Source of the DNA: Cloeon dipterum
Taxonomy: Eukaryota; Arthropoda; Insecta; Ephemeroptera; Baetidae
Assembly (NCBI RefSeq): GCF_949628265.1
Contig: NC_088786.1
Location: forward strand, 40,507,681 to 40,571,680
Direction: 5' to 3'
DNA: 64,000 bases
Within the stretch, counting starts at the first letter, position 1, and every line of letters begins with the position of its first letter. Below, one piece after another: positions 1 to 64,000 of this stretch. Below the pieces are notes generated by a model that saw nothing but the letters and a program-made list of their open reading frames with translations, was not told the origin of the DNA and ran no database searches. A program made the translations under genes and the position numbers.

Positions 1-211
1 AAAAAACCGCCCGGAGTTGTTTCAAAATGGTCAAAAACTGCAATTAATCAGGATATTCGCTACAGTTAAAAATTCGCAAGACATGAAAATACTGTTAGAC
101 ATTTTAAAACACGATTGAAATAGTTTTAAAACTCCGCATTCCTGTTTTCTCTTGAAAATTTCTTTTTTTTTTCAATTTAAATTGTTTTCTGAAAACAATA
201 TAACTCCGGAA

Positions 212-533
212 ATTACATATTTGACGGTTCCAATCGATTCTTGAGGTCTGAAAATCGGCGGAAACATGAAAACCGTTACTTTTGACAGTTTTTATTTGAA
301 TTTGGCGCCACGAAAATGCCGGCGACCAATCAGAGAAGCGAGCGAGACAGCAGCGCCCCAGTAGCAGCCAGCAGCTCGACTCTCGGCCCAATGAGAGAGG
401 ACCGCTTGCTTCTCTGATTGGTCTCTGGCGTTCTTGTGGCGCTAGTTTCAAACAAGAAACCGCCAAAAAGAACGGATTTTACGTTTCCTTCGATTTTCGG
501 CACGTTGAATCGAATTTTCAACCGAATAAATTA
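212..533. repeat. Palindromic non-autonomous element, copy 1
   Basis: The two halves are inverted repeats of one another. The left arm (about 240-345) has AAAACCGTTACTTTTG followed by TTTGGCGCCACGAAAATGCC. The right arm (about 410-500) is its imperfect reverse complement, with GGCGCTAGTTTCAAACAAG. No transposase is present, so this looks like a MITE or foldback element. A partial direct copy follows at 745, and a larger relative lies at 10870-11640. Exact ends and target duplication are not resolved. Confidence 0.7.
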
Positions 534-744
534 GATTCCCTAAGTAATCACTATTTTATTTTAAAATTCTGAGCGAGAGACTTTTAGATTTTTGCTGTTG
601 AAATTCTTTTAATAATTTTTAAATATCCGAAATTTTAAAAATAATTGCAAAAAAAGGTGTAATTTTGTCTCTGTTGAGAAATAAACAACAAATTCGGTTT
701 AAGTAAGCCGAAAAGTCGGTAATTTCAGTCAAAATGCTCTCTGA

Positions 745-905
745 AATTACATATTTGACGGTTCCAATCGATTCTTGAGGTCTGAAAATCGGCGGAAACA
801 TGAAAACCGTTACTTTTGGCGGTTTTTTATTTGAATTTGGCGCCACGAAAACGCCGGCGACCAATCAGAGAAGCGAACGAGACAGCAGCGCCACAGCGGC
901 AGCTT
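745..905. repeat. Partial second copy of the palindromic element
   Basis: This stretch repeats positions 212-360 almost base for base in the same orientation, including the GACGGTTCCAATCGATTCTT block and the CCAATCAGAGAAGCGA block. The right arm seen in the first copy is missing, so it is a half element or the product of local duplication. Confidence 0.7.
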
Positions 906-2682
906 GATTCGCCTCCGCTAGCTGCCACGCTGCTGCGGTGGCGCTGAACACTATTCAAATCAACAGAAAACCCGCGGCCATCTTTTTTATTCAAAGCCGT
1001 TTATCATATACAGAGAGAAATCAAAGAATGCCGAGTTGTTCCCGGACCTTCAATCAGTATTTTTGACTATTTGCCCCCCTCTATTTGTATGCATGTACTT
1101 TAAAAAAGAGAAATGCCGCCTCTCGGAGCGTGAAATATCCGCATTCATCATTTCGGGACGGAACGTTCCTGCTGTTTTCCGCTCTTTTCGAATGAATTTA
1201 CATAGACTTGAGCGCTCGAGAGACACGCAATGCAGCAGTGCAGTGTTGGAGCTTCTAAATTGGTCAATACTTTTGATACCACAAACAGAGAGAAAGAGAG
1301 AAAACGCTCACAACAAACACTTATTTTTATTCAATTTCCTCTACGCGCTGTACAGTTTATTTTGCCATACTAAAATTACGGACTATATTATTATATTATG
1401 TAAAAAGCACTCATTGTATATTCACTTACCAATTGGAATTTGGGGATATGCTCAAATTACGGAGAAATAGCATACAATGCGATCTTAGGACTCTTGTATA
1501 CTCCTGCACATTTTCTCGCGAAAAGAAGGAAAATTACTAAAAGGTAAGAGACTCGGTAGTCGTCACGATAGTTGCTGTTTGTAACGCAGAAATAAATAAT
1601 TATATATATTCATTCCTGTGAAAGTGGAGAAGAGAACGCATGCATTTCGCCCCGTTTATCTCTCATCTCACGCACCTCCCGCATTATTCGTTGAGCGTTT
1701 GCGTGTGTCAATTTCCCCCCACTCTGTGGTCTGTGTCATATCAGGGGAAACGTACGGTCGGTATATAGCTTCGTTTGATACTAAAAAAACAATACGCATT
1801 TATACACGTTTTATACACACGCCATTTATCGCCTTTTGCGCGAGGCCGCCGCGCAGTGTTCCAAGCCGTCACGAGAGGGCGACACCGTTCTTATTTAATG
1901 TACGAGAGAGCAGTTTCCCGCCAAATGTAAAAGGACGCGGGCGGGCGGTGACGCCATCTTTTGAAATCTTCGGGCCACGCGAGGCACTGCGCAAATTGCC
2001 AATTTTGTGACTTTTGATCGAGAGACAAACATGTGTACTTACAAAATTAATTGCTTTGCGTTTCTTTGCATCGTCTGTGATATTAGTTTTCAATTAATTG
2101 TTTAATATTCTGCTTTTCTCCTTGCCCCGAATGTGAATGCGAGCGATCGAGGATCTAACTTATAAAAAGCAGGTGCAATAATAAAACGGAACGAGACCTA
2201 AAACAACACACTAACTAACAAGTTACCTCTCTGCAAAATGCGTCGTTGTTAAACAATTGTGTGGTCTTTGTGTCTTCTGTCGCGTTCTCCACTCGTTTAC
2301 CGCCCTTTGTTATACTTTTATAGTGAAAATGCAACAAAGATAAACAATAAAGTCTTTAGTTTTAAAGATATATATACTATAAAAAAGCCGTCTCGTGTTT
2401 TTCATTTCCTGCATTGCGAAACCCTATAAATATAAGATTAATAATAATTGCCGCTAGTTGATTTCCAGGCTTTTAAGATAAGATAAGAAATGTAAGTGTG
2501 TGAGTGAATCACTTGAATCGAGTGAACTCTAACCGAGTTCTTTTGCCGATCAAGTGCTCCGCAATTTTATTGCTTCAAGTCTGTCTCATTAAGATTATTT
2601 TTTATTCAAATGACGTAAGATCTATTAGTTGGCAACGGTCTCATATTTTGATCAGAAATATCTTTCTTGTTATTTCTTTAGG
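906..2682. other. No gene recognised; intergenic
   Basis: Short open frames exist on both strands but none resembles a known protein or links to neighbours by convincing splice sites. A plus-strand AATAAA lies near 2346 and could end a transcript whose coding part is off the left edge, but nothing else supports that. Confidence 0.5.
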
Positions 2683-3060
2683 AACAGCTGATTAGCCCGG
2701 AAATTGGCGAATCGACCGTTAGATGGCACACCAGGCTGATGGAAATGGTTAAAAAATACGCGGGAATGAAATTATTAGGTCGGCACGCCCCTTTTTCGAC
2801 GCTGCTGATTGGCGGCTGGACCCTCTCCTGATTGGTCTCCATTATTTCAACGCCATATTGGCTTCTGACCGGCAAACAACAACCACAGATCGCAACCTGT
2901 CCCCCGATGGAAATTACGACTGCGCAAAAGGTTTTAATTTGGGTCAAGCATGCGCAGTGATGCGTTTTGACCTCTCAGTGAGATGAAGAAGCGATTTGTA
3001 CATACTGCGCATGCTTGGGATGCGCACAAGTTTACTGCGCAGCTTCAAAATGGGTGAATA
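2683..3060. repeat. Dispersed element with TGCGCATGC palindromes, copy 1
   Basis: It starts with AACAGCTGATTAGCCCGG and carries GGTCGGCACGCCCCTTTTTC, a CCAT-rich middle, and TGCGCATGC and CTGCGCAGCTTC motifs near its end. The same order recurs at 7336-7700 and, inverted, at 49165-49585. No protein is encoded. The GCGCATGC core resembles the binding site of NRF1-type factors. Confidence 0.75.
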
Positions 3061-5735
3061 TTCAAACAACTATAATAAAGTTAAGTTAATCACCATGAAA
3101 GCCTTAGTAGTATGGATAAATTGACAAATAAGGTGTCTAAAATTATCTACATCGAACGCCCTACAACTTTGCCACGGGGACAAATTCTCTAGGTCAAAGG
3201 TTAAGGTCACTAAAATTGTACACAAGATTTAAAGAAATTCCTGCATATCGCAGGCAACGAAAATTTTATTTTCTGAGTTAGCCAAAATGCGCCTCATTTA
3301 ATCATAGAAAACATATTGAAAAATGGTGCCATGATTTTTTCAAAATTTTGAGTAATTCAAATTTGAATTTGGAAAAACGTGTTTTTTCGTCCTAAAATTA
3401 GACTCTAATTGTAACTACACTACAGCCTCACGAATTTTCAGTCAGATTTAAACCCCTTTTGAATAGTTTTAAGGGGTGTGAAATCAATCCTCATCCCCCA
3501 GGGGGTTAATTTGTCTAAAATTTGGTAAGTGTTCCCATCATTGGTGTCTTTCCCCATGTTTTCCGCGCCAAAAACTCAAATCTGATTTCAATTTTCGTTT
3601 AAATCTCTTCCTTAAATAAAAAATGTAATTTATTGCTGTTTTTACGATTCAATTTATTTTAGCGCGAGAAATTACTCACAAGGCGCATGAATTGAGTGCG
3701 AAGGAAGTCTCAATTAGGAATTTTCACGCGCAGCCGACCGAGATACTACTTACAAAGTTCGTTTGCAATCATTAAAATTTCATTCTCTTTCATACTCGAG
3801 CGCACGCGGCGTTTGTTTTGATTTCCCTTTTCGCTCGCTCGCTGGCGGCGGCGGAAAAAGAAGGAAAATGCGAGATAAGAGAGGAAGCGGCCGCTTATCA
3901 CAGCGGCAGACGCACACACAGCCTCGAATTAAAACTGAAATCAGGATTTCATGGCCCAATTACGCCGCCGGCGCGCGCGCTCCAATGAACGCAAAACAGT
4001 GCAGCTCGCCTCTGCGAACGCGCGCATCCGTACACACACGCTCTTTTTATAATCCTGCGGTATGTTGCACGCGGAGAACTGTGCCGAACACGCGTCAAAG
4101 GTTGCGGTTCTCCGAAAAAATGTGAAAATTGCGACTTTTGACATTACACGGGAGTTTATTTCATTTTTTAATCAATTATTAAAATAAATAAATTATTTGG
4201 CTGTGAAATTTAGGCAATGGAATAATTTTTCACAGCTTCCAATCCTTGCGGGACCGTCTTGTGAGCACAAATCATGCAATTTTGAGTTATTTAAAAATTT
4301 AAATCGTAAAATTAAGCTGTCTAAATCTAAATTATTCCCAACTTTAACTGAAAAAAGTTAAAAATCGCATTTTTAAAAATTGTTTTCTGGAATTTTCTGC
4401 TTTTGAAATATTTTTCGATAGGAATGGTTGAAGGGTTCATTAAGGGAACAATAATTGGAATTATTTAAGACTTGTGTTCTCGATTCTCTCCCAGGAAAGG
4501 AGATTTTTTCTATAATTTATTTAGCTCAAAAATGTCGGTTTCCAATCGTGTAAATTTTTTGTGCTTTTCGAAGAACCCTGCTCGTCAAAAACTGGCATTT
4601 CTAAAAAAATTAAAGTCAAAAACATCATAAAATTCAAAATTGTTGCAAAAAAACGTTAATTTTGCACCAGATAAGAGCCTAAAATTGTTTCCCGTCTTAT
4701 TTTCATAGCTATAAATTAAATATCAATTCTAAGAATATTTAAATGAGAAGAAAATTGTGTTTTTCTATTAAATTTACTGAGCCAAAATAATTGTTATTTT
4801 TAAAGAGCGCTAATCTGAGATTCAAGGCTGTGTTGGTTTGACCTTTTAGAGGAACTGGTTTATTTATTTTTAATGCGAGGCGAGACAGGAAAATGATAAG
4901 AAAATATTTTGCGGTTTTTTAAGAGGCAAATGGAGATCATTATGCCACCGCACTTCCGCAATGCGACGCGATAATCCACTTTTTATCGCCTTTCAATTAA
5001 AAGCCGCTGTGCGGTGATAAAATCGCAATAAAAATTTAATTGATAAAATAATAAAATCGCCATAAAAACTGACATGACCAAATTCTTCAAGGAATAAAGA
5101 AAGAAAATTAATAAAATGGAAATTTTTCAGGTAAGAGCCTTGGAATCCATTTAAAATGAGTAGAATTCGGCTTATTGTATAATTAGAATTTTCCCTGAAT
5201 TAATTGTAAAGCAAAATCAAGCTTGAAAATTATTTTAAATACCAAAAAAATAGGAATATTGCAAGATTTCCGTTTTACCAGGCACAAAAATTTAATTTTT
5301 AATTATTTCTTCGAGCGTTTTAATTAATTTTTTGAACTGTTTGAGTAACGAGAAAAATAGAATTTAAAAAAAATTGCCCAGAGAGTGCAAAATATTTAAA
5401 CCGAGTTAAAAAAAGCACAAGTTGCATGTAATTAAAAAAGGCATCGAATTTTTCTAGAGAGCGAGATGAGCGTGTGGCGCGCGGGCGGGCGGTGTCGGTC
5501 GACCCCTTTAGTGCTCGAAACCATACAACTTTTGAAAAGGGAAGCAACAGGAAAGACCAATATTTGTGCAGCAACAAACGTGCCAGCAGCAGCAGCGTTG
5601 CGCTCTTCGTTCGTTCGTTCGTCTTCTTTGTGCAAGGCGGGCGGCGAAATCAAAAAGCGGCAATTTGAAAATGAAAAACGGCTTTTTATTCTAAAGTTGT
5701 TTCATTATTATTTGTCACTCAATTCAATAAAATAA
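3061..5735. other. No gene recognised; intergenic
   Basis: Mostly AT-rich sequence with GC-rich patches at about 3780-4110 and 5460-5660. The patches give short overlapping open frames on both strands with no protein resemblance. They could be promoter or first-exon sequence of an unseen gene, but I find no supporting splice structure. Confidence 0.45.
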
Positions 5736-5835
5736 AAACAGCGATAGGGATCAATGGTATTTTCATAGAATACTGACAGGAGATTTTTCCTTCTTTTTTC
5801 TTTTATTTATTATTTTACCATTAATTCAATCGTGT

Positions 5836-5881
5836 AAGTGTGTGTGTCTGTGTGTTTGTGTCGTGTGTGTGTGTGTGTACT
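5836..5881 (+). repeat. GT-rich microsatellite
   Basis: An interrupted run of GT dinucleotides, followed by short AAAG and GGGC runs (5910-5970) and a run of TAG triplets near 6066-6098. Confidence 0.85.
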
Positions 5882-6305
5882 TAGTATTTGAAAAATGCGC
5901 CGTGAGAAGGAGCGAGAAAGAAAGAAAGAATCGAGCTGCTGCGGGGGCGGTTGGGCGGGCGGGCGGGCGGGGATCGGACTCAAATTGGCACGTGGTTGAG
6001 TTTTTTTCAAGTTCCCCTTATCTTTTATTATTTCAATTCACAAAAAAGGAAATTGTCCAGCAAATAGTAGTAGTATTTTATAGTAGTAGTAGTTTTCGAT
6101 GTGATCTTAAATTAGAGTAGTACAAAAGGACCAAAAAACACTTCAAGTCACGATGATCAGCAACCAAATGCGCGTGTGTCGATTTCTTTTTCTTTTAATT
6201 TTGAAAATACTTTTAAATTATCACTTAATTGGCAATGTTTAAGGCCCTCCTGGGCTGAAATAATAACAAGCAAGCGACGTCCACAAGATCTTCGGCCGCT
6301 CTCCA

Positions 6306-6955
6306 CCTGAAACACAGCCACAAATATTTTTTTAGTGTCAAAAATCTTTAAAAATAAATTAAATTGGAACCAAAAGCCACTGTTTTATTTATGAAATTAA
6401 TTTTAGAGCATTTTTCTTCAAATTTCAGGTCGATTCTATTTTCTTAAGGTACAAGAAAATTATTTTGCAGTGATTCTTAGCCTAATTATTATTTTTTATT
6501 TATATCAGAAGTGCTTGGAGAAATTAAATTCCTCGCAGAAAATTATTTAAGAGCAATTTCCTTCAAATTTCATGTCGATTTTATTTAATAAAGCAATTTA
6601 GAAAATTAATTCACTGTGATTCTTGGCATAAATATTTTTTATTTATTTCTGAGGTGCTTGGAAAAATAAAATTTACCATGAAAAAATATTTCAGCAGCAT
6701 TTTCCTTTAAATTTCAGGTCGATTAAAATTTTTTTGTGATGAGAAAATTTATTTTGCAGTGATTTCTAGCCAAATTATTATTTTATTTATTTTTGCAGCG
6801 CTTAAAGAAATAAAATTCACCATGAAAAAATAATTAAACAGCAATTTCCTTCTATTTTCAGTTTGATTTTATTTATTTTTTAGTCTCAGGGGACAAATAA
6901 ATGAAAAACAATTTGATTTTAATTAATATTTAGTATTTAATAGGAGAGACTGACC
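6306..6955 (-). other. Probable intron in the profilin 3' UTR and downstream UTR exon
   Basis: On the minus strand the profilin stop is followed eight bases later by a donor (GAG|GTCAGT, exon end 6955). A good acceptor (TGTTTCAG|GTGGAG) places a further exon starting at 6306 and running downstream. The donor is so close to the stop that splicing here should not trigger nonsense-mediated decay. The 3' end of that exon is not determined. Confidence 0.5.
6405..6880. repeat. Four diverged tandem copies of a unit of about 144 bp
   Basis: The block TTTCCTTCAAATTTCAGGTC (with variations) recurs near 6413, 6557, 6701 and 6845, giving a spacing of about 144 bp. Each unit also repeats a TGATTCTTAGCC-like block and a GTGCTTGGAAAAAT-like block. 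The array lies inside the proposed 3' UTR intron of profilin. Confidence 0.75.
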
Positions 6956-6962
6956 TCGAGTG

Positions 6963-9122
6963 CTAGTATCCACAGCCGACGAGATACTCTCCGAGCTTCT
7001 CGACGACCGAAGCTGCCTGCTGGGGCTGGATGGGGTCTTCATAGAGGGCGACCACGACGGCCTGGGTCGTCTTCATGCAGTGCACGCCCACCTTGCCCAG
7101 CTTGGCGCGCACCACCTTGTCTGTGCCCGAAAGGTAGATGTAGCGGGTGCCGCCCAGCGTCAAACCCCCTGTGGTCAGCAGGTCTTGGCTCTCGAAGCCC
7201 GCCACCAGCTTTGCCAACTCGTCCTTCGACGGCTGAAAAAAAGAAAGACACAAATTCTTTAGTTTTTCATTCACACCAACGGGGAACGCGCAGACATGGC
7301 GTCGGGAAGGGTTCGGCGGGAAAGTTCGTTCCTAACAGCTGATTAACCCGGTAAAATTCGCGAATCGTCCGTTAGATGGCCAATTGAAATGTAACAAAAT
7401 GCGCGGGAATTAAATTATTCGGTCGGCACGCCCCTTTTCCGACGCTTCTGATTGGCCAACTGGATTTGCCGCCATTATTTCAACGCCATATTGAATTCTG
7501 ACCGGCGGGAAAACCAACACAGATCGCAACCCGGCCCCCCGGTGGGAATTTCGACTGCGCAGAAGGTTTCAATTTGCGTCACGCATGCGCAGTGATGAGT
7601 TTCTGCCTCCCTTTGAGATTTAGAAGCGATCTGAACGTACTGCGCATGCTTGAGATGCGCACAAACCTACTGCGCAGCTTCAACATTCAAACAAAATTTG
7701 GCGAATTAAGCCAAAATACGCGGGAATAAAATTATTAGGTCGGCACGCCCCCTTTTTTGCCACTTCCGATCGAACTGTCTCCTGATTGGTCTTCAATTTG
7801 TCGACGCCATCTTGAATTCTGACCGGCGGGAACAAAAACAGATCGAAAACCGGACCCCGGTGATTTACGGTAGATTTTTTTTTTAAATTATTTTCGACGG
7901 CTTTTAAAAAAAATTGACAGATAACCCAAATAATTAGTTCCTAATTGATTTGTAATTTTTTGTTTTGAAAAACATGTTTTTAGAATTTCCCAATAATTGA
8001 AAACAGTGTGGTAATTTCCTTTGATTTCGAAACTAGGTCAGTGAATTTGACTCGAATTTAAAGATCGATTGTCCATGTTGGGCCGACGGAGGAGCCTCAT
8101 GGAAATGAGTCACTCTTCTCGCTCGCTCGCTGCTCGGCGCGTGATTCACGGCCCGTTTTGTCCCTCGCTTTTTTCTTTCCTCCGCCGACTCCTTGGGAAA
8201 TTTTCTGACTCTGGTAAATAATGAAACGGCCATTAGGAAAATAATAATCACGAGTCACGATAAGGACAAAAAATAACACGTCTCAGACGACAGATGGACG
8301 ACTTTTGGACACATTTTTTGTCTAATTTTAGGCAGGCCCCGAAGCGCGACGCGAGTTTTATCTGCCGAAGATCTATTCTTGAAATAGGGCGTGGCCAAAA
8401 TCAGTTTCGGAGCCCGAGAAAAACATAAATAGTTGGTCGCTTGAATTTAAAGCCGAGAGATTGTTCGATTACGCAATTTGGCCGCAACGGTACGTCCTCT
8501 GGACGAGCGTGTTGACCACGGTCAGCGTCCAATTTCGCCTCACGCGCCGGCCGGCCGCTCGGCCGACCGGCCGGCACCCCGAAATTGGGACAAACTCAAT
8601 TAAATCGCACCCCCTGCCCTTGAAAAAAAATGGCGTCCGGTGCAGTCCTGACGGCACGGCACCTCTCGCGCCAACATCAAAAAGGCACTCCCTGTTTTTC
8701 AATCGAGGACACCGCCACGAATTCACGAATTATTGATAGTCATCACACGGCCGCGCACTTTTTTTTCTCCTCGTTTACCGACTCGGGGCCTTTAAATACG
8801 GTTGCGGCCCCGGCCCTGCTGGGGGCCGCGGCCTCCCCGCCTGCCCTGCCCGCCTGCGAACTGCTGCTCCGAATTCCGAATTTGGTCCCGTCGGCGCCCG
8901 AATTCGGCGGTCGGCTTCCGGGGGCGCGGGCCGCCGCCCATCCGCCGCCCGGCGACGGGGGCACGAGGCCCCGGGCGCGTGGCATGTGGCTCTGTGTGCG
9001 CTCGCTCTCACCTCGAAGCCCTCGGACTTGGCCCACACGTTGCCGTCGTGTCCGGCGATGGCCGCCTTGGTGACGCACCGCGAGGCGAGCAGCTGCTTGT
9101 CCACGTAGTCCTGCCAGCTCAT
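6963..9122 (-). CDS. chic: Profilin (actin monomer-binding protein)
   Basis: Two coding exons: 9122-9012 (37 codons) and 7232-6963 (89 codons plus stop), joined in phase 0 by donor GAG|GTGAGA and acceptor TTTTTCAG|CCG. The protein is 126 residues, the usual insect length. It starts [14 protein letters not shown] and ends with a C-terminal helix reading [16 protein letters not shown]. The N-terminal WQDYVD and the C-terminal helix form the poly-proline site of profilins; the [13 protein letters not shown] stretch belongs to the actin-binding face. Known role: buffers ATP-actin monomers and feeds formins and Ena/VASP. The start ATG is the first in frame and matches insect profilins. The intron (7233-9011) holds dispersed repeats. 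ITM2 lies upstream on the same strand. Confidence 0.97.
7336..7865. repeat. Dispersed TGCGCATGC-element copy followed by a truncated second copy
   Basis: The first copy runs from AACAGCTGATTAACCCGG (about 7336) to CTGCGCAGCTTCAACATTC (about 7686). A shorter partial copy resumes at about 7700 with GGTCGGCACGCCCCC and ends near 7860. Both lie in the profilin intron and lack coding capacity. Confidence 0.75.
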
Positions 9123-10131
9123 GGTGTGTGAGGACCGAAAAAGCGACTCGAATTTGACAGAAGCGAAAGCACGGAGTCAGTCTCGCCCGGCTGCGACTCT
9201 GAGAGAGGGAAGTAGTTCCGGCCGCGCAGCAATCCGCCAGTCCGCCCCCGAACGCGCCCCAAGCCCCCGCCCCTCTTTCCAAATAAGTTCTTTTTCACTT
9301 TTCGTTTATCCCCGGATGACTGTGTTGGGAAATTCTTCGAATTCGTCTCAAAAGCAGCCGATTTCGGGCAGGATCTACTTGACGACGCTGCAGTCAGCGC
9401 CACTCGGCCAATGGCGGCCGCTCGTCGAGGTGATTCCGACCAATGGGAGAGCCGCTTACTCGGCGTATTAGTCAGGATGCCCCGTTTCCTCGTCTGCGAT
9501 ACCGTCTGGCCCGGTCTGACCGACCCCAAGGACTGCAGACGCACCCTTGACCCCCAAAAGGGGTCGTTGCCGTCTCGCGAGCCACCCTTCCTCACAACCC
9601 GACGCGGAATTTTGCGAAATGGGCGGGAGGCGCCGTTCCGTCTCGTTCGGCTATTGATTTCCGTTGCGGTTTTTAATTTAAACGAGTAAAGCACGCCAAC
9701 TAAACTGATTAAACACGGAAACACACGATTAAAAATTCCAATATCTTTATTATTCATATTTTAACAGCTAATTCACTAGAATATAGTAAAATGCTACACT
9801 TTATAAACGTTGCAAAGAAGGTGGCGAGTGCGTTGCGTAGTATATATATCTAGTCTCACAATTATTATCAAGGATTAATATTTATTTATGGCAAGAGATA
9901 AAATTAAAAATTTGAAAAATATGACACGTGGATAGGTACCAATATTCTCTTTCACAGAGGAACGATTTATTTAAAAAATAATAAAATACACCTACGACAT
10001 TTAGAAAATGGTCTAACATCGGAACGCAGGCAATAAGTATATAATATATTCTCAATATTTTCTTTCTTTTTCTTCTTCGCAACACATTAAAAAGGTACAG
10101 TCAAAGCAGAAGATTATAATTACAAGCGCAA
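9123..10131. other. Intergenic: profilin 5' flank and ITM2 3' flank
   Basis: The profilin promoter should lie just above 9122, where the sequence is GC-rich; no clear TATA box is seen on the minus strand. Downstream of the ITM2 stop, minus-strand AATAAA hexamers occur near 9966, 9881 and 9744 as candidate poly(A) signals. Open frames here are GC-rich shadows with no protein resemblance. Confidence 0.5.
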
Positions 10132-13074
10132 TTAGTGCTGCAGATCGGCGAGCGCGGCGTTCTGCTGCTTCTCGTAGTCTTCGACCGCGGCCATGTTGAC
10201 CACGTCGATCTGCTGCAGGTTCTGCCCGGCGAACTCGGCGAAGAACTCGCCGTTGATGCTGGTGCTTCGCTTGTACACTAAATAAAATAAAAAAAGAGTT
10301 AGTTAAAATCACTGCGAGGAGCAATTTTTAAATGCATTACGGATGTTGTGGTAGGGCGCCAGCATGTAGGTCGACTTTCCTTCGCACTCGTTCGCGATGT
10401 ACAAGCCGACGGGTTTCATGTCCGACAAGGGAGGAATCACCACTCGCATGCGGCGTCGGACGCGGCCCATGTCGATGTCGTAGTAGCCTGCAATCAGACG
10501 GAAACACGTTATTGCTCGCTCCATCACTTTCCAGCCCAGCAGATTGACAACGCATGAAATGAACAGAACACACGTCTCTTGTGCAACTGGTGGCAGGCGT
10601 CGCCCTCCAATATCTTTTTTTCATTAATTCTGAGCGAGAAGCTAGTAAACTATTGCTGTTAAAATTCATTTAATAATTGGTTTGGCTTGAAAAACAAAAA
10701 AATTTGTAAAGATTAATGGAAAATTATGCAATTTTATAAAGAGTATGCAGAAAAGTCGATGATTACTCAATGGAAATACATTTAAGACAGTTTTTATCGA
10801 TTCCCGAAAGTCAAATTAGGTATCGCCGTGTCAAAAATTGGCGAAAACGTAAAATCCGTTCCTATAAATTAATTTTAAAATGTTTAATATAAATTCTACT
10901 GCAGTTCATTGGACTGGTCTTTGTTTATTGCAAGGGTAGAATGCACAGCACTCAAAGCAGCACGGTTTTGAGTCTAAAATTGCCGCGGAAATGCTTTAAA
11001 ATCGCAAGTTACCGGTGGCGCCATCTGTTCGAAGCACCGAAATTTCATTTTTTACCGTGCTAATCGATTCCTGAGGGTCAAATTAGTCTAGTCAGTTGAA
11101 ATACTCTGTAAAATATTCAGCGCAACGTGCTGAAATCGGCGAAAACGAGAAAACCGTTACTTATGGCGAATTTTTGTTTGAAACTAGCGCCAAAACGGTG
11201 CCGGCAGTCAATCAGAGAAGCGATCGAGACAGCAGCGCCACAGTGGAAGCCAGCAGTCCAATCAGAGAGGACCGCTTGCTTCTCGGATTGGTTGCCAGAG
11301 TTCTTGTTGCGCTAGTTTCAAACAAAAAACCGCCAAAAGTAACGGTTTTTACGCTTTTGCAGAATTTCAGCACGTCGGGTCGAATTTTCGACCGAGTATA
11401 TGACCTGCCTAAACTAATTTGACCTTCAGGAATCGATTGGCACGTTCAAAAATGAAATTCCAGTCCTTCCAGCAGATGGCGCCACCAGTAACTTGCGATT
11501 TTAAAGCATTTCCGCTGCGATTTTGGAGTTAAAACCAAACTTTAGAGTATTTTACTCTTAATTTGATGTGCAATAAACAAAAATCAGTCCATCCTACTGC
11601 CGTAGAAACGTTAGAAATAATTTTAAAAGCTGCTACGGCGATTTGCTTGACGATTTTTGTAAATTACATCAGAAAAAGTGCTTGAAATGTACTGAGGAAG
11701 GTTCAAGCGAGTTATCAGTGGCGCCATCTATGTTTAAATATTTTTTCCAACTAAAATTAATCAAAGTTACTAGTTCTCGAGCTGTCATAAGGACAAAAAT
11801 TCAAATAGGGGCAAGATTTTACCGATTTTATTACATCCAGACCGAAAATATTGACTGGCCGAGGGAAAAATCACAAGACACCAAGATTTTAACTCTTGCA
11901 ATTTTCACAAAGTTAATGTTTATGAAGATTCGTTGATAATCTGCAAATATCTGTCAGGATTTTCCTCATTTTCGTACTCTAAATTTAATAAGGGTTAAAT
12001 ATTCCTTGATAGGGCGTGGCAAGAGGCAGGAATCGAGGAATCTGCACAAAAATCATCAGTTTTCGCTTTTTGTTAAGAATTTACGTCAATAATCTGTTTT
12101 AAAATTTAATTAGACAGAATTGAAAGGAACTTAAGCGTTGAGAACTGTTCTGATTCGCTTTTCACGTCATTAGGAATCGAAAAAACTGCTCAAAATTTAC
12201 AAAAATTCGTTATGTAAGATGTTTGAAGCCACTAACAGATTGAGTCACCATATATTAAAAATTTCCAGCGACTCAAAGACTCAACGTGACTCGTTTAGTA
12301 ATATTTAATTGATATTTCCTAGGATTTATTAGGAAATTTTCTTACCACCCCACATCTTGTTAACCAAATCGATCATGTTGGTCGGCGGGACGATGACCCT
12401 GCGGTCCAAGGGCATGACGAAGCACCGGTCTCCGATCATATCAATAATTCCAGTCATGTTCTGAAATAATAAAAAAAGCGCATAAAACCCTTCTAAACCA
12501 AATTAAAAATTAAAAGAACAAACAGCATTGAAGTCGTGGATGAACCTGGCAGCCCTGCCGCCCGAGAAGTCGGGCACCCTGACGGTGGCGTAGTTCTTCT
12601 CGACATCGACCTCGAACTCCTCGTTGAAGGTGGAGCGGCTGGTGAGCGAGTTGTCTCCGTTGAGGCCGTACGGCACGTGGCACCAGCCCCTGAAGTTGGT
12701 GTTGCGGTGCACCGAGCGGTAGATGAACGTGCAGCCGATGATGCCGAAGCTGAGGAACAGCAGCGCGGCCAGCAGCAGCACCCACGAGTTGCGTTTGTGG
12801 TAAACGCCCGGCGACACCACGGCTGACTCGACGTCCGCCTCCGACTGCGATAACAGCAAAACAGAATTATTCCAGAGAGAAAGTAGTGTCGGATTTCATG
12901 GGTGTAAGCCTGATAAGAATTTGACCGCAGCTCCGACACTGTTTGCGTCACGAACGCGACGAATTAGATCAAAAAGGGAGTTTTCGCCAGCGCGTAAATG
13001 CTGCTCACCTCGTTAATCACGAGCGGCTGCTCCAGCTTCTTCTTCTCGGTGATCGGCTTCGTGATGATGGTCAT
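10132..13074 (-). CDS. Itm2: Integral membrane protein 2 (ITM2/BRI) family, BRICHOS domain
   Basis: Five exons: 13074-13009, 12844-12524, 12460-12346, 10487-10341, 10277-10132. Phases close throughout, giving 264 residues (human ITM2B has 266). It is a type II membrane protein: cytoplasmic residues 1-42, one membrane helix at about 43-64 (WVLLLAALLFLSFGIIGC), then a luminal BRICHOS domain at about 110-205 with VPDFSG, HDFNA, RCFVMPLD and ANECEG landmarks. The cysteines in RCFV and NECEG fit the conserved BRICHOS pair. Family members are chaperone-like secretory-pathway proteins; BRI2 is cut by furin near its C-terminus. The tail here has only YKRS, so a furin-released peptide is not obvious. 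Intron 3 holds a large foldback element. The gene diverges from Ksr across about 1 kb. Confidence 0.93.
10870..11640. repeat. Long foldback element in ITM2 intron 3
   Basis: The left half (from about 10870) and right half (to about 11640) are imperfect inverted repeats nearly 350 bases long. Paired landmarks include TTTGTTTATTGCA with its complement TGCAATAAACAAA, GCGGAAATGCTTTAAAATCG with its complement near 11500, and AATCGATTCCTGAGGGTC with GACCTTCAGGAATCGATT. The centre matches the element at 212-533. No transposase is present. A diverged fragment lies at 45250-45470. Confidence 0.85.
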
Positions 13075-14075
13075 TTTGCTGACCGAATCTGAATGTTTAC
13101 CTCTTTAACTTGTGCGTTGTACGACGAGATCGATAGCAAAATTCTTGCAGCCTGTGATCAATAACTCCGCCTAGTTGTTTGCGGAATTGAGCGACAACAG
13201 CGCCACTCGCGTCTCCTCCGCAACCTGCTTGAGTGGGAGCGGTCGGAGCAGCAGACTCGCAGACTCGGATTCTGAGGCGGGAAAACTTTTGAGTTTGTGT
13301 TACGCGCCGCGAATTTTGCCGAATTTGATGATTTTTATTGTTGGAGTTTTGGATTGTACTGCAGGATGGTTACGAAAATGGATTTGTGATCAAAAACTAA
13401 TGAACAATAGGAGACATGCCCTTGATTTTGCATTGTTGAGGAAAATAATCGGTAAAATTGGTCCCTTAAGTATTGTTTGTGACAGCGAGCAAGAATTTTT
13501 TGAATCACGTCTAAGTAACAGAAATTTAACTGTCAAATTATTGTAATAATTTAATTAAGTAAATGGAATTTTAAAATTTTCAGCGATTTAGATGGAATTA
13601 ATTGATTTCTCTTTTAATAAAAATAAAATTAAAAAAAAATCTGCCAAAATTCCTCCAAGAAAATTAATTTAAAAGTCAAATAATTAGTTTCATAAAATAG
13701 TTTCTTCCTCATTTATGTAAATTTTCGGAGAATTTTTTGAAAAATTCTTGGGCGCGCGGCAAAACAGAATTTTTAGCTCGAGTTGAATGCACTCTAACCG
13801 GTTTAAATTGGAGTAAATTCGCCATCAAGGCCGAACAGCAGTGTAGCCGAGTGAAAAATTTCGCAGCGGCAGCAAAAGAGAGCGAGAAGAGGTGTTTCGG
13901 GGTCAAGTGTGCGACGAGGGGGTGCGAGCGCCCCGCGGTGCGGAATACCGGTACAAGCGAGCACGACGGCGGGCAAAATAATCGATGGCGGGCGGATTCA
14001 AGATGGCCGCCCCGAGTGTACGTTCGCGGCCGTCGGAGCAAGGCGGTCGTCGCGCAGTGTGAGGATGTGATCGCG
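13075..14075. promoter_or_regulatory. Shared divergent promoter region of ITM2 and Ksr
   Basis: The two genes start about 1 kb apart on opposite strands. The stretch contains GC-rich flanks next to each start and an AT-rich middle (13560-13720). The Ksr frame stays open upstream of its chosen ATG to 13737, which may be 5' UTR or an N-terminal extension. No TATA box or other defined motif is convincing. Confidence 0.5.
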
Positions 14076-17000
14076 ATGGCGGAGGACGAGAGCGAGGCCC
14101 TGAAGCACGTCAGGGTGCTGCAGAGCATGATCGACCTTTCGGCCGAGCGGCTGGAGGGCTTGCGCACGGAATGCGTCACCACGGAGCGGCTCACGCAGCA
14201 CGAGATCCGCACCCTCGAGGTCTGTTTTCTTTCGCTTTCAAAGCATTCTCACCCTCCCACCTTCCGCAGGGCAAGCTGGTCAAGCTGTTCTCGCGGCAGA
14301 TGCTGGCCCGGGGGCAGCTGAGGGAGCCGCACCGCGCCCCCGGCCACGGCCAGAGCTGTCTCGTCCAGTGGCTCAAGGTCGTCGGCCTCAAGCAGGACTC
14401 GATCAACGTCAGTTTCGCTCGATTTCATTCCAATTGTCTCTCAACTGTGGTGTTTTGCAGGCCGTTTGCTGGAAGGTCCAGTCGCTGGAGATCCTGCGCG
14501 ACAAATCGGAGCACGAGGTGCGGCTCATTCTCACGGAGGCGGGTCTCAGGGAGGAAGAAACCAGACGGCTCGCAAGGGCCCTCAGGAACCTTCGTAAATA
14601 TATAGGTCGGTTCCCTTTAAGGTTTGGTATTTAATTTTTTTTAAAAGGATTAAAAGGTTTTTTATTCCCAGGTTATTAGTGAGAATAACGAAGTAGCATG
14701 GTTTTCCCTCTAAACGTGCCTTGGGTTGCCCTTAGATTAAAGTGGAGACCACCAAAACAAGTGAACTGACGTCAGGGTAGCCTTCAAAAGATGTGTGGCC
14801 ACTTTTACGACGCCTGACGGGCTCAGTATTGGTTCAATCGGCATGATTTGCTCACCTTTAGATTGGTCAAGTCAAGAGCTATCAGAACATATGCAGCTTG
14901 ACCCCTTGGAAGCCATCAGGGTGCTCAAAAACGACATTTTTGCAAATCAGGGTCGTGTACCCTGAATGCGCATATTGCTTGAAAAGGGTCAAGTTGCACA
15001 TTTTCTGAAAGCTCTTGACTTGGCCAATCCAGCGGTGTGCAAATCTTGCTGATCGAACCATTACAGAGCCCGTCAGGCGTCGTTGAAGTGGCCATATATT
15101 GAAATTTAATATATTCCATCGCTCGAGGGCTACCCTGACGCCAGGGTTTGATGTTTTCCCTGTTATGAAGGTATTTCTTGACTTCAGGGATGATTTCCCA
15201 GCATGTTTTAAGGGTGATTAGCACAAAGTCTAACGTTCTAGTTAAATTAAAACTTGAGTTATTCTCAATTCCGATTTTTTAATTTTTTAAATAATTTTGA
15301 TTGAGGCTATATTTTGATTTTCGCAGACATTTTGGCGCGCGAGGAGCGCAAGGAGGGCGTAGGGTGCGAGCCGCTGGACGAGACGCTGTGCTGGGACTCG
15401 TGGGACAGGACGCACGGTGGGCCGCACGACACGCGCACCTCCCCTCGGCCGTCCCGCACTCGGCACCAGCGCCGCTCGGTGCCGTCGGCCGACGAGGACG
15501 GCGCCACGGCGTCGGCAGGGCCGGCGCCGTACCTGCTGGCGGGGCCGCTGTCGCCGCTGCCGGTGGTGCTGCACCCGACGCCGCCGGCCACGCCCACCAC
15601 CAGGGCCGCCGGCAAGGTGAAATTCCCGACGACGCCGCCGCCGCGCAAGAAGCACCAGACGGGCGTGCAGCCGCCGCCCCCGCCGCCCCACCCGCCCCTG
15701 CAGGCCTCCAGCGCCATCGGCCTGCCGCGCATTCTGCCCAACCCGGAGCTGCCCCTCAAAAAGTCCAAGTCGGACGAGTCGCAGCTCAGCAACAAGGGCG
15801 ACGCCAACCCTGCAAACCCTGCCGACCCCAACGCGCCAAAAGGGTGAGTGCCAGGAAGGGACCTGACCTACCCTGACGCCCCTTTTCAGGGTTCCGCACC
15901 CTGAGATCGATCCTTATTTAACTCACTTTTATTAAATTGTTGCAGTGACGTTCGTCGGAAGCGGCTGCCCACGGTTGGCGGTGACGGCGGCGACGTGGGC
16001 GGCCAGGCGTCGCCCCTGCTGGCGTCGCCGCTGCGGTCGCCGCCGTACGGGCCGTCGGGCTCGGACGGCAGCGACGACACGCCGTCGAGCATCGGCGGGC
16101 GGCTGCAGATCCCGAAGAGCCCCAAGACGCCGACGGTCAACCGGCAGATGGGCCACTTCATCAACCACCGCTTCACCAGGACATTCAAGATGATGACCCA
16201 GTGCAACGCGTGCTCCAAGCAGATGTTCGGCACAGGTACAAATCGGCAATTTCCGAATTTCCGGGGAAAATTGTGTTTAAATTTGATTTGGGCAGGCGTC
16301 AAGTGCAAGGAGTGCGGATTCGTGTGCCACAAGGACTGCAGCGCCAGCATTCCGCCGTCGTGCGGACTGCCAACCGGACTAGTCGACGCCTTCAAGGAGA
16401 AACTCGAGAGTGACGGAGGCATTTTCCAGGTTGGTTATTTATCACGAGTTAAACTAACGTCTAAAACGCGAATTTTGGAGCCAAACCCGACCTGCCGACG
16501 CCATTCGGTGCGAAATGAAGTTTTTGAAGTCTCCATTTGACACAAAATTCCATCACGAGTCCAAAGGACTTTGGTTTTTCCCTCTGCGACACATGGAATG
16601 GAAGCCGAGTTATAAATTTTTAAAGGAGAAATAAACGTGACATTACTAAATTGTGGTTTTATGGGCCCAGCCCGGGCCCTGTTGGCTGGAGGGCGATGAC
16701 TCCATCACCAGTCGATGCCTCTCGGTGGGACACGTCCGCCAGGATGCGGTTTTCAAAAATCTGACCATTTCTCGAATTGCTGCGATTTTTTTATGTCCTA
16801 ATTTCTGGGTTTTCTCCTTTGATTGACATTTTTGTTATTTTTTTTTTTTTTTAATTCAACGGGTTGATAGATTAGAAGTCACAACATCTCTAACGAAACG
16901 TCTTGACAACCTCAACCACCTGGCCTATCATGACAACCTTTTTCAGGGTATCTCACCCTAAGGTCGATCCTGTATTAACTTTTCGAGATTTTTCAGCTCT

Positions 17001-19499
17001 GAAAATTACATTAATATTTAAAATAATTAAACACAAATCATTTTGCAGAGTCCATCGATGTCGACGGGTCGTATGACGCGCCTGCGCAAGCCGAGTAAAG
17101 GACCGAAGGGTGGTGGCGGAGTGGGCGGCGGCTCAGCGCCGTTCGCTGGCCCCGACTCTTCGTCAAACACGTCTTCGTGCAACAGTTCGACGCCGTCGAG
17201 CCCCGCGATGTTGGTGGCGGCGACCCCGCTGGCCAAGGGGCACTTCCACTTCCCGGAGGTGGGCGTCACCCTGGAGACGCACCCGCTGAGCCCGCCTCCG
17301 ACGGGCGTGCTGCGCCAGCCGCAGCGGCGGCTGCCGGCCGAGCCGCTCGACACGCGGGTCAACTCGAACGACTCGGACCGCACCATCGTCTCCTCGATCG
17401 CAGGAGACTCGACCGACTCTGAGCCCAACCGGCTTGACTCGCAGGGCTCCCAGGAAGGAGAAAGACTCGTCTGGCCCAGGCAGAACTCGGTAGGTGCATT
17501 TTTTTAGTTATGATTAAAATGCTTTAATTTTATTTTCAGTTGTCTCTGCGAGAGTGGGACATTCCGTACGACGAGCTGTCCATCAGCGAGCCCATCGGCA
17601 ACGGCCGCTTCGGCACCGTCTTCAGCGGTAACTGGCACGGCAGCGTAGCCGTCAAGGTGCTTAACATGGAGTACTTGGACGACGAGAAAACTCTCGAGGC
17701 CTTCAAATCGGAGGTAAAATTTAATTAAAATTCTCCTTGATTGGAAAAATGGGCTAATTCGTTCGTGCCGCGGAAATTTGGCCGAACGTTCGCTCCGCCC
17801 ACTTTCATAACCATAATCGGAGAGGTCTACCACATGGAGCCAACTTCACTCCGATCAGCTGACTCGTGTTGGCCATGCAGAGGGATGTAGAAGTGGGCGT
17901 GGCGAACTATCGGCCAATTTTTCGCGCCATTGAATTTTACAAATAAAATCTGACAACTTATATTTCCTCCTTTCAGGTTGGTACATTCCGGAAGACGCGT
18001 CACGAGAACCTTATCCTGTTCATGGGCGCGTGCATGAAGCCGCCCAAGTTGGCGCTGGTGACGTCGCTGTGCAAGGGCCTGACGCTGTTCACGCACATCC
18101 ATTTGCGCAAGGACAAGTTCAACATGAACAAGACGACCAACATCGCGCAGCAAATCACGCAGGGCATGGGCTACCTGCACTCGCGCGGCATCATCCACAA
18201 GGACCTCAAGAGCAAGAACATCTTCCTCGAGAACAACAAGGTCGTCATCACTGACTTTGGCCTCTTCAACGTCACGCGCCACTGCCATGGCAACAGGTAA
18301 TTACTTTTTTTTTGAGCTAGAATCGGGAATTTTGTCATGGTTTCACAAATAAAATCTCTGGTAAGGAAAGAAAATTTCAAATATTCGCGGGTTTGTGACC
18401 AGCCACGCCCCCTATTAAAGATTTAAGCGAACTGCGCTTAATCACACGCCCCCTTTTTAAATTCCTGCAATATTTAAGTGCGTTTTGAACGTTTAAAAAA
18501 TGGAAGGTCAAACCTTGAGTTGCAATTCCGACCCTGACGTGACCCTGAAGGTGTTAAAATTAAGATACCGATCAAGATATGTGATCTTGGAGTCGTTTTA
18601 TATATTTCTGACCCTGAAAAATTCAAATTTTTGGTCGAAATTACTGTTAGACTGACTCAATTTTAAAAAATGGAGTTTATTTACTCAAAAATTCCCTTGC
18701 CATTATTTTCTTGATTTTATTATTCCTCTTTGTCGAGCAGGAAATGTTCCGGATTGAGCATTCCACCTGGCTGGCTGTGCTACCTGTCACCAGAAATCAT
18801 CAGGAGCCTGCGCTCCTCGGACAACGACGACCTGCCCTTTAACAAGGCCTCCGACATTTACGCCTTCGGGTGCGTCCCAGCTTGAGATTTATAAATTTTG
18901 TTTTTAAAATTATTCTGACTCGCTGCAGAACCGTGTGGTATGAGCTGCTGTGTGGCGAGTGGCCCTTCAAGGAACAGCCTCCGGAGGCGATCATCTGGCA
19001 GGTCGGAAAAGGAATCAAACAGTCCCTGGCCCACCTCCAAGCTTCCAGGGACACCAAGGTCAGTTATTTCTTTAAATAGAACTGTTATCAATCTAGTTCG
19101 TGCCGCGGATATTTGGCTTTTGGTGCGCCCCGCCCACTTGTATATCCCTCTGCATCGCCCACACGAGTCAGCTGATCGGAGTGAAGTTATCTCCAGTTGG
19201 TAGACCTCACCGAGGGCTAACTTCACTCCGTTAAGCTGATTCGGATAGTTATGAAAGTGGGCGTGGCGATCGACCGGCCAAATTTCCGCGACACGTACTT
19301 CAAATTCTCCTTATTGGTGAAATGAATTAAAAATTTTGATTTCTAGGACATTTTGATGCTGTGCTGGGCGTTCAAGTCGAGCGAGCGTCCGGACTTTGTG
19401 CAGCTGGCGACGACGCTGGGCAAACTGCCGAAGAAGCGGCTGGCGCGGTCGCCGTCGCACCCTGTGCACCTCTCCCGCTCGGCCGAGTCGGTCTTCTGA
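14076..19499 (+). CDS. ksr: Kinase suppressor of Ras (RAF-MEK-ERK scaffold)
   Basis: Twelve exons: 14076-14219, 14270-14407, 14461-14605, 15327-15843, 15946-16235, 16296-16429, 17049-17489, 17540-17713, 17977-18296, 18741-18869, 18929-19058, 19347-19499. All phases close, giving 904 residues. Domains: KSR-specific N-terminal CA1 coiled-coil/SAM-like region (about 5-142), a Pro/Ser/Thr-rich linker, an atypical C1 zinc finger (385-434), an FHFP motif (522-525) where KSR docks ERK, and a kinase-like domain (about 604-890). The kinase part has a Gly-rich loop, the beta-3 lysine (VAVK, K642), HKD in place of HRD (735-737) and an intact DFG (754-756). Family role: brings RAF, MEK and ERK together at the membrane. 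The start was chosen for its Kozak context and family length. Several introns carry palindromic repeats. Confidence 0.95.
14755..15150. repeat. Foldback element in Ksr intron 3
   Basis: The left arm (CAGGGTAGCC..., GACGCCTGACGGGCTC, TCAAGTCAAGAGCT) and right arm (AGCTCTTGACTTGGCC, GAGCCCGTCAGGCGTC, GGCTACCCTGACG) are inverted copies of about 170 bases around a short centre near 14950. There is no coding capacity. Confidence 0.85.
17755..17940. repeat. Small palindromic element in Ksr intron 8, copy 1
   Basis: The left end TTCGTGCCGCGGAAATTTGG is matched by an inverted GGGCGTGGCG...CGGCC right end. Between them are CAACTTCACTCCGATCAGCT and GTAGAAGTGGGCGTGG. It is a copy of the element at 19090-19302. 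Confidence 0.75.
19090..19302. repeat. Small palindromic element in Ksr intron 11, copy 2
   Basis: It begins TAGTTCGTGCCGCGGATATT and ends with the inverted CCGGCCAAATTTCCGCGACA. GTGAAGTTATC and GGGCTAACTTCACTCC pair in the middle. Two copies in introns of the same gene suggest either local hopping or target preference. Confidence 0.8.
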
Positions 19500-21167
19500 G
19501 CCGAGCCTCCCCTCTGCTGATCTCAGGCGGCCCCTCCCCGCCCGCCCGCCCGCCCACGCCCCCACGCGCCCTCTGCTAGTCCCCCGCTGACCCCGCGAAC
19601 AAAGGGAGCCCGCCTTGTGATTCCCTGCGCGCGACTGAACCGAAAAGAGCGAGTGAAAATTAATAATAATTATTATGCTGTGTGTGCGTGCGTGCGTGCC
19701 TGTGGAAGCATGAGTCAGTCGGTGACACACCGCCTTTTCTGTTGATGCATTCGCCATTATTAAGAGAAAATAAAGAAAACCGTGATAAGAACTAGCTGCT
19801 TTTTGCTTTTTAACCCCGTCAGAAAAAATGTAATAAACATTTTAAGCTGCTCAACACTTTTTCACACTCGAGGACACATTCAATGCCTGAAGTGCTCATA
19901 AATGGGTCATTTAGAGCTGAAGGAGTAAGTTTAAGTAATCGGTTGAGTTTTGCGAACAATTTTTTGGTATTTAAGGCGTTTTTATATCAATTACCATTTT
20001 AAAAAATATTCCTAAGGCAGATTTCAAGTATTTTTTAACTTGTGGGGTACTCTCAGGTTAGCCTTTTAAAGCTGCAAAGAAGAACTTTCTCAAAGGTGAC
20101 AGCAATCGGCCATCCTCTCGCTCTACCCGATCAGCCCAAAGAGCCAGAAGGTGCTCTGCTCAACACGAAAGGTGACTAGGAAAATCCCGCACATCGCCTT
20201 AGAGAGCTGCAGGACGACTTCTCTCCCAATTTGGTGGACTGGTCGTCGCTTGGGCTCGGCAGCTGCGTCTACCTCTAATCCGCCGTGTTCTCTCCAGCGA
20301 CATAAAACTCCGTCGCATGGAATCAAAGGGTAATTTCCGCACCAAGAATCAAACCTGTTTGAATTTTGTTTATATTCTTAGGAAAACTTTGTCGCCGTCA
20401 TGAGAGGTGCGTCATCCCAGAGAGAAAAAGTATCAGGGCAGCAGTCTCTGTAAGAGGAAGGTGTCACTCTCTACTATTGATACCTAGCGGAGATTTCTCG
20501 CAATTTGTTTGGAGGAGAACTGATAATAAAACGAATATTTATATCAGCTTAACACAGAGTTTTATTTATAAATAAAAAGACTAGAAAATCAACAAAAAAT
20601 TATAAAAGGGATTTTTGGAGCCGTAATTTCAGTCAGGCGGAGGCTTTTTGGGATGGGCGGACGGCGCAGGGCTAACAATATGGCGGCATCGGCACAAAAG
20701 ATTCAAGCCGCCGACGCATCGACGGCCTAAAGCAGGCTCAGGTCATCAAAACACACGTGCTGCTGAAACAGTGACGCCGCTCGCTGCCCTCCTCTGAAAA
20801 AAAGAAAAAATAATAAAAATATAAAAGCCACCCCCATGCCATTTAAATCATTTTAAATCTTGAACAGAAACAAAGCACCCAGAATGAAATACCCTGAAAT
20901 TTATTTCAAATTTCTAGCAGTGATTTTGAAGGTCAAGTGACGGTAGAAAAGAAAAATCAGTACTGACCTTTGTTTGGTAGATGCGTTCGCCAGTCCCCAA
21001 CGCTGCACTGGAATGGACCCTCATCCAAGTAGCCGGCACACCACGAAAGGACGTTTCAGGTTCCAACCTCGACGTCGTGAACGCAGAGTCCCGCGAGCCC
21101 GGGGCAGAACTGGGCATCATCTCGCTCAACTTGGACGTCTCACATGATGGGGCCTGTGATGCAATGC
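19500..21167. other. Ksr 3' UTR and unassigned flank
   Basis: The Ksr 3' UTR starts GC-rich and reaches a plus-strand AATAAA at 19769-19774, a good poly(A) signal. From 19860 to 20640 I see no recognisable gene. On the minus strand at 20650-20960 there is an acceptor-like CTTTTTTTCAG (around 20796) and a donor-like AAAG|GTCAGT (around 20965). Weak exons may exist there, but the reading frame is uncertain and the product unrecognised. Confidence 0.45.
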
Positions 21168-21347
21168 ACTGCAAGTCAGGGGTGAGAAAATGTCACTGCG
21201 CTGCAGTGAGCGAATCTCACCCCGCCGCATGTCACTGCTGTGTGGTGCGAAAAACTCCCCTTCGACACCCCAGGAATAGTGACATGCGGTGAGGTGAGAT
21301 TTTCTCAATGCAGCACAGTGACATTTTCTCAACCCTGACTTGCAGTG
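21168..21347. repeat. Foldback repeat at the satellite edge
   Basis: The left arm CACTGCAAGTCAGGGGTGAG...AAATGTCACTG and the right arm CAGTGACATTTTCTC...CCCTGACTTGCAGTG pair over about 75 bases, around a short loop at about 21240-21280. The left border of the satellite array starts immediately after it. Confidence 0.85.
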
Positions 21348-21354
21348 TGAAAAT

Positions 21355-24300
21355 TAGGAAATAGCAGAGTTTTACGCCCGCCTGCGCCAAAGACGTCGGG
21401 GGGCGTCCACTCTGCTGAGAATTTAAATGAAAAGGGAAAGTTAAAAGGGAAAAGAGCAGAGTTTACGCGTTCAACTCTTCTGAGAATTTAAATAAAAAAG
21501 GGAAATTTAAAAGAAAATCAGCAGAGTTTTCACCCGCCTACGCCAAAGACGTCGGGGGGCGTCCACTCTGCTGAGAATTTTAATAAAAAGGGAAAGTTAA
21601 AAGGGAAAAGAGCAGAGTTATCGCGTCTAACTCTTCTGAGATTTAAATAAAAAAAGGGAAAGTTAAAAGAAAAAACAGCAGAGTTTTCACCCGCCTACGC
21701 CAAAGACGTCGGGGGGCGTCCACTCTGCTGAGAATTTAAATGAAAAGGGAAAGTTAAAAGGGAAAAGAGCAGAGTTTACGCGTTCAACTCTTCTGAGAAT
21801 TTAAATAAAAAAGGGAAATTTAAAAGAAAATCAGCAGAGTTTTCACCCGCCTACGCCAAAGACGTCGGGGGGCGTCCACTCTGCTGAGAATTTTAATAAA
21901 AAGGGAAAGTTAAAAGGGAAAAGAGCAGAGTTATCGCGTCTAACTCTTCTGAGATTTAAATAAAAAAAGGGAAAGTTAAAAGAAAAACAGCAGAGTTTTC
22001 ACCCGCCTACGCCAAAGACGTCGGGGGGCGTCCACTCTGCTGAGAATTTAAATGAAAAGGGAAAGTTAAAAGGGAAAAGAGCAGAGTTATCGCGTTTAAC
22101 TCTTCTGAGATTTAAATAAAAAAGGGAAAGTTAAAAGAAAATCAGCAGAGTTTTCACCCGCCTACGCCAAAGACGTCGGGGGGCGTCCACTCTGCTGAGA
22201 ATTTAAATGAAAAGGGAAAGTTAAAAGGGAAAAGAGCAGAGTTATCGCGTTTAACTCTGCTGAGAATTTAAATAAAAAAGGGAAATTTAAAAGAAAATCA
22301 GCAGAGTTTTCACCCGCCTACGCCAAAGACGTCGGGGGGCGTCCACTCTGCTGAGAATTTTAATAAAAAGGGAAAGTTAAAAGGGAAAAGAGCAGAGTTA
22401 TCGCGTTTAACTCTTCTGAGATTTAAATAAAAAAGGGAAAGTTAAAAAAAATCAGCAGAGTTTTCACCCGCCTACGCCAAAGACGTCGGGGGGCGTCCAC
22501 TCTGCTGAGAATTTAAATGAAAAGGGAAAGTTAAAAGGGAAAAGAGCAGAGTTTACGCGTTCAACTCTTCTGAGAATTTAAATAAAAAAGGGAAAGTTAA
22601 AAAAAATCAGCAGAGTTTTCACCCGCCTACGCCAAAGACGTCGGGGGGCGTCCACTCTGCTGAGAATTTAATAAAAAAAGGGAAAGTTAAAAGAAAAACA
22701 GCAGAGTTTTCACCCGCCTACGCCAAAGACGTCGGGGGGCGTCCACTCTGCTGAGAATTTAATAAAAAAAGGGAAAGTTAAAAGAAAAACAGCAGAGTTT
22801 TCACCCGCCTACGCCAAAGACGTCGGGGGGCGTCCACTCTGCTGAGAATTTAATAAAAAAAGGGAAAGTTAAAAGAAAAACAGCAGAGTTTTCACCCGCC
22901 TACGCCAAAGACGTCGGGGGGCGTCCACTCTGCTGAGAATTTAATAAAAAAAGGGAAAGTTAAAAGAAAAACAGCAGAGTTTTCACCCGCCTACGCCAAA
23001 GACGTCGGGGGGCGTCCACTCTGCTGAGAATTTAATAAAAAAAGGGAAAGTTAAAAGAAAAACAGCAGAGTTTTCACCCGCCTACGCCAAAGACGTCGGG
23101 GGGCGTCCACTCTGCTGAGAATTTTAATAAAAAGGGAAAGTTAAAAGGGAAAAGAGCAGAGTTATCGCGTCTAACTCTTCTGAGATTTAAATAAAAAAGG
23201 GAAAGTTAAAAAAAATCAGCAGAGTTTTCACCCGCCTACGCCAAAGACGTCGGGGGGCGTCCACTCTGCTGAGAATTTAATAAAAAAAGGGAAAGTTAAA
23301 AGAAAAACAGCAGAGTTTTCACCCGCCTACGCCAAAGACGTCGGGGGGCGTCCACTCTGCTGAGAATTTAATAAAAAAAGGGAAAGTTAAAAGAAAAACA
23401 GCAGAGTTTTCACCCGCCTACGCCAAAGACGTCGGGGGGCGTCCACTCTGCTGAGAATTTTAATAAAAATGGAAAGTTAAAAGGGAAAAGAGCAGAGTTA
23501 TCGCGTTTAACTCTGCTGAGAATTTAATGAAAAATGGGAAAGTTAAAAGAAAAACAGCAGAGTTTTCACCCGCCTACGCCAAAGACGTCGGGGGGCGTCC
23601 ACTCTGCTGAGAATTTTAATAAAAATGGAAAGTTAAAAGGGAAAAGAGCAGAGTTATCGCGTTTAACTCTGCTGAGAATTTAATGAAAAATGGGAAAGTT
23701 AAAAGAAAAACAGCAGAGTTTTCACCCGCCTACGCCAAAGACGTCGGGGGGCGTCCACTCTGCTGAGAATTTAAATGAAAAGGGAAAGTTAAAAGAAAAA
23801 CAGCAGAGTTTTCACCCGCCTACGCCAAAGACGTCGGGGGGCGTCCACTCTGCTGAGAATTTTAATAAAAATGGAAAGTTAAAAGGGAAAAGAGCAGAGT
23901 TATCGCGTTTAACTCTGCTGAGAATTTAATGAAAAATGGGAAAGTTAAAAGAAAAACAGCAGAGTTTTCACCCGCCTACGCCAAAGACGTCGGGGGGCGT
24001 CCACTCTGCTGAGAATTTAAATAAAAAGGGAAAGTTAAAAGAAAAACAGCAGAGTTTTCACCCGCCTACGCCAAAGACGTCGGGGGGCGTCCACTCTGCT
24101 GAGAATTTTAATAAAAATGGAAAGTTAAAAGGGAAAAGAGCAGAGTTATCGCGTTTAACTCTGCTGAGAATTTAAATAAAAAAGGGAAATTTAAAAGAAA
24201 ATCAGCAGAGTTTTCACCCGCCTACGCCAAAGACGTCGGGGGGCGTCCACTCTGCTGAGAATTTTAATAAAAAGGGAAAGTTAAAAGGGAAAAGAGCAGA

Positions 24301-27300
24301 GTTATCGCGTCTAACTCTTCTGAGATTTAAATAAAAAAGGGAAAGTTAAAAGAAAATCAGCAGAGTTTTCACCCGCCTACGCCAAAGACGTCGGGGGGCG
24401 TCCACTCTGCTGAGAATTTAAATGAAAAGGGAAAGTTAAAAGGGAAAAGAGCAGAGTTATCGCGTTTAACTCTGCTGAGAATTTAAATAAAAAAGGGAAA
24501 TTTAAAAGAAAATCAGCAGAGTTTTCACCCGCCTACGCCAAAGACGTCGGGGGGCGTCCACTCTGCTGAGAATTTTAATAAAAAGGGAAAGTTAAAAGGG
24601 AAAAGAGCAGAGTTATCGCGTTTAACTCTTCTGAGATTTAAATAAAAAAGGGAAAGTTAAAAAAAATCAGCAGAGTTTTCACCCGCCTACGCCAAAGACG
24701 TCCGGGGGCGTCCACTCTGCTGAGAATTTAAATGAAAAGGGAAAGTTAAAAGGGAAAAGAGCAGAGTTTACGCGTTCAACTCTTCTGAGAATTTAAATAA
24801 AAAAGGGAAATTTAAAAGAAAATCAGCAGAGTTTTCACCCGCCTACGCCAAAGACGTCGGGGGGCGTCCACTCTGCTGAGAATTTTAATAAAAAGGGAAA
24901 GTTAAAAGGGAAAAGAGCAGAGTTATCGCGTCTAACTCTTCTGAGATTTAAATAAAAAAGGGAAAGTTAAAAAAAATCAGCAGAGTTTTCACCCGCCTAC
25001 GCCAAAGACGTCGGGGGGCGTCCACTCTGCTGAGAATTTAATAAAAAAAGGGAAAGTTAAAAGAAAAACAGCAGAGTTTTCACCCGCCTACGCCAAAGAC
25101 GTCGGGGGGCGTCCACTCTGCTGAGAATTTAATAAAAAAAGGGAAAGTTAAAAGAAAAACAGCAGAGTTTTCACCCGCCTACGCCAAAGACGTCGGGGGG
25201 CGTCCACTCTGCTGAGAATTTTAATAAAAATGGAAAGTTAAAAGGGAAAAGAGCAGAGTTATCGCGTTTAACTCTGCTGAGAATTTAATGAAAAATGGGA
25301 AAGTTAAAAAAAATCAGCAGAGTTTTCACCCGCCTACGCCAAAGACGTCGGGGGGCGTCCACTCTGCTGAGAATTTAATAAAAAAAGGGAAAGTTAAAAG
25401 AAAAACAGCAGAGTTTTCACCCGCCTACGCCAAAGACGTCGGGGGGCGTCCACTCTGCTGAGAATTTAATAAAAAAAGGGAAAGTTAAAAGAAAAACAGC
25501 AGAGTTTTCACCCGCCTACGCCAAAGACGTCGGGGGGCGTCCACTCTGCTGAGAATTTTAATAAAAATGGAAAGTTAAAAGGGAAAAGAGCAGAGTTATC
25601 GCGTTTAACTCTGCTGAGAATTTAATGAAAAATGGGAAAGTTAAAAGAAAAACAGCAGAGTTTTCACCCGCCTACGCCAAAGACGTCGGGGGGCGTCCAC
25701 TCTGCTGAGAATTTTAATAAAAATGGAAAGTTAAAAGGGAAAAGAGCAGAGTTTTCACCCGCCTACGCCAAAGACGTCGGGGGGCGTCCACTCTGCTGAG
25801 AATTTTAATAAAAATGGAAAGTTAAAAGGGAAAAGAGCAGAGTTATCGCGTTTAACTCTGCTGAGAATTTAATGAAAAATGGGAAATTTAAAAGAAAAAC
25901 AGCAGAGTTTTCACCCGCCTACGCCAAAGACGTCGGGGGGCGTCCACTCTGCTGAGAATTTTAATAAAAATGGAAAGTTAAAAGAAAAACAGCAGAGTTT
26001 TCACCCGCCTACGCCAAAGACGTCGGGGGGCGTCCACTCTGCTGAGAATTTTAATAAAAATGGAAAGTTAAAAGGGAAAAGAGCAGAGTTTTCACCCGCC
26101 TACGCCAAAGACGTCGGGGGGCGTCCACTCTGCTGAGAATTTAATAAAAAAAGGGAAAGTTAAAAGAAAAACAGCAGAGTTTTCACCCGCCTACGCCAAA
26201 GACGTCGGGGGGCGTCCACTCTGCTGAGAATTTTAATAAAAATGGAAAGTTAAAAGGGAAAAGAGCAGAGTTATCGCGTTTAACTCTGCTGAGAATTTAA
26301 TGAAAAATGGGAAATTTAAAAGAAAAACAGCAGAGTTTTCACCCGCCTACGCCAAAGACGTCGGGGGGCGTCCACTCTGCTGAGAATTTTAATAAAAATG
26401 GAAAGTTAAAAGGGAAAAGAGCAGAGTTATCGCGTTTAACTCTGCTGAGAATTTAATGAAAAATGGGAAATTTAAAAGAAAAACAGCAGAGTTTTCACCC
26501 GCCTACGCCAAAGACGTCGGGGGGCGTCCACTCTGCTGAGAATTTTAATAAAAATGGAAAGTTAAAAGGGAAAAGAGCAGAGTTATCGCGTTTAACTCTG
26601 CTGAGAATTTAATGAAAAATGGGAAATTTAAAAGAAAAACAGCAGAGTTTTCACCCGCCTACGCCAAAGACGTCGGGGGGCGTCCACTCTGCTGAGAATT
26701 TTAATAAAAATGGAAAGTTAAAAGGGAAAAGAGCAGAGTTATCGCGTTTAACTCTGCTGAGAATTTAATGAAAAATGGGAAATTTAAAAGAAAAACAGCA
26801 GAGTTTTCACCCGCCTACGCCAAAGACGTCGGGGGGCGTCCACTCTGCTGAGAATTTTAATAAAAATGGAAAGTTAAAAGGGAAAAGAGCAGAGTTATCG
26901 CGTTTAACTCTGCTGAGAATTTAATGAAAAATGGGAAATTTAAAAGAAAAACAGCAGAGTTTTCACCCGCCTACGCCAAAGACGTCGGGGGGCGTCCACT
27001 CTGCTGAGAATTTTAATAAAAATGGAAAGTTAAAAGAAAAACAGCAGAGTTTTCACCCGCCTACGCCAAAGACGTCGGGGGGCGTCCACTCTGCTGAGAA
27101 TTTAATAAAAAAAAGGGAAAGTTAAAAGAAAAACAGCAGAGTTTTCACCCGCCTACGCCAAAGACGTCGGGGGGCGTCCACTCTGCTGAGAATTTAATAA
27201 AAAAAGGGAAAGTTAAAAGAAAAACAGCAGAGTTTTCACCCGCCTACGCCAAAGACGTCGGGGGGCGTCCACTCTGCTGAGAATTTAATAAAAAAAGGGA

Positions 27301-29430
27301 AAGTTAAAAGAAAAACAGCAGAGTTTTCACCCGCCTACGCCAAAGACGTCGGGGGGCGTCCACTCTGCTGAGAATTTAATAAAAAAAGGGAAAGTTAAAA
27401 GAAAAACAGCAGAGTTTTCACCCGCCTACGCCAAAGACGTCGGGGGGCGCTCCACTCTGCTGAGAATTTAAATGAAAAGGGAAAGTTAAAAGGGAAAAGA
27501 GCAGAGTTATCGCGTTTAACTCTTCTGAGATTTAAATAAAAAAGGGAAAGTTAAAAGAAAAACAGCAGAGTTTTCACCCGCCTACGCCAAAGACGTCGGG
27601 GGGCGTCCACTCTGCTGAGAATTTTAATAAAAATGGAAAGTTAAAAGAAAAACAGCAGAGTTTTCACCCGCCTACGCCAAAGACGTCGGGGGGCGTCCAC
27701 TCTGCTGAGAATTTAATAAAAAAAGGGAAAGTTAAAAGAAAAACAGCAGAGTTTTCACCCGCCTACGCCAAAGACGTCGGGGGGCGTCCACTCTGCTGAG
27801 AATTTAATAAAAAAAGGGAAAGTTAAAAGAAAAACAGCAGAGTTTTCACCCGCCTACGCCAAAGACGTCGGGGGGCGTCCACTCTGCTGAGAATTTAATA
27901 AAAAAAGGGAAAGTTAAAAGAAAAACAGCAGAGTTTTCACCCGCCTACGCCAAAGACGTCGGGGGGCGTCCACTCTGCTGAGAATTTAATAAAAAAAGGG
28001 AAAGTTAAAAGAAAAACAGCAGAGTTTTCACCCGCCTACGCCAAAGACGTCGGGGGGCGCTCCACTCTGCTGAGAATTTAAATGAAAATGGAAAGTTAAA
28101 AGGGAAAAGAGCAGAGTTATCGCGTTTAACTCTGCTGAGAATTTAATGAAAAATGGGAAATTTAAAAGAAAAACAGCAGAGTTTTCACCCGCCTACGCCA
28201 AAGACGTCGGGGGGCGTCCACTCTGCTGAGAATTTTAATAAAAATGGAAAGTTAAAAGGGAAAAGAGCAGAGTTATCGCGTTTAACTCTGCTGAGAATTT
28301 AATGAAAAATGGGAAATTTAAAAGAAAAACAGCAGAGTTTTCACCCGCCTACGCCAAAGACGTCGGGGGGCGTCCACTCTGCTGAGAATTTAATAAAAAA
28401 AGGGAAAGTTAAAAGAAAAACAGCAGAGTTTTCACCCGCCTACGCCAAAGACGTCGGGGGGCGTCCATTCTGCTGAGAATTTAATAAAAAAAGGGAAAGT
28501 TAAAAGAAAAACAGCAGAGTTTTCACCCGCCTACGCCAAAGACGTCGGGGGGCGCTCCACTCTGCTGAGAATTTAAATGAAAAGGGAAAGTTAAAAGGGA
28601 AAAGAGCAGAGTTATCGCGTTTAACTCTTCTGAGATTTAAATAAAAAAGGGAAAGTTAAAAGAAAAACAGCAGAGTTTTCACCCGCCTACGCCAAAGACG
28701 TCGGGGGGCGTCCACTCTGCTGAGAATTTAAATAAAAATGGAAAGTTAAAAGAAAAACAGCAGAGTTTTCACCCGCCTACGCCAAAGACGTCGGGGGGCG
28801 TCCACTCTGCTGAGAATTTAATAAAAAAAGGGAAAGTTAAAAGAAAAACAGCAGAGTTTTCACCCGCCTACGCCAAAGACGTCGGGGGGCGTCCACTCTG
28901 CTGAGAATTTAATAAAAAAAGGGAAAGTTAAAAGAAAAACAGCAGAGTTTTCACCCGCCTACGCCAAAGACGTCGGGGGGCGTCCACTCTGCTGAGAATT
29001 TAATAAAAAAAGGGAAAGTTAAAAGAAAAACAGCAGAGTTTTCACCCGCCTACGCCAAAGACGTCGGGGGGCGTCCACTCTGCTGAGAATTTAATAAAAA
29101 AAGGGAAAGTTAAAAGAAAAACAGCAGAGTTTTCACCCGCCTACGCCAAAGACGTCGGGGGGCGCTCCACTCTGCTGAGAATTTAAATGAAAAGGGAAAG
29201 TTAAAAGGGAAAAGAGCAGAGTTATCGCGTTTAACTCTTCTGAGATTTAAATAAAAAAGGGAAAGTTAAAAGAAAAACAGCAGAGTTTTCACCCGCCTAC
29301 GCCAAAGACGTCGGGGGGCGTCCACTCTGCTGAGAATTTAAATGAAAAAAGGGAAAGTTACAAGAAAATCAGCAGAGTTTTCACCCGCCTACGCCGAAGA
29401 CGTCGGGGGGCGTTGAACTCTGCTGAAAAG
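21355..29430. repeat. Satellite array: 91-bp units and 91+65-bp composite units
   Basis: About 8.1 kb of tandem repeats. The simple unit is 91 bp (for example 22699 to 22790) with core CCTACGCCAAAGACGTCGGG. In many places a related 65-bp half unit (core GAGTTATCGCGTTTAACTCT) is inserted, giving a 156-bp composite (for example 26341 to 26497). Simple and composite units occur in blocks, a higher-order arrangement. Copies are nearly identical inside the array and most diverged at both edges, as expected for unequal exchange. In the 91-bp unit CAGCAGAGT pairs with ACTCTGCTG; in the 65-bp unit GCAGAGTTA pairs with TAACTCTGC. There is no credible gene, although the 156-bp period keeps some frames open. 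Confidence 0.97.
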
Positions 29431-29454
29431 AAAAAAAGGAATTCGACTGACCTG

Positions 29455-29665
29455 AAATTGGTGCGCGGTCCTCGATGGTCATCTGGTGGTCGCTGCAGTC
29501 GCTGGCCCCTCAATCATCAAGCGTGGTTGCAGACCGGCACCGCGCACGTCCTCCTCCTGTCACTGCCAGTTAAAGACTGACGAGAGTAGGAGAAGCGAAG
29601 CAGAAGCAGCAGCCAGACTGAAAAGACGACAGTTGCCGACCGCGCATGCGCACTTTCGCCGTCTT
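29455..29665 (-). other. Module copy A: possible alternative first exon
   Basis: Read on the minus strand, an NRF1-like TGCGCATGCGC (near 29645) is followed by GCTTCGCTTCTCCTACTC, a conserved block (GACGTGCGCGGTGC, CTTGATGATTGAGGGGCCAG) and a donor CAG|GTCAGTC near 29455. Two further copies lie at 30219-30530 and 30863-31140. The frames differ between copies, so it is more likely untranslated than coding. Confidence 0.45.
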
Positions 29666-30218
29666 GCTCCGCCCCCTTTTACACACGCACAATATTTGGC
29701 AATTCGGTATAACTATGAATGACAGACGTTGCCATATTTACAAACGGAAATATTTATTTCTTCCCTACTCTCAGCTATACTGCGCTCGCGTGAAGCTCAG
29801 AGAGGGGAAGATGGTCCTGTATGTAAATATGGCGAGGTCTGCCAGTCCTAGTTATATCATCATTAGCGATTTACCCGCGAATTCGGCTTGCCTGCACACG
29901 CGCTCTCCGCGATTCTAACCACCATTTTCTAAGTCAATTTAATTTGAATTATAAAAGTTTATTTTTTTAAACTTATACTATAATTTAGGCAATTTTTCGA
30001 TTCTTGTTTGAAATTTAATTTGCGGCATATTTAACAAGTTTTAATAAATTATTGACTTGTTTTAAAATTAAAAGAATTTTGACCGGTACGCGCAATTTTT
30101 CCGCTATCAAGGTTCGCTTTCAGTATTTTAGTTTTTAGTGACCCGCCATTGTATAACAAAAACGCGAAAAATTGTTAGCCCACAAGAGAGGAAATAATTA
30201 ATGAAATGATTGTACTCA

Positions 30219-30530
30219 CCCGCAGGTGTGGCCGTCAGTCGCGGGTCAGCCGAGGTCCACGCTGTCCACGGAGGTCGTCTGGTGGTCGCTGGCCCCTCAG
30301 TCATCAAGCGCGGCTGCAGACCAGCACCGCGCACGTCCTCCTCCAGCCACTGCCAGTTAGAGACTAATGAGAGTAGGAGAAGCGAAGCAGCAGCAGAGAG
30401 GGGAAGGAGTGGGGGCAAACGTCGCTTGTTCGCTCCCCACTCCTTCCCCTCTTTTGCTGACTTCTGCTTCGCTTCTCCTACTGCCAGAGCCAACGCCAGC
30501 TGTCGCCCACACATGCGCATGCGCACTCCA
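30219..30530 (-). other. Module copy B: possible alternative first exon with long hairpin
   Basis: This copy has the same conserved block as A and a donor GCGG|GTGAGTAC near 30219, with an NRF1-like ATGCGCATGCGCA near 30515. Positions 30369-30482 are a hairpin: AGTAGGAGAAGCGAAGCAG plus GGGGAAGGAGTGGGG pair with their complements around a short loop. What is downstream of the donor is unknown. Confidence 0.45.
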
Positions 30531-30862
30531 TCACATGCACCACGATTGGCGTTTAGCCCGCGAAACCAGCTAACGCTCTCTGCGATTCCAAGTCAATTTA
30601 ATTAAATTTTACATGTTTAGTAAATTTAAAACTATTGGAAAGGGGAAAAACGATTCAAATTTTACAATTAATTATTAACAGTTAATATTACGCCCTTTTA
30701 ATTGTTAACAAATTGTATTGCATGAATAACTTGTTTTTAAATTTAAAGATTATTGACTTGTATGCGCAATTTTTCCGCTATCGTAGCTCGCGATTTTGTA
30801 ACGAATGCGCCAAGAATTTCTTAGCCCCCAAAATACGAAATTATGTAGTGTTATTGTACTCA

Positions 30863-31140
30863 CCTTAAAATGTGGACGTCGGCCGCTGGTCAGCTGTTTC
30901 CATGGTGTCCGTCTGGTGGTCGCTGGCCCCTCAGTCATCAAGCGCGGCTGCAGACCAGCACCGCGCACGTCATCCTCCGGTCGCTTCTAGTTAGAGACTA
31001 ATCGCAGGAGAGTAGGAGAAGCGAAGCAGCAGCCAGACACGAAGGAGTGGGGGCAATGATCGCTTGTTTGCTGCTTGTTTGCTCCCCACTCCTTCCCCTC
31101 TGTTGGTGACTCTGGCTGCTTAAGTAAGCAACGCAACCAG
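30863..31140 (-). other. Module copy C: possible alternative first exon with hairpin
   Basis: Conserved block, donor TTTTAAG|GTGAGTAC near 30863, and a hairpin at about 31010-31130 in which GAAGGAGTGGGGGCAA and TTGCTCCCCACTCCTTC pair, flanked by AGCAGCCAG and CTGGCTGCT. Unlike copies A and B, I see no NRF1-like palindrome next to it. Confidence 0.4.
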
Positions 31141-31390
31141 TTTGAAAGGAATAGCACTGCAACTACAATGATTGGCAAAATAACCGGAATAATACGTCAA
31201 CCGAAACTATGGAGGTAGAACGAAAATCATGAAAATGATTTTAGCGGGAAAGGAAAAATTCCAAAGCGACATATCGGCTCTACGAGTAAAAAGCAAATCT
31301 ATAATATGCAACCTGCATTTTTTGTAAGAAATACATAAGAAAATTGTGTATTGGAAGGCAATAAAACGAAATTTAATTAGATTCACTCTT

Positions 31391-31396
31391 TTTATT
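31391..31396 (-). other. Candidate poly(A) signal of lectin gene 1
   Basis: AATAAA on the minus strand about 105 bases past the stop codon of the gene ending at 31501. Confidence 0.5.
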
Positions 31397-31500
31397 TCAA
31401 TCTGAAAACAGAGAAGAAAGATACGCCAATTGTTGCCAAACTATGAACAAATAAACTGTGCCGAAATCAACTCTCTTTCTCCTCTTATTGTGTATAACCC

Positions 31501-34500
31501 TTAAGGTTTCACACATATGTAGCCATGAAACCCGTTCGCTGAGTTTGCGTACTTTCCCGGGTTGAGGTACATGTCGATTATGTTAAATTGACTGTTCCTT
31601 TTGACGACGATCTGCTTGGCACTCGTGGCATAGCCGACGACCGCGTCACGATAACAATCATACCTATCATAAACCGGATCGTAAAGGCTCTCTGGAATCA
31701 CCGTTCGGCTGCGACAGTACACCTCGTGCGTCTGGTTGATCGACTCCGTTTCACCGGCAAGCACGTGGCCCAAGCTATTCACTTTAAAATGTTTTTTTTT
31801 ATCAAAACGTTTTAAAATCTATACTAGCATTAGTTCTCACTTGACAAGGTTTGGATAATTTGAATTTCGGCCGCAGTCGTTGGCTCCAAGAGCGCCAATC
31901 CCAGTTCACAGCAGCGCCTGTAAGCGTCAGCCGCATTCTTAACGGAAATTAGGTTAAATAATGTTTCGCCTATTCGAGCATTTGTTCATTAAATTACCGA
32001 ACACGCAATCGGGTCCCCCTTGCTTATGTAATAAAGCTTGGCATTATACGACTTCGCTTTTCCACCATATTTATCTTTAATTGTGACAAAATAATTAGTT
32101 CATTTAAAACTCCCCTAAAAAAATCTAACCTGTGTACGTCTCATCCTTAAACAATGCGGAAAGCGTTTGCTAGAAAATTAGTGAGAGATTTTGTGTCAAA
32201 AATATAAATCGAGTTTAATAAACTATACGTTTATTTCACAGGGAATATTTGCTGACATCCAACAAGATCGGCGTTTATAAATGCAAGGAGTCGGTGGAGC
32301 ATACTTAAAACAAATCAGTTCAAAACGACAAATCTTTATATTTAAGTTATGTTCTGACCACGGATCCATTGTCGAAATTTTGAGTGACCAATTTCGAGAC
32401 AAGATCTGGTGCTTTCTGCTGGCCGCATTTGTAGGTTTCGTACGCAGTTACACACTCGTCGTCATATTCTGAATTTAAATTATTAAAAAACATTATGATG
32501 TTTAAAAGAGATACTTTTGTCGCTGCATTCGTCATAGGCAACAAATCCCTGTTGCATTTTCACAGGATCCTCCATGGTCACGTTCTCTAATTGCCGCAAC
32601 ATTTCTATGTTTTTCAGTGCACCAAGATCAAACTTAAAACGACATTAAACTGGAAAATGGATAAAATATAAGATACAATATACCAATCCAACTTCAACTC
32701 CAACGCATTTCAAGAAGCACTAAGAAAGCGTTTTAAAATATGGAAAATTAAACGAATTTTAGAACCTTCAGGTTTAGAGAAACGTTTGCCGTGAGAAACA
32801 TAACTGTGTTGAGCAGCAGGTCAATATCAGCTAAAGAAATAATTAATTAGCTACATCTTTTATAATTTTTTTAATCAAAAACCAAATTCCAGATATCTGC
32901 ACATTCGGTCTGCATTGCTCTTTGGGAAGTGCCCCTTTTTCGAATCTCACAAAGGAAATTTTTCTTTTCACCACAATCCGCGGTGGCCAGGAGCTCAGAT
33001 CCGTTTCTCACTTCGAGGTAGACGCAGTCCAGGTCTGGTTTCGGGTGTCCATCCTTCCATTTAATCTCAGGTTCGATAAAATCCCTGTTCAGGAGACACC
33101 ACCGGAAGTTGGAAGGGCAACCAAGGTCCGTCCCGGACAACCAGAAGTCGCCGAAAGTTTCCGGTGCATACTCTATATAAATCGGAAAGTGTTTCAAATA
33201 TTATTGAGATTAATTTTAAATTTCGTACTAGAAGCAACTTTGGAGAAGCATTCCGATTTTCCCTTTGACTCCATCGAAGCAAGGGTCAGGCCGATGTCGC
33301 AACATTGCTGCCAGGCAGTTTGCCAGTTTGACTGGGGTTTGAGTTAAATATATTAGACAGAATTAAAAATCAATTCGATATATCAACCAAATTAGATTTA
33401 TAGACCAAAAAGTTGCGGCCGCATGCATCATACCAATCACCGTAGGCGAAGTAGGCTGCATGAAAAGTTCGAAAAAATAATTCATAATCATTTGTATTTA
33501 ATGATTTTGAGAAATTCGTGCCTTTGAGATAGCCGGTGCTTTTGTCAAAATAGGTCATCTGTTCAAAATCGATAAAATTTTAACTTTTTTTGTTCTCAGG
33601 AGGGTAATTATTAATACGTTCCGCTCGCAAAGTCCCGTAGGACATGAAACAACGCAAGGCTTTGGCGTTGTTCTTAGTGGCGTCTGAAATTTTATATAAC
33701 AATTAAGTTTTTCCTATTTCTTATCAAAACACAACCTTGCACGCGAAAATGTATTTATGCTCGCAAGTCCTGTCGGTCATAATGGTGCCTGTAGCGTTCA
33801 GGACGAAGCGAAAGTGGACGCAGCTCTCGTTCCCTTTGAAGTTGTCCGGCTGGTTTGCTTCCCATTTGAGGTTCGGAGCTAAAACCGTTGGCCCCGTTGG
33901 TTCGCACCACGCCCACTGACCGACAGGAGCACCTTTCCACGTACCTGACGTCCAGTAGTTAAAGTTCATCTTCCATTTTCCTGGAAAGTTTCTGCTTTAG
34001 ACAGGCTCAAATGAATTTATCAAAATAATTGCTTAAGGGAGGGTTTTTTTAAATTTTTTATTCAACCTTTGAAAACTACGGTCATGTTTGTAAGGCCATT
34101 TTGCTCTGCCAGATTGTCTAAATTCAATGCTTCCATGCCCAAAGCGCAGCAGTGAAGGTAGCTATCCAACCAGGTCATCTAAGTAAAAGATAAAATAGTT
34201 TCAATGCTTTAAAAGGTTTAAATAATAATTCAAACCGGCTTGTTTCCCAAAAGATAGGTGTAGTTGCCAATGTCGATCCAAAATCCGTATGATTTTTCAT
34301 CTTAAATGAAATAGATTACAACATATACATATTATTTAATAGTTATCTACTGTCTTACTAATCAATTTCCCAGAAGAGTCAAATAGAGAATCCTAGAAGA
34401 TTTTCTCAGAAATGATAAACTTAAGTACAGTAAACTCTAACGTTTTTGTTGCAGATTTTAGGACAGTCAACCGCAAACTGGCAGACGTAGTTCAGGGTGT

Positions 34501-37500
34501 CATCGCATTTTCTGTGCACCATCCCCATATTCTGAGCTGTGTTTGACGTGACAACGGCCAGACATCGTTCCAAAGTGGAAGGAGCAGCCGTGGTTGGAAG
34601 CCAATAATTTATAGAAGAAATCAGAGTCGTTGAAACGTTGAATCCCGTGGAGCACCAAGCGTACTTCTTTTCCGAGTCACAATTCAGATCTTCGTTTGAA
34701 CCACTTGTCCAGAAGGTTCCAACTAGATTTAAAATTGATAATTTGCCCTTTTATTGTTGAAATTATTTTTTGAACCTTTGACAGCGGCGAGACAGTCCAT
34801 TTCCTCGAAGGAAGCGACGGTCAAGAGCGTCATATTCATCGACTTGCAACGCAACGCTGCTTCATTTCTCGTCATCTTTTATCAAATATGTGTAATATTT
34901 TTTTTTTAAAATTAAATACTCTTATCGCTTACCACAACGTTGGAAACATAATATTGCTTATTGTTACACTGTGTAGCAGTTAGCACAGATCCATCCGCTT
35001 ATTGAAGAAGTAATATATAAAATGAATTTATGCGAACTCTTTTAAGACCAACTTACACGGAGATGGTTTCGCCGTTGGATTCTATCATGACCAATTCAAA
35101 AACAATTTGTAAGTCCTTTTAATGACTATATAATTTTAAAAGTTCACGTTAGTGAAGTTGACGATATCGCCAGCCCGTTTTTCAAAATTTTTAACTTGGC
35201 GATATCGCCAAAATTCGATTTCAACAAAAATACGTTCAGAGGGTAGAAATTAGCATCAATACACCACCCCCGAACACACAAGTGGTTCGAAGGCGGGTTA
35301 ATACACACGTAAAAGCCGTAGAAAAGAGATAAAATGAAAATTAAACACTCAGCAGGGTTTAGCCACCTTGAAACCTCCTCAGGTGGACTTCAAATTTTAT
35401 GTAGAACAAGATAGGATGGGTGCCGAAGTGGCTAAACCCTGCAGTCTACCCTGAAAAAGGGACGAAAGGGTGAAAAACGATGTTTTTTAGTTTTTTTCGC
35501 ATTAAAACTCTTTTGAACAGTGTCTGCAGGGTTTAGCCACCTGGAAACTTCCTCAGGTGGACTCCAAATTTTATGTAGAACAAGATAGGATGGGTGCCGA
35601 AGTGGCTAAAAATTACGTTAAACATCGTTTTTCACCCTTTCGTCCCTTTTTCAGGGTAGACTGCAGGGTTTAGCCACTTCGCCACCCATCCTATCTTGGG
35701 CTACATAAAATTTAGAGTCCACCTGAGGAGGTTTCAAGGTGGCTAAATCCTGCAGACACTGTTCAAAATAGTTTTAAAGTGAAAAAATTACTTAAAACAG
35801 CGTGTTTCACCCTTTCGTCCCTTTTCAAGGGTAGACTGCAGGGTTTAGCCACTTCGGCACCCATCCTATCTTGTTCTACATAAAATTTGGAGTCCACCTG
35901 AGGAGGTTTCAAGGTGGCTAAACCCTGCAGACACTGTTCAAAATAGTTTTAATGCGGAAAAAACTAAAAAACATCGTTTTTCACCCTTTCGTCCCTTTTT
36001 CAGGGTAGACTGCAGGGTTTAGCCACTTCGGCACCCATCCTATCTTGTTCTACATAAAATTTGAAGTCCACCTGAGGAGGTTTCAAGGTGGCTAAACCCT
36101 GCTGAGTGTTTAATTTTCATTTTATCTCTTTTCTACGGCTTTTACGTGTGTATTAACCCCTTCGAACCACTTGTGTGTTCGGGGGTGGTGTATTGATGCT
36201 AATTTCTACCCTCTGAACGTATTTTTGTTGAAATCGAATTTTGGCGATATCGCCAAGTTCACTACTTTTAAAAATTTTGAAAAATGGGCTGGCGATATCG
36301 CCAACTTCACTAACGTTAAAAGTTCTAGATAACCTTTCCGCGACCCAAATTGGTTTTAATCATAAGTGCACGATGAGGTGATGGACATTAAGTCAGCGTT
36401 TACTTGGGGCTGTGCGTTTTAATTTATTCAAAGGCACTTGTTTGCGAACTCTTTGTTAGATTTTTTGCAATATTTTGGTTCATTTGGATTCAAATTAAAT
36501 ATTGTGTCATTTATATCGATTATATGTATTAAGACTAAACTGTTGATTTTGATTTGTTAAGAGAACCCTGGAACTGAATTATACCCACCACGGAATTCAC
36601 TGAATAATTTGTGACATGTCAAAATTGAACAATATAAATATAGCTCGGAGATAATCTCATTTTTCCTCAAGAATTTTTGTGATACCATTAAATGATTGTT
36701 GAAATCTGAACACGTCAACTGACAAGGAGGCTAAAAATTATATATGATAGTATTTTCTTTGCTTCTTATCCTGAAAATATTACAGCGGTTGTGGTAGTTG
36801 TTGTAGTTGTCGTCTTCGTCGTCGTAGATGTTGAGGTCGTAGTTGGAGGAGCAGTGGCTGGTGGACGGGTTGTTGTTTTTACAATTATTGTCACTGTGTT
36901 TGCATCCGGAGGGACCGTTGATGTGATTGTAGATGGTGACATGGGCGTGGACGAAAAAGTGCCAATGGCGTCCGCCGCGGCGCTACTCGCACCGATTGTT
37001 GAAGAGATTGAAGAGATCGGATTTGAATTTATCTCGCTAGTTTGTGCCGCTGCAGGTTGTGTGTTGCCTGCTCCTTGGTCATTTGTGACCACTGATTGCT
37101 GCAGTGAGTTGCCTCCTTGGTCATTATTGACGTCACTCCTGGTAATCATCTCTATTCCCCCAGGTGAACTGTCTACGTTGACCGTACTGGGGTTGTTAGG
37201 GTTGTTATCACTTTCAGCCGAAGCTTGGGCAAAAATTTCAGCTCGAGCGAAAAATCAATTTTTATTTTTCATTACTCGTCGCAGTAAGAGTAGCAGGATG
37301 GGCTTGGTCGCCGTAGCTTTGCGAATTCAGATCATCAGGCGTGCTTCCTGTTGCAATGGCCGCATTTTGTGGCTCTGATGATGAAGCTCTCGGGTTCTTT
37401 TCGAATTCAAATTATTTAATCGATTAAAATCATGAAAATACTTGGCTTTCTTTGCTCATGATGGACGTGGTTCCCTTTCTTGTGGCGTTGGCTCGAGTTG

Positions 37501-38022
37501 GAAGGCATTTTTTGATTCCGCAACACTTAATGATGATTTTCCTCCGTTCGTGGGTCTTCGGAAGTTTAATTTTAATCGGGCCTCTTAAACCTGTATAAAT
37601 TATCGCGTCTTCCTCAGGTTTGCTCGTATTACTTTGTTTTGTGTCTAAAATTATATATTTAGAAAAGCTGCCCCCTGTTCTTGATTTAATTGTTATATTC
37701 CCCTCAAATTTAGCTAGCTTTTTATAAAAGAATATTATAGATCAAATAATTACTAAATAAACTCAGAAATATACTTAATTTGCTTGAGATTAAATATCAT
37801 GATTAGAGTGCCAACGTTTACCAGAAAGATAAATAATTAAAAATGTACCAGAACTTCCTCCAAAAACCTTCACTTTCACCATCTTTACTCTGTTGTTCTG
37901 AGCCTTGAAGCGTAGAATAAAGCAATAGCTGAATAAATATTGAAATGGCCACTTACCTGATCTTTTGCAAGACTTAAGACAGCCAGTACCGCTGAAATAA
38001 TGCTCCAGTAACACAGATGCAT
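31501..38022 (-). CDS. Lectin gene 1: secreted mucin-like/four-CTLD/OBP-like chimera
   Basis: Twenty-eight exons: 38022-37957, 37897-37849, 37590-37442, 37396-37276, 37223-36784, 36730-36686, 35081-35057, 34997-34933, 34875-34776, 34722-34442, 34392-34359, 34300-34236, 34178-34067, 33980-33736, 33683-33618, 33558-33522, 33455-33388, 33331-33229, 33172-32883, 32830-32766, 32719-32684, 32632-32515, 32468-32359, 32303-32229, 32169-32130, 32074-31998, 31937-31841, 31781-31501; about 1086 residues. Order: signal peptide (MHLCYWSIISAVLAVLS), basic IIIKCCGIKKCLP segment, Ser/Thr-rich stretch ending in a Thr run, CTLD1, CTLD2 (NQPDN), CTLD3, OBP-like domain, CTLD4. Exon 19 ends in phase 0 at the only obvious donor, while exon 20 needs phase 1. 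An earlier donor, a sequence error or a real frameshift could explain this. One intron uses a GC donor (33522). A 1171-bp foldback element lies between exons 6 and 7. Function unknown; likely secreted recognition. Confidence 0.82.
32359..32903 (-). other. OBP-like domain of lectin gene 1
   Basis: The segment starts at the cysteine codon 32903-32901 (TECADIW) and continues through CFLKC, YDEC and DDECVTAYETYKC. From C2 on, the spacing is C-x3-C-x42-C-x8-C-x8-C, the pattern of insect odorant-binding proteins. The C1-C2 distance depends on the unresolved exon 19/20 junction. Confidence 0.75.
35146..36316. mobile_element. Foldback DNA element with 9-bp target duplication (MULE/FB-like)
   Basis: The ends are inverted repeats starting ACGTTAGTGAAGTTG and matching for well over 200 bases, including GGCGATATCGCC palindromes. 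The element is flanked by TAAAAGTTC at 35137-35145 and again at 36317-36325, a perfect 9-bp duplication. Inside are several copies, in both orientations, of a block with CAGGGTTTAGCCACTT and AGGATGGGTGCCGAAGTGGC. It has no open frame for a transposase. Long inverted repeats with 9-bp duplications are typical of Mutator-like and Foldback elements. It sits in an intron of lectin gene 1, between exons 6 and 7. Confidence 0.9.
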
Positions 38023-38099
38023 TATTCCGAATTGAGTCTGTCGACTGAACTGAGTGCTTTCCACTATACATTATGATCCCTCTGCTCATCTGCGCTCGG

Positions 38100-38170
38100 T
38101 GCTTCTTCCTGTATCCGAGTTTTATTTCCGCTCTCTCCCAATTGGGTCAAACAACAGTGGAAAAATATTA
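38100..38170 (-). promoter_or_regulatory. Conserved promoter block of lectin gene 1
   Basis: Read on the minus strand, TATTTTTCCACTGTTGTTTG, an ATTGG motif, GAGCGGAAATAAAA and a GGA-rich stretch occur in the same order and spacing as at 44140-44210 above lectin gene 2. The block lies about 80-150 bases before the start codon. AAATAAAA may serve as a TATA-like element. Confidence 0.55.
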
Positions 38171-38749
38171 GTTGGGTGGAACATATCAGAGAATTTTAGA
38201 ACAAGATCCCCTGTACTATACGCGTGGTTTTTAAAAAAATTAAAACTGTTTTTTCGTATTTTCACTGGCCCAAAAGTAACCCAAAGGGCCCTAACAGCAC
38301 CTAATTGGGTCCATATACACACACCATTCAACGCGGTAGTTAATTAAACTTCCATTTATACCCCCATAGAGGGCATAAACTATAAAGATGCGAAAATGGG
38401 CTTAAATTTTATTCACCCTTAAGTATGCTTTTCCTGAGAATTTTTGCCAACTGGCGCGTAACCTGAATTCATAGTGAAAACTGCTTTTTCAGTCGAAAAA
38501 TCGATGAAAATCTTTTACCTAAAATTAAAACATTAATCTATTATCCAACCTGCACTGTTTTTAAGACAAGCCGGTTATTGTATACACATAACAAAATTCT
38601 GATTTGGATTTCAATAAAACGATATTTAATTAGATTCAACTTTTTAATACAATCTGAAATCAGAGAAGAAAGAGACACCAATGGTTGCCAAACTGAAAAA
38701 CAATAAACTGTGCCGAAATTAACTCTCTTTTCTCTTATTGCATACGAGA

Positions 38750-41700
38750 CTATGGCCTCGCGCATATGTAGGTTTGAAGCCCGTCAATCGTGTAAGTGTA
38801 CTTTCCCGGGTTGAGGTACATGTCGCGCATGTCATTGTTTTGTTTAGTGTCGGTTATTGCGACGACTCTCTCATCATAACCTGAAATGGCGATGACCGAC
38901 CCGATGCACGGATATCTCGGCCAAGTCGTAGTGATGAAAAGGCTGTTTGGGATGACCTTGCGGCTGCGACAGTACACCTCGTGCGTCTGGTTGATCGACT
39001 CCGTATCACCGACAAGCGTGGAGCCTAATTGTACGCTGGCTTTCACTACAAAAATTTAAAAGTGACATGATTTGTGTTATTTGAAGTGAAAGAAAGTCAT
39101 GAAAATGATTTAAAATTTAAATAAACGTTTTACTCACGTGCTGCGCTTTTGAGATTTTGAATTTCGGCCACGGTCGTTGGCTCAAAGAGCACCAATCCCA
39201 GTTCACAGCAGTGCCTGTAAGCGTCAGCCGCATTCTTGGCGGTAATTATAAGTTTAAACTTTGGTATGTTGAAAAAGTCGTTTAAGGAATTACCAACAAT
39301 GACACAGTGTTCTCGAAGCTTACGTAGTATAGTTTGCCATTATGCAAGGTCGCTTTTCCATAATCATCTTTGCGATAAAATTATGTAGAACTCCATATAC
39401 TTATTAATTACTTATAGATAATCTCACCTTTGTACGACGAGTTGAACCATCCGTATAGCGTTTGCTTGAATAAAAACCAGACAATTTGTGACTTAATTTA
39501 AAACGTGTTTTAAATTACGTTTATTTGGCAGGGAATATTTTCTGACATCCAACACGTTCGGCGTTTAAAAACGCAAGGAGCCGGTGGAGAGTACTAAAAA
39601 ACAAATTATTTCCAATCGTGGCATGTGAAATATTTAATTTTAAATTTCTGACCATTGTCCCATTGTCGAAATTCAATTTGACAATTTTCGAGACAAGAGC
39701 CGGTTCTTTCTGCTGTCCACATTTGTACGTTTCGTACGCATTTACACACTCGTCGTCATAATCTAAATTTAAATTATAAGTAATTACAAATATGTTACTG
39801 ATTAAATGTGAAACCTTTGCCGCTGCATTCGTCAAAGGCAACAAATCCCTGTTGCATTTTCACAGGATCCTCCATGGTCACGAGCTCAATTTGCCGCAAC
39901 ATTTCTATGTTTCTCAGTGCACCAAGGTCAAACTTAAAACGACATTAAAACGGAAAAAAATATAAGAAGATACAATATACCAATCCAACTTCCACTCCAA
40001 CACATTTCAAGAAGCACTATAAGAAAGGGTGTCAAAATAGAGAAAAATTAAAGAATTTCTGGAACCTTCAGATTTAAAGAAACGTTTGCCGTGAGAAACT
40101 TAGCTGTGTTGAGCAGCAGATCAATTTGAGCTACACAAATAATTATAAATAGTTTCATCTCTTCATATCATTTTTTTAAACTAAAACCTATCGAAATATC
40201 CCAGGTTTCTGCGCATTCGGTCTGCATTGCTCTTTGGGAAGTGGCTTTCTTTCGAATTTCGCACAGGAAATTTTTCTTTTCACCACAATCGGCGGTGACC
40301 AGCAGCTGAGATCCGTTTCTCACTTCCAGATAAACGCAGTCCAGATCTGGTTTTGGGTGTCCATCCTTCCATTTAATCTCGGGTTCGACAAAATCCCTGT
40401 TCAGGTGACACCACCGGAAATTGGAAGGGCAACCAAGGTCCGTCCCTGACAACCAGAAGTCGCCGAAAAGGTTCGGTGCATATTCTTAAAATCGGAGCAG
40501 AGCGTGTTCCAAAATATATGATCTTTTATATATTTTATTGAACAAACTAGTAGCAATTTTGGAGAAGCATTCCGATTTTCCAGTCGACTCCATCGAACCG
40601 AGGGTCAGGCCGATGTCGCAACATTGCTGCCTGGCGGTTTTCCAGTTAGACTGGGATTTGAGTAGAAAGTCAGACAGTTAAATTCAAAATAAATTTAATA
40701 TATCAACCAAACGAGCTTTGTAGATCAAAAAGTTTCGGCCGCATGCATCATACCAGTCACCGTAGGAGAAGTAGTCTTGAGGAAAGTTTAAAAAATAATT
40801 AATTTAACATTTATATATGATTTTGAGAAATCGTACTGCTGAGATATTGATAGCTAGTGCTACTGTCGAAATAGGAAGTCTGTACAAAATGGATAAAATT
40901 TCATTATTTGTACTCATGAAACAAACATTATAATTTTACGTTCCGCTCACAAAGTTCTGTAGGGCATGAAACAACGCAAGGCTTTGGCGTTGTTCTTAGT
41001 GGCGTCTGAAATTTTACATAACAATAAAGTTTTCCCTATTTCTTATCAAAACGCAACCTTGCACGCGAAAATGTATCTACTTTCGCAAGTCCTGTCGGTC
41101 ATTATGGTGCCTGTAGAGTTCAGGACGAAGCGAAAGTGGACGCAGCTCTCACTCCGATTGAAGTTGTCGGGCTGGTTTGCTTCCCATTTGAGATTCGGAG
41201 CAAAAACCGTTGGCCCCGTGGGTTCGCACCACGCCCACTGACCGACAGGAGCACCTTTCCAAGTACCTGAGGTCCAGTAGTTGTAGTTAATCCTCCATTT
41301 GCCTGGAAAGTTAAGTCTTTATATGGGCTCAAGTAAATTTATTAGATGCTCAACGGGAGGCTATTATAAATTTTGTGTTTAACCTTTGAAAACTACGGTC
41401 ATGTTAGTCAGGCCTTTCTGCTCGGCCAAATTGTCTAAATTGAGTGCTTCCATGCCCAAAGCGCAGCAGTGAAGGTAGCCATCCAACCAGGTCATCTTCG
41501 CAAAAGATAACATCAAGTAAAATAATGTCATAAAGTTAAATTAAGAAAACCGGCTTGTTTCCCAAAAGATAGGTGTAGTTGCCAATGTCGATCCAAAATC
41601 CGTATGAGGTTTCATCTTCATTAAATTAGATTTAAATGTTTATCTATAATTAATATCTTCTGTTTTACTAATAAGTTTCCCAGAAGAGTCAAATAGAGAA

Positions 41701-44077
41701 TCCTAAAAGCTTTTCTTAGAAATGATCAACTATTAAGTAGAGCAAATTTGAACGTTTTTGTTGCAAATCTTCGGACAGTCAACATTAAACTGGCAGACGT
41801 AGTGTAGGGTGTCATCGCATTTTCTGTGCACCATCCCCTTATTCTGAGCTGACGTGACAACGGCCAAACATCGTTCCAAAGTGGAAGGAGCAGCGGTGGT
41901 TGGAAGCCAATAATTCTTAGACGAAGTCAAAGTTGTAGAGACGTTGAATCCCGTGGAGCACCAAGCGTACTTCTTTTCCAAGTCGCATTTCAGATCTTCG
42001 TTGGAACCACTTGTCCAGAAAGTTCCGACTAGATTTAAAATTGATTATCTGCTCTTTTCTGTACCTCTTTTGAACTTTGAACCTTTAACAGCGGCGAGAC
42101 AGTCCATTTCCTCCAAGGAAGCGACGGTCAAGAGCGTCATATTCATCGACTTGCAGCGCAACGCTGCTTCATTTCTCGTCGCCTTTTATCAAATATGCAA
42201 TATTTTGGAAAATTTATAATTCACATCTTACCACAACGTTTGAAACATAATATTGCTTATTGTTACACAGTGTAGCAGTTAGCACTGATCCATCCGCTAA
42301 ATAAGAAAATAAAGGATATTAAATTGGGACTGTTTTCGAGACCACTTACACGGAGATGGTTTCACCGTTGGATTCTAACAGGTAGAATTAAAAAATTAGA
42401 TAAGAAAATCATCGTATTTTTTAGAATTCTTGTGAACCTCCACCCTAAATATATATGGTTTTAGACACAAGTGCACGAGTTGATGGACAGCATAATTAAA
42501 GCTGCGCGTTTTAATTTATTTTAAAGCAACTCCTTTGGATGTGATTTTGATAGCATTATTTTTTTAAGGAAAACCCATTAAGTGAATTTTACCCGTCATG
42601 GACTACATATTAAATAAATTTGAGGTTTAAAAAAGATGTTAATATCTTGCTAAATATTATCTTTTTCCTTGCGACTCATTCTCTTGACAAAAGGATTCAA
42701 GAATTTTTGTATCTGTCGTGTGATACCTGTAAATATTTGTTGAAATCTGAACACGTCAACCGACAGGGAGGCTAAAAATTATATATAATAGCATTTAAAC
42801 ACTTATGCTCTTGCAAATTTTACAACGGTTGATGTAGTAGTTGTTGTTGTTGTCGTCGTCGTGGTTGGTGAAGCAGTGGTTGGTGGACGGGTGGTCGTTT
42901 TTACAATTAATGTCACTGTTTTTGTATCAGGAGGGACTGTTGATGTGATTGTAGATGGCGACATGGGGCCGGCGGTGGTTGAAAAAGTTCCAATGGCATC
43001 CACCGCGGCGCTACTTGCACCGATCATTGTTGTCGTCGGATTTAAATTTATCTCGCTAGTTTGTGCTGCTGGTTGCGAGTTGCCTGCTCCTTGGTCAGTT
43101 GCGACCGATGATTGCTGTGTGTTGCCTCCTTGGTTGTTTACGACCGCTGGTTCTGAATTTCCTCCCTGCTCAGTTATTACAACGTCACTCATGGTCCTGG
43201 TCTCTAGTCCTCCTGCAGGTGAGCTGTCCACGTAGTCCGCAGGTGGGTTGTTGTTACCATTTCCGTCCGAAGCTTGAGAGAAAATTTCAGCTCGAGTGAA
43301 AAATCAATTTTAATTATATATTACTCATCGCCCCGATAACAGTAGTGGGAAGTGTTTGGACGTCATAGTTCTGAGAATTCTGACCATCAGGCGTGCTTCC
43401 TGTTGCGATGGCCGCATTTTGCGGCTCTGGTGATGAAGTTCTCGAGTCCTTTTTGAATCCAATATATTTATTCGATTAAAATCACAAAAATACTTTGCTT
43501 TCTTTGCTCGTGATGGACGACGACGACGTGGTTCCCGTTCTTGTGGTGTTTACTCGTGTCGACGAGACGCATTTTTTGAAGCCGCAACACTTGATGATCT
43601 TTTTCCTCCGCTGGGTCTTTGGGAGTTGAATTATAATCGAGCCTCTGAGACCTGCGTAAATTTATAAATCATAATTATAGTGTTTATATCAGAGGTTACT
43701 CTTGGTTTGTTTAGTGTCTAATATTTTATTTACAAGAATATATCCAACCGTTCTAAACTTAATTTTGATAATTCCCAGCAAAAGATTATTCTAGATCAAA
43801 CAATTTCTAAATAAGCTAGTTAATTTGCTTGAAATAAAATGATGAAATGATGATTTGAGCGCTTGTAACAGTTATATAATTAAAAAAATGTACTTTACCA
43901 GAAGAGCTTCCACCAAAGACCTTCACTTTCATCGCCTTTGCTCTGTTGTTCTGAGCCTTTTGTAGATTAGAATAAAACAGTACATGTATTTAAATTAAAA
44001 TAGCCACTTACTTCATTTTTTGCTAAACTTATTACAGTCAGCAAAGCAGAAATTATGCTCCAGTAACAGAGATGCAT
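38750..44077 (-). CDS. Lectin gene 2: secreted mucin-like/four-CTLD/OBP-like chimera (complete)
   Basis: Twenty-eight exons: 44077-44012, 43950-43899, 43651-43494, 43448-43325, 43272-42827, 42771-42727, 42374-42350, 42296-42232, 42182-42083, 42028-41754, 41702-41669, 41615-41551, 41495-41384, 41302-41058, 41005-40940, 40879-40837, 40775-40708, 40650-40548, 40484-40188, 40130-40066, 40016-39981, 39932-39815, 39762-39653, 39593-39519, 39464-39428, 39367-39294, 39234-39138, 39045-38750. Every junction keeps frame: 1098 residues. Signal peptide MHLCYWSIISALLTVIS; basic segment with KIIKCCGFKKC (about 40-92); Ser/Thr-rich region (about 92-282); CTLD1 (about 297-452); CTLD2 (about 452-604); CTLD3 (about 604-785); OBP-like domain (about 785-906); CTLD4 (about 906-1098). 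CTLDs usually bind sugars, lipids or proteins; OBPs bind small hydrophobic ligands. The fusion suggests a secreted multi-ligand protein. No transmembrane anchor is seen. Confidence 0.88.
39653..40215 (-). other. OBP-like domain of lectin gene 2
   Basis: It spans the end of exon 19 through exon 23. Cysteine spacing is C-x30-C-x3-C-x42-C-x8-C-x8-C, which matches the classical insect OBP signature including the diagnostic C2-x3-C3 and C5-x8-C6. Landmarks: TECAETW, CFLKCVG, GFVAFDECSG, DDECVNAYETYKC. The pattern is seen directly; ligand binding is inferred from the family. Confidence 0.85.
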
Positions 44078-44139
44078 ATTTCTAAATTGAATTTATCGAC
44101 TGAACTGACTTTTACTTCTGTGCGTTCGCTCTGCTCGCA

Positions 44140-44210
44140 GCGCTCCGTCCTGGTTTCTTTTTATTTCCGCTCTTCCAATTGACGTCAAACAACAGTGGAA
44201 AAATACTGAT
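44140..44210 (-). promoter_or_regulatory. Conserved promoter block of lectin gene 2
   Basis: It matches the block at 38100-38170: TTTTTCCACTGTTGTTTGAC, an ATTGG motif, GAGCGGAAATAAAAAG and a GGA-rich stretch on the minus strand. Conservation of this stretch while the neighbouring sequence differs supports a shared regulatory role. Confidence 0.55.
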
Positions 44211-44594
44211 GATCTAAAAAATATATGTGATGCTCGTTGCTCGATTGTCGATATTGGTCGATAGGTGGTATTGATCAAAAAGTACTCGGTAACTCTATAC
44301 ATAGTAATGAAATACCGGTATCTTGACTCAAATTAATCGATTATTACGTCATTGAATGTTATAAATCAAATCATTAATTTTCCTCATTTCTTTTAAGAGT
44401 CCTTTCAACGCAATAATTAACTTCTACTCAACTTAGTATTTCTATGTTAAGCTTATTTTCTGTTTTATTGTTTTTTGTTCTTCCTCTTTGACCAGCAGCA
44501 TAAATCGTCGTGGAGCATTTGCTGGCGGATTAAAATGGCCAGGAAGTTCCGATTTCATCTTTTGTATGTAACGACTCGGATTAAATGAAGAAAC

Positions 44595-45173
44595 TCAACT
44601 CGCGGTTTTGAGATTTTTATTGGGATTTTGTATAACAGCTCTCGACGTTGGGTTACAAGCCACATCCTTCCGTTTTTGATGCCAATTCCGCTGATGGTTA
44701 AATTAATTTTACTTATTGAAATACCGCGACTTCCATATACATGCCTTGAGCAATGAAAAGTGATGGTACACCTTTCCGTTTTCCGCGGCTCTCAAAGCCA
44801 GATCTGAAATATCCAGATTAAAATTTGCTCACAAACCTTTAGGTTATTTTTTATACCTTTGCTTGGGCAATTCATGTGATCCTGGAATGGGTTAATGATT
44901 TTACGGATTTTGCTATTGAAATTTCAAAATCTTATTTAAGACAATACCTTTTCCAAACCTTCGCAACCTTGGCCATCAAACTGCCGAGCTAAATGAAAGG
45001 CAGTTTTAAATGAGTTCCCTGTCATTTCCACTTTTGATATATCAGTTTTTATCTCCTCGTGATTCGCGTTTTCTTGTTCAACAATTTTTTCAATCATGGC
45101 CTGAGATTTCAAACTTTGTTTCGTGCTTTCCAAACATAGCAGTTCGAGAATATTCGCGATTTTGTGACACCTA
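44595..45173 (-). CDS. Small unrecognised spliced gene or remnant
   Basis: On the minus strand an open stretch (about 45173-44949) begins after an acceptor-like ATATATAG and encodes CHKIANILELLCLEST through DGQGCEGLEK. Plausible junctions then add DHMNCPSK (acceptor TTCCAG|GAT), DLALRAAENGK (acceptor TTTCAG|AT) and a last exon from CGGAATTGG to a TGA at 44597-44595, with phases that agree. I do not recognise the protein and find no start codon or signal peptide exon upstream. It lies in the gap between divergent lectin genes 2 and 3, next to a foldback fragment. It may be a partial gene or a decayed copy. Confidence 0.35.
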
Positions 45174-45249
45174 TATATGGCACAGGGAAGATTTAATTAA
45201 ACGTATCAATCGCCGTAGAATCGTGAAAAACTATTTTCTGAAATAAAAA

Positions 45250-45470
45250 AAATATTTTTCAACGTTTCTACGGCGAATGACTGAACCGATTTTGGTTTTC
45301 AGCACGTCAAAAAAGCGAATTAATTGAAGAATGCAAAATAGCTAGATTGAATCTGAAATCGCAGCGGAAATGCCTTAAAACCGCTTAAACAAATTTTTTA
45401 AGAAAGTCTGTAGTGCACCATCTGTTGGCGGCTTCGAAGTTCGAACACTAAGGGCTTGTGCAACTGGTCT
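45250..45470. repeat. Diverged foldback fragment
   Basis: It carries AACGTTTCTACGGCG, AATCGCAGCGGAAATGCC and CACCATCTGTTGGCGG, which match the arms of the element at 10870-11640 in order. Only one arm is present. Confidence 0.6.
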
Positions 45471-45787
45471 CAATTAACAGCGATTACTCTCAATAAAATA
45501 TTTTTTTTAATGGTTTTCAGAGTAAATTATTTTATTGCTTGGCTTTTATGTTAAAATCCACGAACAGAGATAATATATACGTTAAATTTTCACTATTTAA
45601 GAACTGTGCGGCTGCACATAAAATAGAGAGAGCGAATATGATGCAGTAAAATAAGGGAATTGGTGCGGGACACAGCTAGCTGTTGAAACAGGAAATACGC
45701 CATTGAAATCCCAGCTGGCCTGCTGCAATGACTCATGAAAACTCGGTGTATCCATACAGTCACTCCGCACTTTTCAACACGAACACT

Positions 45788-48700
45788 ATGAACATCTGCT
45801 GGGTTATAGGCTTCATTTCTTTAGCTTTAATCGCCGTTGGACAATCTCAAGTAAGAAAAAAATGTCAAATCGTAGATTGTTTTTAATCAGAGTTAAAAAT
45901 TGAACAGGCAAAAGTGTTCAAAATCGCAAACAAAGCTCATTCTTCGAAGGCAACACGAAGAATTATCATCGTCAAATGTTGCGGGTTCAAAAGATGCCTT
46001 CCATCACGCGCAGCGCTGAAAAATAGGACAATTATTCGCACGACGAGCGAGAAGAGTAGTAGCAAACCTAGTCAATTCACGGAAAGCGGTTTCGCGTCAG
46101 TACCCAGCAGCAATGAGGCCATCCCGACAGGAAATTATGGCGGCTTGAAACAGACAGCAGCTGGAGAGAGCAGTAAAATGTGATATAAAAGTTTTATACT
46201 TTTATTCTAACGAAAATTGTTACATAAGCTATGGAAACTTCGGAAAATGACGCTCTTGAAGAAATAAAATATACAATTACGGACGGTGACGTAATCACTA
46301 CAACTAAAACCACCACCGTCCCAGGAAAGGTTCAAGAAGGGGCTGGAAATTCGGTTTCGGAATCTATCTTTTCCGCAAAATATGAAAAAACCAGTGGCGC
46401 CACGAAGAACGCACATGAAATTCTATCGTCTTCATCCACAAAAACTGAAACTATAATGGCATTTTCCACTTCGTCAACATTCTTTCCAACAATTTTCTCA
46501 ACGACTGCGGCAACATCTTCCACGGTGACGAGGGCAACAACCTCTTTGAAAACCACGACCACAGTCAGCTTGAACTGTTTAAATTTAAAAATATAAAATA
46601 ATTAATTTTCAGCCTGCTCCGTGTTTCTTAAACTGCTCTGATTTCAACGATTTCCTATTGGTAACTTTTGAGTTTTAATTCTTAAACAAAATTAGTCCAA
46701 AAACAATTTTTGAAAAGAAGATGCCGACACGAAAACCATCTCAATGTATAAAACAACCTTTCCTGAGAGGATAAAAAATATTTAAAAGTTAAATTTACAG
46801 CTGATGGTTCAATTCAATACTCGACGTCTTGCAAGAGGCAATACTACGTTTCGAAAACAGCCGTAAATTCACGCATTAATTAAGAAATAATTAAATTTTA
46901 GGAAATACAAAAAATCAGGTTTCGAGGAACGAAGCGGCGTTGAGGTGCAAAGCTTTGGACATGAATCTCTTGACCGTCACTTCTCTCGAGGAACTGGATT
47001 GTCTCAGCAGTTTTCCAGGTTTCAAATTAACTAAAACAATTTTAAGAGGAAGAAATTAAATTTAAAAAAACAGACACTTTCTGGACGAGTGGCTCAATGG
47101 AAGGGCTGAATTGTGGTTTAGAGAAAAGATTCACGTGGTGCTCAACGGGCTATGACATTTCACCGACCCTAATTTCAACGGAAAAATATTGGCTGCGGAC
47201 AGACACAACCCCTTCCACCCTGGAACGCTGTTTGGCTGTCGTCACTTCAATGAACCCCCTAAATCAGGGGATGACTCACAGAAATTGTGATGATGCCTTG
47301 CCCTACATATGTCAATTCCCCGTCGACTGTCCCAAGCAGTGCAACAAAAATGTGATTAATATTATTTTATTTTTAATGTTTGCCGGTATATTTTATATTT
47401 TCTTCCTTTTCAGGCCTCTTTATTTGATCCTGCCGGAAATTTAATTGGTATACAAAGATGAAGGAATAAAATACATTTATTTATTAATTTTTGTTAATAA
47501 GATAAATCATCATACGGTGTATGGATTGATATTGAAAGCTACACGTATCTCTTGGGAAATAAGCCGGTCTTTTGTCTATAATTTTATTAAAAATTGAAAT
47601 AGACTGAACCATAAGTTGTCAGATGTCTTGGTTGTCGAGCTGGCAGCAGTGCTGTGCCTTAGGAATGGAGACCCTCAACATCGACAACGCGGCCGAGCAA
47701 CTGGGCCTGACTAATTTAACTTACGGAGCTACTCCAAGTGAGTTCAAATTTTCTTAAATACAGTTAATTTAATCCTTAAGAAAATATTTCTCTGTTAGTG
47801 TATTTTAAAATAAATTATTTAAAATGAACAAGCGTTTGGTACCTTAAAAGTTGGCAGAAGTAGTAAAAGTAGAAAAATCGCAAAAAGTGTCTCTGGGACC
47901 GATTTCAGGGTGGGGTACCCTGAGAAAGGTCATGAGGGTAAGTAACGTGATAGGGCTCGGCGAGACCTCTCGTTTAAGACCTTGTGACTGAAAATCCATC
48001 AATCCGTAGAATTTTTCGAACATTTTGAGCTTTTCTAAAATTTGGACATTTAAAAAATCATAGTAATTCGAAAAGTGATCCGATTTTGACAAACTACACA
48101 CTAGAGTTCGAGCCCTACCAAGGGGCGTCGACTGGCATAGAAATCATCACCGTACGGCCCACAGAACCGCTGCTGGGCCCAAAAACAACAATTTTGTAAT
48201 GTCCATTACACGTTTTTTCACATAAAAAATTAATAACTCGGCTCATATGGATCGTAGAGGGAAAAAACAATGTTTTTTGAACTCGTGGTAAAATTCTGCG
48301 TTGAGTGAATTCATCGGTGGGGCCCGTTTGTCCCCCTGTGCGAAAAGGCCCCGAAATATGCACAAAAAGCCCCTTTTTTCTTCTGTTTTTACTTTTTTTT
48401 TAAATAATTCACCTATGGACTGGAGGGTGTTTTTAGCTTAATTTTCCTTCATTTGGCACTGAAAAGCGTTGACTGGGCGGGTTTCGTGTCGAAATTTGCG
48501 TTCTTGGGGATTTTTTTACACAGGCTTCGTCGCGGGGCTTTTGAATAAAAGTTTAAATTTTTTCCTCAGAAACCTGGAAAATGAATTTCAATTACTGGAC
48601 CTCCGCGACGTGGAAAGGTTCTCCTGTCGGCCAGTGGTCGTGGTGCGAGCCGTACGGGCCGACGATTTTCCCCCCAAATCTCACTTGGGAGCGCGGACAG

Positions 48701-51700
48701 CCGGACAACAATGGCGGAAACGAGATTTGCATCCACTACCGATTTGTTTTGAACTCAACAGGCACGATTTTGACGGACAGAAACTGCGCTAACAAACTCA
48801 TATATGCGTGCAAGGCATAATTTTAATAATTTATGGAAATTTAAAATTGGTTTTGTAAATTTTAATTATTTTAGAAGCAACGCGTTGAAAGTCCGAAACC
48901 TTGTACTGCCTCGTGCCCCGAAAAATCCTGCAGAAAAGATGTTATAACAAAATTATTTAGTCATGTTCTAGAGAAAACTATAATTTATTTAATTCAAGGC
49001 CGCCATATTTGACGTCAATAATAATCTGATTGGTAAGAAACTATAACTCTCTTTATTATAATAGTTCTTTAAATATTTTTTCCTCAGAATTCACGACCTA
49101 TGGCGAATGGTTTGATGGATGTGGCCGCACAAATTTATTTTACACCAAAAATAAGGTATACACTAATAGAAATCATTGACAATTTGTTGATTCCCACCGG
49201 TCAGAAGTCAAAATGGCGTCAAAATCCCATTTTGAAGCTGCGCAGTAATCGTATGCGCATCTTAAGCATGCGCAGTACGTTCAGATCGCTTCCTCATCTC
49301 ACAGGGAGGCTGAAACTCACTACTGCGCATGCGTGACCCAAATTAATACCTTCTGCGCAGTCGAAATTCCCATCAGGGCCCATCTGTGTTGATTCTTTGC
49401 CGGTCAGAATTCAATATGGCGTCGAAATATCAGGAGACAGTCCAGCGGCAAATCAGAAGCGTTGAAAAAGGGGCGTGCCGACATAATAATTTAATTCTCG
49501 CGTATTTTTGTTTCATTTCCATTGGCCTGATGCGCCGTCTAAAGGTCATTTTGTCAATTACCGCGGGCAAATCAGCGGTTAATGAATAGAAATAACAACA
49601 AAAACATTCAAATTTTCCGCCGTACTCTATCAGATGCCATAAATATATCTGCGCGTCGCGTTAATCCGGCTCCCGGTGATGGTTTATATCTGATATTTTC
49701 TTAACTTTTTAAATAATGTAGAATTGGCTGCTTTTAGCATCTTTTAGTGTCATTTTAATGACCATGACGATTGGAAAATCAGTAAAATGAGTCAATTAAA
49801 ATAATTAAACAATTTTTCAGTTGAACTGGACAAGTGGCCGAGATCAGTGCTGCGCTCTCGGTTTGATCATGACGTCGATGGAATCGGCGGGAAAACTGAG
49901 CTGCTTTTCCAAAACCGTCGCTAGTATACAGAATTTAAAAATAATCTATTAAAATATAAACAAATACTAATTAAAGAATTCGCGCCATTAACCTACGGGG
50001 ACTTCTGGCTGTCAGGAACGGACCTGGGCTATTCTTCCAGTTTCAGGTGGTGCTCCCTAGACCGTGATTTCATCAACTCTGAACTCAGTTGGAAGGCGGG
50101 ACACCCTGTGAAAGGCTTAAATTGCGTTTATCTCGAGTCAAGAAACGGATCCGTGCTGCTGGCCACCGCCGACTGCGCCGAGGAGAAAAATTTGCTTTGT
50201 GATTTGCGGAAAAAGGCGGCCTCCTCGCAAATCGCTATGCAAAACGAGTGTGCCGATATTTGGAACATCCCCAGCGGTAAAAAAATTACTAAATTAAATA
50301 AGGGTTTATTTCCATTTTTTTAAATGTTAAATTTATAATTTTCCTTTGTGAATTAATTTTTTTAGAATAACAACAATTTAATTATTTTCCTTTAGACCAA
50401 ATTGACTTTTTACTGAACACTACTGCCTTTGGTTCAGCGACCATTTCACAAAACTTGAAGGCAATTATAAGAAAATATTTATTTAATTCAATTTTAATTT
50501 TAATATTAAATTATCTATCTAGTGTTTTTTGAAATGCATCGGCTTTGACATGGGAATGGTAAAATTTAAATAAAAATTTAAAACTATATTCATAGACACT
50601 CGAGGAGAGTAACAAGAATATATTTCATCTTTTTAGTTTAAACTAGGAAAATTAATTGCTGTAGACACGTTGCGCCAAATAGAGCTGGCCACTCAAGAAG
50701 AACCCGCGAAATTGGAACAAGGATTTACTGCTTACGATGAATGCAGTGGCATCAGTTTGGCTTTTTACTAAACTACTAGACTGAAAATTAAATACAAAAT
50801 CACACAGGATTCGACGACGAGTGCGTGACTGCGCATGAAATTTACAAGTGCGGATTTGAAAAGGCCCCTACAATTGTGACAAACATCGTAAAAAACAACT
50901 ACGACCCTATCAGCGTGGTCAGAATTATTATATTGATTAAAAGGAACAAAAAAATAAAAGGTTTTATTATTTTAGGGGTCTTCTCCGATTCCGTTTTACC
51001 CAGTGCGCCGAACATGCTGGCTTTCGAAATTGTTTCCCTGCGTTGCAAACGTGATTTTAATTAAATAGATCGTGTTTGATTAAGTTTCTGAGCCCACCAA
51101 TCGATTCCTGAGGGTCGAATTAGGTTAATGTGGACGTTTTTTCCGTTAAAAAAGTGCAGTGCGGCGTGCGAACTTGTTTCCCGCCAAAACAATTTGAACG
51201 TTTTTGCGAGAGCTGCGCATGCGTCAGAGCTGGCTGGACCTGACAAAGAAGTCATTCGTACACAGGCGGACTCTCTGCAAGTGCTCAAACCTGCTCTGAC
51301 GCATGTGCACTTCGCGCATCCATGATATTTTGGCGGGAAAAAAGTTGGCACGTCGCGCTGCACTGTTTGGGCGGAAAAAAGATCCAATTTACCTACTTCG
51401 ACCCTCAAGAATAGAATGGTGGTCTCAAAAACTTTGTGGAAGAAGGTCTTTAAGTATATAATATTAAAATTTCAGCAAACTGCTATAGATTCGATCAACC
51501 TGTTGGGAAGAGGTGAAAACATACATAGCTTAAGACTAATAAAAAATAAAAATAAAACTTTCTCTTTCAAAAGACAACATTGGTTCAATGGTTACAGTTG
51601 CTAACAGAACCTTTTATGCCAGAACTATTGATTTTATTGACTTCGTAGTAAGAGATTATAAAAACCAAAGCAAAAATTACACATCTATAATGTTAACCCT

Positions 51701-52134
51701 TACTATTTGAGAATCCGATTCACGCGTTCAAACACTGCTGCGCCCTCGGAATGAAACTGTTCGAACCAGCAACCCTGGCAGATATGAAACTGGCCTTAAA
51801 CATAACTGGTATGCAAAAATTCCAAATAAATAAAGGTTTGATTAACTAATTAATTTTTATAGGACGAGGTGATTTGAATGTGGTTCTAGGCGACACAGAG
51901 TTCATCAATCAGTCGCACGAGGTGTGGTGTCGCAGCCGCACAATTTTGCAAGACAGTTTCTACGAGTTCAAAAGCAATTGGCAAAGGTATCCGAGCGTGG
52001 ATTCGATAATTGGAATGTTCGTGAAAACTCCGGCTGTGATCGTCTCATTGGATCCGGTTCTAAGCCTGCATGAATTGTTCATCAACCAAACAAAACAAGC
52101 CAAGTTTGGATCTTTTATCTGCGAGCACCTCTAG
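45788..52134 (+). CDS. Lectin gene 3: secreted mucin-like/four-CTLD/OBP-like chimera (complete)
   Basis: Twenty-six exons: 45788-45850, 45908-46172, 46229-46563, 46613-46660, 46718-46745, 46801-46862, 46919-47018, 47074-47351, 47414-47447, 47502-47566, 47623-47737, 48570-48814, 48875-48940, 48999-49032, 49088-49155, 49821-49923, 49977-50276, 50396-50460, 50523-50558, 50637-50754, 50808-50917, 50976-51050, 51476-51512, 51574-51647, 51712-51808, 51863-52134. All phases close: 1030 residues. Signal peptide MNICWVIGFISLALIAVG; basic RRIIIVKCCGFKRCLP segment encoded in one exon where genes 1, 2 and 4 use three; Ser/Thr-rich region; CTLD1 to CTLD3; OBP-like domain; CTLD4. CTLD2 holds GQPDNNGGNE, a galactose-type QPD motif. 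Two introns have GC donors (after 48814 and 50460). It diverges from gene 2. An AATAAA lies at 52294-52299. Confidence 0.88.
49165..49585. repeat. Dispersed TGCGCATGC-element, inverted copy
   Basis: It is the reverse complement of the element at 2683-3060, starting near CACCGGTCAGAAGTC and ending near AAATCAGCGGTTAATG. It includes AAGCTGCGCAGTAATC, TACTGCGCATGCGTGACC and GGGGCGTGCCGAC. It lies between exons 15 and 16 of lectin gene 3. Confidence 0.8.
50249..50917 (+). other. OBP-like domain of lectin gene 3
   Basis: It begins at the cysteine codon 50249-50251 (NECADIW) and spans five exons. Spacing is C-x30-C-x3-C-x42-C-x8-C-x8-C, identical to gene 2 although the residues differ widely. Landmarks: CFLKCIG, GFTAYDECSG, DDECVTAHEIYKC. 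Confidence 0.85.
51085..51423. repeat. Palindromic element in lectin gene 3 intron
   Basis: The left end CCACCAATCGATTCCTGAGG and the right end CGACCCTCAAGAATAGAATG are inverted. GTGCAGTGCGGCGTGC pairs with GCACGTCGCGCTGCAC, and TTTCCCGCC with GGCGGGAAA. The outer motif AATCGATTCCTGAGGGTC is shared with the 10870-11640 element, so the two belong to one superfamily. Confidence 0.75.
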
Positions 52135-52962
52135 CTCAAATAGTTGAAAGTATGGGCACGAAGATACATATATATTTGATTCAAGCATTTTCTGGGGATT
52201 TATTATTACCTAAGCAATGTGATAGTGGATTTTCTTAGCACTGAGTCAATTAATTTGTAATTTTTGGTTCTATAGCTCTGTTGATTTAATTGAAATAAAA
52301 ACAATTGAAGTTTCGCATTTTTTAATTTTATTTCAGCTTCTCAGAATACTAATTATGTTTTCGGTGTGCGTGTGAAATTCTCAAAAGTACATACTAGTCT
52401 GTTTTTTATTCGCACTAAATTAAGTTCGAATAAACATTACAAATATTCACTCGCACTTTATCAAAGATTTAAGAATTTAAACTTCAACCTTCACTCTGTG
52501 TTCACTATTTAACCAAGAAAAAGAAATCAGTCTTGAAATTTCCCAAAGAATAAACAACAGTATTAGAAGAGCTGCTCCATGATAACAACTCTGTTTGGAG
52601 CTGGGTTTTATTTTAGTGAAAATTAGATTAGGTGCTACTAAAGGGGAAAAATAAAAATTACCTGATTGGTTCATTCGTTACCCTCAAAACAGGCAAGAAA
52701 TCGATTCCTTAATTCTGATTTGTTCAAATTTCTTCCTAAATATTTTAAAATTTTCATAAACACAATAGGGGTAATAAATTTTCAGCTTTGATTAAATATC
52801 GTGATGAAATCCGTGATTGATGGATGCTCCACATTGAAAAGAGGAAGAGATAACATTCCATAGTGACGCGACAGCTCGGTGATTTGGTGTGGGAAGCGAT
52901 GCCAGCTAGCAGTTAAGCTCACCGCAGTCTGGCTTTAAAGCCATAGACACCAACAGCACCAA
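52135..52962. other. Intergenic between lectin genes 3 and 4
   Basis: It holds the 3' UTR and poly(A) signal of gene 3 and, from about 52850, the promoter of gene 4. A minus-strand open stretch at 52477-52674 has a hydrophobic segment (ALLILLFILWEI) but no recognisable family or splice partner. Confidence 0.45.
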
Positions 52963-55900
52963 ATGATTTTGATAAGTCCGCTGGGCTTTTCGCTCCTTTT
53001 TGTGCTGGTGATCAGCGGAGAGTTATTGAACCAAGTAAGTCCGATAACTTCAAAGAAATGAGATTATAAAATTTTCCTCTTGCAGAAGGGCAAAAATGTC
53101 AAATCGGTGAAAATCCGCATACCAGCAAATGGAAATTCAGGTTTGAGAATTTTTAATTTATGGATTTTAATTTTTATCGTTAAAATTAGGTCCCATCAAA
53201 ATTCAACTTCCAAAAGGCTTATTATTACGTCGTCAGAAAATCATCAAGTGTTGCGGATTTAAAAAATGCCTGCCGCCAAAAAACGGGACAACATTTTTCA
53301 GAACTGCATCTTCGGCGCCAATTAACAACCTGAACAGTAAAGGAAAAGAAACATCTCTTGTGAGTACACCATATACAGAAAACGCCCTCATAGTTTCAAC
53401 ATCAATCACACTCCTAGGAAAATAATTCGCTGTCATCATTCCAAAAATCCGCTGCGACTGCGACAGGAAATTCGATCGAAGGACTGAGCAGCGGCCATGA
53501 TGCATTAACTGGAGCGGACGTAAACTCAGCAGCGAGCAGTAATATGAAATGAAAATGAAAAGCAGCCGATGAAATTTATGAAAAATCAAAAGCCTCTGCT
53601 GACAGTGGCAGCACCAGCGGTTTATTGGGCAGTGGGGGAAATGCGGCTGCTGACGTCACGCCTGCAGATGGGACGGCGGGCAATGACGTCATCATTGGTG
53701 CAGCCACTTCAACGCCTCTGGACTCTGCTCCCCCTCCCCTAATAAACGGCGTGACGGATGTTTGGGGTGCTTTTCCTTCAGGGGTCACTTCTCCCGCACC
53801 AATCAACCCCTCAGCAGACGTGACTGCTTCAGAAATGCAAATTAAAACAGCGACAATTTCCGTGTCATTACATGGATTGACAACAACGTACAGTTTCAAA
53901 TTTAGAGAAAGATTCGATATTATAGTCTTTAAATGAATATATAGGGGTGCAGCGCATCATTGTAATTTTCCCCTGAACTATATGTTTTCATGCGCCCCTC
54001 CCTGCACTCGAAGAGTGAGGAGGAGGCAGTTGTACGCGAGCCGCAAAGTGAGGCGGACGTGATTTTAATAAACCCGAGTGCCAACAAATAGGAGTAGTTT
54101 GTATTATCCCTAGATCTCTCATTTGTAGTTAACTTGCAAGTTAGACTTAGGATTTGCAATTTGCGTAAAGCTCCTCTTTTGGCACTGTCCTTCAGGCAGT
54201 GTTGGAGGACCGAGGACACAACCATCCTCCCCATAGTGCGGAGGACTTGGTTAGTGTCCGGCTTGCATCGTCGCGTCCCGGCGAACTCAGGCTTAAGTTA
54301 GTGAACACGCTGCCGCCCCACGGGAGTGCGGCCAGCGGTCCAGAAAGGCCAAACACGGTAAGCACCAAGAGTGCTAACCGGCGTAGCGCACCTAACACAA
54401 GTCCCGAACCCTAGACCGGGCAGTGCGTTACATTTGGGGGCCTGTCCGCTGCGAGTACGGCACTCGTAGTTGAGACGAACCTTCCTCTGTCTTTTACTGG
54501 ACAGCTGAAACGCCCATAAAGACTGCGCTCGCTGTAGAGCGTTAAGTTGAGTTTGGGCACCGCGCGTTATTAATTAACGGCGGTAACAGGAGTAAGCTCC
54601 AAAAGCTAAACTTAAGTTTGAGTCGCGAAAACCGACGAAGGCGAGATGGCCTCCAAGTCCACTGATCCCATGGGAGAATCAGTGGATTCTAATAACACGC
54701 TGACGGGAACCGGGGAGAGTTCTCGAGCAAATGATACAACTCATTTTACACTCCCAGGGTCTTACAATCAACCCTCGGGCGTGGATTTGCAATTGAATGT
54801 ATACAAAAATGAAAATTCAAATGGCCTTGAGAAACTAGCGGCCTTACTCATGGATGCAAACATGAAACCTGAGGATTTATTTCAAAAATTGAACTCTGAT
54901 CAGGCAAGGGCTCCAGGTGGCGTACAATTTCAAGCGACCTCAAGCCCCATTTCGAACCATTTTAATCATGGATTGCTTGGAAGAAATCAGTCGCAGCGCG
55001 GATCGATTCCGCTGACGGCTCCGCATGATACATTGTCAGGGACATTGCCGACATTCCAAGGAGCGCAAAGCGTCCCAAGCATTCAAGCAACATTGTACAA
55101 GCTGGCGAAAATTCCAGTGCCAACATTCTCGGGTCGAACAGATAAAAAATCCCCGTATGAATATGTGAGACAAATTAAATTGATATCTGTGGCACATGGA
55201 ATCTCCCTGATTGAAATGGTAAAATACCGCCTGCCAACAGCACTTGTTGAAGAAGCAGCAAATTGGTTCGCCATATACGGAGAAATATTCCAGACATGGG
55301 AACAATTTGAGAGCGCGTTCATGCAAGAATATTGTGCGCCAAATTACAAAGAGCAGCTTGCAAGGGACCTGGAGAAAAGATTCCAGCATGCGGACGAGCC
55401 TCCTTCCGTATTTTTGCACAAGATATACTTAATGTGCAAACAGATTGATTCCAATTACGGAGAAGGGGACATCATTAAAAAGGCAATTTCTTTGCTTCAC
55501 CCTGAATATCGGCGATTTATTGTCGGTAGGACATTTGCAACAATTGCTGACCTTGATGAGACACTCAAATTGGTCCAAGCTGAAATATACAGATCTCGCA
55601 CTTACCGGCTTCCGCCTCCAGCAGCCGAGTTTGCAGAGCCTGCGTTCGCTTACCAAGTCAGAAAGACGCCTCAAACACCATTGGTCCAGTCGCATGGCCG
55701 CCCTGGCAGTCAATCCATGAGTCAGCAGGTCACTCTAAATTCTCTAAACCCCAGACTTGGCAGGGGGCCTCACCCTGGTCCTCGTCCTTGGTATCAGGGA
55801 CAACCTGGACAGGGACAAAGATTTCAGTATGGCCAGAGCCGCGGCGCAAATCAATATTTACCCGCCAGAGGAGGTTTCCAACCTCGCGCCATTAACCAGC

Positions 55901-58900
55901 CACAACGTCCTGCAGTCCAAGGTGCCGCAGGTCGTGGACAGCTGGCTTTACCATGGAAATCAAATGGCCCACCTGGCGCAGCAGCCGCAAGACAAAATGA
56001 CCTGAATAAGCGCACAAGTCAGGGGAAACCTGCAACACAAAATCAAAATGCCAATCAATATAAGAGCAAGCAACAGTTCAGGTCAAATTCAGCTGAAGTA
56101 AATGAACCAATTCCAGCAGAACAGGAGCAAACAGAAGATGCTGTTGACCAGCAGTATGAGTATGATCAAATGCAATATAATGATTATTACTATGATGAGC
56201 ACTATTATTACCAGCCATTTGATGAGTATGGTGCCACTCATGAACAGACTTTCGCTGCTGAGGAAAATTCTGAACCTGAAATTGCAGATGAGAATTCAAA
56301 AAACTAATCAGCGAGCCTGTCTCAACTCCTGTGCAAACTGAAAGAACAGAAAAATCTAGGCCCCATAATGGAAAAATTTCTCCGCGCGTGCGTAAGGACC
56401 AAATTAACAGAAAACTACAAAAGGCAGTTTTACAGAGACACATGCAATCTGAATCAAATCAACAATTAGCTGCCATCAAACCAGTTATTAAAGTACGCAT
56501 ATTAGGGAGAAGTTATTTAGCTCTTTTAGACACAGGATCAGATATTTGTATATTGGGACAGGCTACTTTTGAAAAGTTCAAAGGCAAAAATGCAACAGTG
56601 TGGCACACAAATAAAAAGATAAAAATGGTGAATGGATTAACTGACCTACTTGGCGGAATGTCTATCAAGATTCACACTCCTGCAGGGAGTTTTGTGCAGA
56701 ATTTCTTCGCAGTTCCTGACAATTCAGATCAAATCTTATTGGGACGCGATTTCCTCTGTCAGGCAAAGATGGCAGTCACGCCAACAGGTTGGTTTAAGAC
56801 AGACAACCCTTTAGTTGAGCACCCATTCGTCCAGTACAGTCCTTTGCAAAATAGAAAACAGTGTCAAAATGCAACACTCAATAATGAAAATTTACTAGAA
56901 AACTTACTTAGCAGGATAGAGAATGACACTGGTGGCCTCATAAAAAAGGTAGTGGCAGATTTCTACACCAAGGGCGTCTTTTCAGAAAAGCCTGGCCTCG
57001 CCAAAGGTGTAGAGCAAGTCCTCAAAGTGCAGGATGGACCACCTTTCCAAGCCCCTTTGAGACCTATGAGTGCAAAGATGAGAAAAATATTAGAGTTGAA
57101 AGTTAATGAATTAATTGAGGATGACATAATAGAGCCATCAACTTCTGATTTTCTTTGCGCTCCAGTTTTGATAAAGAAAAACAAGGACAGCAAGAAGGGA
57201 AAGGACAAAGAGCCACCTGACAAATCACTTGAGGAACAGGTTGAGGAAGAAGCAGACATGTTTCGACTTTGCATTGATTCGCGAGCTATTAATTCACGGT
57301 TGATTGGCGTGGAACCTTACAATATTCCACCTATGGACTATATATTTGCCCAGCTTGCCGGTGCCCGCTACTTTACTATACTTGATTTGAAATCTGGATT
57401 TTTTCAAATACCAGTACACAAGGATAGCAGGAAGTATTTAGCATTCAGAACACACAAAGGCTGTTTTCAGTATAAAAGAGCTAGTTTTGGTATTGCATCT
57501 ACTCCATATACATTCCAGCGCTATATGGACAGCATTTTGGGGGAACTTTATTGGCAGAGCGCATGTTGCTATTTCGATGACTGTATAATTTTCTCTGAAC
57601 ACTTAGATGACCATGTAAGGCATTTGGCTGCAGTTTTAGAACGAATAAAAGAAGCAGGGCTTACAATTAACCCAAAGAAAGTAAAATTCGCAGCCACTGA
57701 GTTAAAAATACTGGGCCATATTGTCTCTCAGGGAGAATTGAAACAAGATCCAAGCAAGCTGAGCGCAATCAGAAATTTCCCAACGCCAAAAACCAAGAAA
57801 CAGTTGCTCAGATTTTACGGCATGTGTGTTTTCCTCAAAAGTTTCATTCCAAGAATGGCGCTGATCGCGAAACCATTAACAAAACTGATGGGCGATTCGC
57901 CATGGCAATGGACAAAATTGCAAGAAGATGCATTTGAATCCCTAAAAAAGCAAATTTGCTCAGAAACCTGCACATTGGCATTACCAGACCTGAATAAAAA
58001 ATTTACTATCATAACAGATGCAAGTAAAGTTGGTATTGCAGGATGCTTAATGCAAGAGCACAATGGCCAGCTAAAACCAATTGCATATACTTCCAGGGCG
58101 TGCACTAAGTTGGAACAGAATTTTTGTACAACTGAGTTGGAACTTTTAGCCATAGTCCATTCATGCATGAAATTTAACTCATATGTTGAATATGCGGAAG
58201 TAGAAATTCAAACTGATCACAGTGCAATCAAGGATATCTATTACATGACAGATGCCTCAGGTAGGGTAAAAAGATGGCTCATGAAAATTGCTCATTTAAA
58301 CGCAATAATTACGTACCGGCGAGGAAAATCAAATCAGCTTGCTGATGCTCTCAGTAGAGCGCCAGACGAGACTGCGGTACCAATAAAAGCAGAGGAGGAT
58401 TGGCGAGAACGCGAAATTCCACTTCATGAGCACAGGGAGGCCAAGTTGCGTTTCGACACCTGTGAAGTAGGATTGAATGGCCATCACTGCAGTCGCTGCT
58501 CCAACAGAGCGCCGCTGACGTTTTCTCAACCGAAATCTCCAGAGCCATCCTCAGGGACTTTCCTAGAAACAAAGCCAACAATTAGTCCATTGCAACACGA
58601 GAAACCACCTAAACCAAAAAATATACAGGGAGTCAGACACAAAATAAAAACAAAGATGAAAAAGGCAAACCCTTGGCCAAAGCAAAAGTTCATCTCCAAG
58701 CTAATATTCCCAAACAGGAGGAAAACTAAAAACGCAATTAACATCATTGATTCCTGCGTTGCACAGGTCACTGATTTCTCTCACATCCCGTTAACCATCC
58801 AAGAATGGAGTGATGAACAAAATAAAGATCCAGGGATAGTGATACTGAAGCAAAAAGTACGCAGGAATGAGAATAAAGTTTTCATGCTACAAGACATGAA

Positions 58901-61900
58901 TTTGCTTTGCAAACCTTGCGGTGATAAACATCTTATTGTTGTACCTGATCACATGAGGAAAGCTGTTTTGCAGATCTGCCATGATTCACTTGTTGGTGGT
59001 CACTTTGGTGTTCAAAAAACAGCCCAGCGCATTTCAAATACTTTTTGGTGGAGAGGAATGCGGGACGATGTCCATGACTGGGTTCGCTCATGCGAAACTT
59101 GTCAACGGATAAAGCCTAGAAACCGGAAAAATTTCGGTTACTTCACCTCAAAACCAGAAAAAGGCGTGGGCCATGAAATAAGCATTGATGTTATAGGGAA
59201 GCTACCAAGAAGCTCTAGAGGAAATTGCTATGCATTGGTGATCCAGGATAATTTTTCCAAGTGGCTTGAAATTTACCCACTAAGATCAGCAACCTCCCAA
59301 GTGCTGCTGGATAGAGTGATTTCGTACATGTCAAGGAATGGTTTTCCAAAATGCATCAGATCTGACAATGCGAAAGCTTTTGTGAATAAACTGTGGAAGT
59401 CTGTTTTAAATTTCCTTGGTGTTCAACACAAAAAGAATGCCCCTTACCGACCCCAATCAATGATAGTTGAGCGCAGCAATAGAGAAATTAAATTAAGAAT
59501 TAAAGCGTTCGCATTACAACACAAAAATTGGGATATGTATCTGGAATTGTTTGGGTTCTGCTTGCGCTCTAATGTTAATAACTCCACTAAGTTTACTCCA
59601 AATCTGTTACATTTAGGCCGGGAACTTGACAACCCGCTAGTACCCCACATTACGGATCAGTTGCAAAACTTTTCACCTGCATTACACGCGGCGAGATTGA
59701 TAGATCAAATGCAAAAAGCACACCAAGCCGCGCGCACACACATATCACAAAGCAAAGACAGGATGGCAAAACAATATAATAAAAGTAGAATGCCTCACCA
59801 TTTTCAAATTGGAAATTTGGTCCTTCTTGATATTCACCCATTATCAAACGCAGCAACTAAATTCTCAGCAGGCCTCGCGGCGAAACGGTCGAGTACTATT
59901 TACCAAATTATTGATACTTTAGGTGACAATAGTTTCCGCCTGAAACCGATCGGTGTTAAAGATAATGGGAAAACTATTATTGCGAATGCCGACCAGATCA
60001 CTCTGTATTCTAGCCGAGCATTTCACTTACTTTAAGGCCAAAAGACGCGTGAGCGGCAGGCACAATTGGTTTATTTTACACTTTTCAGTAATAATTTAGT
60101 CGAACAAAAACAAAGACAGTCGCCGGCATGAGCACCAATGTAAACAAACAATTGATTGCGCACCGCCCACTGATACAACTTTGCTGATTGGCCGGTTTCG
60201 TCATACAGTATTATGGATAACTTGGCTGGCGCGCGACTGCACTTGTTCCGAATAGCACGACCTGGGCGAGGAAGTGCGAATTTTTTCGCATGCAAGTGGC
60301 GTCTATTGCAGCCATATGCAAAGTTCTGCTCCGAGAAACTTCTCCGCTGCCGTTTGCAACACTTTTCCTGTTATATAGTGAGTACAAAACCCAATTCGAC
60401 CCTATTAAATTAACTATATAATTAATATAATTGATGAGAGTACTGCTAAGTCTATGAAAAATACCAACCTTTATATACTTGTCTTTGCAGACTTATTATC
60501 ACCAGCATGTTCAACCCATATGCGGTTCAGGGTTATTACACTCCTAATTATATACCACCGACGCAGCCTCCACATTTCCCTGACCAAGGGCCCTCAAGAG
60601 GTGCTTTCAGAGGACGCGGCCACAAGGCCAACCACGGTCCTTACGACCGCCCGCGGCAGCAGCATCGGCGCCAACCAGCCACAGTCACAGCGTCTACAAC
60701 CCAACGCCACCCTCACAGGCATTTTTTCTCCACGCTGCACCCCTGGGAGAAGCTAGCTGGAGTACCAGATCGCATGGAACCCAAACCGTATGATGGGCCG
60801 ACGCCGGCACCCCCAGAAGCTCTATGGATCTCCATACCACCGCAGTTAGAAAAGCTAAATCCCCGCACCCTTTATGGACTGTACAAGGCTTTGGGCAAAG
60901 CTTCTGATGACGAGGAGCAAAAATTGGTGGTCAAAAAGGGTCTGGCTACTTTCGCCGTCCAGGCATTACGCACTAAACGGCTGACTGACCTGGACCAAGA
61001 AAGCCAGAAGCTATATGACTTTATCATGCGAGGTGGAGATCAGGCAAAAGAGGACTCCATGCTGAACCTGATCCGTCTTGGTAGCCGTCGGGCCCAGAGT
61101 CTGGAGGGCTGCAGCGGATCTGATACACAGATGGTGGACCCTGATGAGGCTGTCACTGACCAACTATGTCAGACACTGAAGCACCTGATGACTAAATCAA
61201 AAGAATACTAAGCTCCACCTGGGTAAAAATACAACATTCTAAATAATTACTTTGTTGCATGATTTGTGAATCATTTTTTTTATTATTCTTACAATTAGTA
61301 ACGTAGTTTGTTTCAGGAAAATTGCAGTTTTTTTTAATAAAAAAAAGAAAATTACAAAGAAACCTTTTTATCCAATAAATAAATATTAAATTAAACAAAA
61401 AAAACTACCCTTCTCGAATTTCAAAAGATTAATGATATAATCAATTTGATTATTTTGATTATCATCACACAATCCAAGAAAAGCCTCCCAAGATCATCAG
61501 CGTACGTGTTTCGTACAGGGAAAAAGATTTTCTCTTGTGCTATTTACGAATTACCTTGATGTAGGACGCTCTGAAAAAACTGCAATTCATTTTTTTTTAT
61601 TCTCAAGTTCTAAATTTCTGATATTAATATTTTATTTTCTAGCAGACACCGTTGATTCTCATCTTCCACTCGCTATGTTCCTTCTTTCATCTCCAGCAGA
61701 CAACACGACCACCAATTCCTTCGGATTCCCCATATGTTTCATCCCCCTGCCCGTTTCACCGTGTCCACCAGAGCCTGTTTCACCCTGTCCACCGGAGCCA
61801 TACCAGAGCAGCACGACCTATACCGCCTGAGAACAACACCAGCCCCCAACTTACGCGACCAGATTGTCACACCCACTCGTCAACCACCAAAGTTCTTCAA

Positions 61901-64000
61901 AGTGCGCACCACGCCGACAACTTACGCTGATCAGCAGAGCAGCGTCCGTCCAGCGAGTTGCATCCACGAAGAAAATAATTTTCTCCCCATTTCCCCACTA
62001 AATAAGGCGCTGTTGTTTGTTTTATTCTTCCCTTCTCAACAAAAAAGGAACTAAAGGAGACTCTGAAATTAGTCCAGCCTGAGGCTGAGCTAATTTTTTT
62101 TCTTTTTTTTCTTTTTTGTTTCTTTTTTTTTACAACCTGAATGCAGCGCATCATTGTAATTTTCCCCTGAACTATATGTTTTCATGCGCCCCTCCCTGCA
62201 CTCGAAGAGTGAGGAGGAGGCAGTTGTACGCGAGCCGCAAAGTGAGGCGGACGTGATTTTAATAAACCCGAGTGCCAACAAATAGGAGTAGTTTGTATTA
62301 TCCCTAGATCTCTCATTTGTAGTTAACTTGCAAGTTAGACTTAGGATTTGCAATTTGCGTAAAGCTCCTCTTTTGGCACTGTCCTTCAGGCAGTGTTGGA
62401 GGACCGAGGACACAACCATCCTCCCCATAGTGCGGAGGACTTGGTTAGTGTCCGGCTTGCATCGTCGCGTCCCGGCGAACTCAGGCTTAAGTTAGTGAAC
62501 ACGCTGCCGCCCCACGGGAGTGCGGCCAGCGGTCCAGAAAGGCCAAACACGGTAAGCACCAAGAGTGCTAACCGGCGTAGCGCACCTAACACAAGTCCCG
62601 AACCCTAGACCGGGCAGTGCGTTACAGGGGAACGTCAGCTTTTACCACTCCAGGGCCAACTACTTCAACAACAACTAGCACAACAACAACCACAGTCTGA
62701 GATTAGCAATTTTTGTGAATTAATTGTACGGGTTTTTATTTCAGCCCATTCCATGTCGTTTGACATGCACTGATTTTATTAATTATCTTCTGGTAATTAT
62801 ATTATTTTCATGGAAAAGTGACGGGTTGGATGATAAAATTGGCATATTCTGAAGAATGAGGAACACCTCATTTTTATGAGTTTTACGAAATAACATTTTA
62901 AAACTGGACTAATGCAAATTTTGTCCTGCGCATCGAAAATACTTCATTATTTAAATATCAATGATTAATTATCACTTAATTTTCTGATAAGAAAACGACT
63001 GAAGCACCATCTCCAGGTACATTTTATATTTCATTACTTATATATGTTTTAACATTATTGGAAACTGAATTATAGCGGATGGTTCCATTTTAAACGCAAC
63101 AAAGTGCAACAATAGAAAATACTACGTCTCAACTGCGATTGTAACGAAATGTTTTATGTTTATTAGAATTTTATTTGAATTGATTATTTAGGCGACGAGA
63201 AACGAGGCTGCACTGAAGTGCAAGGCAATGAACATGGTGCTCTTGGCCGTGACCTCCTTCGAGGAAATGGACTGCCTATCCACCTTTAGAGGTTTTTCAT
63301 AAATCTGAAAAAAAAACAATATAAATAAATACAAAAATAAGGCACAATGTTCTGGACGAGCGGCTCAAATGAAGACTTCAAATGCGATTTGGAGAAAAAA
63401 TACGCGTGGTGTTCGACGGGATTCAACATCTCAACAACTCTAATCGCGTCGGAGAAATTTTGGCTGGCAACCACCGCTGCTCCGTCCACTCTAGACCGAT
63501 GCCTGGCGTTCGTTAACTCGAATAACACCTCGCAAAGGGGGATGGTGCACAGAAAGTGCGACGAAACCCTGCCCTTCATCTGCCAACTTCCTATTGAGTG
63601 TCCGAAATTGTGTGACAAAGATGTAAGAATACAAATTTATTAATTAACATAAGAAAACAAATCATGAACAATTTAGGCTTCTTTGTTTGACGCTGATATG
63701 ATCTTGAAGAGTAAGAAATTTAAGTAGTCTAGGACCAAATATGATTCCTCTAATTTTGTATAAAAAGATAAATCATCTTTCGGATTCTGGATTGACATTG
63801 GCGGATATACGTATCTCCTGGGAAACAAACCAGTTTGAAAATAATTATTTTATCAATCCAAAGAATATAGTTAATTTAAATTAGATGACGTTTTTGGCAA
63901 ACTATGAGCAGTGCTGCGCCCTGGGAATGGAGGCGCTCAACCTGGACAATGCGGCCGAGCAACTAGGCCTGACCAACCTGACAATCGTCTACAACAACAG
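52963..64000 (+). CDS. Lectin gene 4: partial paralog split by an LTR retrotransposon
   Basis: Before the insertion: exons 52963-53034 (signal peptide MILISPLGFSLLFVLVISG), 53086-53140, 53190-53359 (with KIIKCCGFKKCLP), 53418-53538, and a Ser/Thr/Ala-rich stretch from 53593. After the insertion: the Thr-rich tail ending at 62694, then 62745-62792, 62992-63016, 63076-63140, 63192-63291, 63342-63622 (CTLD1), 63677-63710, 63768-63832, and 63885 onward, running off the window at the start of CTLD2. Exons and phases after the insertion match genes 2 and 3. The host frame just before the element reaches a stop near 53934, so whether the element lies in an exon or in a small native intron cannot be decided here. 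Later exons, including the expected OBP-like module, are outside the window. Confidence 0.75.
53948..54432 (+). repeat. 5' LTR
   Basis: 485 bp, TG...CA ends, apparently identical to 62142-62626. A short open frame occurs in both LTRs and is probably not coding. Confidence 0.93.
54646..56307 (+). CDS. Retrotransposon gag (fossil element)
   Basis: An open frame of 553 codons. The middle (about 145-310) resembles the retrotransposon gag capsid region, with VEEAANWFAIYG and FMQEYCAPNYKEQL. The C-terminal third is Gln/Gly/Arg-rich and then acidic and Tyr-rich. I see no CCHC zinc knuckle; the Arg-Gly-rich stretch may bind RNA instead. Confidence 0.85.
   Translation: MASKSTDPMGESVDSNNTLTGTGESSRANDTTHFTLPGSYNQPSGVDLQLNVYKNENSNGLEKLAALLMDANMKPEDLFQKLNSDQARAPGGVQFQATSSPISNHFNHGLLGRNQSQRGSIPLTAPHDTLSGTLPTFQGAQSVPSIQATLYKLAKIPVPTFSGRTDKKSPYEYVRQIKLISVAHGISLIEMVKYRLPTALVEEAANWFAIYGEIFQTWEQFESAFMQEYCAPNYKEQLARDLEKRFQHADEPPSVFLHKIYLMCKQIDSNYGEGDIIKKAISLLHPEYRRFIVGRTFATIADLDETLKLVQAEIYRSRTYRLPPPAAEFAEPAFAYQVRKTPQTPLVQSHGRPGSQSMSQQVTLNSLNPRLGRGPHPGPRPWYQGQPGQGQRFQYGQSRGANQYLPARGGFQPRAINQPQRPAVQGAAGRGQLALPWKSNGPPGAAAARQNDLNKRTSQGKPATQNQNANQYKSKQQFRSNSAEVNEPIPAEQEQTEDAVDQQYEYDQMQYNDYYYDEHYYYQPFDEYGATHEQTFAAEENSEPEIADENSKN
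56331..60035 (+). CDS. Retrotransposon pol polyprotein (fossil element)
   Basis: A 1234-codon frame in a different phase from gag. Visible parts in order: aspartic protease (LLDTGSDICILG), reverse transcriptase (ILDLKSGFFQIPV, CYFDDCIIFSE), RNase H (FTIITDASKVGIAG), integrase zinc-binding region (LVGGHFGVQKTAQR, SCETCQRIKP) and integrase core (SIDVIG, IRSDNAKAF). A basic spacer of about 130 residues separates RNase H from integrase. In this class pol is usually expressed at a lower level than gag by frameshifting or a related mechanism. Confidence 0.9.
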   Translation: MQTERTEKSRPHNGKISPRVRKDQINRKLQKAVLQRHMQSESNQQLAAIKPVIKVRILGRSYLALLDTGSDICILGQATFEKFKGKNATVWHTNKKIKMVNGLTDLLGGMSIKIHTPAGSFVQNFFAVPDNSDQILLGRDFLCQAKMAVTPTGWFKTDNPLVEHPFVQYSPLQNRKQCQNATLNNENLLENLLSRIENDTGGLIKKVVADFYTKGVFSEKPGLAKGVEQVLKVQDGPPFQAPLRPMSAKMRKILELKVNELIEDDIIEPSTSDFLCAPVLIKKNKDSKKGKDKEPPDKSLEEQVEEEADMFRLCIDSRAINSRLIGVEPYNIPPMDYIFAQLAGARYFTILDLKSGFFQIPVHKDSRKYLAFRTHKGCFQYKRASFGIASTPYTFQRYMDSILGELYWQSACCYFDDCIIFSEHLDDHVRHLAAVLERIKEAGLTINPKKVKFAATELKILGHIVSQGELKQDPSKLSAIRNFPTPKTKKQLLRFYGMCVFLKSFIPRMALIAKPLTKLMGDSPWQWTKLQEDAFESLKKQICSETCTLALPDLNKKFTIITDASKVGIAGCLMQEHNGQLKPIAYTSRACTKLEQNFCTTELELLAIVHSCMKFNSYVEYAEVEIQTDHSAIKDIYYMTDASGRVKRWLMKIAHLNAIITYRRGKSNQLADALSRAPDETAVPIKAEEDWREREIPLHEHREAKLRFDTCEVGLNGHHCSRCSNRAPLTFSQPKSPEPSSGTFLETKPTISPLQHEKPPKPKNIQGVRHKIKTKMKKANPWPKQKFISKLIFPNRRKTKNAINIIDSCVAQVTDFSHIPLTIQEWSDEQNKDPGIVILKQKVRRNENKVFMLQDMNLLCKPCGDKHLIVVPDHMRKAVLQICHDSLVGGHFGVQKTAQRISNTFWWRGMRDDVHDWVRSCETCQRIKPRNRKNFGYFTSKPEKGVGHEISIDVIGKLPRSSRGNCYALVIQDNFSKWLEIYPLRSATSQVLLDRVISYMSRNGFPKCIRSDNAKAFVNKLWKSVLNFLGVQHKKNAPYRPQSMIVERSNREIKLRIKAFALQHKNWDMYLELFGFCLRSNVNNSTKFTPNLLHLGRELDNPLVPHITDQLQNFSPALHAARLIDQMQKAHQAARTHISQSKDRMAKQYNKSRMPHHFQIGNLVLLDIHPLSNAATKFSAGLAAKRSSTIYQIIDTLGDNSFRLKPIGVKDNGKTIIANADQITLYSSRAFHLL
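60507..61211 (+). CDS. Extra retrotransposon reading frame, function unknown
   Basis: A frame of 234 codons between pol and the 3' LTR. The N-terminal 70 residues are Pro/Gln/Arg-rich with a GAFRGRGHK motif. The rest is predicted helical and charged (LYGLYKALGKASDDEEQK). It has no signal peptide, membrane segment or glycoprotein features, so it does not look like an envelope. An acceptor-like CTTTGCAG lies just upstream (about 60490), which would fit a spliced subgenomic RNA. I do not recognise the family. Confidence 0.6.
   Translation: MFNPYAVQGYYTPNYIPPTQPPHFPDQGPSRGAFRGRGHKANHGPYDRPRQQHRRQPATVTASTTQRHPHRHFFSTLHPWEKLAGVPDRMEPKPYDGPTPAPPEALWISIPPQLEKLNPRTLYGLYKALGKASDDEEQKLVVKKGLATFAVQALRTKRLTDLDQESQKLYDFIMRGGDQAKEDSMLNLIRLGSRRAQSLEGCSGSDTQMVDPDEAVTDQLCQTLKHLMTKSKEY
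61212..62141 (+). other. Retrotransposon 3' internal region
   Basis: Mostly AT-rich sequence with a Pro-rich open stretch at about 61640-61930 that cannot be assigned, then a pyrimidine-rich run just before the 3' LTR. I did not recognise a typical purine-rich tract at the LTR boundary. Confidence 0.5.
62142..62626 (+). repeat. 3' LTR
   Basis: 485 bp matching 53948-54432, followed by the second GGGG of the target duplication and then lectin gene 4 sequence. Confidence 0.93.

What the first reader, a model, noticed from the sequence alone, without database searches (positions are those of the whole stretch)
38750..52134. Odorant-binding-protein domain built into a multi-lectin, mucin-like secreted protein
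In lectin genes 1 to 3 a segment between the third and fourth CTLD has six cysteines. In genes 2 and 3 their spacing is C-x30-C-x3-C-x42-C-x8-C-x8-C, the classical insect OBP pattern, and gene 1 agrees from C2 on. The exons join in frame in genes 2 and 3, and the spacing is kept although residues have diverged, so the fold is under selection. OBPs are normally small stand-alone secreted proteins. I know of no described protein joining an OBP to C-type lectin domains and a mucin-like region. Such a protein could trap hydrophobic ligands and glycans together, for example at a mucosal or cuticular surface.
Basis: partly seen in the sequence, partly recalled or inferred. Interest (0 to 1): 0.92.

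Follow-up and report, generated by a model that had tools for sequence, protein, structure and literature searches.

The report
Scent-binding domain inside lectin proteins
In a mayfly, a domain normally found as a small free odour-carrying protein is built into large secreted sugar-binding, mucin-like proteins, and this design occurs at well over a hundred places in the genome, so the mayfly's famous wealth of odour-binding genes may mostly be something else.

Summary
The window is from the mayfly Cloeon dipterum. Genes B (44077-38750, minus) and C (45788-52134, plus) are intact. Each encodes an apparent signal peptide, a Thr-rich stretch, three C-type lectin domains (CTLDs), a PBP_GOBP domain over Pfam's cut-off with cysteine spacing 30-3-42-8-8, and a degenerate CTLD-like end. 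Gene A (38022-31501) has a frame break just after the domain's first cysteine. The first OBP cysteine shares an exon with the end of CTLD3, so the 5' junction does not depend on splicing. Genome-wide, 143 of 150 OBP-exon loci found have a lectin exon 250-1239 bp upstream on the same strand; none has one within 1.5 kb downstream or on the other strand. Public gene models of a second mayfly, Neocloeon triangulifer, show the same domain order. No print description was found in the library searched. A 2020 paper counts 191 C. dipterum OBP genes and reads them as chemosensory; many may be these fusions (not checked). Fold, expression, ligand and sugar binding are untested. Most likely function (inferred, about 0.4): a glycan-anchored secreted protein holding a small hydrophobic ligand at a surface.

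The parts
38750..44077 (-).
   Evidence: signal peptide and CTLD4 by eye
39653..40484 (-). Gene B exons 19-23: exon 19 (40484-40188) = end of CTLD3 plus OBP C1; 40130-40066; 36-nt microexon 40016-39981 (C2, C3); 39932-39815 (C4); 39762-39653 (C5, C6)
   Evidence: Pfam PBP_GOBP
45788..52134 (+).
49977..50917 (+). Gene C exons 17-21: 49977-50276 (end of CTLD3 plus OBP C1), 50396-50460 (GC donor), 50523-50558 (microexon, C2, C3), 50637-50754 (C4), 50808-50917 (C5, C6)
31501..38022 (-).
32359..32830 (-). Gene A OBP exons after the break (32830-32766, 32719-32684, 32632-32515, 32468-32359), carrying C2 to C6
42824..43272 (-). Gene B main mucin-like exon (44% Ser+Thr+Pro over 150 residues, 24% Thr)
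41058..41615 (-). Gene B CTLD2 exons (41615-41551, 41495-41384, 41302-41058) with the QPD motif
38750..39593 (-). Gene B linker (PPAPCVFKRRTCW...) and degenerate CTLD4
   Evidence: no Pfam hit for the CTLD4 part
52964..64000 (+). Gene D, an apparent fourth copy running out of the window: 5' exons from 52964 to about 53930 (by eye; tblastn 53189-53404), CTLD1 and first CTLD2 exons 63075-63995; CTLD3/OBP exons past the window end (locus L041). That these pieces form one gene is inferred

Best explanation
These genes encode large secreted proteins in which a classical six-cysteine odorant-binding (PBP_GOBP) domain has been fused, once or a few times and before Cloeon and Neocloeon split, into a mucin-like multi-lectin protein between CTLD3 and a degenerate CTLD4. 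The chimera then multiplied to at least 143 loci in Cloeon dipterum (some may be pseudogenes). Shown here: exon order, shared exon at the CTLD3-OBP junction, domain profiles, cysteine conservation, tight spacing of lectin and OBP exons genome-wide, presence in two species. Inferred: secretion, O-glycosylation of the Thr-rich part, binding of galactose-type glycans by CTLD2 (QPD motif) that anchors the protein in a mucus, gill or cuticular coat, and an OBP module that holds a small hydrophobic molecule there, as a tethered scavenger or reservoir rather than a diffusing carrier. The number below is for the fusion-family claim; I put the functional reading at about 0.4.
For: Cys spacing 30-3-42-8-8 in B and C; PBP_GOBP and Lectin_C over cut-off in both whole proteins; OBP chains as best PDB sequence matches. 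CTLD3 end and C1 in one exon; 96 of the 97 strong genome matches to that exon reach past C1. 143 of 150 distinct OBP-exon loci have a CTLD hit 250-1239 bp upstream on the same strand, against 0 within 1.5 kb downstream, 0 on the opposite strand and 0-7 after shifts of 3-200 kb; two of the seven others also have CTLD-like DNA upstream. In 60 fetched loci (of 102) the C4 exon is open in 60, C5-x8-C6 is present in 60 and a short C2-x3-C3 exon in 58. Public models on two sets of C. dipterum contigs and in Neocloeon join both domains. In 55 aligned proteins, chosen for coverage out of 77, C1, C4, C5, C6 are in 55 of 55 and C2, C3 in all 50 without a gap. CTLD3 and OBP distances correlate 0.92 over these 55 rows (0 of 2000 permutations; 0.89 in 43 Cloeon rows, 0.56 in a 36-row core), as for one inherited unit. 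OBP dN 0.31 with saturated dS between B and C. QPD at CTLD2 in 66 of 72 rows with letters there.
Against: No transcript was seen. CTLD1 of B and C lacks a canonical sugar motif by eye; CTLD3 has HPx at that place in 56 of 73 rows; CTLD2 has T/S-D-R where WND is expected in 60 of 71. CTLD4 has no Pfam hit in B. Two of seven Neocloeon members scanned (P0052, P0056) gave no Lectin_C hit. Gene A is broken at the junction. Exon queries came from fusion genes, so free OBPs are under-sampled; one apparent free OBP gene was met (L020). 28 of 82 family proteins did not show the full cysteine pattern. Dating and single origin are not settled: the tree warns of long branches. No expression or ligand data.
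Confidence: 0.88

Rival explanations
1. The OBP domain is a disulphide-braced spacer that kept the fold but no longer binds ligands; function lies in the lectin and mucin parts.
For: Sequence variability is high at several non-cysteine positions, and ligand binding is untested.
Against: 27 non-cysteine columns of 124 remain at least 90% hydrophobic (Ala and Tyr counted) across two species, and OBP dN between B and C (0.31) is about that of CTLD3 (0.32); a mere spacer need not keep such a core.
Confidence: 0.3
2. The family is a defence arsenal: secreted or surface proteins that recognise microbial glycans and lipids, multiplied by conflict with microbes.
For: Tandem clusters (the 100 paired loci fall into 31 groups, 16 of them with two or more loci, the largest with 22), a Cloeon-only 38-row clade (98/97; rows come from two sets of contigs, so some may be versions of one gene), faster change in CTLD4 (dN/dS 0.48 against 0.19 for CTLD3).
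Against: No positive selection was shown (pairwise ratios that could be computed are below 1); no induction data.
Confidence: 0.3
3. They are chemosensory carriers in gills and antennae, as the 2020 genome paper reads the OBP expansion.
For: Paper PMC7250882: 191 OBP genes, 82 of 167 expressed in gills, three in gill cell clusters described as HRP-positive (abstract and passages).
Against: A 1000-residue mucin-like multi-lectin protein is poorly suited to ferry odorants (inference); which genes the paper's OBP numbers are was not checked.
Confidence: 0.2
4. Gene-model artefact: separate OBP genes lie between or inside lectin genes and are transcribed on their own.
For: No RNA evidence here; OBPs are normally free proteins.
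Against: C1 shares an exon with CTLD3; same arrangement at 143 of 150 loci; the five short database models found with an OBP-only profile each contain or run on into lectin or linker sequence, i.e. are pieces of the fusion.
Confidence: 0.03

Closest known systems
Classical insect odorant-binding proteins (PBP/GOBP family, PF01395), e.g. LUSH
   Same: Six cysteines, C2-x3-C3 and C5-x8-C6 spacing, PBP_GOBP profile over cut-off, best PDB matches are OBPs
   Different: Not a small free secreted protein: embedded between lectin domains of a protein of about 1000 residues
Double OBPs and mosquito D7 long-form proteins (recalled; one D7 chain appears)
   Same: OBP fold used inside a longer secreted protein
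   Different: These repeat OBP-like domains; no lectin or mucin part (recalled)
Insect multi-CTLD lectins (PF00059), e.g. immulectins (recalled)
   Same: Tandem CTLDs; Lectin_C over cut-off with 3 stretches in B and C
   Different: Carries an OBP domain and a Thr-rich mucin-like N-terminal part
The Cloeon dipterum OBP expansion (Almudi et al. 2020, PMC7250882)
   Same: Same species and a similar order of magnitude: 191 OBP genes there, 143 fusion loci here
   Different: The main text does not use the word lectin and treats the genes as chemosensory OBPs; the mapping of its genes to these loci was not checked

Membership tests
Classical OBP (PBP_GOBP) | Six conserved cysteines with C2-x3-C3 and C5-x8-C6 | tested here: met
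   30-3-42-8-8 in B and C; 55-row alignment
Classical OBP (PBP_GOBP) | Profile score over Pfam's cut-off | tested here: met
   34.9 and 35.8 bits against 22; 9 of 10 further members scanned, six of them from Neocloeon; P0078 is below (17.3)
Classical OBP (PBP_GOBP) | Small stand-alone secreted protein with its own signal peptide | tested here: not met
   Embedded in proteins of 1100 and 1028 aa; so it contains an OBP domain but is not filed as an OBP
Classical OBP (PBP_GOBP) | Six-helix fold with three interlocked disulphides | not testable with these tools
   Structure prediction switched off
Classical OBP (PBP_GOBP) | Binding of small hydrophobic ligands | not testable with these tools
   Only hydrophobic columns counted
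C-type lectin domain protein | Lectin_C profile over cut-off | tested here: met
   3 stretches in B and in C; 7 of 10 further members scanned
C-type lectin domain protein | Fourth CTLD recognisable by profile | tested here: not met
   No Pfam hit for B's C-terminal segment
C-type lectin domain protein | Ca/sugar motif (EPN or QPD, E, WND; recalled) | tested here: inconclusive
   CTLD2: QPD in 66 of 72 and E in 65 of 71 rows with letters, but T/S-D-R in place of WND in 60 of 71; CTLD3: HPx in 56 of 73, QPD or EPN in 11
Mucin-like protein | Ser/Thr/Pro-rich, O-glycosylated stretch | tested here: inconclusive
   43-44% S+T+P over 112-150 residues; glycosylation not testable

The most novel reading that the evidence does not exclude
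The OBP repertoire of C. dipterum (191 genes, called the largest described when published in 2020) is mostly not a set of free odorant carriers but one module of a huge family of glycan-tethered mucin-lectin proteins. OBP domains would here work as immobilised hydrophobic-ligand traps at the body surface, and the inference that mayfly gills smell would need re-testing.
Probability: 0.5. Interest if true: 0.88.

Novelty: new variant of a known kind. Interest (0 to 1): 0.8.

Why it matters
A domain regarded as the free carrier of insect smell is found as a built-in part of very large, apparently secreted lectins, at 143 or more loci in one genome and in a second mayfly. If the published count of 191 mayfly OBP genes includes these, a headline about mayfly chemosensation and gill smelling concerns a different kind of protein. 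The question is directly testable with existing RNA-seq and with antibodies against the lectin and OBP parts.

Tried and rejected
Genome search with the Pfam PBP_GOBP profile found only 3 matches, probably because the domain is split over short exons; single-exon protein queries worked. Two of those three lay 3' of Lectin_C matches. The OBP-only profile search for free relatives returned 5 short proteins, all pieces of fusion genes. Papers on Neocloeon transcriptomes (PMC11634025, PMC7644658; word counts only) hold none of the words lectin, odorant or mucin. The damselfly genome paper (PMC5381652) mentions OBPs and lectins apart (passages). A separate-gene artefact was considered and rejected because C1 and CTLD3 share an exon. 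A first pairing run used 16 hand-picked extra lectin hits; it was repeated with the lectin hits listed, typed by hand and merged where they overlap (281 distinct), with the same result. Each of those four searches scored only 150 of its 345-434 candidates, so lectin hits are incomplete. In one search a pattern found C1 beside CTLD3 in 52 of 60 loci; by eye three of these (L057, L058, L077) look spurious, leaving 49. The 60 loci are the first in contig order, so C5 and most of C4 were not sampled. 28 of 82 proteins did not match the full cysteine pattern; some are partial models or lack the 36-nt exon, but I did not check each. For alignment statistics, 22 of 77 rows were dropped for low coverage, and 5 short fragments before that.
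Full report
What is there. The window lies at 40507681-40571680 of contig C1 in a 190-Mb, 10-contig genome. Protein matches on contigs of the same length as C1 (43195403) are named Cloeon dipterum, a mayfly. Two intact genes, B (minus, 44077-38750, 28 exons, 1100 aa) and C (plus, 45788-52134, 26 exons, 1028 aa), have the same layout: an N-terminal hydrophobic stretch that looks like a signal peptide (by eye), a KCCGFK(K/R)C motif, a Ser/Thr/Pro-rich part (43-44% S+T+P), three CTLDs, a six-cysteine segment, a Cys-rich linker and a degenerate CTLD4. Gene A (38022-31501) has the same exons, but the exon with the first OBP cysteine is 7 nt shorter than in B and ends out of frame with the next one. 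A fourth copy, D, apparently starts at 52964 and leaves the window; that its pieces form one gene is inferred.

The six-cysteine segment is an OBP domain. Spacing is 30-3-42-8-8 in B and C. Pfam PBP_GOBP passes its cut-off of 22 bits in whole B (34.9) and C (35.8) and in the isolated segments of A, B and C. Against PDB sequences the B segment finds OBP1d (4pt1, E 1.5e-6), then other OBPs including LUSH at E 0.004-0.011; a 12-row profile finds 19 chains at E up to 1, best 8.4e-4, named as OBPs or by a gene number, plus one D7 protein.

The fusion does not rest on splice guesses at its 5' side. Exon 19 of B encodes the end of CTLD3 and, at residue 90 of 98, the first OBP cysteine. A genome search with this exon gave 150 matches (345 candidates, 150 scored), the first 97 at E up to 2.4e-26; 96 of these 97 reach past C1. 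A search with OBP exon 22 gave 102 matches (117 candidates, all scored); 100 of them have a match upstream on the same strand, and 96 of the 97 strong matches have an OBP exon downstream.

Family size. Adding exon queries from divergent members and the three Pfam matches gives 150 distinct OBP-exon loci. 143 have a CTLD hit 250-1239 bp upstream on the same strand (median 329), using 281 distinct CTLD hits. None has one within 1.5 kb downstream on the same strand or on the opposite strand, and shifted positions give 0-7. The downstream zero is helped by CTLD4 being too diverged to be hit. Of the seven unpaired loci, two (L076, L077) do have CTLD-like DNA upstream and one (L020) has no match to any family protein within its 7 kb and looks like a free OBP gene; the other four were not read. 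The queries came from fusion genes, so free OBPs are under-counted. 138 of the 281 CTLD hits were not paired with a found OBP exon; lectins without an OBP, other CTLDs of the same genes and OBP exons too diverged to find may all be among them.

C1 next to the CTLD3 end matched a pattern in 52, of which 49 look right by eye. These are the first 60 in contig order. Completeness of whole genes was not checked beyond A, B and C, so some loci may be pseudogenes. The tiny exon may explain why 5 of 55 aligned models lack C2 and C3.

Other gene models and species. Searching B residues 780-930 in 5.8 billion proteins returned 25 proteins (E up to 1; 156 candidates), all Cloeon dipterum, 18 of them tagged with both Lectin_C and PBP_GOBP by my count. 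An 8-row profile of whole proteins returned 74 at E up to 1e-10 (4358 candidates), 61 from C. dipterum and 13 from Neocloeon triangulifer; 35 of the 74, seven of them Neocloeon, are tagged with both domains by my count. Of ten members rescanned, 9 pass PBP_GOBP and 7 pass Lectin_C; in the eight where both were reported the best lectin stretch lies before the OBP stretch. Two Neocloeon proteins (P0052, P0056) gave no Lectin_C hit, though they show a Cys-Cys-Gly motif and a Thr-rich part. No mayfly outside these two genera was met, and I cannot say whether the database holds one.

Selection and inheritance. Between B and C, OBP dN is 0.31 with synonymous sites saturated; dN/dS is 0.19 for CTLD3, 0.06 for CTLD2 and 0.48 for CTLD4, all with high dS and so rough; the mucin-like part has dN 0.82 with saturated dS. 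Over the OBP exons after the break, A against B gives 0.35 and A against C 0.13. In 55 aligned proteins (of 77; the rest dropped for coverage) C1, C4, C5 and C6 are in all 55, C2 and C3 in all 50 without a gap; CTLD3 and OBP distances correlate at 0.92 (0 of 2000 permutations), 0.89 in Cloeon alone and 0.56 within its 36-row core. This fits one unit inherited together. The tree of 55 rows needs at least 4 label changes between the species on starred branches and has a Cloeon-only clade of 38 rows (98/97), so the fusion predates the split and later multiplied in Cloeon; long branches make details unsure, and some Cloeon rows may be versions of one gene from two sets of contigs.

Function, inferred. 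QPD stands at CTLD2 in 66 of 72 rows with letters there, and E follows in 65 of 71, but with T/S-D-R where WND is usual in 60 of 71; CTLD3 has HPx in 56 of 73 rows and QPD or EPN in 11 (which rows was not checked). 27 non-cysteine OBP columns of 124 stay at least 90% hydrophobic. I therefore favour a secreted, glycan-tethered protein holding a hydrophobic ligand at a surface (about 0.4), over a ligand-free spacer, a defence arsenal, or an odorant carrier.

Relation to print. Almudi et al. 2020 (PMC7250882; abstract and passages seen) report 191 OBP genes in C. dipterum, 167 with complete models, found with Pfam-based HMMs and iterative BLAST; 82 of 167 are expressed in gills, and three are shown in gill cell clusters, which are described as HRP-positive. 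The word lectin does not occur in its main text. Its supplements could not be read, so whether its genes are these loci is not checked. Searches of the held PubMed Central library for a described OBP-lectin fusion gave none; the fusions are in public databases as uncharacterised, hypothetical or C-type lectin domain-containing proteins.

Noticed in passing
32883 (gene A, minus strand): The exon with the first OBP cysteine is 7 nt shorter than in gene B and ends out of frame with the next exon; gene A may be a pseudogene or use another site.
   Followed up: partly
54622-60032: Two long open frames (561 and 1247 aa) that look like a retroelement lie between the mucin-like and CTLD1 exons of gene D; read by eye only.
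   Followed up: no
21359-29426: About 8 kb of tandem repeats with 91- and 156-bp units and strong base skew.
   Followed up: partly
35143-36319: A large inverted repeat (main arms 316 nt, 99% complementary) sits in intron 6 of gene A.
   Followed up: partly
40016-39981; 50523-50558: A 36-nt microexon carries OBP cysteines C2 and C3; 5 of 55 aligned models have a gap there, so automatic OBP counts may be off.
   Followed up: partly
33521, 40839, 48815, 50461: Introns that appear to begin with GC instead of GT in genes A, B and C.
   Followed up: no
37590-37442, 43651-43494, 45908-46172: A K-C-C-G-x-K-x-C motif just before the mucin-like part; a similar C-C-G motif is in the three Neocloeon members printed; role unknown.
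   Followed up: no
60450-61208: A 253-aa open frame rich in Pro, Gly and Arg downstream of the retroelement-like stretch.
   Followed up: no
L020 (C3:3622000-3629000): Best PBP_GOBP match of the genome search (28.8 bits) has no match to fusion-family proteins nearby; a likely free OBP gene for comparison.
   Followed up: partly
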